A DNA stretch of 37,765 nucleotides, taken from Gottfriedia acidiceleris. GTDB lineage: Bacteria; Bacillota; Bacilli; Bacillales; Bacillaceae_G. Positions 1-37,765 of this stretch are shown here, one piece after another. The DNA lies in contig NZ_NESS01000023.1 in assembly GCF_002128425.1 (NCBI RefSeq), positions 1 through 37,765 of the forward strand. Reading direction: 5' to 3'. The first letter of the stretch is position 1; every line of letters starts with the position of its first letter. The position numbers were made by a program, and so were the translations under genes. The notes beneath the pieces were generated by a model. The model had not been told where the DNA came from. It was given only the letters and a program-made list of their open reading frames with translations, and did no database searches.

Positions 1-20
1 TCTCTTGATAGTAGTACATA

Positions 21-62
21 AAAAATCCCCCTTGTAACAATTTTCCTACAAAGGGGATTTTT
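21..62. terminator. Rho-independent terminator, possibly bidirectional
   Basis: Arms at 21-36 and 47-62 pair with one C/A mismatch around a 10-nt loop. An A-run precedes and a T-run follows, so it could end transcripts from either side. The gene to the left lies outside the window. Confidence 0.75.
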
Positions 63-113
63 TCTAAAATTTTATGCTTAGATCTATTGACTAAGTTGTT
101 TTTCAACACTCTG

Positions 114-145
114 AAAAAAGACAACTTTCAAAAGTTGTCTTTTTT
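114..145 (-). terminator. Terminator of the CPA1 antiporter gene
   Basis: A near-perfect inverted repeat (114-128 with 131-145) has a core GACAACTT stem flanked by A6 and T6. It lies 37 nt beyond the stop codon of the minus-strand antiporter, so it most likely ends that transcript. The symmetric A/T tails could also stop plus-strand transcription. Confidence 0.8.
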
Positions 146-181
146 AATGAATTCGTAAGTTTGAACCCAAAATTTCGCTAT

Positions 182-1447
182 TTAAACGATTTTTTTAGTG
201 TTGTTTACATTAGATTTCTCTACAACAAGACCTAATTTTTTAGCTACATAACCCGTCGTACTAGCTTGTATTAGAATAGTCATTAATATTGCGATAAAAG
301 TGACAGTCGTAATTTCGTTTGCATAATCAACTCCGGCTGCTATTATCATTCCGGAAATTGCTGCAGGAATAACTCCTGTTTCACGGACCCAAAACATGAA
401 AATAATTTCACTCCACGACCAATTTGCTTTTCGATCTGGTAAAGTGCAAAAAAGTACTGTTAGTGGTCGAGCAATAAACATGAAAACTAAAACAATCAGT
501 ACTCCTTGTATCCAATATTTACTTAAAATATGAAAATTCACTTGGGTTCCTAGTAACATAAAAATAAGCTTCCTCATAATTAATGTAGCATTATCCGAAA
601 AATGAGCATCGGTTGTTCGAGTCTCTACTGAAATATGAAGACGAAACAATTGTGGATTACCTAAAATTAGGCCAGCAGTAAAAGTTGCCATAAACCCACT
701 AGCATGAATTAATCCTGCTGTTAAATATGAGCTAATAGCTAAAACAAGACTAACTATTGTACTGTACTTATTTAAAAACGCCCATTTATGTGCTGAAGTA
801 ATAAATGCTCCAATGAAACCAATGATTATTCCAACTAATATTCCACCCCCAGCTTCACGAAAAAAACTCCAAACACTAGCTGAAATGGATAATTGCGATT
901 GTCCTAAAATGACTCCAAGTATAGTAAATGCCAAAATAGAACCCGTTGCATCATTAAACGCTGATTCACTTTCTACAGTTTGTCTTACTTTTTCATGGAT
1001 TGTAACTTGTTTAAAAACTGGAATCAAGGTTGCTGGGTCTGTAGATGCGATGACTGATGCAAGCAAAAGTGCATATAAGAATGGTAGCTTCAATAAATAA
1101 AAAGCTGTAACTGCTACAACTAATGCTGTAATAATGACTCCAAGAGTCGATAGTAGAGAGATGGTAATCCATACTTTTTTTAAAACGGAAACATGAATGG
1201 CTTTACCTCCTTCAAACAGAATTAAGACAGAACCTAGGACGATAATGAACTGATTTGCCACTGATTCATTTGGCAATGAAATGAAATTAAATACTGATGG
1301 ACCTACTAATATTCCGATTATCATAAATAAAGCTACATCAGGAATTTTTATTTTTTCAGCTAATTTAATTGCCAATAATCCAAAAATCAAGACAAAAGTA
1401 ATGATATATAATTCATGTTCAACAGCCTTCATTACAACTGATTCCAT
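182..1447 (-). CDS. CPA1-family cation:proton antiporter (NhaP-like)
   Basis: Integral membrane Na+(K+)/H+ exchanger of 421 aa with about 12 hydrophobic segments along the whole length. Two motifs typical of the family are visible: STDPATLIP with Asp137, and ESESAFNDATG with the Asn165-Asp166 pair that forms the ion site in NhaP-type exchangers. There is no long hydrophilic C-terminal regulatory tail, unlike the larger NhaP2/CvrA proteins. GAGGTG stands 7 nt before the ATG and supports this start. It is transcribed divergently from the KtrB gene, in a region full of K+/Na+ transporters, which suggests a role in expelling Na+ or K+. Ion preference cannot be read from the sequence. Confidence 0.85.
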   Translation of the reverse strand: MESVVMKAVEHELYIITFVLIFGLLAIKLAEKIKIPDVALFMIIGILVGPSVFNFISLPNESVANQFIIVLGSVLILFEGGKAIHVSVLKKVWITISLLSTLGVIITALVVAVTAFYLLKLPFLYALLLASVIASTDPATLIPVFKQVTIHEKVRQTVESESAFNDATGSILAFTILGVILGQSQLSISASVWSFFREAGGGILVGIIIGFIGAFITSAHKWAFLNKYSTIVSLVLAISSYLTAGLIHASGFMATFTAGLILGNPQLFRLHISVETRTTDAHFSDNATLIMRKLIFMLLGTQVNFHILSKYWIQGVLIVLVFMFIARPLTVLFCTLPDRKANWSWSEIIFMFWVRETGVIPAAISGMIIAAGVDYANEITTVTFIAILMTILIQASTTGYVAKKLGLVVEKSNVNNTKKIV

Positions 1448-1495
1448 AATGTTTCACCTCACAGGCACTTATAAACTAATCTTAGAATGACCTTG

Positions 1496-1524
1496 TTGAA
1501 CTCAAAATATTTACTCATTAAATA
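1496..1524 (+). promoter_or_regulatory. Putative SigA promoter of ktrB-ktrA
   Basis: TTGAAC at 1496-1501 and TAAATA at 1519-1524 with a 17-nt spacer, in the 177-bp gap between the divergent antiporter and KtrB genes. The -35 fits well and the -10 moderately. No riboswitch-like structure lies between it and the gene. Confidence 0.45.
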
Positions 1525-1624
1525 ACATGTTATTATTATATTTTTTCCTCAATGGGAATGCTAAATTGAAATGGGGAAAAAAATTTCGAATAAAAAATTA
1601 GGTGAAAAGAGGGGATGTACTACT

Positions 1625-2965
1625 ATGAGAAAAAAGCTGGAGCCTTCCTTAGACCCATCAAAAGTTTTAGTGATTGGATTTGCTCTCATTATTGTTTTAG
1701 GTAGTATTCTACTAACTCTACCAATCGCTACTAAGAATGGAGAAGGTCTGAATTGGCTGGACGCTTTATTCACTTCTACTTCAGCTACTTGTGTAACTGG
1801 ATTAGTGGTAGTGGATACTGGTACAACGTTCACGTTATTTGGACAATTAGTTATCTTGTCGCTCATTCAAGTAGGCGGTTTAGGTTTTATGACATTTGCT
1901 ACTTTTTTTGCAGTTCTCTTAGGTAAGAGAATTTCTTTAAAAGAACGCTTGCTATTACAGGAAGCATTGAATAATTTATCGATTGCAGGAATTGTACGTT
2001 TAGTAAAAAGAATCTTTATTTTTACAATTGTGATTGAATTAGTTGGTGGGATAATATTAGCAATTCGTTTTTCATTTGAAATGCCACTTAGAAAGGCAAT
2101 ATATTTTGGATTATTTCATTCCGTTTCAAATTTTAATAATGCTGGCTTTGATTTAATGGGAGGGTTTAAGAGTCTAACTGGTTATGTAGCAGATCCTACT
2201 GTTACAATTGTGGTTTGTTTATTGATTACACTTGGGGGAATCGGTTTTATCGTAATGAACGAATTATACGAATACAAAGAAACAGGTTTTCTCTCTCTAC
2301 ATACTAAAGTAGTTCTACAAACAAGCATTTATTTATTAGTTTTAGGAACTGTTCTGATTTTCTTCCTAGAATTGCATAATCCCAAAACATTACAGCCGTT
2401 ATCATGGACTGGCAAATTTCTTGGTTCATTGTATCAATCTGTGACACCTAGAACGGCAGGGTCCAATACACTCAATATACCTGATTTAACACAGTCTACA
2501 CTGTTCATAATTATCATTTTAATGTTTATTGGGGCATCTCCGGGTTCTACCGGTGGAGGGATAAAAACGACTACTTTCGCTACATTATTAGGAGCAGTTC
2601 GATCACAGATTAAAGGGAAAGAAGATGTTATATTTTTTAAAAGAAGTATCATGTACGACACTATTTATAAGGCACTTACTGTTACTGTAAGTGGTCTGCT
2701 TATTGTTATCTTTGTAACCATGATATTAACAATTACAGAGCATGGAAAGGACTTCTTAATGATCTTATTTGAAGCAACTTCTGCATTTGGAACTGTTGGA
2801 CTATCTATGGGATTGACCCCTGATCTAACACCAATTGGAAGAATCTTAATCATTTTAACAATGTTTGCGGGAAGAGTTGGTCCATTGACGATTGCTTTTG
2901 CTGTTACACTAAGAAGAACTTCGGATCCTTTTAAACGACCAAAAGGTAAAATCATGATTGGATAA
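1625..2965 (+). CDS. ktrB: KtrB/KtrD-type potassium channel subunit
   Basis: Membrane pore subunit of a Ktr K+ uptake system (Trk/Ktr/HKT superfamily), 446 aa from the chosen start, close to the ~445 aa of B. subtilis KtrB. All four selectivity-filter loops show their conserved glycine: TCVTGL (Gly59), NNAGFD (Gly174), PRTAGS (Gly279) and GTVGLS (Gly392). The glycine-rich intramembrane gate GSTGGGIK is also present. I prefer ATG 1625, which has AAGAGGGG about 10 nt upstream; an in-frame ATG at 1571 would add 18 residues but lacks a ribosome binding site. The regulatory subunit follows 38 nt downstream. Whether it is the KtrB or KtrD ortholog is not settled; gene order (pore first) differs from the B. 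subtilis ktrAB operon. Confidence 0.9.
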   Translation: MRKKLEPSLDPSKVLVIGFALIIVLGSILLTLPIATKNGEGLNWLDALFTSTSATCVTGLVVVDTGTTFTLFGQLVILSLIQVGGLGFMTFATFFAVLLGKRISLKERLLLQEALNNLSIAGIVRLVKRIFIFTIVIELVGGIILAIRFSFEMPLRKAIYFGLFHSVSNFNNAGFDLMGGFKSLTGYVADPTVTIVVCLLITLGGIGFIVMNELYEYKETGFLSLHTKVVLQTSIYLLVLGTVLIFFLELHNPKTLQPLSWTGKFLGSLYQSVTPRTAGSNTLNIPDLTQSTLFIIIILMFIGASPGSTGGGIKTTTFATLLGAVRSQIKGKEDVIFFKRSIMYDTIYKALTVTVSGLLIVIFVTMILTITEHGKDFLMILFEATSAFGTVGLSMGLTPDLTPIGRILIILTMFAGRVGPLTIAFAVTLRRTSDPFKRPKGKIMIG

Positions 2966-3003
2966 ATCGTACCAAATTCATTTTATATAGGAGCAATGTA
3001 AAT

Positions 3004-3657
3004 ATGAAAAATCAATATGCAGTTATAGGATTAGGTAGATTCGGCTCAGGTATTGTGAATACTCTATTGCAACACGGTAACGAAGTGTTAGTAATTGATA
3101 TGAATGAAGATCGTATTAATCAGTTTGCAGACATAGCTACACATGCAGTAATAGCAGATTCTACAAATGATGAAGCTTTAAAGGCAATTGGTATAGGTAA
3201 TTTTGACACAGTTATAGTAGCGATTGGAAATGATATGCAATCAAGTATTTTAACAACCTTAGTCTTAAATGAATTAAAAATTAAAAAAATTGTTGCGAAA
3301 GCATTAAATAAGCGTCATGGTGAAGTGTTAAAAAAAATTGGGGCTGATTGGGTTATCTATCCGGAAAAGAATATGGGAGAACGAGTAGCGCATCAATTAA
3401 TGTCACCAAATGTTTTAAACTTTATTGAACTCGCGCAAAATTACAGTATAGAAGAAATTAAGTTACCTTCAAAAATGGTTGGGAAAAGTTTGAAGGAATT
3501 AAATATTAGAGTAGAATTTAATTTAACTGTCATCGCTATAAAAAGCGAAGGAGTCGTTAATATCTCACCTTCTCCTGATGAAGTTATACATGAAGGAGAT
3601 GTATTGGTTATGATTGGAGAAAATAGGGATCTGCATCGTTTTTCAAATATTGAATAA
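3004..3657 (+). CDS. ktrA: KtrA/KtrC-type RCK regulator of K+ uptake
   Basis: Cytosolic ring-forming subunit that gates the Ktr pore, 217 aa. An N-terminal RCK_N Rossmann domain carries GLGRFG (Gly9-Gly14) followed by the acidic residue Asp32 at the end of strand 2, the nucleotide-binding pattern. The C-terminal ~80 residues match an RCK_C (TrkA_C) domain, which in Gram-positive KtrA/KtrC binds c-di-AMP. AGGAG lies 9 nt before the ATG. It is very probably cotranscribed with ktrB, and a strong terminator follows. KtrA versus KtrC assignment is uncertain, so the symbol marks the family role only. Confidence 0.88.
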   Translation: MKNQYAVIGLGRFGSGIVNTLLQHGNEVLVIDMNEDRINQFADIATHAVIADSTNDEALKAIGIGNFDTVIVAIGNDMQSSILTTLVLNELKIKKIVAKALNKRHGEVLKKIGADWVIYPEKNMGERVAHQLMSPNVLNFIELAQNYSIEEIKLPSKMVGKSLKELNIRVEFNLTVIAIKSEGVVNISPSPDEVIHEGDVLVMIGENRDLHRFSNIE

Positions 3658-3701
3658 ATAATTAAAAAAACAATTTTAAAAAAATATACGTATAACTATA
3701 T

Positions 3702-3745
3702 GGTAATTGCTTTTAAGTTCTCAAAAGTGATTACCTTATTTTTTT
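3702..3745 (+). terminator. Terminator of ktrB-ktrA
   Basis: Arms 3702-3714 and 3723-3735 form a 13-bp stem including two G-U pairs, with an 8-nt loop and a T-rich tail. It ends the Ktr operon and separates it from the CPA2 antiporter. Confidence 0.9.
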
Positions 3746-3925
3746 ACTATTTAATAAAAATGTCTAGAAAATATTTTAGCTTTTCTTTTTGCTTTATAAA
3801 AGTGTTCCCTATGAATATTTGTAGTAGAAGTAAAGATAATAATTACATAAATTTCGTAATGCACTCAGGCTGGAGGTGAATGTAGTAGTTGTTATTACGC
3901 TTAGGAGTCAATTACTACAGAATAT

Positions 3926-5056
3926 ATGCTTATTTTTCAACTTGCGATCATTTTAATCGCTTCAAAAATTGCAGGTGACATTAGTGTTAGACTAAAACAA
4001 CCGTCTGTTCTTGGTAAACTTTTAATCGGAATCATACTTGGGCCTACACTATTAGGATTAATTAATGACACAGATATATTAAAAGAAATAAGTCAAATCG
4101 GTGTAATTCTGCTAATGTTTATTGCAGGACTTGAAACAGATATTGATGAGTTTAAACGGACTGGAACAGCATCGACTTTAGTTGGAATTGGAGGGATTAT
4201 TGTACCATTTGGAATAGGCTATTTAATTGGAATGTTTATTCATTTAACTACTATTCAATCTAGTTTTTTGGGGCTTTTACTTTCCGCGACAAGCGTAAGC
4301 ATATCAGTACAAGTGTTGAAAGAAATGAACAAATTAAAAACCCGTGAAGGGGCAACTGTTATGGGTGCTGCAGTAATTGATGATATTTTAGTCATTATTG
4401 CGTTGGCATTTTTACTTAGCTTGGCAGGTGAAAGTGGAGATGTAAATTTGGGGAAAATAATACTTAAAAAAGTATTATTCTTTGTATTTGCAATTATTCT
4501 TGGATGGAAAGTTGTTCCATTTTTACTTAGAAAATTTTCTACATTACGTGTTACTGAAACCGTTATTTCTTCTGCTCTAATCATTTGTTTTCTATATGCA
4601 TATTTTGCAGAATACACTGGGGTTGCTGCAATTATTGGAGCTTATATTGCAGGTGTAGCAATAAGTGTAACTGAATTTAAGCACGAAGTATTTGAAAAAG
4701 TGGAGACAATTAGTTATTCATTGTTTGTACCAGTATTTTTCACTTCAATTGGAGTAACTGCTAAATTTACAGGGATTTTAGATAATATTTCCCTTATTAT
4801 CATATTAAGCATTATAGCAATTCTGACAAAATTAGTTGGATCATCTCTTGGAGCTAAAATTTCTCGATTCTCATGGAGGAATTCTCTAGGTATCGGATCA
4901 GCAATGGTATCAAGAGGTGAAGTTGCGTTAATTATTGCTTCTATAGGTCTAGAGAATAAATTATTAGATCAGTCATTGTTTACCGTCCTTTTAGTTGTTG
5001 TGCTCATTACTACGCTTGTAACGCCACCAATGATGAAGATATTTTTTAATGAATAG
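3926..5056 (+). CDS. GerN/NapA-like CPA2 Na+(K+)/H+ antiporter
   Basis: Membrane cation/proton exchanger of 376 aa. The sequence pattern, from the N-terminal RLKQPSVLGKLLIGI through the IDD pair (Asp152-Asp153) to the final TLVTPPMMKIFF, matches the CPA2 group with Bacillus GerN and Enterococcus NapA. The adjacent aspartates are the proton/cation site in that family. No RCK domain is fused. The ATG fits the family N-terminus but its ribosome binding site is odd: AGGAG at 3903-3907 is 18 nt away, with a stop codon just upstream in frame. GerN proteins can act in spore germination as well as Na+/K+ balance. No terminator is evident after it. Confidence 0.85.
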   Translation: MLIFQLAIILIASKIAGDISVRLKQPSVLGKLLIGIILGPTLLGLINDTDILKEISQIGVILLMFIAGLETDIDEFKRTGTASTLVGIGGIIVPFGIGYLIGMFIHLTTIQSSFLGLLLSATSVSISVQVLKEMNKLKTREGATVMGAAVIDDILVIIALAFLLSLAGESGDVNLGKIILKKVLFFVFAIILGWKVVPFLLRKFSTLRVTETVISSALIICFLYAYFAEYTGVAAIIGAYIAGVAISVTEFKHEVFEKVETISYSLFVPVFFTSIGVTAKFTGILDNISLIIILSIIAILTKLVGSSLGAKISRFSWRNSLGIGSAMVSRGEVALIIASIGLENKLLDQSLFTVLLVVVLITTLVTPPMMKIFFNE

Positions 5057-5148
5057 TACGATGTAATAGAATGATCGATTGACTATTAAAAAATTTATGG
5101 GAATTTACTTCTTGGCGCACCAAAGATACTAAATAAAGAAGTTGAAAA

Positions 5149-5209
5149 ATGTAAACGATTACCATAATAAGAGCACCAAAAATCATTCATTTCAAGTAAT
5201 CGTTTACAT
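5149..5209. repeat. Perfect 14-bp inverted repeat; each arm resembles a cre site
   Basis: Arms 5149-5162 (ATGTAAACGATTAC) and 5196-5209 are exact reverse complements 33 nt apart. Each arm fits the CcpA cre pattern WTGNAANCGNWNNCW at all but about one position. There is no T-run after it, so it is not a simple terminator. It lies 22 nt upstream of the putative promoter at 5232. A pair of CcpA sites, or a site for another LacI-type regulator, is inferred. Confidence 0.5.
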
Positions 5210-5231
5210 GGATTATTCCAAAAAACACCAA

Positions 5232-5260
5232 TTGACGAGTGATTTTAATCATGATAAAGT
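5232..5260 (+). promoter_or_regulatory. Putative promoter of the small peptide gene pair
   Basis: TTGACG at 5232-5237 and TAAAGT at 5255-5260 are separated by 17 nt. The duplicated leader begins right at its 3' edge (5261). The second copy has no comparable promoter, so both genes may depend on this one plus read-through of the leader hairpin. Confidence 0.4.
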
Positions 5261-5286
5261 TGGTCTTACGTTTAAAAACGAACGTC

Positions 5287-5315
5287 AAACCACGGCCATA
5301 GGTCATGGTTTTTTT
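5287..5315 (+). promoter_or_regulatory. Leader hairpin with U-run, copy 1 (possible attenuator)
   Basis: AAACCACGGCC pairs with GGTCATGGTTT (one C/A mismatch, one G-U) around ATA and runs into a T-tract, as in an intrinsic terminator. It is only 32 nt before the GTG start. A smaller stem, ACGTT with AACGT, precedes it at about 5268-5285. Together they look like a conditional leader, but I recognise no known riboswitch class. Confidence 0.5.
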
Positions 5316-5346
5316 ATATGAAAAAATCGCGAAAGGAGAATACAAA

Positions 5347-5535
5347 GTGAAGAATTTAATTTTATCTTTAGTTATTGGATGTGGATTTTCTATTTTACTG
5401 ACGGGGTACGAAACGAATATGTCAGAAGTTAATAAAAAGATCTCAACGTTTAATCAATCTGAGGTACAAAACGTGTTAACAAACATGGTAGCAGTTGATA
5501 AAACAAAAGAGATTATTTGGAATCAAGCACGCTAA
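5347..5535 (+). CDS. Small signal-peptide-like protein, tandem copy 1 (unknown)
   Basis: A 62-aa protein started by GTG, with AAAGGAG 7 nt upstream. It has a short basic start, a hydrophobic stretch (about residues 4-19), then a polar tail. The hydrophobic end reads ILLTGY, which looks like a lipobox whose expected Cys is Tyr; a Cys is present earlier at residue 12. Copy 2 shares about 46 of 62 residues. A ten-codon frame at 5318 (ATG) ends in a TGA overlapping this GTG. The protein may be secreted, membrane-bound or a peptide precursor. I do not recognise the family, and no RRNPP receptor or toxin partner is adjacent. Confidence 0.6.
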   Translation: MKNLILSLVIGCGFSILLTGYETNMSEVNKKISTFNQSEVQNVLTNMVAVDKTKEIIWNQAR

Positions 5536-5585
5536 TTAGTCGTGACTTTTTCTTTAAAATGGTCTTACGTTTAAAAACGAACGTC

Positions 5586-5614
5586 AAACCACGGCCATAG
5601 GTCATGGTTTTTTT
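5586..5614 (+). promoter_or_regulatory. Leader hairpin with U-run, copy 2
   Basis: This is the same hairpin as in copy 1, with no visible base change, 33 nt before the ATG of the second gene. Its preservation while the downstream coding sequence diverges suggests a function of its own. It may also act as the terminator of the first gene. Confidence 0.5.
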
Positions 5615-5646
5615 ATATGAAAAAAAATCGAGAGGAGATAACAAAA

Positions 5647-5835
5647 ATGAAAAAAGTAATTTTATCTTTAGTAGTTGGATGTGGATTTTCTATTTTGCTG
5701 ACAGGGTACGAAACGAATATGTCAGATGCTAATAAAAAGATCTCAACGTTTAATCAAATAGAAGTGCAAAACGTATTAACGAACACTTTAGCAAATTGTA
5801 AGTCACAACAAATCGTTTGGAATCAAGTACGATAA
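5647..5835 (+). CDS. Small signal-peptide-like protein, tandem copy 2 (unknown)
   Basis: A 62-aa paralog of the preceding gene, equal in length, with ATG start and AGGAGATA just upstream. The N-terminal hydrophobic segment and the central segment GYETNMS...NKKISTFNQ are nearly the same as in copy 1. Residues 47-60 differ strongly and include an extra Cys (residue 51). The Tyr in place of a lipobox Cys is kept. An in-frame ATG at 5617 would add ten residues but has no ribosome binding site and falls next to the leader hairpin, so 5647 is preferred. Function unknown. Confidence 0.6.
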   Translation: MKKVILSLVVGCGFSILLTGYETNMSDANKKISTFNQIEVQNVLTNTLANCKSQQIVWNQVR

Positions 5836-5933
5836 AAGCTCAGGGGTGCTTATAATTAGTATAGGTTCCTAATTTCTCGGATATTTTTTGGAGGGCTTCA
5901 AAAAAATTGATTGTAAATTTTAGTAAAAGTCTC

Positions 5934-5962
5934 TTTACAAATTTTACCTGAAGTTATATATT
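5934..5962 (+). promoter_or_regulatory. Putative promoter of the riboswitch-kimA transcript
   Basis: TTTACA at 5934-5939 and TATATT at 5957-5962 with a 17-nt spacer place transcription start near 5970, about 30 nt before the c-di-AMP aptamer. Confidence 0.55.
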
Positions 5963-6000
5963 TACATTTAAATTCTATATTTCTCTAATTCAAAACCAAA

Positions 6001-6125
6001 GTTGCTTAATCTAAAAAAGAGCGGGGGAACCAATTCTTTATTGGGGTGAATCCTTTTTAGTAAAGGTAGGGGTATTCTTTAATCCCGAATCCGACAGCTA
6101 ACCTCGTAAGCATTTAAAGAAGGGG
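6001..6125 (+). promoter_or_regulatory. c-di-AMP riboswitch (ydaO/yuaA class)
   Basis: The conserved blocks of the ydaO element occur in order: TGCTTAATCT, GCGGGGGAACCA, TTGGGGTGAATC, then CCCGAATCCGACAGCTAAC followed by CTCGTAAGC. These match my memory of the B. subtilis ydaO leader closely. A terminator follows 20 nt after the aptamer. In characterised members c-di-AMP stabilises the aptamer and favours termination, so kimA should be off when c-di-AMP (a signal of high K+) is high. Exact aptamer edges are approximate. Confidence 0.93.
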
Positions 6126-6145
6126 GTTTATTTAGTCTTGTTTTC

Positions 6146-6173
6146 AAACACTAAGTAAAGCTTAGTGTTTTTT
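6146..6173 (+). terminator. Expression-platform terminator of the c-di-AMP riboswitch
   Basis: A perfect 10-bp stem (AAACACTAAG with its complement at 6161-6170), a 5-nt loop and six Ts. It lies between the aptamer and kimA, more than 110 nt before the start codon, the position expected for a transcriptional OFF switch. Confidence 0.9.
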
Positions 6174-6293
6174 GTATGCAAAAAAGTATAAATTGGAAGC
6201 GATGAAAAGTTCATGACGTAACTCTGACTTTGCCTATAGCTCAACAATCAACATATTTTTTGTATGCTTTTTTTAAGAAAAGGGGAGAAATTT

Positions 6294-8198
6294 ATGCATC
6301 ATCCGTCCGAATATATAGAAATTGGACTATTTATTTTAGCGATTTTTGGGATTTATTACTCTGTTGCCAATTTTAACAGTGTAAAACGAGTATTTATTGG
6401 TAGACCAATGAGATCTGCAGAAATACATGCTCAGCATAATAAGTTGATTTGGTTTATTGCTTTACCAATTCTTGCAGCCGATTTGTATTCATCAGTATCT
6501 TATGGACCAGAAGCTGGAATGACTGAGTTAATCGGTCTAGGGGAAAAAGCACACTGGTATATCATTCCGATCACAATAGCAACGGTTTTTTTATTAGGGA
6601 TTCTAATTCTTTCATATATTATGGGGATTTTAGCTTATCCTAATGGTGGTGGAGCATATGCAATTGCAAAGGACAATTTCAAACCTCGTTGGGTTTCACT
6701 CGTCGCTTCAAGCTCACTATTAGTTGATTATATTTTAACAGTTGCAGTTTCAGTTTCTGCTGCTCTAGAAGCTGTGTCATCTGCATACCCAGCTGTTGCG
6801 CCTTATGAAACAGTTTTAGCGATTTTTTGTGTATTTTTATTATTAGTTGTCAATCTTCGTGGGGTGGCTGAATCAGCTAAAATTTTTGCATGGCCAACAT
6901 TTGGTTTTATGATTTGCATGTTACTATTAATTTTCACCGGATTTTTTGACGAATTCCAAAATGGATTTGTACAGCATCATACGCCTACATTTGGTACAGT
7001 TCCACAGGGATTAGGTATTTTACTTGTTTTAAAGGCATTTAGTTCTGCATGTTCTGCTTTAACAGGTATTGAAACAATTTCAAATGCAGTGCCAGTTTTT
7101 AGAGAACCTCGTCAAAAAAATGCAATTAAAACATATATAGCATTAGGAGTAATTACTTCAATTACACTTTTAGGCTTTGCTTATCATTTATATGTAAACG
7201 GAATTTCACCGAATCCAAATGATACAATGTTATCACAATTAATAAAGGTGTATTTTGGACACGGAATTTTATATCAAGTTATCATTTGGTTTACATTTAT
7301 CATTTTAATATTAGCTGCCAATTCAACATTTACTGGATTTTCGCAATTAGCAGCGATCGTAGCAGCGGATGGTTTTTTACCGAGAGGATTTACAAACAGA
7401 GGCGATCGTTTAGGGTATTCTAATGGTATTATTGCACTTGCTGCAGCAGCAAGTATTTTAATCATTGCATTCCAAGCGCATACAAATGCACTAATTCCAC
7501 TATACGCAATTGGTGTATTTTTATCATTTACCATTGCACAATTAGGATTAACAAGAAGATGGAAGCGAGTAAAAGGGCCTAAATGGCAAGTTAAATTAGC
7601 AATAAATATAATAGGATTAATTGTAACTTCTGTTGTTACCGTAATCTTTGCAGTTACAAAATTTGTAGATGGTGCTTGGGTTGTTTTAGTCGTAATTCCG
7701 ACGATTATATTCTTCTCTTTAGCTATTTATAAACATTATCAAAATGTAGCAAGCGAATTAAGAATCGATTTAAGTTCGTTTAAACCAGAAGCTAATAAAG
7801 TCATAACAGTTGTATTAGTTTCGGGAACTCATCGAGTTGTTCATAATACATTGTCATTTGCAAAAGGTATTGCATCAGAACCGATCGCTGTTTACGTAGG
7901 CTTTGATGATGAATCAATTGAGAGAATGGAAGAAAAATGGGAAGAATGGGGTAATCCATGTCGCTTAGTCGTTCTAAAAAGCCCGTATCGTTCAGTACTT
8001 GCACCCCTTTCAAGATTCATTAAGTTAATTGAAGCAAATGAACAAGATAGTCACGTGCAAATTGTGATTCCACAATTTATTCCTAAGAGATGGTGGCATA
8101 ATTTACTTCACAATCAAACAGCACTTTTACTTCGACTTTGGTTAATAAGTCAAAAGGATGTAGTCGTTACGACGGTTCCTTATCATTTGAGAAAATAA
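6294..8198 (+). CDS. kimA: KimA high-affinity K+/H+ symporter
   Basis: Membrane K+ importer of the KUP/APC superfamily (formerly YdaO), 634 aa. It has about 12 transmembrane segments, then a cytosolic domain from about residue 505 ending in TVPYHLRK, as in KimA. Asp63 and Tyr70 in ADLYSSVSYG correspond to the K+-coordinating Asp36 and Tyr43 of B. subtilis KimA. The N-terminus is about 27 residues longer than that protein and adds an extra hydrophobic segment (residues ~5-25). ATG 6294 follows AAGGGGAG by 6 nt; an in-frame ATG at 6264 has no such site. The c-di-AMP riboswitch directly upstream strongly supports the call. Confidence 0.93.
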   Translation: MHHPSEYIEIGLFILAIFGIYYSVANFNSVKRVFIGRPMRSAEIHAQHNKLIWFIALPILAADLYSSVSYGPEAGMTELIGLGEKAHWYIIPITIATVFLLGILILSYIMGILAYPNGGGAYAIAKDNFKPRWVSLVASSSLLVDYILTVAVSVSAALEAVSSAYPAVAPYETVLAIFCVFLLLVVNLRGVAESAKIFAWPTFGFMICMLLLIFTGFFDEFQNGFVQHHTPTFGTVPQGLGILLVLKAFSSACSALTGIETISNAVPVFREPRQKNAIKTYIALGVITSITLLGFAYHLYVNGISPNPNDTMLSQLIKVYFGHGILYQVIIWFTFIILILAANSTFTGFSQLAAIVAADGFLPRGFTNRGDRLGYSNGIIALAAAASILIIAFQAHTNALIPLYAIGVFLSFTIAQLGLTRRWKRVKGPKWQVKLAINIIGLIVTSVVTVIFAVTKFVDGAWVVLVVIPTIIFFSLAIYKHYQNVASELRIDLSSFKPEANKVITVVLVSGTHRVVHNTLSFAKGIASEPIAVYVGFDDESIERMEEKWEEWGNPCRLVVLKSPYRSVLAPLSRFIKLIEANEQDSHVQIVIPQFIPKRWWHNLLHNQTALLLRLWLISQKDVVVTTVPYHLRK

Positions 8199-8200
8199 TA

Positions 8201-8238
8201 AAAAAGAGCATGAAATGTTTATTTCATGCTCTTTTTTT
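8201..8238 (+). terminator. Terminator of kimA
   Basis: A 16-bp perfect stem (8201-8216 with 8221-8236), a 4-nt loop and a long T-run directly after the kimA stop codon. The leading A-run could make it work on the other strand too. Confidence 0.92.
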
Positions 8239-8266
8239 TGACTTATAAAAGTCGGAGTGAAAAATC

Positions 8267-8308
8267 TTGCTAAATTTATAAAAAGTAGTTATCATTTGTA
8301 TGTACAAA
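8267..8308 (+). promoter_or_regulatory. Promoter with overlapping MarR-type operator
   Basis: TTGCTA at 8267-8272 and TATCAT at 8290-8295 have a 17-nt spacer. The palindrome TTTGTATGTACAAA (8295-8308) starts at the last base of the -10. A close relative, TTGTATATACAA, lies before the MarR gene, so both are probably bound by that regulator and repression by blocking polymerase is inferred. Confidence 0.6.
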
Positions 8309-8337
8309 CAAATGAATAGTCACAAAGGAGAAATTAA

Positions 8338-8874
8338 ATGAAAACTTTAGTTATCTTAGCACATCCAAATTTAGAACAATCAAAAGTGAATAAAGTATGG
8401 ATGAATCGACTTCAACAAGAGGATGTAACAATCCATAATTTATATGCGAACTATCCATATTTTGAAATTGATGTTGAAAAAGAACAAAACTTATTACTTG
8501 AACACGACCGTATTGTACTTCAATTTCCGTTTTACTGGTACAGTACTCCTGCATTATTAAAACAATGGCAAGATACGGTGTTAAGTTATGGTTTTGCTTA
8601 TGGATCAGAAGGTACTAAGTTGAGAGGAAAAGAATTAATGTTAGTTATTTCAACAGGTGGACCAGCACAGGCATATCAAGCAGGAGGATATAATCATTAC
8701 TCGATGAGTGAACTAACGCGACCATTACAGGCTACAGCAAACTTATGTGGAATGCACTTTTTACCTTCATTTTTACTTCAAGGAGTAATGAATATAACAG
8801 ATCAGGAACTTCATGAAAGTGCTGAGGAGTTAGCTTCTTATATTACAAATCCAAATTTAAATGGACGTCGTTAA
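8338..8874 (+). CDS. KefF/MdaB-like NAD(P)H oxidoreductase (flavodoxin fold)
   Basis: Cytosolic flavoprotein of 178 aa, the usual size for the NQO1/KefF/MdaB/YwrO group, which reduces quinones or other electrophiles with NAD(P)H. Family signs are the N-terminal LVILAHPN, the FPFYWYSTPALLKQW block that lines the flavin site, and ISTGGP near residue 104. AAGGAG precedes the ATG. The neighbouring marR gene shares an operator motif, so the pair looks like an inducible quinone or electrophile defence. KefF in E. coli activates a K+ efflux channel, but no KefC-type channel with an RCK domain is present, so I do not infer that role. True substrate unknown. Confidence 0.85.
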   Translation: MKTLVILAHPNLEQSKVNKVWMNRLQQEDVTIHNLYANYPYFEIDVEKEQNLLLEHDRIVLQFPFYWYSTPALLKQWQDTVLSYGFAYGSEGTKLRGKELMLVISTGGPAQAYQAGGYNHYSMSELTRPLQATANLCGMHFLPSFLLQGVMNITDQELHESAEELASYITNPNLNGRR

Positions 8875-8908
8875 AACCCAAGAAGTTAACATTTGTTCTT
8901 ACTACTTA

Positions 8909-8948
8909 TTGACAAAGCATTGTTTTATTTTGTAAGTTGTATATACAA
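8909..8948 (+). promoter_or_regulatory. marR promoter region with operator palindrome
   Basis: A perfect -35 TTGACA (8909-8914) is followed, after a weak -10 near 8931-8936, by the perfect 12-bp palindrome TTGTATATACAA (8937-8948). The palindrome matches the operator before the oxidoreductase gene. Autorepression by the MarR protein is inferred. Confidence 0.55.
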
Positions 8949-8974
8949 ACAAGATAAATTCAGGAGCTGAGCAA

Positions 8975-9403
8975 ATGGAACAATATTTTAGTGATTGTTT
9001 ATACTTTACTGCCAATCATTTGGCTAGATTAATGAATAAGATGGCAGAAGAGGAATTTGCTCCACTTGGCATTTCACCTACTTATGCGTTTTTGTTAATG
9101 GCTGTTTATGAACAACCAAATATTTCTCAATCAGAGTTAAGTAATATTTTGCATATTGCGCCTTCAACTACAACAAGATTTGTAGATAAATTAGAAGTTA
9201 AAAAATTAGTTGAACGGAAAAGTGATGGCAAATTAACTTTAGTCAATTTGACTGATAAAGGAATTAAAATTCAAGAAGACATTAAAGTATGCTGGAAAAA
9301 TCTATATAAACGTTATTCTGAAATACTTGGTGATGACGTCGCAAAAAATATAACGAGTCAAACGTTTCAAGCTGCAATTGAGATTGAATCAACAAAAAAA
9401 TAG
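8975..9403 (+). CDS. MarR-family transcriptional regulator
   Basis: A 142-aa winged-helix dimeric repressor. The helix-turn-helix spans about residues 45-70 (ISQSELSNILHIAPSTTTR) and the wing about 75-92. Length and order of elements are standard for MarR. CAGGAGCTGAG precedes the ATG. It lies 100 nt after the flavin oxidoreductase in the same direction, with its own promoter and a terminator after it. Matching palindromes at both promoters point to control of both genes; an electrophile or quinone as inducer is a guess from the neighbour. Confidence 0.88.
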   Translation: MEQYFSDCLYFTANHLARLMNKMAEEEFAPLGISPTYAFLLMAVYEQPNISQSELSNILHIAPSTTTRFVDKLEVKKLVERKSDGKLTLVNLTDKGIKIQEDIKVCWKNLYKRYSEILGDDVAKNITSQTFQAAIEIESTKK

Positions 9404-9415
9404 TAGTATGTTGTG

Positions 9416-9444
9416 AAAAGAGCCTTATGAAGGTTCTTTTTTTT
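9416..9444 (+). terminator. Terminator of marR
   Basis: AAAAGAGCCT pairs with AAGGTTCTTTT (one G-U) around a short loop and leads into eight Ts, 13 nt after the marR stop codon. Confidence 0.85.
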
Positions 9445-9714
9445 GTTTTCCCTAAAGTATCTTGCGTTTAAAATAAGTACTTTGATCATTGCTTGCTATC
9501 GTTTCATATGAACAGAGGAGCTCATCTACCGACAATAAAATCAGCTTACTCAAGTAGAAATTACCAGCCTATTAAATTGAATAATGTTAAGAAGATATCC
9601 TCAATAGATTGGTCATCAAAAAATTAATCTTAATATTGATGAAAGAATCATACAATGTATGAGAAATTAAATAAATAATTTTGATCTGAACTTAAGAATA
9701 TTAGAGGTGAGGTT

Positions 9715-10155
9715 ATGTATGATCAATACTATGGGAATTCGTATGAGAGGGATCATAAACTAATTAGTGAATTAGAAAAGGCCATTAATGGTGAATATTC
9801 AGCTATTAAATGCTATACAAAATTAGCTAGTCTGGCTAAGAATGAGGATGAACGTAAAAAAATTTTAGAAATAAAAGAAGATGAAATAAAGCATTACAAC
9901 CTTTTCGTATCAATTTATACTAATTTAACAGGAAAACAACCACAACAGAAAGTAACAGAAGATTGTCCCAATGCATACGTAGAAGGTTTGGAGTTTGCAC
10001 TAAAAGATGAACAAGAAACAGTTGATTTTTATTTAATAGTTTCAGATGGAACATCAAATCAATTCATAAAAAACGCATTTAGTAGAGCGGCAAAAGATGA
10101 GCAAAATCATGCAGTATGGTTCCTTTATTTCTACATGAAAAATAATCTTGGTTAG
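9715..10155 (+). CDS. Ferritin-like four-helix diiron protein
   Basis: A 146-aa soluble protein with the complete ligand set of a ferritin/rubrerythrin-like diiron site: Glu27, Glu57-x-x-His60, Glu101, Glu129-x-x-His132, spaced as on four helices. There is no rubredoxin domain, so it is not a full rubrerythrin. It may store iron, detoxify peroxide or oxidise a substrate. GAGGTG lies 5 nt before the ATG. Its stop codon overlaps the ribosome binding site of the arylsulfotransferase-like gene, so translation is probably coupled. It heads a four-gene run with two lipases. Confidence 0.8.
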   Translation: MYDQYYGNSYERDHKLISELEKAINGEYSAIKCYTKLASLAKNEDERKKILEIKEDEIKHYNLFVSIYTNLTGKQPQQKVTEDCPNAYVEGLEFALKDEQETVDFYLIVSDGTSNQFIKNAFSRAAKDEQNHAVWFLYFYMKNNLG

Positions 10156-10170
10156 GAGATGATATTGAGA

Positions 10171-11685
10171 ATGGAAAACCAGACTTCGAAAACTTCATCT
10201 CAAAAATCAAAAAATATAAATCAAGAAGTATGGAGTTTTAAATCTGCCCCTACATTGCATCCTATGAAGGTTAACATACATGTGAATAAATCTGGAAAAG
10301 CTCCAGGCTATATTTTTGTTGCTCCATACACAGCATATGGGAAAACTATGATTGGTCAAACTGGTTCCTTAATGATGGATCAAGCAGGTAATCCAATTTG
10401 GTTTAAACCATTATCGAGTAGATATACACAAAATACTGATTTTAGAGTACAGACATACTATGGTCAACCAGTCCTTACTATGTGGCAAGGGACAATCTCG
10501 GGAACACAGTCCTCAAATTCTAATCTACCGTTTGGCGCCCCTGAACCCGGTGCTTTTTTTCAAATCATAAATCAAAATTATAAAGTAATTAAAGCAATAA
10601 CAGCTCGTAATGGTTTTACTGCTGATGTACATGAATTTAATATTACAAAGCAAAACAAAGCACTCTTTACTGCGGTAAAACAAGTACCTGCAGATTTAAC
10701 ACAATATGGTGGTCCTAAAAATGGTTATATTTTAAATTACTCTATTCAAGAAGTTGATCTAGAAACTGGCCAACTTCTTTTCTTTTGGAACGTACTTGAA
10801 CATATAAATCCAGATGATTCAATGGAATCGGCGTCTTCTGCAACAAGTTCGAATAATATTTGGGATTGTTTCCACGTAAATTCAGTTGAAGAAGGTCCAG
10901 ATAATACACTTCTAATAAGCATGCGTAATATGTGGGCTATTTATAATGTCGATAAATTAACCGGAAAGGTCCTATGGCAGCTAGGAGGAAAATTAAGTGA
11001 TTTTACTTTTGGGCCGAATACTAAATTTTCTTGGCAACACGATGCGCGACATAGATTAGGGAATAGGATTAGTCTATTTGATAATGCTTGTTGTGCATCT
11101 GGAAGTACACCAGCTGAAGGGTTTGCTCGTGGCTTAATTCTTCAACTAGATTACGAGAAGATGAATGTAACAATAGATCGCACATATTATCATGATCCGA
11201 ATATAATTGTTGCAAGTCAAGGGAATGTTCAGAGCCTAGCTAATGGTAATCAATTCATTGGATGGGGGCAAGAGCCATACCTTTCAGAATTTGAAAATGA
11301 AGGTAATTCAAAAAACAATCTTTCATCTAGTTTACTATTTGAAATGAAGTATCCTAATGAAAATATTTCATATAGAGCATTTAAAAATAAATGGGTAGGT
11401 TGGCCACAGTACCCGCCTAGTATCGTAGCGATTACTTATCATGAAGGTACATTTGTTTATGCTTCGTGGAACGGGTCAACTGAAACTGTCGCATGGCAGG
11501 TTCTGTCTGGGCATTCATTTAAACAAATGCAAATTGTCAAAAGTAGTATTCCTCGCAAAGGATTTGAAACAAAAATTGTTATAGATTCAGTTGGGCCATA
11601 TTTCCAAGTAAGAGCATTGAATGAAGCAGGGCAAGTACTTGGGATTTCACGTATTGTTCGTAAACAAGATATAAACGGACTATAA
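10171..11685 (+). CDS. Arylsulfotransferase (ASST) family protein
   Basis: A 504-aa protein resembling the bacterial arylsulfate sulfotransferase family (beta-propeller; Pfam Arylsulfotran types), which moves sulfate between phenolic donors and acceptors. Histidines likely to matter include His154 (DVHEFN), His235 (CFHVNS) and His290/His294 (WQHDARH). I see no signal peptide or membrane anchor, unlike secreted enteric AssT, so it may be cytosolic or spore-associated. The start is uncertain: AGGAG abuts ATG 10159, is 6 nt from TTG 10165 and 12 nt from ATG 10171; all are in frame. The final ~90 residues form a separate beta-rich part. Enzyme activity is inferred, and a non-catalytic propeller is possible. 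Confidence 0.7.
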   Translation: MENQTSKTSSQKSKNINQEVWSFKSAPTLHPMKVNIHVNKSGKAPGYIFVAPYTAYGKTMIGQTGSLMMDQAGNPIWFKPLSSRYTQNTDFRVQTYYGQPVLTMWQGTISGTQSSNSNLPFGAPEPGAFFQIINQNYKVIKAITARNGFTADVHEFNITKQNKALFTAVKQVPADLTQYGGPKNGYILNYSIQEVDLETGQLLFFWNVLEHINPDDSMESASSATSSNNIWDCFHVNSVEEGPDNTLLISMRNMWAIYNVDKLTGKVLWQLGGKLSDFTFGPNTKFSWQHDARHRLGNRISLFDNACCASGSTPAEGFARGLILQLDYEKMNVTIDRTYYHDPNIIVASQGNVQSLANGNQFIGWGQEPYLSEFENEGNSKNNLSSSLLFEMKYPNENISYRAFKNKWVGWPQYPPSIVAITYHEGTFVYASWNGSTETVAWQVLSGHSFKQMQIVKSSIPRKGFETKIVIDSVGPYFQVRALNEAGQVLGISRIVRKQDINGL

Positions 11686-11720
11686 CTATTTCTTAAAGTA
11701 TAAAAAAGAGAGGACGGGTA

Positions 11721-12590
11721 ATGTTGAGACTCTCCGAAAAAAGGAATGTTTTAAATAGCAAAGAAGCTATTCTTTTAGCTGCATTCAGCTATCAAACATA
11801 TGTACTTTTTCGTAAAGGAACGATTACTTTACCAAAAGGTTACGTCCTAAAGTATATTATTCATGCTGAGGTGAATGTAGAGAATCCTACGACTGAGGTA
11901 TTTGGTTTTATTGCCGAGTCAAAGGAAAATATTATTATTGCATTTAGAGGATATGCCGCCTATCCAGCAGATCTTATTGCAGCGTATGACATACTTCAAG
12001 TTCCTTATCCCTATGTTGAAAATAGCGGTAAAACTTCCCGAGGCTTTACATGTATTTACGAATCTACAAGAAAAAAATTATTTAAAGAATTAAACAAGTT
12101 TCCAAAGAATAAAGAACTATTTATTACTGGGCACAACTATGGTGGAGCATTAGCAACGTTAGCCACTTTAGATATTATAACGAACTCAAAATTTAAAAAT
12201 GCATCAGTTTATACTTATGGGAGTCCACGCGTAGGTGATCCAGATTTTGTTTATCGATTTAATCAAGTCGTAAAAAGTAGTCAAAGGATCGTTAATATTC
12301 ATGATTCATTTGCCACTTTTCCAGAAAAATTTTATCCTCCACCATTTACAGAGGAAGGGATCTATTATCAACATGTAAATACAAAGTTTCCAATTTCCTT
12401 CCAGTTGAATGATACGCCAAGGAATGATGGAATAGGATGTTATTTTAAAAACTTGAGTAATTTAAATACAGATTATGCGATCAAATTATGTAATGAAAAT
12501 CCTGATTTTTGTCCTAATTCAGAAATGTGTTTTCCTTTTCAACGAACTTGTAATTGTCCAAAACCTTGCATTAAAAAAGGTGGTTGTTAA
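11721..12590 (+). CDS. Class-3 lipase homolog lacking the catalytic Ser
   Basis: A 289-aa alpha/beta-hydrolase of the lipase class 3 (fungal lipase-like) family, without signal peptide. The nucleophile elbow reads GHNYGG, so the expected Ser is Asn139; the usual FRGT near residue 76 is FRGY. The rest of the site seems kept: Asp195 in NIHD and His218 in YYQHVN. The tail holds eight Cys between residues 240 and 289. A paralog with an intact elbow starts 1 nt after the stop codon. GAGAGG lies 7 nt before the ATG. It is probably inactive as a hydrolase and may serve as a binding partner or regulator of the second lipase. The reading frame is intact, which argues against recent decay. Confidence 0.8.
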   Translation: MLRLSEKRNVLNSKEAILLAAFSYQTYVLFRKGTITLPKGYVLKYIIHAEVNVENPTTEVFGFIAESKENIIIAFRGYAAYPADLIAAYDILQVPYPYVENSGKTSRGFTCIYESTRKKLFKELNKFPKNKELFITGHNYGGALATLATLDIITNSKFKNASVYTYGSPRVGDPDFVYRFNQVVKSSQRIVNIHDSFATFPEKFYPPPFTEEGIYYQHVNTKFPISFQLNDTPRNDGIGCYFKNLSNLNTDYAIKLCNENPDFCPNSEMCFPFQRTCNCPKPCIKKGGC

Positions 12591-12591
12591 T

Positions 12592-13437
12592 ATGGATTAC
12601 TCAAGAGTGGAGAATGTATTTAATAGTAAGGATGCAATTTTACTTTCCGCGATGTGTTATCAATCAAATCAATTAATAGAGAGTGACACAGGAGAAGTTG
12701 TCTTACCAAAAGGTTTTAAACTCCATTATACGATTTATGCTTATGCAGGAGTTGAAGAGCCAGTAGCTGAACCATTTGGATTTATCGCAGAATCAAGAGA
12801 TGAAATCATTATAGCTTTTAGAGGGACAGATTCATATAAAGACAATGAATCAGACCAGGACCTATATCAAATAGAGTATCCATTTGCCGAAAATGTTGGA
12901 AAAACACATAGAGGATTTACTTGTATTTATCAATCTGCCAGGAACGAACTATTTACAGAATTAATGAAGTTATCACCCAATAAAAGACTATTGATAACAG
13001 GATACAGTTTGGGGGGTGCTTTAGCTGTTTTAGCTGCATTTGACATCACAGTGAATTCTGATTTCGACAATCTATCAGTCTATACTTTCGGTAGTCCACG
13101 CGTTGCAGATCCAGAATTTGCTTATCGATACAATCAAATTGTAAAGAGAAGTTTTCGTATTTATAATGTGCATGACATCATACCTACCTTACCTGCAGAA
13201 GTTTATCCTCCGCCGTTTACATCTAAAGGTTTATATTATCGACACGTAAACAATAATTTTCCAGTCTCGTTTCAATTAAATAGCATAGCTCGTAATCATT
13301 ATATTGGTTGTTATTTTAATACGATTAGCAGATTAGACCCTGAATTTACTTCTGCATTATGTTTGAATAATACTGATTTTTGTCCAAGTATAAAAATATG
13401 TACTCCTTATAATGGGAAATGTATTGAAAAGAACTAA
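12592..13437 (+). CDS. Class-3 lipase (intact Ser-Asp-His triad)
   Basis: A 281-aa alpha/beta-hydrolase, lipase class 3. The elbow GYSLGG gives Ser139, with Asp195 (NVHDIIP) and His218 (YYRHVN) completing the triad at the same numbers as in the paralog just upstream. FRGT is intact. The tail again carries clustered Cys, fewer than in copy 1. ATG 12592 with AAAGGTGG 8 nt upstream is preferred over an in-frame ATG at 12475 inside the previous gene. There is no signal peptide, so it should act inside the cell or be exported by another route. It is the last gene of the run, followed by a terminator. Confidence 0.85.
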   Translation: MDYSRVENVFNSKDAILLSAMCYQSNQLIESDTGEVVLPKGFKLHYTIYAYAGVEEPVAEPFGFIAESRDEIIIAFRGTDSYKDNESDQDLYQIEYPFAENVGKTHRGFTCIYQSARNELFTELMKLSPNKRLLITGYSLGGALAVLAAFDITVNSDFDNLSVYTFGSPRVADPEFAYRYNQIVKRSFRIYNVHDIIPTLPAEVYPPPFTSKGLYYRHVNNNFPVSFQLNSIARNHYIGCYFNTISRLDPEFTSALCLNNTDFCPSIKICTPYNGKCIEKN

Positions 13438-13454
13438 ATAATAGTAAAATTTAT

Positions 13455-13487
13455 ATCAAATCCATATTCTCAAGGATTTGATTTTTT
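13455..13487 (+). terminator. Terminator of the ferritin-like/ASST/lipase cluster
   Basis: ATCAAATCC (13455-13463) pairs with GGATTTGAT (13474-13482) and is followed by a T-run, 18 nt after the second lipase stop codon. Confidence 0.85.
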
Positions 13488-13535
13488 GTTTGGAGAGTAG
13501 TTGAGTTATTTTTGAAGTATAAATTAGTATCATGA

Positions 13536-13622
13536 ACTACAGTTCCAAATCCACCTAAAGCTAAGGTAGCTTATAAAGGTGTAATGGTAGATGATCTTTT
13601 AACTCAATTAGGTTTAAAATAA
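13536..13622 (+). pseudogene. C-terminal remnant of a lost gene
   Basis: A frame with no start codon, opened by an upstream TGA, encodes 28 residues (TTVPNPPKAKVAYKGVMVDD, then LLTQLGLK) before TAA. The proline-rich linker then a short compact segment looks like the end of a cell-wall or secreted protein. A well-formed terminator at 13671 stands where such a gene's terminator would. I cannot name the parent gene. Confidence 0.35.
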
Positions 13623-13670
13623 CAAAATAGATTATTTTTACAAACAATTTAAATAGTTTATAAGTTTATT

Positions 13671-13715
13671 AAAAAACTATCCTACTTTATTAATTAAAAT
13701 GTAGGATAGTTTTTT
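13671..13715 (+). terminator. Orphan terminator after the gene remnant
   Basis: A perfect 15-bp pairing of 13671-13685 with 13701-13715 including A6/T6 ends. No intact gene lies between it and the previous terminator, which supports loss of a gene at 13490-13622. Confidence 0.85.
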
Positions 13716-14056
13716 GTTAAAAATAGGAATATTATGTCTTTTCATTTTTTAATAAAAAACCTCAAATTCCCCCAATTTTTAAAAAGTCTAAAATTTCCAA
13801 CTTTACTTAAAATTCGTTGTTTTATAAGGGGTATTAGCCAAGATTCAATAATTAATCTCAAATAATAACAATTTCTCTAATTAAATTCGAAAAAAAATTA
13901 AGTGGAAATCGCTAAATTTCCCCAATACAAGACAAGCGAAACATGGAGTAATATTTAATTAAATTTAAGTGTTTAGAAAAATTTTAATACTTGAATTTTC
14001 TGAATTTGTGCAAATAATCGAATTTTTTATTATTTGTTTATACTGGGGGGGAAAAC
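13716..14056 (+). promoter_or_regulatory. AT-rich upstream region of the giant protease
   Basis: Very AT-rich and without genes. A weak promoter may be TTGAAT (13991-13996) with AATAAT after 16 nt. A perfect inverted repeat, CAAATAAT with ATTATTTG (14011-14036), sits just before the ribosome binding site G-tract (14045-14051) and could shape the 5' leader or bind a regulator. Confidence 0.3.
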
Positions 14057-17000
14057 ATGAAAGAGAGAAAATCGTCTCACAAAAGTAAGAGGCCAACAAA
14101 AAAAATACTTTCGATCTTTGCGTTAAGTTCGATGTTTTTAAATGTTGTGATTCCTCATAGTTATGCAAGTGGAAATACTGCTGAAGCAAAACTTAATCAG
14201 CAAAATTTATCTAGTAATACCTTTGATGCAAAAGAAGTAAACCGTATTCTTGACGGGCTTACACCAGAACAAAAAGCAAATATTAATAAGCTTACTGGTG
14301 CAGATCATACTGAAAAAATCCGTGTAGACAAAAAGGATTTAATCGGTTCAAAAAAGATTAATGTTGTTGTTCAATTTAAACAAGATCCAGCTAAAATACA
14401 AATCATTAAGCAATCTTTAGCTAAAGGTGGAGCAACTGCAAATAGTCAAGCTTTTGATAGCGAATATTCAGATGCTAAAATAAAAGTTAAAGATTCGCAT
14501 GCAAATTTTAAGACCTTTTTAAATACTCAACCTAAAACTTCTATTGTTGGCGGGAAAACTGTTAAAACAGAAATCAGTATTACTCGAGAATTTACAGATG
14601 CATTTAATGGAGTTGCTTTAACCTTACCAGCGAATTTAGTTCAAAAGCTTGCAGAAAGTCCAGATGTTGCGTCTGTTTGGTCTCAAGTAGAATATTCTTT
14701 ACCTGATGAAGGAATTTCTCAAAAATCAGCGACAGCTACATCAGTTGGCAAGCCAACAACAGGTCTATCATTTTTAGGGATTGATAAGCTTCAAGCTGAA
14801 GGGAATACAGGTATCATTAAAACAGGTCCACGTGCTGGTCAAAAGGTTAAAGTGGGTGTATTGGATACAGGTATCGATTACAATCACCCTGAACTTTATA
14901 AAGTAACACATGATGGAAATGGAAAATTATATGGTGGACATGACTTTGTAAATAATGACGGATTTGATGCAACAGGAAACATTAAGTATGTGGATGACCA
15001 TGATCCAATGGAAACAACTTATGATGATTGGGTAGCTGATAAAGAGAGTTCAAATCCAGTTTGGGGAACACCTCCTTCAGATTATAAGCCATATATTACT
15101 TCACATGGAACTCACGTTTCCGGTACGATTGCAGCAAATACGACGAATAATAACGATGTTTATTCGGCAAATGGGGTAGCACCTGATGTGGCTCTTTATG
15201 GTTATCGTGTATTAGGACCAGGAGGACATGGAACAACAGGATCTGTACTAAGTGGTATCGATCAAGCTGTAAAAGATCATATGGATGTAATTAATCTATC
15301 TCTTGGTGCAAATGTTAATGATCCATTATACCCAACAGCTATTGCGATTAACAATGCTACTTTAGCTGGAGTCGTGTGTGATGTTGCTGCAGGTAATGCT
15401 GGACCTGGGCAAGCTACAGTTGGTTCACCAGGAACTTCAGCACTAGCAATTACTGTAGGTGCAAGTACAATCCCTGAAGAAATTGCAACAATGACTGTTA
15501 AGAATGGTTCAGTTTCATATAAATCACGTTTATTTGGTAAAAACTTTTCACAAGCAGACGATGTTTATAAAGGTCAAACACTTCCGATCGTTGATGTTGG
15601 CTTAGGAAGTGAAGCAGACTATAGTGGAATTGATGTGAAAGGTAAACTTGTTCTAGTAAAGCGTGGCGTAGACTATTTATCAACAAAAATGGCAAATGCT
15701 AAAAATGCTGGAGCAGCGGGTATGATTATCTGGGATAATACGGATGATAGCGATAGCCAAGGTTACATTCCTAATTTCTTAGGAGTAAGCATGGATAATG
15801 TTTATTCGATTTCATTAACTCAGGAACAAGGACAAGCTCTTTCTGATGCGATTAAAAAAGACCCAAAATCAGCTAATATTACGTTCCCTTCTACACTAGA
15901 TGCACCTATTACTAAGAGCGGGGATGAATTAGCAAGCTTTAGCTCAACAGGCCCAGTTAAAGATTGGACAATTAAGCCAGATGTAGTTGCACCTGGAGTT
16001 GATATTTCTTCAACAGCTCCATACGATATTTGGGAGCCGAATGCAGCACATGATTATAAACTTGGTTATCAGATTATGTCTGGTACATCAATGGCAACTC
16101 CTCACGTTGCTGGGATCTCAGCTTTAATTTTAGCTGCACATCCAGATTATACACCGGCTGATGTCAAAACAGCATTAATGAATACTGCTAAAGATATTAA
16201 CACAGATTCAAAGACTTATAGTGTTTATCAAGTAGGAGCTGGACGTGTAGATCCATCACGTGCTATTAAAGAGAATGTAAAAATTCAAGTTTTAGATAAA
16301 ACAGTTACATTTGATAATCTAGCAGATATCTCAACAGCACATGAAGTAGATAACATTACAGGTAGCATGTTTTTTGGTTTTAAAGGTAGAGGAGAAGGTG
16401 CAACGAACGGTTCTGATGATGTAGTTTCTTCAAAAGATTTTAACGTTTCTAACGAAGGAACTAGCAGTAAAACATTTAATGTAAGTACGGAATTTATTTC
16501 CTCAAAATTTGCTGGGTCGAATAAAGTCGGACCAGGAACAGGAAATGATGTTAAAATTGATTTTTCGGTTGATGGAAATAACGTGAAATCGATTAATGTC
16601 GGCGGAGGAAGTACAGTCAAAGCTACGGCAAAAATAACAGTTCCGTCAAATTCACTTGAGGGTACTTACGAGGGGTATATCCATTTAATAAATGCAGCGG
16701 ACTCATCGGAGACTTATCGAATTCCATTTACAGTTACAGTTGCGGAAAAAGGAATTAATACGTTCAATGTTGTGCTAAAAGCTGCAGCAGAAGGAAATAT
16801 TTCAGCTTATAATGTTTCTGTTAACAACGAAATGGAAAACTTATATATTGTTGTGAAGGATAAAGACGGAAAGTATATAGGCGTAACAAACACATTATCA
16901 AGCGGTAGAAATTTTATCCCAGGTGTCCAATATGGTCCACTATTAACTCTTTTTAATGGATGGTATCTTCCATTTACAAAGACATACGATGGAACATATG

Positions 17001-20000
17001 ACGAATCTGGCATTGCAGATAAGGTGGAAGTACTAAAAGAAGGTAGTTACTCTCTCGAGATGATTGCTACTGGTAAAGATGGAAAACGTTACACAGCGGA
17101 AGATACTCTCTATGTTGATGGTACTCCACCGACTATGACGATGGATTCTGACTCCAAACCGGGAATCTATGAAATCAACACGACAGGGTACCTACCTGGA
17201 CAAGAAATTAAAGGATTTACAGGTACGGTTTATGACTCGAATGTAGACGTGATGAAAAATAATGGCGAAACATCAGTACCTAGTCCTAGGGATGGCAAAC
17301 CTGTTCCTGTTGATCAAGGGTTGAATATAGTCACTGGTTATCAAGACAGTCAATTCCCAACAGTTTACTTCAATACAAATGAGAAAGGTCGTTTCCACTT
17401 TGGTGTGACGAAAGAAGACGTAGCAAATAAACTAGGTAGTGATTTTATAATTGATCCTACAGATTTTTCGGGTGAAAATGATTATGAGATCAATAAACAA
17501 ACTTATTATTTTATTAAAAAAGGTAATCCTTACGTTACCCTAACTTCATCTAATGGAGTAGATGCAGGACCAGGTACCGAAGATAAAGTAGTTGTCGATC
17601 CGAATAAACCATTCAAAACAACAATCGCAACAAAATATGGTGTCGGAATGACTGGCGGTAAATTTTTACTGAATGACCATGGTGTGTACCAATTCTCTAA
17701 TATCCGACTAACAAATGAGTATAAAAACTATCTGATTAGTAAAGGAATCGATCCAACTACCGTCCTTACTGTAGGTCAACCATATACGCATCAAAATTAT
17801 CAAATTGGAAAAACAACAGATATCACAATTTCAAATATAGGTTCAGCAGGTGCTCTTGATCATGATATGCCGATTATTGAGGCAGATGTAACTTATACAA
17901 ACCTTGATCCTGTAGTAGGAGAATTTCCATATAACTTGTTGCAGGCGAATTTAACATTGTCAGGTGAAGATACAAGGGTTGCGTGGTTCCCGGTTGATAT
18001 ACCTTATGTAAGACAGTTCACTTCTATGATTAGAGGACGTGTAGCAGCGGAATCTTTCGCAAGAAACAACATTAATAATAACTATCCACAATTCACTGTT
18101 GATTCAGGTGCGAAGGTAACGGCTACAGATGCAAATGGTAAAAAATTTACAACAGATCAACCGACAACAGCTAATAATACAATGGCTTATGCGTTTATCA
18201 ACCCATATTATGCTTTGACAGCTGATGTAAGTGACAAGCCATATTCTTTGGAAGCAAGTGTACCAGGACATTTTAAAGGATATGAAAAAACACCTGTGAT
18301 TGGTCAAAACAAATTCGGTTATCAATCAGGTACAGTAAAAGATCTTCCGAGTCTCTTCCCAATCCTTTTAGGTGGAGATGTAAATGGTGACAACGTCATC
18401 GACATGAAGGATTTACTGAAAGAAATCGAAGTTTATTACCAATATAAAAACTTAACTAATTTTAATAATCCAGATAATAAGCTTGCAAACAAGACAGCAT
18501 TTTTAAATGCTAACCGTGATGCAGATATTTATTGGATTAAACCAACAGGATTTGGTTATGGCATTGACTATAATGATTTCTATTTTATCTTTAAAAACTT
18601 TGGTACGCAAAATCAAAGTGCGATTGATGCAGGCTTAAGTGTTCCAACTGCTCAACTAACAGTAGATAAAGATACGACGATCACAACGGATTATGCCGGT
18701 TCAATTTGGTTAAATGCTGGTGACACATTACAGCAAGTTATGCAAAAACTTAATTTTGCAGGTCCATCTCAAGCAGTTTCAACAACACCTAAGTTACAAG
18801 ACTTGCAAAATGGAGCAACGATTTCCCTTTCTCCATCAAGCACGATGTTCGTTGATGATTTAGTGTGGAGAAAAGCAATTACAAAAGTTATGCTAGGGTC
18901 AACTGATGTAACTGATAAAGTAACAATTAGTCCGGCTTACACGTATTATGATGCAAATGGTGTAAGTCAAACAATGCCTTCAAAAATTACGTTACCGGGT
19001 TCATTATTCCCGGCGGCAACGAATTATACAATTACAGTGAAGGCAACAGGTTACCAAGATGTAACGAAAACGTTAACAGTATCAACGGTGCCAATTCCGA
19101 CGCCTGCGATTCCAATTATCACAGACCCAACAGTAGCGCATATTGGGAATGATTTAACGTTATCTTTCCAAGAAGATGCGAACTGGCGAAATGGAATCAA
19201 TAAAGTAATTGTGACGACTAATACCGGTAAAACTGTGGATATCACGAATTTAATCAATCCAGATACAAATCAAAAATATTACGACATTAGCAAACCAGGA
19301 AAAATTACGTTTAATGCGAAAACATTTATGACGGATTCTACTCTTGATCCAAAAAATACTTCAACATATAATCAAGCGACAATCAATCCTGGTGGTAAAA
19401 ATTATTTACCTCAGCTTTACAAATTTACGATTGGCTCAACAGGTACAGATGGAACAGTTTATCCAGATACTATAGCAGGATCTGACCCAGTTTACACTGC
19501 GCAACAGCCTGTTGGCTATAGTATTACATTTGACAGTCAGGATGGCTCAGCCCCTAAGTCGATGGCAGTAGGATACAAACCGAACGCAAGTCGTTCGAAT
19601 GGTCCGAATAGTGATTTAGTAAGTTTTTATAGTCCTGCACCAACAAGACCGGGATATAAATTTCTTGGTTGGTGGAATGAACCATCTTTAAAAACAGTAT
19701 GGGATGCAGGTCCAATAACTGCAGACAAGACTGTTTATGCGAAATGGCAAATGAATACGACTCAAAGCTATTCACCAGTTGATAAAGCGAATCCGGATGG
19801 ATTAAAATTCGACGGAAGTAACGGAGGGGTTTCTGGTGTTGGTTGGATATTAGGAGAAGGCGATTTGAAAATCAACATTCCTGACTATTTAACAAATGTT
19901 TCTTGGTTAACATCTAAGGACAAGATTGCCAATATCGAGGCAACATTCTATCAGATGAAGAGCGATGGTTCAACGGAAACAACACCAACAGTCTATACGT

Positions 20001-22099
20001 TAGATCCAAGTACCTATGACTTGACGGCAAACGGTAATAACGGAATCCTTTCCTTTAAAACAGCAACTCATGATCAAGCTGTTCAAGCAGGTCAAACGAA
20101 ATTAGGTGAGAAATTTGCCTTCAGTGAGATGCCTACATTATCAAATGCAGGGGCGATTGTAGGATATAATCTCAAACTAACATCATCAACAGGGGAAGTA
20201 GTCAATATCCCTAGTATTCAACTAGGATACAGACGTCATATTGACTTGAACGGTGGATCATTAAAGAATGCAAAAGACTTGTTCTTTGCCGATACACTTG
20301 TCAATGGTTTGGCGAAAGCACCGAATATGATCACAGGTTCTTCTCATGTAGTAAATGGAAATCTGACGATTAGTTCAAATCTGTATCTAGATGCAGCTAA
20401 CTCAAGTGATAAAATTTCTGATATTTCAATGGATAACGGTAAATTTATAACGGATAATACAACTTACTATCTATGTTGGAATAAAGTGCCACCAACGGTT
20501 AATAAAGATGTTGCTGGAAACATTGTAGGAAGCGACATTACGTTAACATTTAATGATGATGGAACTTGGAAGAATAATATCAAGGCAGTGAACATCGGTG
20601 CTAAAACTTTAGAACTAAATAAGGATTACACGATTTCGAATAATAGTATTACCCTTAAGGCTGCTCTTTTCACGAATGCACAGAAGTTCAATGTGACGAT
20701 TGTTTCAGAAGGGTATAAAAATGTAACAGTGGTAGACCAAGTTATTGGTTATACAGTTTCATTTGATTCAAATGGTGGAGATCCAGTTCCAGCTCAAATC
20801 GTAGACAGAAATGCATCAAAACCAAGTGATCCGACAAAAGTGGGATACAAGTTCTATGGTTGGTACATGGACGAAAATTTAACAATTCCATATGATTTTG
20901 ATAACATTGTGGTAAAACCAATCACACTTTATGCGAAATATGCGTTAGCTGGTTCAGTAGTAACAGCAGATACAACAGATAATGCAGTAGGCAATAATAT
21001 GGTATTAGAGTTCAGTGACAAAGAATGGGCAAATGCGATTACTGGCATTACCGTCAACGGTCTTGCAATAGATGCATCGAAATACAATGTAGATAAAGAA
21101 AATCGTCTGATTACACTAAATCAAAGTCTATTCACAAGAGCAAAAGATTATACGATTACGATTAAAGCTAAAGAGTATGCTGATGTGACATTAGTACAAA
21201 AAGTAGTAAATGGATATAATGTTCATTTTGTATTACCAAGTGATGCTCCAGCTGAAGTGAAAGATGCAACAAAAGATCGTATTGTAGTGCGTAGAATCAC
21301 TGCACCGATTGCTTATGGATATGATTTAACTTGGTTCGCAGATGAAGCATGTACAATTCCTTGGGACTTTACAAACTCGATCTATTCTCCAAAAACACTT
21401 TATGGAAAATGGTCAATTCATAAGTTCACAGTAGAATTTAACAAGCAAGATGGAAGCTTAGTAGAAACTAAGAAAGTGGATTATAACACAACAATGACAG
21501 CACCAACAGCACCAACAAGAACTGGATATACTTTTGTTGGATGGTATAAAGATGCGGAAGGAAAAACACCATGGAATTTTGCAACAGATAAAGTAACAGC
21601 AGATACAGAGTTATTTGCTAAGTGGAGCATTAACTCGTATACAGTTAAATTTGATAGCCAAGGTGGAAGTACTGTAGATGCTATAAAAGCAAATTATAAC
21701 ACTATGATTGGTCAGCCAACTGTACCAACAAGAACAGGTTACACTTTTACTGGATGGTACAAGGACGCTGCAGGTCAAATACCATGGAATTTTGCAACAG
21801 ATAAAGTAACGAGTGACACAACAATATACGCAAAATGGTCTCTAAATAAACCGAACGTTAACCAAATCGATGATAATGATCCAAAGATTTCAGGATCAAC
21901 TTTGGCAAATGCAACAATTACCATAAAAATCAATAATGCTGTAATTGCAACAGGAAAAGCTGATTCAAATGGAATATTTAAAATCCAAATTAAACAACAA
22001 AAAGCAGGTACAGAGTTATCTGTCTATGCAAAGGATTCAACTGGAAATGAAAGTTCTGCAACAAAGGTCATAGTTATAGCAAAGCACCAAAAGGATTAA
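14057..22099 (+). CDS. Giant secreted subtilisin-like protease with InlB-type repeats
   Basis: A 2680-aa S8 serine protease, several times the 806 aa of Vpr. Order: signal peptide (cleavage near Ala37), I9-like propeptide (~100-215), catalytic domain with Asp270 (VLDTGID), His350 (SHGTHV) and Ser678 (GTSMATP), with an inserted PA domain (~500-590). Then come long beta-rich regions, a dockerin-like calcium loop (Asp1441, Asn1443, Asp1445, Asp1449; second half ~1487-1520), and about four Shr-type (DUF1533) domains (~1588, 1692, 2150, 2305). About five InlB/Flg_new repeats with GYxFxGWY cores (~1820, 2232, 2387, 2455, 2527) follow, and a final Ig-like domain (~2598-2677). No LPXTG or SLH anchor is seen. 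It likely acts outside the cell, degrading or binding host or matrix protein. A G-tract serves as ribosome binding site. Confidence 0.92.
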   Translation: MKERKSSHKSKRPTKKILSIFALSSMFLNVVIPHSYASGNTAEAKLNQQNLSSNTFDAKEVNRILDGLTPEQKANINKLTGADHTEKIRVDKKDLIGSKKINVVVQFKQDPAKIQIIKQSLAKGGATANSQAFDSEYSDAKIKVKDSHANFKTFLNTQPKTSIVGGKTVKTEISITREFTDAFNGVALTLPANLVQKLAESPDVASVWSQVEYSLPDEGISQKSATATSVGKPTTGLSFLGIDKLQAEGNTGIIKTGPRAGQKVKVGVLDTGIDYNHPELYKVTHDGNGKLYGGHDFVNNDGFDATGNIKYVDDHDPMETTYDDWVADKESSNPVWGTPPSDYKPYITSHGTHVSGTIAANTTNNNDVYSANGVAPDVALYGYRVLGPGGHGTTGSVLSGIDQAVKDHMDVINLSLGANVNDPLYPTAIAINNATLAGVVCDVAAGNAGPGQATVGSPGTSALAITVGASTIPEEIATMTVKNGSVSYKSRLFGKNFSQADDVYKGQTLPIVDVGLGSEADYSGIDVKGKLVLVKRGVDYLSTKMANAKNAGAAGMIIWDNTDDSDSQGYIPNFLGVSMDNVYSISLTQEQGQALSDAIKKDPKSANITFPSTLDAPITKSGDELASFSSTGPVKDWTIKPDVVAPGVDISSTAPYDIWEPNAAHDYKLGYQIMSGTSMATPHVAGISALILAAHPDYTPADVKTALMNTAKDINTDSKTYSVYQVGAGRVDPSRAIKENVKIQVLDKTVTFDNLADISTAHEVDNITGSMFFGFKGRGEGATNGSDDVVSSKDFNVSNEGTSSKTFNVSTEFISSKFAGSNKVGPGTGNDVKIDFSVDGNNVKSINVGGGSTVKATAKITVPSNSLEGTYEGYIHLINAADSSETYRIPFTVTVAEKGINTFNVVLKAAAEGNISAYNVSVNNEMENLYIVVKDKDGKYIGVTNTLSSGRNFIPGVQYGPLLTLFNGWYLPFTKTYDGTYDESGIADKVEVLKEGSYSLEMIATGKDGKRYTAEDTLYVDGTPPTMTMDSDSKPGIYEINTTGYLPGQEIKGFTGTVYDSNVDVMKNNGETSVPSPRDGKPVPVDQGLNIVTGYQDSQFPTVYFNTNEKGRFHFGVTKEDVANKLGSDFIIDPTDFSGENDYEINKQTYYFIKKGNPYVTLTSSNGVDAGPGTEDKVVVDPNKPFKTTIATKYGVGMTGGKFLLNDHGVYQFSNIRLTNEYKNYLISKGIDPTTVLTVGQPYTHQNYQIGKTTDITISNIGSAGALDHDMPIIEADVTYTNLDPVVGEFPYNLLQANLTLSGEDTRVAWFPVDIPYVRQFTSMIRGRVAAESFARNNINNNYPQFTVDSGAKVTATDANGKKFTTDQPTTANNTMAYAFINPYYALTADVSDKPYSLEASVPGHFKGYEKTPVIGQNKFGYQSGTVKDLPSLFPILLGGDVNGDNVIDMKDLLKEIEVYYQYKNLTNFNNPDNKLANKTAFLNANRDADIYWIKPTGFGYGIDYNDFYFIFKNFGTQNQSAIDAGLSVPTAQLTVDKDTTITTDYAGSIWLNAGDTLQQVMQKLNFAGPSQAVSTTPKLQDLQNGATISLSPSSTMFVDDLVWRKAITKVMLGSTDVTDKVTISPAYTYYDANGVSQTMPSKITLPGSLFPAATNYTITVKATGYQDVTKTLTVSTVPIPTPAIPIITDPTVAHIGNDLTLSFQEDANWRNGINKVIVTTNTGKTVDITNLINPDTNQKYYDISKPGKITFNAKTFMTDSTLDPKNTSTYNQATINPGGKNYLPQLYKFTIGSTGTDGTVYPDTIAGSDPVYTAQQPVGYSITFDSQDGSAPKSMAVGYKPNASRSNGPNSDLVSFYSPAPTRPGYKFLGWWNEPSLKTVWDAGPITADKTVYAKWQMNTTQSYSPVDKANPDGLKFDGSNGGVSGVGWILGEGDLKINIPDYLTNVSWLTSKDKIANIEATFYQMKSDGSTETTPTVYTLDPSTYDLTANGNNGILSFKTATHDQAVQAGQTKLGEKFAFSEMPTLSNAGAIVGYNLKLTSSTGEVVNIPSIQLGYRRHIDLNGGSLKNAKDLFFADTLVNGLAKAPNMITGSSHVVNGNLTISSNLYLDAANSSDKISDISMDNGKFITDNTTYYLCWNKVPPTVNKDVAGNIVGSDITLTFNDDGTWKNNIKAVNIGAKTLELNKDYTISNNSITLKAALFTNAQKFNVTIVSEGYKNVTVVDQVIGYTVSFDSNGGDPVPAQIVDRNASKPSDPTKVGYKFYGWYMDENLTIPYDFDNIVVKPITLYAKYALAGSVVTADTTDNAVGNNMVLEFSDKEWANAITGITVNGLAIDASKYNVDKENRLITLNQSLFTRAKDYTITIKAKEYADVTLVQKVVNGYNVHFVLPSDAPAEVKDATKDRIVVRRITAPIAYGYDLTWFADEACTIPWDFTNSIYSPKTLYGKWSIHKFTVEFNKQDGSLVETKKVDYNTTMTAPTAPTRTGYTFVGWYKDAEGKTPWNFATDKVTADTELFAKWSINSYTVKFDSQGGSTVDAIKANYNTMIGQPTVPTRTGYTFTGWYKDAAGQIPWNFATDKVTSDTTIYAKWSLNKPNVNQIDDNDPKISGSTLANATITIKINNAVIATGKADSNGIFKIQIKQQKAGTELSVYAKDSTGNESSATKVIVIAKHQKD

Positions 22100-22174
22100 A
22101 TAATTAATTGACGATATGAATCATCGAGGTAAATGCTAAAAACTGAATTGACAAGCAGTACAAATTATACTCAA

Positions 22175-22210
22175 CCAAAAAGAGTGCTTGTGATTAAACA
22201 CTCTTTTTGG
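22175..22210 (+). terminator. Terminator of the giant protease gene
   Basis: CCAAAAAGAGTG (22175-22186) pairs perfectly with its complement at 22199-22210 around a 12-nt loop, 75 nt after the stop codon. The T-run is inside the 3' arm. Confidence 0.75.
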
Positions 22211-22270
22211 AATAGTAAAATGATAAGTTCATCTTTTTTCAAATTAAAAACTTTCCCTTAAAAATATTTA

Positions 22271-22310
22271 AAGACAAGAATATGAATCATCTATTCTTGT
22301 CTTATTTTTT
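22271..22310 (+). terminator. Second terminator downstream of the protease
   Basis: A perfect 12-bp stem (22271-22282 with 22292-22303), 9-nt loop and T-rich tail. It backs up the first one and isolates the LysR gene. The remaining ~200 nt to the LysR start are AT-rich with no clear feature. Confidence 0.85.
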
Positions 22311-22507
22311 AATTTAAATAAAATTGTTAAAAAGTTTAAAAGTTAGATATACTAGAGGGATTTTAAATAATTACAAACATATTGTTACGCATGTTGATGC
22401 TAAATATGTTAATAATAAGAAATAATTTATTTTTTTAAATCGCTAATATAAAATTGAAATTTGTAAAAAAGTAATAGATTAAGTTTTCTTAAGGAGAAAT
22501 TGTAAAA

Positions 22508-23407
22508 ATGAATTTTGATCAAATGGAACATATTGTATGTGCAGCAAGTGAAATGTCGATCACAAAAGCTGCTGAAAAATTATTTATATCTCCTTCTGGG
22601 ATGAGCCAATCAATTACTCAGTTAGAAAATGAGCTTGGCATCAAAATTTTTAACCGTTCAAAACAAGGTGTTTCACCCACTTTTGAAGGAAAAATAGTAA
22701 TCGCAAAGGCAATGACTCTATTGAGTACAATTAAGGACCTCAATAAGGAGATTTATGATCTTAAAAATAGAAGTGAATCTCATTTGAAAATCTTAACTGC
22801 ACCTACTTTTTTGTATCTTCTTCAAGAAACAATTGTAAATTTTAAAGAGAAACAAGATGAAGTTACATTTGAAGTAGTGGAAGAAAATCCAGCTAATATG
22901 ATTCAAAATTTTATAAAGCAAGATTATGATTTTGCTCTTATTCCAGCAACACTTGAAGAATTAAAAAAAGAAAAGTTCATTAAATTTGAACATTTACATA
23001 ATGGGCATTTTTGTATTGCAGTAGGGAAGAAATCACCTTTTTATTCTTATGATTCTGTATCTCCTAGTGATTTAATAAATGCAAAAATTGTAATGTACAA
23101 AAACTCGGATTATAAAAAGTTACTAAAATTTACGAAAATGAATCCTAAAAATGTAGTATTAAAATCAAATCGTAGTAGCTTACTTTTTGAGTTAGTAAAA
23201 GAAAGTCAAGCCATCTTATATTTACATGAATTCTCGATTCGAAATCGACCGATGGTTATAAACGGGGACATAAAAATAATTCCTATGAAGGATGAAAAAA
23301 TTTTTGATCTTGATTTTTGGCTAATTTATTTACAAACAAAGCCATTATCACCTTTGGCAAAAGAATTTATTGAGAAATTAAAAAAACAATTTCATTTAAG
23401 TAATTAA
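22508..23407 (+). CDS. LysR-family transcriptional regulator
   Basis: A 299-aa standard LysR protein. The winged helix-turn-helix is at about residues 3-60 (SITKAAEKLFISPSGMSQSI), followed by a linker helix and a periplasmic-binding-like effector domain to the end. AAGGAG lies 10 nt before the ATG. It is in the same direction as the molybdenum hydroxylase operon 540 bp downstream, but terminators separate them and no divergent target exists, so its regulon is unknown. A decayed LysR gene with a similar DNA-binding segment lies at 29639-30234. Confidence 0.9.
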   Translation: MNFDQMEHIVCAASEMSITKAAEKLFISPSGMSQSITQLENELGIKIFNRSKQGVSPTFEGKIVIAKAMTLLSTIKDLNKEIYDLKNRSESHLKILTAPTFLYLLQETIVNFKEKQDEVTFEVVEENPANMIQNFIKQDYDFALIPATLEELKKEKFIKFEHLHNGHFCIAVGKKSPFYSYDSVSPSDLINAKIVMYKNSDYKKLLKFTKMNPKNVVLKSNRSSLLFELVKESQAILYLHEFSIRNRPMVINGDIKIIPMKDEKIFDLDFWLIYLQTKPLSPLAKEFIEKLKKQFHLSN

Positions 23408-23455
23408 AAAGATAGTGAAGCCAGGATTTAAACTGACTACACTATCTTTTTCTTT
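23406..23455 (+). terminator. Terminator of the LysR gene
   Basis: AAAAAGATAGTG (23406-23417) pairs with CACTATCTTTTT (23440-23451) at the end of the gene; the arms begin at the stop codon. A T-rich tail follows. Confidence 0.85.
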
Positions 23456-23503
23456 TCTCATTCATAAAGCTTAGACTCAATTTCAAGTGGATACTTAAGA
23501 TCG

Positions 23504-23659
23504 TTACTTTAACTTTAGGATGGATTTGAACTTTAGAATACTTCTTTTCCAATTAAGTTTTTGCCAATTTGCTGGTTGGTGTTCTTTTAAATAGCGACCA
23601 ATTCTAAGAACATCACTATTTGCAAGTGTTTTTAGAAACTGTTTCTGATATTGAACGAT
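23504..23659 (-). pseudogene. C-terminal remnant of an unknown gene
   Basis: A minus-strand frame of 51 residues with no start codon, opened by a TAG, reads with good protein character (for example FLKTLANSDVLRIGRYLKEH, then QPANWQKLNWKRS) and ends in TAA. The plus strand here has no gene. It looks like the tail of a lost coding sequence. The parent family is not recognised; a chance open frame cannot be excluded. Confidence 0.35.
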
Positions 23660-23797
23660 CTATATTCTTACTAGGTGCAAAATATGACTTTTTCTTTACT
23701 TTTATTATTATTATTAAAGACAATAACATATCCAGAAAGAATAGTTAGTCCTAAAATTTACAAAGTACATAAACAAAGTTTATCGTTCTGATTAAGT

Positions 23798-23827
23798 TGC
23801 CCTATTCTCCTATCTGGGCATTTTTTT
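23798..23827 (+). terminator. Possible terminator upstream of the Mo-hydroxylase operon
   Basis: TGCCC (23798-23802) pairs with GGGCA (23816-23820) followed by seven Ts. The stem is short. It lies ~115 nt before the operon start and could be a leader attenuator or a relic. No purine-riboswitch core is visible in the 480 bp upstream. Confidence 0.45.
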
Positions 23828-23943
23828 AGGTTTCAAAACATAAATTTTTAAAGTATCTCATATAAAAGAAATCTTAGATTTAATATTTCTAAAGTATTTA
23901 ATTCATTGTGAAATGTTTTTACGAAAGGGGTTGAGATCACATC

Positions 23944-26262
23944 ATGCATATAATTGGAAAAGGAATACCCCGCAAAGAGTCATTCGAAAAAGTGACAGGC
24001 TATGCTAAATATACAGACGATTTTGAGACGAATGATATGCTACATGCTCGTTTAGTCACAAGTCCATATGCGCATGCCATTATTAAAAGCATAGATGCAA
24101 CCGATGCTCAAAACATCAAAGGTATTCGAAAAATTATATTTGGTGAAAACTTACCTTTAGTAGGCGAAGCAGTACTTGATCGATATCCAATTGCTTTTGA
24201 TCGTGTTCGATTTTTTGGTGAAGTTGTCGCAATTGTAGTAGCAGATACACTATATGCAGCACAGGAAGCTGCTAATTTAATAAAAGTGCAATATGAATTA
24301 CTTCCTATTGTAAACTCTCCTTCTGAAGCGCTTAAACAAGATGCCCCGCTTGTACATCCTAATCTAGGTGAATATGAAGTTAATGAAGGAGTTTATCCAG
24401 AGCCGGGTACAAATATTGCTACAAGAATAAAAATTCGGAAAGGTGACTTTAATAAAGGTTGGAGAGAAAGTGAAGTAATGATTGATGAAAGTTTTGCATT
24501 TAGACCATCTGATCATGCTGCGATGGAGACAAGATGTTCATTTGCTCAAATACATCATGATGGAACAATTGAAATAACGACTTCTTCACAATGCCCATTT
24601 ATGGTTAAAGACTTAATCGGGGACTATTTCGGAGTTAAACCTGGAAAAGTCATTGTAAATACTCCTTTTGTTGGTGGGGGGTATGGTGGGAAAGGGGCAG
24701 TTCAGTTAGAACTTTTAGCCTATATTGCTTCACGGGCTGTAAATGGTAGATTAGTAAAAATTTATAACACTCGTGAAAATGATATGCTTTCATCTCCAGG
24801 ACATATCGGTCTTGAAGCAAATGTAAAACTAGGATGTACAAAAGAGGGAATGCTCAAAGTTGCAGAGATTCAATATTTATGGGATGGCGGAGCATATGCT
24901 GATAAATCAATTGATTTAACACGGGCGGGAGCAGTTGATTGTACAGGACCTTATAATATCGAAAATATTTGGTGTGATTCTTTTTGTATGTATACAAATC
25001 ATCCATACCCAGCACCTTTTAGGGGGTTTAGTCATTCAGAAGTACATTTTGCATTTGAAAGAGCGATGGATATTCTTGCTAGAAAATTAAATATGGATCC
25101 GATTGAACTAAGAGAAAAAAATGCAATTAAACCAGGTGATCAAACGCCTACTCAAGTTGTATTAAATTCTAGTACAGTTGGTAATCTACCTAAATGTATT
25201 GAAAAAATGAAAGAATTAATCAATTGGCAGGAAGGTCAGGTTATTGACTTAGGTAATCATAAATTGAGAGTAAAAGGAATTAGTTGTTCGTGGAAAACTT
25301 CTACCATTACACCAAATGCAAGTTCAGGTGTTATATTAATCTATAATGAAGATGGAAGTATTAATCTAATTTCTGGAGTTGTAGAAATTGGTCAAGGGAC
25401 AAAAACAATTCTTGCTCAAATGTTAGCAGAGATTCTAAAAATGGACGTAGACGATATTCATGTTCAAATGAAGATCAACACATTAAATACACCCGAGCAT
25501 TGGAAAACTGTTGCAAGTAGAGGAACATTCATGGCAGGAAGAGCATTGTTAGCAGCTGCTGAAGATTTAATTAGACAATTAAAAGATTTAGCTTCATTTA
25601 TATTGCGTGCTCCTATTGAGGATTTAGACGTTGGTTACGGTAAAGTGTTTATAAGAAGTGAACCAAATCAAAATATAGCGATAAAAGATATCGCTTATGG
25701 ATATACATTTCCAAATGGAAATTCAATTGGTGGTCAAATAATTGGAAGAGGACACTATATTTTAACTGGATTAACTTATATAGATCGTGAAACTGGCGCT
25801 GGAAAACCAGGACCAGAGTGGTCCGTTTGTGCACATGGTGTAGAAGTAGAAGTTGACACGAAAACATTTGAATATAGGATTCTTAAAGCTGTTACAGCTG
25901 TTGACATTGGCAAAGTACTTAACATTAATACTGCCACTGGTCAAGTTAAAGGAGCAATGAGTATGGGATTATCTTTTGCTGGAAGAGAAACCTTTTATTT
26001 TGATTCGCAGGGGAAGGTACTAAATCCTCAATTACGGACTTATCGACCAATTCGGTTTGGAGAGAATCCTAAATACGAAGTTGCGTTTGTTGAAACACCA
26101 CAAATCGATGCAGTATTTGGTGCAAGAGGGGTAGGGGAACATGGGTTACTAGGAATGCCAGCTGCTCTCGGGAATTGCCTTTCTACTGCACTATCGGTAA
26201 ATATCAACAATTTACCAATTATCCCAGAATTATTATGGAAAGTAAAAGAAGGTGGGATATAG
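23944..26262 (+). CDS. Molybdenum hydroxylase large (Mo-cofactor) subunit
   Basis: A 772-aa catalytic subunit of the xanthine dehydrogenase/aldehyde oxidase family, which hydroxylates purines, aldehydes or N-heterocycles using water. The N-terminal a/b-hammerhead domain (~10-120) is followed by the two molybdopterin-binding domains. GGGYGGKG near residue 240 and APFRGF near 360 are cofactor and active-site loops. Glu732 in GARGVGEHG is the catalytic base position. ATG 23944 has AAAGGGG about 13 nt upstream, somewhat far. The FAD and iron-sulfur subunits follow at once, giving an L-M-S complex. Purine use is plausible but not shown, because active-site residues vary across the family. Confidence 0.9.
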   Translation: MHIIGKGIPRKESFEKVTGYAKYTDDFETNDMLHARLVTSPYAHAIIKSIDATDAQNIKGIRKIIFGENLPLVGEAVLDRYPIAFDRVRFFGEVVAIVVADTLYAAQEAANLIKVQYELLPIVNSPSEALKQDAPLVHPNLGEYEVNEGVYPEPGTNIATRIKIRKGDFNKGWRESEVMIDESFAFRPSDHAAMETRCSFAQIHHDGTIEITTSSQCPFMVKDLIGDYFGVKPGKVIVNTPFVGGGYGGKGAVQLELLAYIASRAVNGRLVKIYNTRENDMLSSPGHIGLEANVKLGCTKEGMLKVAEIQYLWDGGAYADKSIDLTRAGAVDCTGPYNIENIWCDSFCMYTNHPYPAPFRGFSHSEVHFAFERAMDILARKLNMDPIELREKNAIKPGDQTPTQVVLNSSTVGNLPKCIEKMKELINWQEGQVIDLGNHKLRVKGISCSWKTSTITPNASSGVILIYNEDGSINLISGVVEIGQGTKTILAQMLAEILKMDVDDIHVQMKINTLNTPEHWKTVASRGTFMAGRALLAAAEDLIRQLKDLASFILRAPIEDLDVGYGKVFIRSEPNQNIAIKDIAYGYTFPNGNSIGGQIIGRGHYILTGLTYIDRETGAGKPGPEWSVCAHGVEVEVDTKTFEYRILKAVTAVDIGKVLNINTATGQVKGAMSMGLSFAGRETFYFDSQGKVLNPQLRTYRPIRFGENPKYEVAFVETPQIDAVFGARGVGEHGLLGMPAALGNCLSTALSVNINNLPIIPELLWKVKEGGI

Positions 26263-26263
26263 C

Positions 26264-27097
26264 TTGTTATCTTCTAATATAGAATACTATAAACCAATGA
26301 CGATTAAAGAAGCATTGGAGACTTTTTATTTTTTAAAAGCTAAAAACAAAAGACCCATTTATTATGCAGGTGGCACAGAAATCATAACACTTGGTCGTTT
26401 AAATCTAGTCGAAACAGATGCATTGATCGATATTAAAGATCTAAAAGAGTGTCAATCATTTGAGTTTAATGAGGGCTATCTAATTTCTGGTGCCGCTCTT
26501 TCACTTACTCATATTGAAGAAAAAAACTTATTTCCATTACTCTCTAAATCTTCTATGGAGATAGCTGACCGGACTGCAAGGAATAAAATAACTTTAGGTG
26601 GAAACTTATGTGGTCAAATTTTTTACCGAGAAGCAGTTTTACCATTTCTACTTTGTGATAGTCAAGTGATTGTTGCCGGATACAATGGTGTAGAAGCTTT
26701 TCCAATCGAACAAATCTTCAATCAAACCCTTCAACTCCAAGACGGACAACTTCTAGTCCAACTCTTGACAGAGAAGAAATATATAAATCTACCATATATA
26801 AGCACTAAAAAACGCCAGCAATGGGATACGGGTTATCCACTACTGACGATCGCTTCTATTAAATCGGATAATCAACTGCGTTTTGCTTTTAGTGGGCTAT
26901 GTCCTTTTCCATTTCGTTCAAAGCAAATGGAAGCCGAGCTAAATAATACGAACTTGAGTGTAGAAGAAAGAATACAAAAAGCAATTCAATTCATTCCTGG
27001 TGAAGTATTAGATGATGTAGAAGGCTCAAAAGAGTACCGACTATTCGTCTTAAGAAACACATTAGAAGAGATCATTTTAGAAATGGAGGGAAGGTAA
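26264..27097 (+). CDS. Molybdenum hydroxylase FAD subunit
   Basis: The medium subunit, 277 aa from TTG 26264, passes electrons from the iron-sulfur subunit to NAD+ or another acceptor. The FAD-binding AGGTEIITLGR (~residues 34-44) and GGNLCGQ (~112-118) are visible, followed by a CO-dehydrogenase-flavoprotein C-terminal domain. TTG 26264 lies 7 nt after AAGGTGGG and 1 nt after the previous stop codon. An in-frame GTG at 26252 would overlap the large subunit by 11 nt and is the alternative. Its stop codon overlaps the next ATG (TAATG), so translation is coupled. Confidence 0.88.
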   Translation: MLSSNIEYYKPMTIKEALETFYFLKAKNKRPIYYAGGTEIITLGRLNLVETDALIDIKDLKECQSFEFNEGYLISGAALSLTHIEEKNLFPLLSKSSMEIADRTARNKITLGGNLCGQIFYREAVLPFLLCDSQVIVAGYNGVEAFPIEQIFNQTLQLQDGQLLVQLLTEKKYINLPYISTKKRQQWDTGYPLLTIASIKSDNQLRFAFSGLCPFPFRSKQMEAELNNTNLSVEERIQKAIQFIPGEVLDDVEGSKEYRLFVLRNTLEEIILEMEGR

Positions 27098-27606
27098 TGG
27101 AGCAGTCTCCAATCAAAAAATTAAGTGTTTCTTTAAGTATTAATGACGAAATTCTACAAGTGGAGATCCGTCCAGTTGATACTCTGCTTTATGTGTTACG
27201 AACTAAACTAGGTCTAACTGGAGCAAAGCCAGGCTGTTTAAATGGAGATTGCGGAGCTTGTTCAGTCGTTATGAATGGTACTGTTTATAAATCATGTATA
27301 ATGCTTGCCATCGAGGCAGTTGGCCAAAAAATAACAACAATTGAAGGGTTAAAAGATTCACCTATACAAAAAGCATTTGTTGAAAATTTTGCGTTTCAAT
27401 GTGGTTATTGTACTCCTGGATTTATCATGAATTGTCATTCTCTTTTATTAAACCATCCACATCCAACGTATGAAACGATGAAAGAATGGCTATCTTCTAA
27501 TATTTGTAGATGCACATGCTATGAAGAGATTAATGCAGCTGTTTCATCAGTTATCGAAAATAGAGAGAAATCAATGGATAATGAGTTAGAAAAAGACGAA
27601 TCTTAA
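27097..27606 (+). CDS. Molybdenum hydroxylase [2Fe-2S] subunit
   Basis: The small subunit, 169 aa, carries two [2Fe-2S] clusters that link the molybdenum centre to FAD. The plant-ferredoxin-type cluster uses Cys47, Cys52, Cys55 and Cys67; the second all-helical domain has Cys102, Cys105 (QCGYC), Cys137 and Cys139 (ICRC). All eight ligands are present. The start overlaps the preceding stop codon by one base. No XdhC/PucA-type insertion factor, transporter or purine-catabolic gene follows, so maturation must be encoded elsewhere. Its stop codon overlaps that of a converging minus-strand gene. Confidence 0.93.
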   Translation: MEQSPIKKLSVSLSINDEILQVEIRPVDTLLYVLRTKLGLTGAKPGCLNGDCGACSVVMNGTVYKSCIMLAIEAVGQKITTIEGLKDSPIQKAFVENFAFQCGYCTPGFIMNCHSLLLNHPHPTYETMKEWLSSNICRCTCYEEINAAVSSVIENREKSMDNELEKDES

Positions 27607-27731
27607 CTCGTTTGTGTTGAATCACTTGCCTTTCGTTGTGTAAAGAAGAAAATAAACGAAATGACGGAAATTGCCATAAGAAAAACTTGGGTATCAGTAG
27701 GTCTTACCGTAGGGAGATCTGTTAAAGACAT
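27603..27731 (-). CDS. Small single-span membrane protein (unknown)
   Basis: A 42-aa gene. From the ATG at 27731 the protein begins MSLTDLPTVRPTD, has one hydrophobic segment (about residues 15-31, rich in I, F and V), then a polar Ser/Thr-rich end. AAAGGA lies 9 nt upstream and overlaps the stop codon of the preceding minus-strand gene, a sign of coupled translation. An alternative ATG at 27740 would add three residues. It ends inside the last codons of the iron-sulfur subunit gene on the other strand. Function unknown; membrane location inferred. Confidence 0.5.
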   Translation of the reverse strand: MSLTDLPTVRPTDTQVFLMAISVISFIFFFTQRKASDSTQTS

Positions 27732-27744
27732 AATCACCATTCCT

Positions 27745-28182
27745 TTATTTACTAAAGATTCGCGGATCAATATCAAAATGTTTCGAAATTATTTTTTTAC
27801 AAAAGTAATACGTTTTTTTTAGAAAAGGAAGTGTCGGTTCGCTAACCGGTGCACCAAAAATGGGACCACTGACATTGAGAGAGAATCTACCAGGTCCTAT
27901 AACAGAGCTTACAACTCGAACTTCATCAATTAATAATAAAATTGCAATTATAATATCGATTACATCAATGAGAGTATTTGTTAATTGATCTCCATATTTA
28001 CTTTCTACACGTTCTCTACCTAATAAGGGGCCACTTAGAGAAAGACTAAATTCACCAGATGTTACAAAAACACCTATTAACGTAATTTGACCTGTTAATA
28101 ATAGTGCAGCAGTAGCGACATTTAAATCTCTTTGAAGAGTAGCGATAATACGAAGATCTTCTTTAATTTTATAGTCATTCAT
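27745..28182 (-). CDS. Unknown protein with an internal duplication
   Basis: A 145-aa protein I do not recognise. Two segments of about 31 residues (25-55 and 80-110, period 55) align, each an aliphatic stretch ending in a matching block: GEFSLSLSGPLLG and GRFSLNVSGPIFG. The C-terminal 30 residues are basic and aromatic. There is no signal peptide. GAGGGTG lies upstream of the ATG. It is probably cotranscribed with the 42-aa membrane gene 13 nt downstream, and the pair is antisense to any read-through from the molybdenum hydroxylase operon. Confidence 0.6.
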   Translation of the reverse strand: MNDYKIKEDLRIIATLQRDLNVATAALLLTGQITLIGVFVTSGEFSLSLSGPLLGRERVESKYGDQLTNTLIDVIDIIIAILLLIDEVRVVSSVIGPGRFSLNVSGPIFGAPVSEPTLPFLKKTYYFCKKIISKHFDIDPRIFSK

Positions 28183-28294
28183 TGGATCACACCCTCATGC
28201 CTATAGTATTCAATAAGTGCCCAAGTGTGAATGGAGAAAGAAAGAAGGAAAGAAGAGAGGAAAACAAATTTTGACACAAAAAGTTCATTAACGT

Positions 28295-28334
28295 GATGCT
28301 GCTACACTTTATTGGTAGCAGCATCTTTATTTTT
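28295..28334 (+). terminator. Strong plus-strand hairpin terminator
   Basis: A perfect 11-bp stem, GATGCTGCTAC (28295-28305) with 28315-28325, 9-nt loop and T-rich tail. The nearest upstream plus-strand gene is the iron-sulfur subunit 690 nt away, so the molybdenum hydroxylase transcript may run across the two minus-strand genes to stop here. Confidence 0.8.
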
Positions 28335-28450
28335 AGTTTCAGAATTGATAAAATATAAAATGGCGCTATTTAATATTAAGAATTTATTAAGAGAAAAATC
28401 ATAAATGAAGATCTTACTAAATAAAAATGAAAAGAGACACAACGTTTATG

Positions 28451-28477
28451 AACCACTTCCTTTTTAAGGATGTGGTT
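28451..28477 (+). promoter_or_regulatory. Leader hairpin before the AI-2E-family gene
   Basis: AACCAC pairs with GTGGTT and, after a T/T mismatch, TCCTT pairs with AAGGA around a TTT loop. There is no T-run after it. It lies about 70 nt before the start codon and may be an RNA-stabilising stem or a regulator site. The rest of 28183-28548 is AT-rich without a supported gene. Confidence 0.4.
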
Positions 28478-28548
28478 ATGCTTGTATAGAGGAAAAGTTA
28501 ATTCCATACTACATAGGTAAATATGATAAAAAGTAAGGAGGCTGTAGA

Positions 28549-29574
28549 ATGGATGTTAAAAAGTTTTATCAAAGTAGCACTTTTAAAAGATTAGCGATCA
28601 TTTTAAGTATCGTTCTAGTGTTGATATTAATTCGGAAAATAATAAATTTAGTCTTACTAATTTTCATTTTTACTTATTTAATGGATCGGATACATAAATT
28701 TATTACGAATAGATTAAATAAGATACTACCAGTTAATCGTTTAGTTGTTGTCTACTCTTTGTATGTTGTCATTGTGGCGGCGTTAGTTTTTGGAATCTAT
28801 AATTATTTACCGATTATTACAACTCAAGTTGTTCAACTAATCGTCCAAATAAAAACGTTTTATATGAATCCACCAGATGAGAAAATCATAAACTATATCG
28901 TTACAGCAATTAAAAAGGTTGAAATATCAGGTTATACGGAGCAAGGATTAGATTTTCTATATAAGTATGCATCTAATATTAGTCAATGGGGGATTGAAGT
29001 ATTAATTGCTCTAGTTCTTAGCTTCTTTTTTCTACTTGAAAAACCTCGAATTATAGCTTTTACTCAAAAATTTAAAAATAGTAAAATATCAGTTCTTTAT
29101 AATGAAATGGCCTATTTTGGTGAAAGATTTTCGCGTTCTTTCGGAAAAGTGATTGAAGCGCAGTTTATAATTGCACTTGTGAATTGTATTCTTTCGGTAA
29201 TAGCTTTAAGATTTATGGGATTTCCTCAGTTAATCGGTTTGGGCTTTTTGATTTTTTTACTTGGATTAATCCCTGTAGCAGGAATGTTTATTTCATTAAT
29301 TCCGCTTTGTACGATTGCTTATACAATCGGTGGAATGGCTCATATTATGTATGTGATCATCATGATTCTTGTATTACATGCACTCGAAAGCTATTTCTTA
29401 AATCCAAAGTTGATCTCAGCGAAAACGAATTTACCAGTTTTTTATACATTTCTAATTCTTGTTTTTTCGGAACGCTTTTTTGGCGTATGGGGTCTGATTA
29501 TTGGTATACCTGTTTTCATCTTTTTACTTGATGTATTAGAGGTAACAGATCATAAAACGAAAGAAGTAGAATAA
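28549..29574 (+). CDS. AI-2E family (PerM/YtvI-type) membrane transporter
   Basis: A 341-aa protein with seven or eight membrane segments, a long central soluble part (~residues 95-140) and the conserved LGLIPVAGMFISLIP block (~238-252). These are hallmarks of the AI-2E/UPF0118 family. Members include the E. coli AI-2 exporter TqsA and Na+/H+ antiporters of halophiles, so substrate cannot be set by family alone. AAGGAGG stands 9 nt before the ATG. It is monocistronic, with its own terminator. Given the ion transporters elsewhere in the window an ion role is possible but not shown. Confidence 0.85.
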   Translation: MDVKKFYQSSTFKRLAIILSIVLVLILIRKIINLVLLIFIFTYLMDRIHKFITNRLNKILPVNRLVVVYSLYVVIVAALVFGIYNYLPIITTQVVQLIVQIKTFYMNPPDEKIINYIVTAIKKVEISGYTEQGLDFLYKYASNISQWGIEVLIALVLSFFFLLEKPRIIAFTQKFKNSKISVLYNEMAYFGERFSRSFGKVIEAQFIIALVNCILSVIALRFMGFPQLIGLGFLIFLLGLIPVAGMFISLIPLCTIAYTIGGMAHIMYVIIMILVLHALESYFLNPKLISAKTNLPVFYTFLILVFSERFFGVWGLIIGIPVFIFLLDVLEVTDHKTKEVE

Positions 29575-29586
29575 ACTGAATAAATT

Positions 29587-29627
29587 AAAAGATGATAGCG
29601 TGATTTTAAACGAAATCATCTTTTTTT
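29587..29627 (+). terminator. Terminator of the AI-2E-family gene
   Basis: AAAAGATGAT (29587-29596) pairs with ATCATC plus Ts (29615-29624); an inner GATTT/AAATC stem adds stability. Seven Ts follow. Confidence 0.85.
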
Positions 29628-29638
29628 ACTTAACCTAC

Positions 29639-30234
29639 CTATTCGGTCATTTCGGCTTTAATAAATTGAATGAACTGCTTTTCAATAGCAGATAAAAATT
29701 TCTTTTTTAAACGTAATAGACCAAGTGTCACTTCCAAAGTTTCATAATTTAGAATATCAACTTCAACTATTTTACCTTCTAGTATAGCTGGATTATTTTT
29801 CAAAATAAAATCTGGTGCAAGGCAAACGGCCATTCCACTCAATTGTAGAGGATCAATTTTTGTTGAAGTAATTCTTCAGGTGTTATTCTACCGGTCACTA
29901 CAAACGGTGAGTTTTTACTTACATAATCCTTCATCTTACCTTCTTGAATGACATCCAAATTAGTTCCTCTTTTTCCTTTAAAATCTCACCATAAATACAA
30001 ATAATACCTCAATCGATTTTAAATGAATTTCTTTTGATTTTAAAATTAGATCCTTCTTATGTTAATGTGACTCCAATACGTGAACGGTTGAAAATCTTTA
30101 AGCCAAGATCTTCCCCGATTTTTGCAATCGCTTGGCTTATACCGGATTGACTCACGTGAAGGTTCTCTGTAGGCGATGAGAAGGATCCAGTTTTTCGCTA
30201 CTTCTACGAGAAATTCTAATTTTTGTAAATGCAT
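29639..30234 (-). pseudogene. Decayed LysR-family regulator gene
   Basis: The minus strand begins with ATG at 30234 after GGTGG and reads MHLQKLEFLVEVAK, then leaves frame at an A5 run. Dropping one A restores a typical LysR helix-turn-helix (TENLHVSQSGISQAIAKI, then GEDLGLKIFNRS). Further on, effector-domain pieces appear in other frames (DVIQEGKMKDYVSKN and RITPEELLQQK, then LSGMAVCLAPDF) and the C-terminus ends at 29639. The remaining 596 bp is far short of the ~890 bp of a LysR gene, so internal deletion as well as frameshifts occurred. The gene is not functional. Confidence 0.85.
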
Positions 30235-30424
30235 TAATCCCACCACCTTTTGTAAACCTTTCAATTATTAAAATAATGTAAATCTATAAAATTCCCTTTA
30301 ATTTTTTATACTAGAAATTTTGAGAGTAATATTAAAAACGTGATATTACTAGCTGATTCTTAAGTTGTCATAAATTGGAATTTGAAGGATAAACTAAGCA
30401 AAAATATGGTTAAGGAGATTATTA

Positions 30425-31867
30425 GTGAATAACAAAGAGCTAACCAGTTTATTAGTAAGTTTAGAAAAGAATATAAATTATTTAAAAAAGATGTTTAATA
30501 AAAGTACTGATTTGAAAGTTAGACCACTAACGGTAAATGATGAAGTCATTCGTGACGCTGCAGTTTTGTATATTGATGGAATAACAAATACACAATCTAT
30601 TCAAGATAATATTCTTACGCCCTTGCTAAGAATTATTAAACTCGACAGTATCGACGCTGTTATCACTCGTCATCTTTCAATTGCTGATGTGATGAAGGTA
30701 ACAGCTTATGAAGATATTTTGTCTGGATTATCGAAAGGAAAGACACTTATTTTAATCGATGGTTATGAAGAAGGAATTTTAGCAGATACTGCTGATTGGC
30801 AAATGCGGTCAATCAATGAGCCTGATACTCAAAGGTCAGTGAAAGGCCCATTAATAGGATTTAATGAACAGTTAAAAGTTAATGTCAATCTTCTCCGTAA
30901 TATCATACCGTCAAATAAGTTAAGTATTGAAAATCTACAGGTAGGGAACGAAGTAAAAACAGACGTAACCATTATTTATATGGACGGATTTGTTGATCAA
31001 AGCATATTAGATGAAACAAGATCTAGAATTAAAAATATAGATGTTACTTATTTATTAGAAGCTAGAGTAATTGAAGACGCTTTAGAAGGGAAAAAAACAT
31101 TCTTTCCAACCGTTTTTACGTGCGAACGTCCAGATGTCACTGTTTCAGCATTATATGAAGGACGTGTTGCGATCTTAGTAAATGGTATACCTTATAGTTT
31201 GATTGTTCCTTCGCTTTTTCTTCATTATTTTCATCAACCAGATGAATATAATACTAAATCGGGCAGATATGGATTTAGGTTATTACGTTTTTTTAGTTGG
31301 TTATTTTCAATTATTTTATTGGGTTTTTATGAAACTGTGGTCCGTTTTCATCATGACTGGGTACCTCATAAATTTGAAAAGATGTTTTTTACAAAAGCAG
31401 ATACTCTCCTACCTGTTATAGTTGAGATTTTATTTGTCATGATTATTTTTCAACTACTTACTGAAGCATCGTTGAGGATTCCTAAATCGACTGTCATTAT
31501 TGTTTCACTCATAGGGGCTATTGTAGTTGGACAAACTTCAGTCACTGCAAAACTAATTCATTCTGTGACGTTAATAATAGTAGGAATTAATTTCCTTTCT
31601 AGTATTGCGATTGCTGCAGGTGGGCTATATGGATCGGTGATGACGTTACGATTAGTTTTTTTATTTTTAGGGTTTTTCTTTGGATTAAAAGGGATCGTAA
31701 TTGGCTTAGTTATTTTGATAGCTTATATGTCTAGAGTTCGATCATTAGGAGTTCCATATTTAGCACCGTTTATTCCTTTTAACCCGAAAGAAATGAAAGA
31801 TGCTCTATTTAGAGGAGATTTAAGGAAGATTATTAATAGCAAACATTCATATCCTCTTAAAAAATAA
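30425..31867 (+). CDS. Spore germination protein, GerA A-subunit family (orphan)
   Basis: A 480-aa GerAA-type protein, part of a germinant receptor in the spore inner membrane. The N-terminal soluble region (~1-285) is followed by about five membrane segments and a short C-terminal tail (PFIPFNPKEMKDALFRGDLR) typical of the family. GTG start with AAGGAG 8 nt upstream. No B (permease-like) or C (lipoprotein) subunit gene lies beside it, unlike gerAABC-type operons. It may pair with subunits encoded elsewhere or work alone. An imperfect hairpin (31872-31915) follows, without a clear T-tail. Sporulation-specific expression is expected but no SigG promoter was identified. Confidence 0.9.
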   Translation: MNNKELTSLLVSLEKNINYLKKMFNKSTDLKVRPLTVNDEVIRDAAVLYIDGITNTQSIQDNILTPLLRIIKLDSIDAVITRHLSIADVMKVTAYEDILSGLSKGKTLILIDGYEEGILADTADWQMRSINEPDTQRSVKGPLIGFNEQLKVNVNLLRNIIPSNKLSIENLQVGNEVKTDVTIIYMDGFVDQSILDETRSRIKNIDVTYLLEARVIEDALEGKKTFFPTVFTCERPDVTVSALYEGRVAILVNGIPYSLIVPSLFLHYFHQPDEYNTKSGRYGFRLLRFFSWLFSIILLGFYETVVRFHHDWVPHKFEKMFFTKADTLLPVIVEILFVMIIFQLLTEASLRIPKSTVIIVSLIGAIVVGQTSVTAKLIHSVTLIIVGINFLSSIAIAAGGLYGSVMTLRLVFLFLGFFFGLKGIVIGLVILIAYMSRVRSLGVPYLAPFIPFNPKEMKDALFRGDLRKIINSKHSYPLKK

Positions 31868-31948
31868 ATTAGAACAAACAGTAACGTACTTATGAACTCA
31901 TGTTGCTTTTTGTTCCAATTCTACCCGTTGATTAGAAGGAGTTAAATC

Positions 31949-33931
31949 ATGTTTAAAGCAAAAGGACTAACATTTTTACTAATAATATCGTGTTTGTTTA
32001 GTACCACCTTTTCACAAAACGTTTTTTCACAATCAATGCCTCCTACTAAGGATACAATTAAGTCGAATGAAAAAATGTATAGCGAATTAAATTTCAAAGA
32101 TAAGCAAGATTTTAATGATGCTCATAAAGGATTCATAGCACCATTAATGCAAGACCAATTAAAAAATTCAAAAGGTGATGTCATTTGGAATCGTGATCAA
32201 TATTCAATTATTAATGATGGGCCAGCGCCTTTAACTGTCAATCCATCCTTATGGAGACAAGCTCAATTACTAAATACTCCCGGACTTTATAAAGTAGTCG
32301 ATGGGGTATATCAAATTCGTGGGCAAGATGTATCTGTAATGACAATTGTAGAAGGTAAAACGGGTTTAATTATATTAGATACATTATCATCGATTGAAAC
32401 TGCTAAAACAGCATTGGAATTATATTATGCGAGTCGCCCGAAAAAACCAGTCAGTGCGGTAGTTATTAGTCATAGCCATGCTGATCATTTTGGAGGAGTA
32501 AAAGGAGTAGTACAATACGCCACTAATCCAGAAAGGGTACCGATAATTGCTCCATTAAACTTTTCGAAGGAAGTAGTAAGTGAGAATATCCTTTTAGGTA
32601 ATATCATGTCACAAAGAGCTGGGTATATGTTCGGAAATCTTTTACCTATAAATAAAAAAGGATACGTAACAAATGGGATTGGACCTAGAATTAGTACTGG
32701 TACAATCAGCTTTTTGCCACCGACAATTGAGATAAAAGATAAAATACAAAATATGGAAATAGATGGAGTTAAGTTTAAGTTTTTATTAACGTTAAATACT
32801 GAGGCACCTTCAGAGATGCATTATTACATATATGATTACAAAACTTTAGTAGTGGCTGAAAATACGGGTCATACTATGCATAATTTTTACACTTTAAGAG
32901 GAGCAAAAACTCGAGATGCTTCTGAGTGGGTAGAGGCTTTGGATGATACAATTAAGTTATTTGGTAAAGAAGAAATCGATACATTAATTACAGCACATAG
33001 TTGGCCGTTATGGGGGAAAGCTCGTGTAATAGAGCACCTTACAATGCAACGAGATTTATACAAGTATATTCATGATCAAACAATACGCCTTGCCAACAAC
33101 GGGTACACTGCAGATGAAATAGCTGAACAAATAAAATTACCCGGTAGTCTTGATAAATATTGGGCGAATCGAGGATATTATGGTAATTTGAAGCAAAATG
33201 CAAAAGCAGTTTACAATTATTATTTAGGTTATTTTAATGGTAATCCTTCTGATTTAGATCCTCTCCCACAAGAAGAGACTGGTACTAAATATGTTCAATA
33301 TATGGGTGGCGAAAAGAAGATTCTGAAGCTAGCAAAAATGGACTTTGATAAAGGTGAATATCGATGGGTAGCACAAGTTTTGAAAAACGTTGTAATGGCA
33401 AATCCGAATAACAAAGAGGCAAGGAGCTTACTAGCTAAATCTTACGAGCAGTTAGGATACATGGCCGAATCTGCATCCTGGAGAAATGTATATTTGACAG
33501 GTGCAAAAGAATTGAGAAAAGGTATTGTGAAGATAGATGATTTACAAACAATAAGTACTTTAGACCAACAAACAATTTTAAATATGAAAGTAAACGATTT
33601 TTTTGATTATATTTCGATTACACTTAATGGTCCAAATGCAGAGAATAAGAGTTTTACATTTAATGTGAATTTTACTGATTTAAAAACAAAATACACAATT
33701 GATGTTAAGAACGCTGTTTTTAATTATAGTAATGGTTTAACTGCTTCTAACCCTGATGCAACACTACTTGTAGATAAAGTAACTTTTTATTTAATTATGT
33801 TTGGGCAACTTGATATAAATCAGGCAATTGCAAATGGAAAGTTAAACATTACTGGGAACAAAGAGAAATTTAAAGAGATGGTAAATTTATTTGATCACTT
33901 TAATCCATCAGTCAAGATTGTTACTCCATAA
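31949..33931 (+). CDS. Secreted type III alkylsulfatase (SdsA1/BDS1-like)
   Basis: A 660-aa zinc metallo-beta-lactamase-fold sulfatase that hydrolyses alkyl sulfates such as dodecyl sulfate to alcohol and sulfate. Signal peptide at ~1-28. The metal motif SHSHADH gives His175, His177, Asp179 and His180; Glu289 (APSEMH), Glu304 (AENTGH) and His350 (TAHSWPLWG) complete the two-zinc site. A dimerisation region (~430-530) and a C-terminal SCP2-like domain (~545-655) follow, the full SdsA1 architecture. AGAAGGAG precedes the ATG. It stands alone. Together with the ASST-like gene it suggests handling of sulfate esters. I see no lipobox; it is likely exported free. Confidence 0.92.
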   Translation: MFKAKGLTFLLIISCLFSTTFSQNVFSQSMPPTKDTIKSNEKMYSELNFKDKQDFNDAHKGFIAPLMQDQLKNSKGDVIWNRDQYSIINDGPAPLTVNPSLWRQAQLLNTPGLYKVVDGVYQIRGQDVSVMTIVEGKTGLIILDTLSSIETAKTALELYYASRPKKPVSAVVISHSHADHFGGVKGVVQYATNPERVPIIAPLNFSKEVVSENILLGNIMSQRAGYMFGNLLPINKKGYVTNGIGPRISTGTISFLPPTIEIKDKIQNMEIDGVKFKFLLTLNTEAPSEMHYYIYDYKTLVVAENTGHTMHNFYTLRGAKTRDASEWVEALDDTIKLFGKEEIDTLITAHSWPLWGKARVIEHLTMQRDLYKYIHDQTIRLANNGYTADEIAEQIKLPGSLDKYWANRGYYGNLKQNAKAVYNYYLGYFNGNPSDLDPLPQEETGTKYVQYMGGEKKILKLAKMDFDKGEYRWVAQVLKNVVMANPNNKEARSLLAKSYEQLGYMAESASWRNVYLTGAKELRKGIVKIDDLQTISTLDQQTILNMKVNDFFDYISITLNGPNAENKSFTFNVNFTDLKTKYTIDVKNAVFNYSNGLTASNPDATLLVDKVTFYLIMFGQLDINQAIANGKLNITGNKEKFKEMVNLFDHFNPSVKIVTP

Positions 33932-33955
33932 GAAATTAAAAATAGGTGAAAAAAG

Positions 33956-33987
33956 CATTCTTCAAGAGTTATGGAGAATGTTTTTTT
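33956..33987 (+). terminator. Terminator of the alkylsulfatase gene
   Basis: CATTCT (33956-33961) pairs with AGAATG (33975-33980), extended by a G-U and a C-G pair, followed by seven Ts, 25 nt after the stop codon. Confidence 0.75.
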
Positions 33988-34191
33988 GTGGGTTTTCCAT
34001 TTTAAAAATTCAGAAAATTACCGAACTAATTTTATTCATTTTTTTGTATATAGTCTATGAAAATAAAGATCAAAAATCATGACATTTTTACTAAAAAAAG
34101 AGTGATAATTTTCCTATATACAGGTTCTTTATTTTAGAATTTCAATCAAGTCTAGAGCTTTATTAACAAGGAAAGTCAATATCAAACAATA

Positions 34192-34206
34192 ACAAAGCGC
34201 TTTCAT
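34192..34206 (-). promoter_or_regulatory. CcpA cre site
   Basis: On the minus strand this reads ATGAAAGCGCTTTGT, matching the strong cre consensus WTGAAARCGYTTWNN throughout. It lies 459 bp before the LysP-like gene in a 733-bp gap with no other gene, so carbon-catabolite control of that gene is inferred. Its distance is large, so it could regulate an unseen promoter. Confidence 0.6.
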
Positions 34207-34419
34207 TATATAATTTTTTCCATTCTAAAAATTAATAGTTGAAGAATGTTAAACTAGGACTTAATATATATTTATCGTTTCAAATAAATATACGTTTTTT
34301 GAAAAAACAACTATTCTTAAATAACTCTAAATTATCTAAACAGTGAAAAAACTCCTTCTATTTTTCGCCATATTATGATAATTTTAATTAAGTACATTTC
34401 GATGATGAAAGCAAAAAAA

Positions 34420-34434
34420 ATGAAAACGCTATCA
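34420..34434 (+). promoter_or_regulatory. CcpA cre site
   Basis: ATGAAAACGCTATCA matches WTGNAANCGNWNNCW at every defined position. It is 231 bp before the LysP-like gene. With the site at 34192 it makes two cre sites in one leader region. Confidence 0.6.
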
Positions 34435-34664
34435 GCATTGAGCGTATCAGATTTGTTCCTTTGTTAAATTCAGAAGGGAGGATTTTCATCTTTACATTGC
34501 TCAGTTTCCAGGCTTAGTATTAAATAGGTAACTTAGTCTGTGATTTGTAAATGTCTGACTAATTGACAATACCAATGGATCGATTGGAATTTGAGCTATA
34601 AAAAGATTTAATCAGCCTTTTTCGTTTTTGGGGGAATTTCAATTTATAGTAAAGAGGTGTATTC
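34435..34664 (+). promoter_or_regulatory. Upstream region of the LysP-like gene
   Basis: TTGACA occurs at 34563-34568 but no good -10 follows at the right distance. A good ribosome-binding-like AAGGGAGG near 34474 has no ATG, GTG or TTG suitably after it. I see no lysine riboswitch or T-box core. The gap from 33988 to 34664 otherwise holds only AT-rich sequence and the two cre sites. Confidence 0.3.
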
Positions 34665-36152
34665 ATGCAAAATACAAACCGTAAAAATGATTTCACTATT
34701 CAAAGTAACGCGCCTGAAAAAGAGCACTTAGAAAGAAAACTAAAAACGAGACATTTAACAATGATCGCTATGGGTGGTACGATTGGTACTGGTCTGTTTT
34801 TGGCGAGTGGTGCAACTATTCATGATGCAGGACCAGGTGGAGCTCTTGTTGCTTATTTAATTGCTGGTATAATGGTTTATTTCCTAATGACTAGCTTAGC
34901 TGAAATGGCAACTTTAATTCCAATTTCGGGTTCTTTTAGCACATATACTTCAAGATTTGTCGATCCAGCTCTTGGTTTCGCTGTTGGTTGGAATTATTGG
35001 TATAACAATGCAATCATTCTTGCTCTAGAGCTATCAGCTTCGGCTTTAATTATGAAATATTGGTTCCCACATACTCCAGGGATTGTATGGAGTGCTATAT
35101 TTCTTGTTTTAATTTTTGGATTAAATGTACTATCTGTAAAAGGATATGGAGAATCTGAGTTTTGGTTTTCAATTATTAAAGTAGCTACAATAATCATCTT
35201 TATTATAGTTGGATTATTAATGATTTTCGGAATCATGAGTGGTCATACAGGTGGATTCGATAATTTCACAAAAGGAGAAGCACCATTTAAAGGTGGTTTC
35301 TTATCAATCTTTAGTGTATTTATGATTGTAGGTTTTGCTTTCCAAGGAACTGAAATGGTTGGAGTAACTGCAGGTGAAAGTGAAAATCCTGAAAAGAATA
35401 TTCCGAAAGCAATCAAGCAAATCTTCTGGCGTATTTTATTATTCTACGTATTAGCGATTTTCGTAATCGGCTGTTTAATCAGCTATACAGATCCAAACTT
35501 ATTAGGTGGAGACGTTGATAATATTGCGATTAGTCCATTTACATTAGTATTTAAACATGCAGGACTTGCTTTTGCAGCTGCTGCAATGAATACAGTTATA
35601 TTAACTTCAGTGTTATCAGCAGGTAATTCAAGCTTATACGTCGGTTCTCGTGTACTTTGGGTATTAGCTGAAGAAGGAAAAGCACCAAAGTTCTTAAGAA
35701 AAGTAAACAAAGGTGGAGTTCCAGTTAGTGCATTAATTGCAACAACATTAATTGGTGCGCTTTGCTTTTTAACTTCATTATTTGGTGATGGTACAGTATA
35801 CTCTTGGTTATTAAATGCAGCAGGACTAGCAGGTTATATTTCTTGGTTAGGTATTTCAATTACGCATTACCGCTTCCGTAAAGCTTATATTGCTCAAGGA
35901 AGAAAATTAAAAGATTTACCTTATTTAGCAAAATGGTTCCCGTTAGGTCCAATTTTAGCGACAGTTTTATGTTTAGTTGCAATGCTTGGAACGAATTATG
36001 GAGCATTTACTGGAGATAAAATTGACTGGTATGGTGTAGCAGTTTCTTATATTGGACTTCCATTATTTATTCTTGGATACCTTGGCTATAAAGTAGTTAT
36101 GAAAACGAAAAAGGTTAAATTAGAAGAAGCTGATTTCAGCAGTGAATTATAA
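34665..36152 (+). CDS. lysP: LysP-like basic amino acid permease
   Basis: A 495-aa APC-superfamily amino acid/proton symporter with 12 membrane segments. Its similarity to E. coli LysP is strong over the whole length, for example RHLTMIAMGGTIGTGLF, SASGSF-like SGSF, GWNYWYN, GFAFQGTEMVGVTAGESE and NIPKAIKQ. This favours lysine over other substrates, but related arginine or histidine permeases share much of this. GAGGTG lies 7 nt before the ATG. It is monocistronic with a strong terminator. Two cre sites upstream suggest repression or activation by CcpA. Confidence 0.85.
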   Translation: MQNTNRKNDFTIQSNAPEKEHLERKLKTRHLTMIAMGGTIGTGLFLASGATIHDAGPGGALVAYLIAGIMVYFLMTSLAEMATLIPISGSFSTYTSRFVDPALGFAVGWNYWYNNAIILALELSASALIMKYWFPHTPGIVWSAIFLVLIFGLNVLSVKGYGESEFWFSIIKVATIIIFIIVGLLMIFGIMSGHTGGFDNFTKGEAPFKGGFLSIFSVFMIVGFAFQGTEMVGVTAGESENPEKNIPKAIKQIFWRILLFYVLAIFVIGCLISYTDPNLLGGDVDNIAISPFTLVFKHAGLAFAAAAMNTVILTSVLSAGNSSLYVGSRVLWVLAEEGKAPKFLRKVNKGGVPVSALIATTLIGALCFLTSLFGDGTVYSWLLNAAGLAGYISWLGISITHYRFRKAYIAQGRKLKDLPYLAKWFPLGPILATVLCLVAMLGTNYGAFTGDKIDWYGVAVSYIGLPLFILGYLGYKVVMKTKKVKLEEADFSSEL

Positions 36153-36166
36153 TTAAAGATTTTTTA

Positions 36167-36203
36167 AGCTCAATCTATTATTCGTATAGATTGAGCTTTT
36201 TTT
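36167..36203 (+). terminator. Terminator of the LysP-like gene
   Basis: A perfect 12-bp stem, AGCTCAATCTAT (36167-36178) with 36186-36197, 7-nt loop and a long T-run. Confidence 0.93.
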
Positions 36204-36269
36204 ATGTATTTTTTTTTAGAATTGAGGAAAATTAATAATGTTATTTATGTTCGAAAGGAGATTAAAAAT

Positions 36270-36458
36270 ATGAACAATTCATTAACAGAACTTGAATTAG
36301 AAAACCTTCGTCATATAATCGGAGGGCATAGTACAATCGCTAATAAATTAGAGGCGTATGCTCAAAGCTGCTCTGATCCTGAATTAAGAGCTTTATTAGA
36401 AAGAGACGCTCAATCAGCAACGCAATCTAAGCAACAGCTTTTAAATTTTTTAGGATAA
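36270..36458 (+). CDS. Small CotF/YraG-like spore coat protein
   Basis: A 62-aa helical protein starting MNNSLTELELENLRHIIGG, resembling the short YraG/YhcQ-type proteins related to the N-terminal part of spore coat protein CotF. ATG 36270 has AAAGGAG 9 nt upstream; an in-frame ATG at 36204 falls in the tail of the preceding terminator and is rejected. The second half of a CotF-type protein follows 13 nt later as a separate gene, so the two probably act together in the coat. Gln/Ser-rich composition fits coat proteins. Confidence 0.75.
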   Translation: MNNSLTELELENLRHIIGGHSTIANKLEAYAQSCSDPELRALLERDAQSATQSKQQLLNFLG

Positions 36459-36471
36459 GGGGATTATTATT

Positions 36472-36726
36472 ATGTTTCAAGATAAAGATATGGTCAATGA
36501 TTACTTAGCAGGTCTTAACGCTAGCTTAACAGCTTATGCTGGATTCATTAATGAGTCTAATAATAACGAATTAAGACAAACTTTAATTCAATTACGCAAT
36601 CAAGATGAAGCACGTCAACGTACATTGTACAATTATGCACTTCAAAAAGGATTTTACAAGCCTGCAGCACCTGCATCAGATGAGATTGTACAACAATTCA
36701 AATCTGAATTAACTTCTAATCAGTAA
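36472..36726 (+). CDS. CotF-domain spore coat protein
   Basis: An 84-aa protein matching the Coat_F family: QDKDMVNDYLAGLNASLTAY, then LRQTLIQLRNQDE and the KGFYKPAAPAS turn near the end. AAGGGG lies 9 nt before the ATG. It is the likely operon partner of the 62-aa protein upstream. B. subtilis CotF is made as one precursor and cut in two, so separate genes for the two halves are a plausible equivalent. Late sporulation expression is expected; I could not identify a SigK promoter with confidence. Confidence 0.85.
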   Translation: MFQDKDMVNDYLAGLNASLTAYAGFINESNNNELRQTLIQLRNQDEARQRTLYNYALQKGFYKPAAPASDEIVQQFKSELTSNQ

Positions 36727-36735
36727 AAATAGTTG

Positions 36736-36767
36736 AAAAAGGCATTCGAAATTCGAACGCCTTTTTT
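36736..36767. terminator. Terminator between coat genes and the TetR gene
   Basis: AAAAAGGC pairs with GCCTTTTT, with an inner TTCGA/TCGAA stem after one mismatch. The T-run serves the coat operon on the plus strand; the A-run lets it also end the converging TetR transcript. Confidence 0.88.
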
Positions 36768-36778
36768 TATTGAATGTT

Positions 36779-37360
36779 TTATTCATTTTTAAAACCGTAC
36801 CAAAAATTCTTCCATATATTTGAAATCCTAGGCTTCATCTTTTCAGCTCCATAATAGGATAGTTCTATAAAGATGCCATCAATTAAACAGTAATAAGACA
36901 TAACAAAATCTTCTACATTTCCTGTTCGAATTTCACCATTTTTAATTCCTTTATCGATCACAGATCTTAAAATAGTCGACATTGCTTCCTCAGATTCCAT
37001 GAACTGTTTATGTAACTGATCCTTTAATGGTTCAGGAGAAAAAAAGACAGCGCGGTTCACGAAAGTAGATTGCTCCTCGAATTCAATATAATATTCAAAC
37101 GTTAAGTTTAGAATTTGGTAAAGTTGTTCCTTCGCAGATAGTTCGCTAATTTTTCCCATCAGCTCGTCTACTTTTTTCACATGAAGCCATAAAATATTTT
37201 CATAAATGGTAAGAAAGATATCCTCCTTACTTTTAAAATGGTTATATATTGACGGTTTCTGAATTCCAACTACTTTTGCGATTTCAGTTAAACTTGTACC
37301 TTCATAGCCATTTTTGGAAAACAGGGCAAGTGCTGCTGCAATAATCTTATCCTTTGTCAT
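36779..37360 (-). CDS. TetR/AcrR-family transcriptional regulator
   Basis: A 193-aa repressor. The N-terminal helix-turn-helix (~residues 22-45, including TSLTEIAKVVGIQKPSIYNH) is clear; the rest is an all-helical ligand-binding domain. I choose the ATG at 37360, which is 6 nt after GGAGG; an in-frame ATG at 37366 would directly abut it. Its promoter carries a CTAAC-N4-GTTAG palindrome, suggesting autoregulation. No efflux pump or enzyme lies beside it in the window, so its targets are unknown; they may lie beyond the right edge. Confidence 0.88.
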   Translation of the reverse strand: MTKDKIIAAALALFSKNGYEGTSLTEIAKVVGIQKPSIYNHFKSKEDIFLTIYENILWLHVKKVDELMGKISELSAKEQLYQILNLTFEYYIEFEEQSTFVNRAVFFSPEPLKDQLHKQFMESEEAMSTILRSVIDKGIKNGEIRTGNVEDFVMSYYCLIDGIFIELSYYGAEKMKPRISNIWKNFWYGFKNE

Positions 37361-37375
37361 CTTCATCCTCCGAAA

Positions 37376-37422
37376 CTAACTCTTGTTAGCTAGATTATAA
37401 ACTGGAATCTTTGTGAAGTCTA
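37376..37422 (-). promoter_or_regulatory. tetR promoter and putative operator
   Basis: On the minus strand TAGACT (37417-37422), a 17-nt spacer and a perfect TATAAT (37394-37399) form a good SigA promoter. The inverted repeat CTAAC-TCTT-GTTAG (37376-37389) follows the -10 and precedes GGAGG, where a bound TetR would block transcription. Confidence 0.65.
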
Positions 37423-37473
37423 AATATTGTTAATATTTATTGCAAAAAAGCTTCGTTTGGGAGAGTTGTGGTA

Positions 37474-37765
37474 AGTAAAAAAGCAAAAACGAGAAACATA
37501 CTTACTCATAAGAGGTTCATGAGTAAGTATAATAGCAAAAATCTAAAATGTAGTTACTCATTTCATGAGTTAGTAAAAAAGCAAAAACGAGAAATGTAGT
37601 TACTCTTAAAGGGTTCATGAGTAAGTAAAAAAGCAAAAATGAGAAATGTAGTTACTCATAAGAGGTTCATGAGTAAGTATAATAGCAAAAACGAGAAATG
37701 TAGTTACTCATAAAGGGTTCATGAGTAAGTAAAAAAGCAAAAACGAGAAATGTAGTTACTCATAA
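37474..37765 (+). repeat. 52-bp tandem repeat array with a hairpin per unit
   Basis: Units start at 37474, 37526, 37572, 37624, 37676 and 37728, a 52-bp period with one 46-bp unit (6-nt deletion). Each has AGTAAAAAAGCAAAAACGAG or a TATAAT variant, then an inverted repeat TTACTCAT...ATGAGTAA. Units 2 and 5 share the TATAAT variant, hinting at a three-unit higher order. The array continues past the window edge. There are no unique spacers, so it is not CRISPR. I see no gene in 37423-37765. Confidence 0.9.

What the first reader, a model, noticed from the sequence alone, without database searches (positions are those of the whole stretch)
5261..5835. Duplicated unknown peptide genes behind identical hairpin leaders
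Two 62-aa genes sit in tandem. Their ~60-nt leaders, containing a terminator-like hairpin right before the ribosome binding site, appear identical, while the proteins differ at about 16 of 62 positions, mostly at the C-terminus. Leader conservation above that of the coding region suggests a functional RNA or binding site. It may be an attenuator controlling a secreted or membrane peptide family with a variable tail, as in signalling or bacteriocin-like systems. The function is inference.
Basis: partly seen in the sequence, partly recalled or inferred. Interest (0 to 1): 0.72.

Follow-up and report, generated by a model that had tools for sequence, protein, structure and literature searches.

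The report
Peptide gene array with repeated RNA switches
In Gottfriedia soil bacteria, two or three related genes for tiny, probably membrane-anchored or secreted peptides of unknown function sit in a row next to a potassium-uptake gene, and each gene is preceded by its own copy of a short, strongly preserved RNA element that looks like an on/off switch for reading the gene.

Summary
Observation confirmed. Two 62-aa genes (5347-5535, 5647-5835) lie behind a 66-nt leader identical in both copies; the peptides differ at 15 of 62 positions (16 if the GTG start counts as Val), 12 of them in residues 25-62. This is an old duplication: 10 of 13 Gottfriedia genomes carry the array (2-3 copies), and the last copies form one clade (100/99). 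The 22 complete leaders all precede such genes, and other matches are at chance level. Leaders are 94-96% identical between species; kimA synonymous codons 71%.

The leader holds a terminator-like hairpin (10 pairs, kept in 22 of 22) and a conserved UGGU that can instead pair with the terminator's ACCA arm. A sigma-A-like promoter stands only before first copies, so later genes probably depend on read-through.

Best reading: one operon with a terminator/antiterminator attenuator before each gene, plus operator-like repeats upstream. Against it: covariation is not significant, the predicted start of copy 1 lies past UGGU, and the full leaders fold little better than shuffles. Trigger and peptide function are unknown; signalling or bacteriocin function is unsupported. 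The array precedes a c-di-AMP riboswitch and KimA-like gene in 10 of 10 genomes.

The parts
5149..5162 (+). left arm of 14-bp inverted repeat (ATGTAAACGATTAC), operator-like
   Evidence: 100% complementary to 5196-5209; 13 of 14 columns invariant in 9 genomes, flank left of it 3 of 65; found with one fixed 59-nt span in 8 of 13 genus genomes
5196..5209 (+). right arm of the inverted repeat (GTAATCGTTTACAT)
   Evidence: each arm is near-palindromic and resembles a LacI-family/CcpA cre box (consensus recalled; genome-wide scan showed little excess over control)
5232..5237 (+). -35-like element TTGACG
   Evidence: 6 of 6 columns invariant in 9 first copies; 9 of 12 promoter match in 9 of 9 first copies read, best 4-7 or none before 13 later copies, searched just upstream of the leader
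5255..5260 (+). -10-like element TAAAGT, 17 bp from the -35, TG extension
   Evidence: predicted start about 5266-5268 is inference
5261..5314 (+). leader element 1 (core 54 nt)
   Evidence: model match 86.7 bits (the model includes it); 47 of 54 columns invariant in 9 first copies
5261..5264 (+). UGGU, candidate antiterminator strand, partner of 5289-5292
   Evidence: pairing intact in 18 of 19 distinct leaders; exception is the first copy of G010
5268..5285 (+). hairpin 1 ACGUUU-AAAAAC-GAACGU
   Evidence: 97.3% of cells paired, one pair with a double change
5287..5311 (+). terminator-like hairpin 1 with a 1x1 mismatch; U run 5309-5315
   Evidence: 10 pairs, 100% of cells paired in 19 distinct leaders; z -3.47
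5332..5338 (+). ribosome binding site AAAGGAG
   Evidence: sequence
5347..5535 (+). peptide gene A, 62 aa, GTG start
   Evidence: homologues in 10 of 13 genus genomes; alignment A1
5528..5544 (+). short hairpin CACG...CGTG around the stop codon (minor)
   Evidence: spacer list shows A-U and G-C versions in different copies, broken in some; not tested statistically
5560..5613 (+). leader element 2, identical to element 1
5586..5610 (+). terminator-like hairpin 2; U run 5608-5614
   Evidence: same sequence as hairpin 1
5647..5835 (+). peptide gene B, 62 aa, ATG start; separate paralogue clade
   Evidence: tree: the 10 last copies on one side of a branch, 100/99
5993..6127 (+). c-di-AMP riboswitch (neighbour, not part of the element)
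   Evidence: RF00379, 111.9 bits; follows the array in 10 of 10 array genomes
6294..8198 (+). KimA-like transporter gene (neighbour)
   Evidence: PF13520 E 1e-27, K_trans E 2.7e-6; no NCBIfam match at 1e-10; the KimA name is inferred from these and the riboswitch

Best explanation
The array is an operon of two or three small one-helix peptide genes read from one promoter in front of the first copy. Before each gene stands the same short attenuator. If the terminator hairpin (AAACCA.GGCC/GGUC.UGGUUU + U run) forms, RNA polymerase stops before the gene. If UGGU pairs with the ACCA that the terminator needs, around the ACGUU hairpin, the terminator cannot form, the U run can pair with the A-rich stretch behind it, and the RBS stays free. 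An unknown factor (an RNA-binding antiterminator protein, or a ligand) would shift the balance. A DNA-binding regulator at the 14-bp inverted repeat probably sets initiation. Shown: the elements, their conservation, their exclusive link to the peptide genes in what was searched, the promoter match before first copies only, the two incompatible pairings. Inferred: that termination and antitermination happen, that a factor senses something, and that the peptides are inserted in or exported through the membrane.
For: The 22 leaders found by the covariance model in 13 genus genomes (72-87 bits) all lie before peptide copies, one of which is frameshifted; the best other match in the genus has 26.6 bits. 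In 397 order genomes 9 array genomes and 42 others pass E<=0.1; the best of the others has 29.6 bits, E 0.0017, and about 39 are expected by chance at that cut-off. Terminator helix paired in 100% of cells of 19 distinct leaders. Changes lie mostly in loops, the 1x1 mismatch and wobble pairs. UGGUCUU is unchanged in 13 of 13 later copies, whose upstream spacer is poorly conserved and has no good promoter, so there it acts in RNA or as a binding site. The antiterminator element alone (32 nt) folds at -7.6 kcal/mol, z -2.02, 7 of 200 shuffles as stable; the 48 nt from hairpin 1 to the U run fold at z -3.41, 1 of 200. The two folds are close in energy: on the 54-nt core the terminator wins in 22 of 22, by 1.8-2.6 kcal/mol in 21 and 8.7 in one; on the leader up to the start codon the antiterminator wins in 17 of 22. 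Leader identity is 0.959 (36 first-copy pairs), 0.942 (45 last-copy pairs) and 0.945 within genomes (14 pairs), so local gene conversion does not explain it; kimA synonymous codon identity is 0.713.
Against: The predicted start of copy 1 (about 5266-5268) lies past UGGU, so copy 1 could not form that antiterminator unless the true start is further upstream. The first copy of G010 has UGUU and cannot form the full helix. Covariation does not exceed shuffles (93 of 500 for the terminator fold, 73 of 500 for the antiterminator). Paired columns do not vary significantly less than unpaired ones (5 of 32 against 9 of 24, Fisher p 0.12). The whole leaders fold little better than shuffles (z -0.79 and -1.36; 55-nt core z -1.96, 10 of 200). 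One leader (G008 middle copy) has a broken hairpin 1. The UGGU...ACCA dyad could equally be a DNA operator. No transcript data exist here.
Confidence: 0.5

Rival explanations
1. The dyad TGGTnTnACGTT...AACGTnAnACCA is a DNA operator for a repressor that overlaps the start of copy 1 and acts as a road-block in later copies; the hairpin downstream is an ordinary constitutive terminator that merely lowers expression.
For: The dyad would lie at about -6 to +26 of the predicted start in copy 1, a usual repressor place; half sites are nearly symmetric; this explains why TGGT is kept in copy 1 although not transcribed from the predicted start.
Against: Pair 13/21 is U-G in 11 of 18 leaders, a pair in RNA but a mismatch in DNA; loop length varies by +1 and -2 nt in two leaders, one of them before the frameshifted copy; later copies without a good promoter match keep the dyad as well.
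Confidence: 0.2
2. The leader is an mRNA 5' stabiliser or processing element: a hairpin right at the 5' end protects each message, and cleavage between units gives separate stable messages.
For: With a start at about 5268 the RNA would begin with the ACGUU hairpin (inference); a copy stands before each gene, and a small hairpin spans the first stop codon.
Against: Does not explain the run of at least six U after the second hairpin in all 22 leaders, nor the complementarity of UGGU to its arm.
Confidence: 0.12
3. Type I toxin-antitoxin array: the peptides are small hydrophobic toxins and an antisense RNA pairs with the leader or gene, which explains nucleotide-level conservation of both.
For: One hydrophobic stretch, tandem copies, genus restriction; fourfold sites of the first copy are more conserved than kimA's in 45 of 45 genome pairs (0.865 against 0.626) without unusual codon usage.
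Against: The consensus scan of 5000-6320 found no minus-strand terminator and only one minus-strand promoter-like site, at 5155-5126, which reads away from the array; no trustworthy family match. A consensus scan is weak evidence.
Confidence: 0.1
4. No function of the leader: a recent tandem duplication or gene conversion made the copies alike.
For: Leaders are identical in the window.
Against: The two paralogue groups separate before the species do (tree); leader identity within genomes (0.945) is no higher than between species (0.942-0.959) while spacers have diverged.
Confidence: 0.03

Closest known systems
RAT/terminator switches of the BglG/SacY/LicT (PRD) antiterminators
   Same: A short interrupted hairpin upstream whose 3' strand is the 5' arm of an intrinsic terminator, so the two exclude each other (NagY paper PMC9981650, passages seen; LicT contacts two bulges, PMC7430163, passages seen).
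   Different: The sequence is not the RAT consensus (consensus recalled); that pattern finds three places elsewhere in the own genome and none in the leader. What follows is a peptide gene, not a sugar gene.
ANTAR (NasR/AmiR/EutV) dual-hairpin antiterminators
   Same: Small hairpin with a six-base loop upstream of a terminator.
   Different: Only one such hairpin before the terminator, loop AAAAAC and variants without G at position 4; ANTAR targets have two hairpins with A1 and G4 (PMC3369931, abstract and passages seen).
B. subtilis pyr operon (PyrR) attenuators
   Same: The same attenuation mechanism is used three times in one operon (PMC7430163, passage seen).
   Different: Genes unrelated; whether the leader could bind PyrR was not tested beyond the lack of an Rfam match.
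c-di-AMP riboswitch (RF00379)
   Same: Lies 100-185 nt downstream of the last gene of the array in 10 of 10 genomes (distances).
   Different: The leader itself is not a match, neither at gathering score nor at E<=10.

Membership tests
Intrinsic (Rho-independent) terminator | G+C-rich hairpin directly followed by a U run | tested here: met
   10-pair helix in 19 of 19 distinct leaders, at least six U; z -3.47. The stricter consensus scan did not list it.
Transcription attenuator with antiterminator | Two mutually exclusive folds sharing a strand | tested here: met
   5289-5292 can pair with 5261-5264 or with 5306-5309; 18 of 19 distinct leaders. Prediction only, without significant covariation.
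Transcription attenuator with antiterminator | Whole switch lies in the transcript | tested here: inconclusive
   Likely for later copies (no good promoter match of their own); the predicted start of copy 1 excludes 5261-5264.
Transcription attenuator with antiterminator | Observed premature termination and its relief | not testable with these tools
   No transcript data.
BglG/SacY/LicT RAT | RAT consensus sequence (recalled pattern GGNTTGTNACTG...GCANNNAAAACC) | tested here: not met
   Exact pattern finds three places in the genome, none in the leader.
ANTAR target RNA | Two hairpins with hexaloops, A at 1 and G at 4 | tested here: not met
   One hairpin before the terminator, loop AAAAAC and variants; definition from passages.
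Any Rfam family | Score at or above gathering | tested here: not met
   Only RF00379 at 5993-6127 in the window; 11 sub-threshold matches at E 0.16-9.2 in 5050-6000, all far under their cut-offs.
Lipoprotein | Lipobox with Cys at +1 after the hydrophobic stretch | tested here: not met
   TG is followed by Tyr21 in 22 of 22; the other candidate, VG-Cys12, would leave a signal of only 11 residues.
Known peptide, bacteriocin or defence family | Trustworthy match in Pfam, NCBIfam, PHROGs, PADLOC or PDB sequences | tested here: not met
   Best weak matches: TIGR00288 E 0.044, phrog_2316 E 0.018 in 11 of 22 members, no function known, PF25291 E 0.063 in 1 of 22; PADLOC and PDB none.
Type I toxin-antitoxin | Antisense RNA to the toxin message | tested here: inconclusive
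   No minus-strand promoter-like site over the array in the consensus scan; no transcript data.

The most novel reading that the evidence does not exclude
An undescribed class of protein- or ligand-responsive antiterminator, repeated before each gene of a genus-specific family of tiny membrane peptides next to the c-di-AMP-controlled potassium importer, so that the number of peptide genes read grows step by step with the signal; the peptides may tune potassium transport at the membrane.
Probability: 0.2. Interest if true: 0.75.

Novelty: new variant of a known kind. Interest (0 to 1): 0.5.

Why it matters
If the switch works as drawn, it is a very short (54 nt) attenuator that fits no family searched, present in several copies per operon, and an easy system in which to look for a new antiterminator protein or ligand. 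The peptide family is also without any known relative in the collections searched. The fixed place beside the c-di-AMP riboswitch and the KimA-like gene gives a concrete first guess about what it serves.

Tried and rejected
Recent duplication or gene conversion: spoken against by tree and identity comparison. Codon bias as the reason for slow synonymous change in the peptide genes: not supported, adaptation to rplB codons is 0.28-0.42 against 0.29-0.34 for kimA (one reference gene, so rough). RNA structure inside the coding sequence: no consistent signal in 80-nt windows. A mini-ORF starting at the ATG behind the U run: it is a 10-codon frame in some copies and in frame with the peptide in others, so taken as chance. 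Structure prediction: pLDDT 55.6, pTM 0.26, so no fold search was run. Relatives in plasmids, phages and viral contigs: none at the limits used. Weak protein matches outside the genus (10 of 299 genomes, E 5e-4 to 0.08) were taken as chance from their E-values, part-length coverage and frames; they were not looked at one by one. Genome-wide cre-like scan: 33 matches against 24 for the reversed control, so CcpA control remains a guess. A covariation proof failed.

Limits and rows left out: protein alignment A1 holds 22 of 23 copies (the frameshifted middle copy of G011 left out); leader alignment A2 holds 22 of 23 (first leader of G008 cut by a contig end); the tree has 22 of 23 copies; the column conservation uses 9 of 10 genomes. 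Scripts located units by the motif CATGGTTTTTT, so they favour copies with that hairpin; the covariance model found the same 22, but it was built from them. One search used stricter filters and scored few candidates per genome. kimA comparisons use the roughly 460-486 codons in the fetched loci, a few of them before the start codon. mis-set several start codons and is superseded. One search used a wrong structure string and is superseded. Of the three genus genomes without the array, only G003 and G007 were inspected at kimA.

Full report
What is there. The window is contig 16 of a 4.77 Mb assembly. Homologous named loci are Gottfriedia acidiceleris, Gottfriedia luciferensis and five Bacillus sp. 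strains (7 loci), so the host is taken to be a Gottfriedia; that is inferred, since the window's own record is not named. Peptide gene A is 5347-5535 (GTG start) and gene B 5647-5835 (ATG start), each 62 aa. The leaders 5261-5326 and 5560-5625 are identical over 66 nt. The proteins differ at 15 of 62 positions (16 if the GTG start is counted as Val), 12 of them in residues 25-62.

Distribution. The peptide is found in 10 of 13 genus genomes and in 0 of 6 genomes of three other genera of the family. With a profile, 299 genomes of the order gave the 6 array-bearing Gottfriedia sampled there plus 10 weak matches, taken as chance. Pfam, NCBIfam, PHROGs, PADLOC, PDB sequences, plasmids, phages and viral contigs give nothing trustworthy. 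Each array has two or three copies, 23 in all; one, the middle copy of G011, is frameshifted and still has its leader.

Age and constraint. A tree of 22 copies puts the 10 last copies on one side of a branch with support 100/99; first and middle copies are on the other. So the duplication is older than the split of these species, and recency does not explain the identical leaders. Leader identity is 0.959 between first copies, 0.942 between last copies and 0.945 within genomes. In the same genomes kimA synonymous codons are 0.713 identical, with 0.47 expected from codon usage alone, and rplB 0.958. In nine first copies, 47 of 54 leader columns are invariant, against 3 of 65 in the flank left of the conserved block and 2 of 24 in the spacer behind the gene.

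Upstream control region of copy 1. A 14-bp inverted repeat (5149-5162, 5196-5209) occurs with the same 59-nt span in 8 of 13 genus genomes. G010 has a change in the left arm that is not compensated in the right, which fits DNA sites better than an RNA stem. Each arm resembles a LacI-family or cre box; the consensus is recalled, and a genome-wide scan gave little excess over its control. TTGACG-17-TAAAGT or TAGAGT stands before 9 of 9 first copies that could be read, with 9 of 12 matches; just upstream of the 13 later leaders the best is 4 to 7, one none. So later genes most likely depend on read-through from the first promoter.

The leader. Two folds compete. In one, ACGUUU/GAACGU and the terminator hairpin form; in the other UGGU pairs with ACCA, the 5' arm of the terminator, around the same ACGUU hairpin. 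The terminator helix is paired in all cells of 19 distinct leaders, the UGGU-ACCA helix is complete in 18 of 19. On the 54-nt core the terminator is favoured in 22 of 22, by 1.8-2.6 kcal/mol in 21; on the leader up to the start codon the antiterminator is favoured in 17 of 22. In the two window copies the best fold of the leader pairs the U run with the A-rich stretch behind it. Variation is mostly in loops, the 1x1 mismatch and wobble pairs, but formal tests are weak: one pair with a double change, which shuffles reach in 93 and 73 of 500, and p 0.12 for paired against unpaired columns. Conservation is too high for covariation to speak.

Search for the leader elsewhere. The covariance model, built from these leaders, finds the 22 in the genus at 72-87 bits, all before peptide copies; the next match in the genus has 26.6 bits. 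In 397 genomes of the order, 9 array genomes and 42 others pass E<=0.1, about the 39 expected by chance; the best other match has 29.6 bits. Rfam has no match for it at gathering score, and only far sub-threshold ones.

Against the attenuator. The predicted start in copy 1, 6 to 8 bases past the -10 element, would leave UGGU out of that transcript; then either the true start is upstream, or UGGU serves as a DNA site, or copy 1 is regulated otherwise. The whole leaders fold at z -0.79 and -1.36 only, the 55-nt core at z -1.96, while the 48 nt from hairpin 1 to the U run reach z -3.41. These points keep confidence at one half.

The peptide. Residues 4-20 are strongly hydrophobic (Kyte-Doolittle mean 2.26-2.27) after one or two Lys, then about 40 mostly polar residues with invariant I56, W58 and N59; this suggests a single membrane helix or an export signal. 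The predicted structure is of low confidence. Y21 stands where a lipoprotein would have Cys. A puzzle: fourfold sites of the first copy change unusually slowly (identity 0.865 against 0.626 in kimA, higher in 45 of 45 pairs; last copy 0.722, higher in 35 of 45), without unusual codon usage or a consistent structure signal.

Neighbourhood. In 10 of 10 array genomes a c-di-AMP riboswitch follows on the same strand, with a KimA-like gene behind it. In G003 and G007, two of the three genomes without the array, riboswitch and gene are present and the array block is absent; G005 was not inspected there. To the left the neighbours differ in the seven genomes looked at: a CPA2-type antiporter in the window and, by its sequence start, in L038 and L041; a TrkA-like gene in L043; ArsB-like frames in L040, L042 and L044. 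So a link with potassium uptake is suggested by position only.

Literature. Searches for Gottfriedia (15 papers, listing only), Bacillus luciferensis (23 papers, 8 listed), KimA with small protein (2 papers, listing) and attenuation with small membrane proteins (1 paper, listing) show no description of this array in titles or the shown starts of abstracts. Antiterminator papers came; of these PMC9981650, PMC7430163 and PMC3369931 were seen as abstract or passages. The library lacks most subscription journals.

Verdict. A real, selected leader element tied to a genus-specific peptide family; most likely a repeated attenuator; trigger and peptide function open.

Noticed in passing
G000:C12:213908-215184 (L120 909-2185): Three c-di-AMP riboswitches in a row upstream of a kdpA gene (TIGR00680), with a 132-aa frame between the second and third; the own genome has 10 matches in all.
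   Followed up: partly
G000:C21:12652-13721 (L121 1653-2722): Three c-di-AMP riboswitches within about 1.1 kb, two on the minus strand and one divergent; divergent pairs also occur in several relatives.
   Followed up: partly
window 5347-5535: Synonymous sites of the first peptide gene are far more conserved between species than those of kimA, without codon bias or RNA structure to explain it.
   Followed up: partly
window 5528-5544: A short hairpin spans the stop codon of the first gene, with A-U and G-C versions in different copies and broken pairs in some.
   Followed up: no
window 37464-37765: Tandem repeat of about 52 bp running to the contig end.
   Followed up: no
window 14057-22099: A 2680-aa subtilase with four List_Bact_rpt repeats, three Shr-like_HID stretches and an Ig domain.
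   Followed up: no
window 182-5056: Cluster of cation transport genes: two Na/H exchanger-family antiporters, a TrkH-like and a TrkA-like gene.
   Followed up: partly
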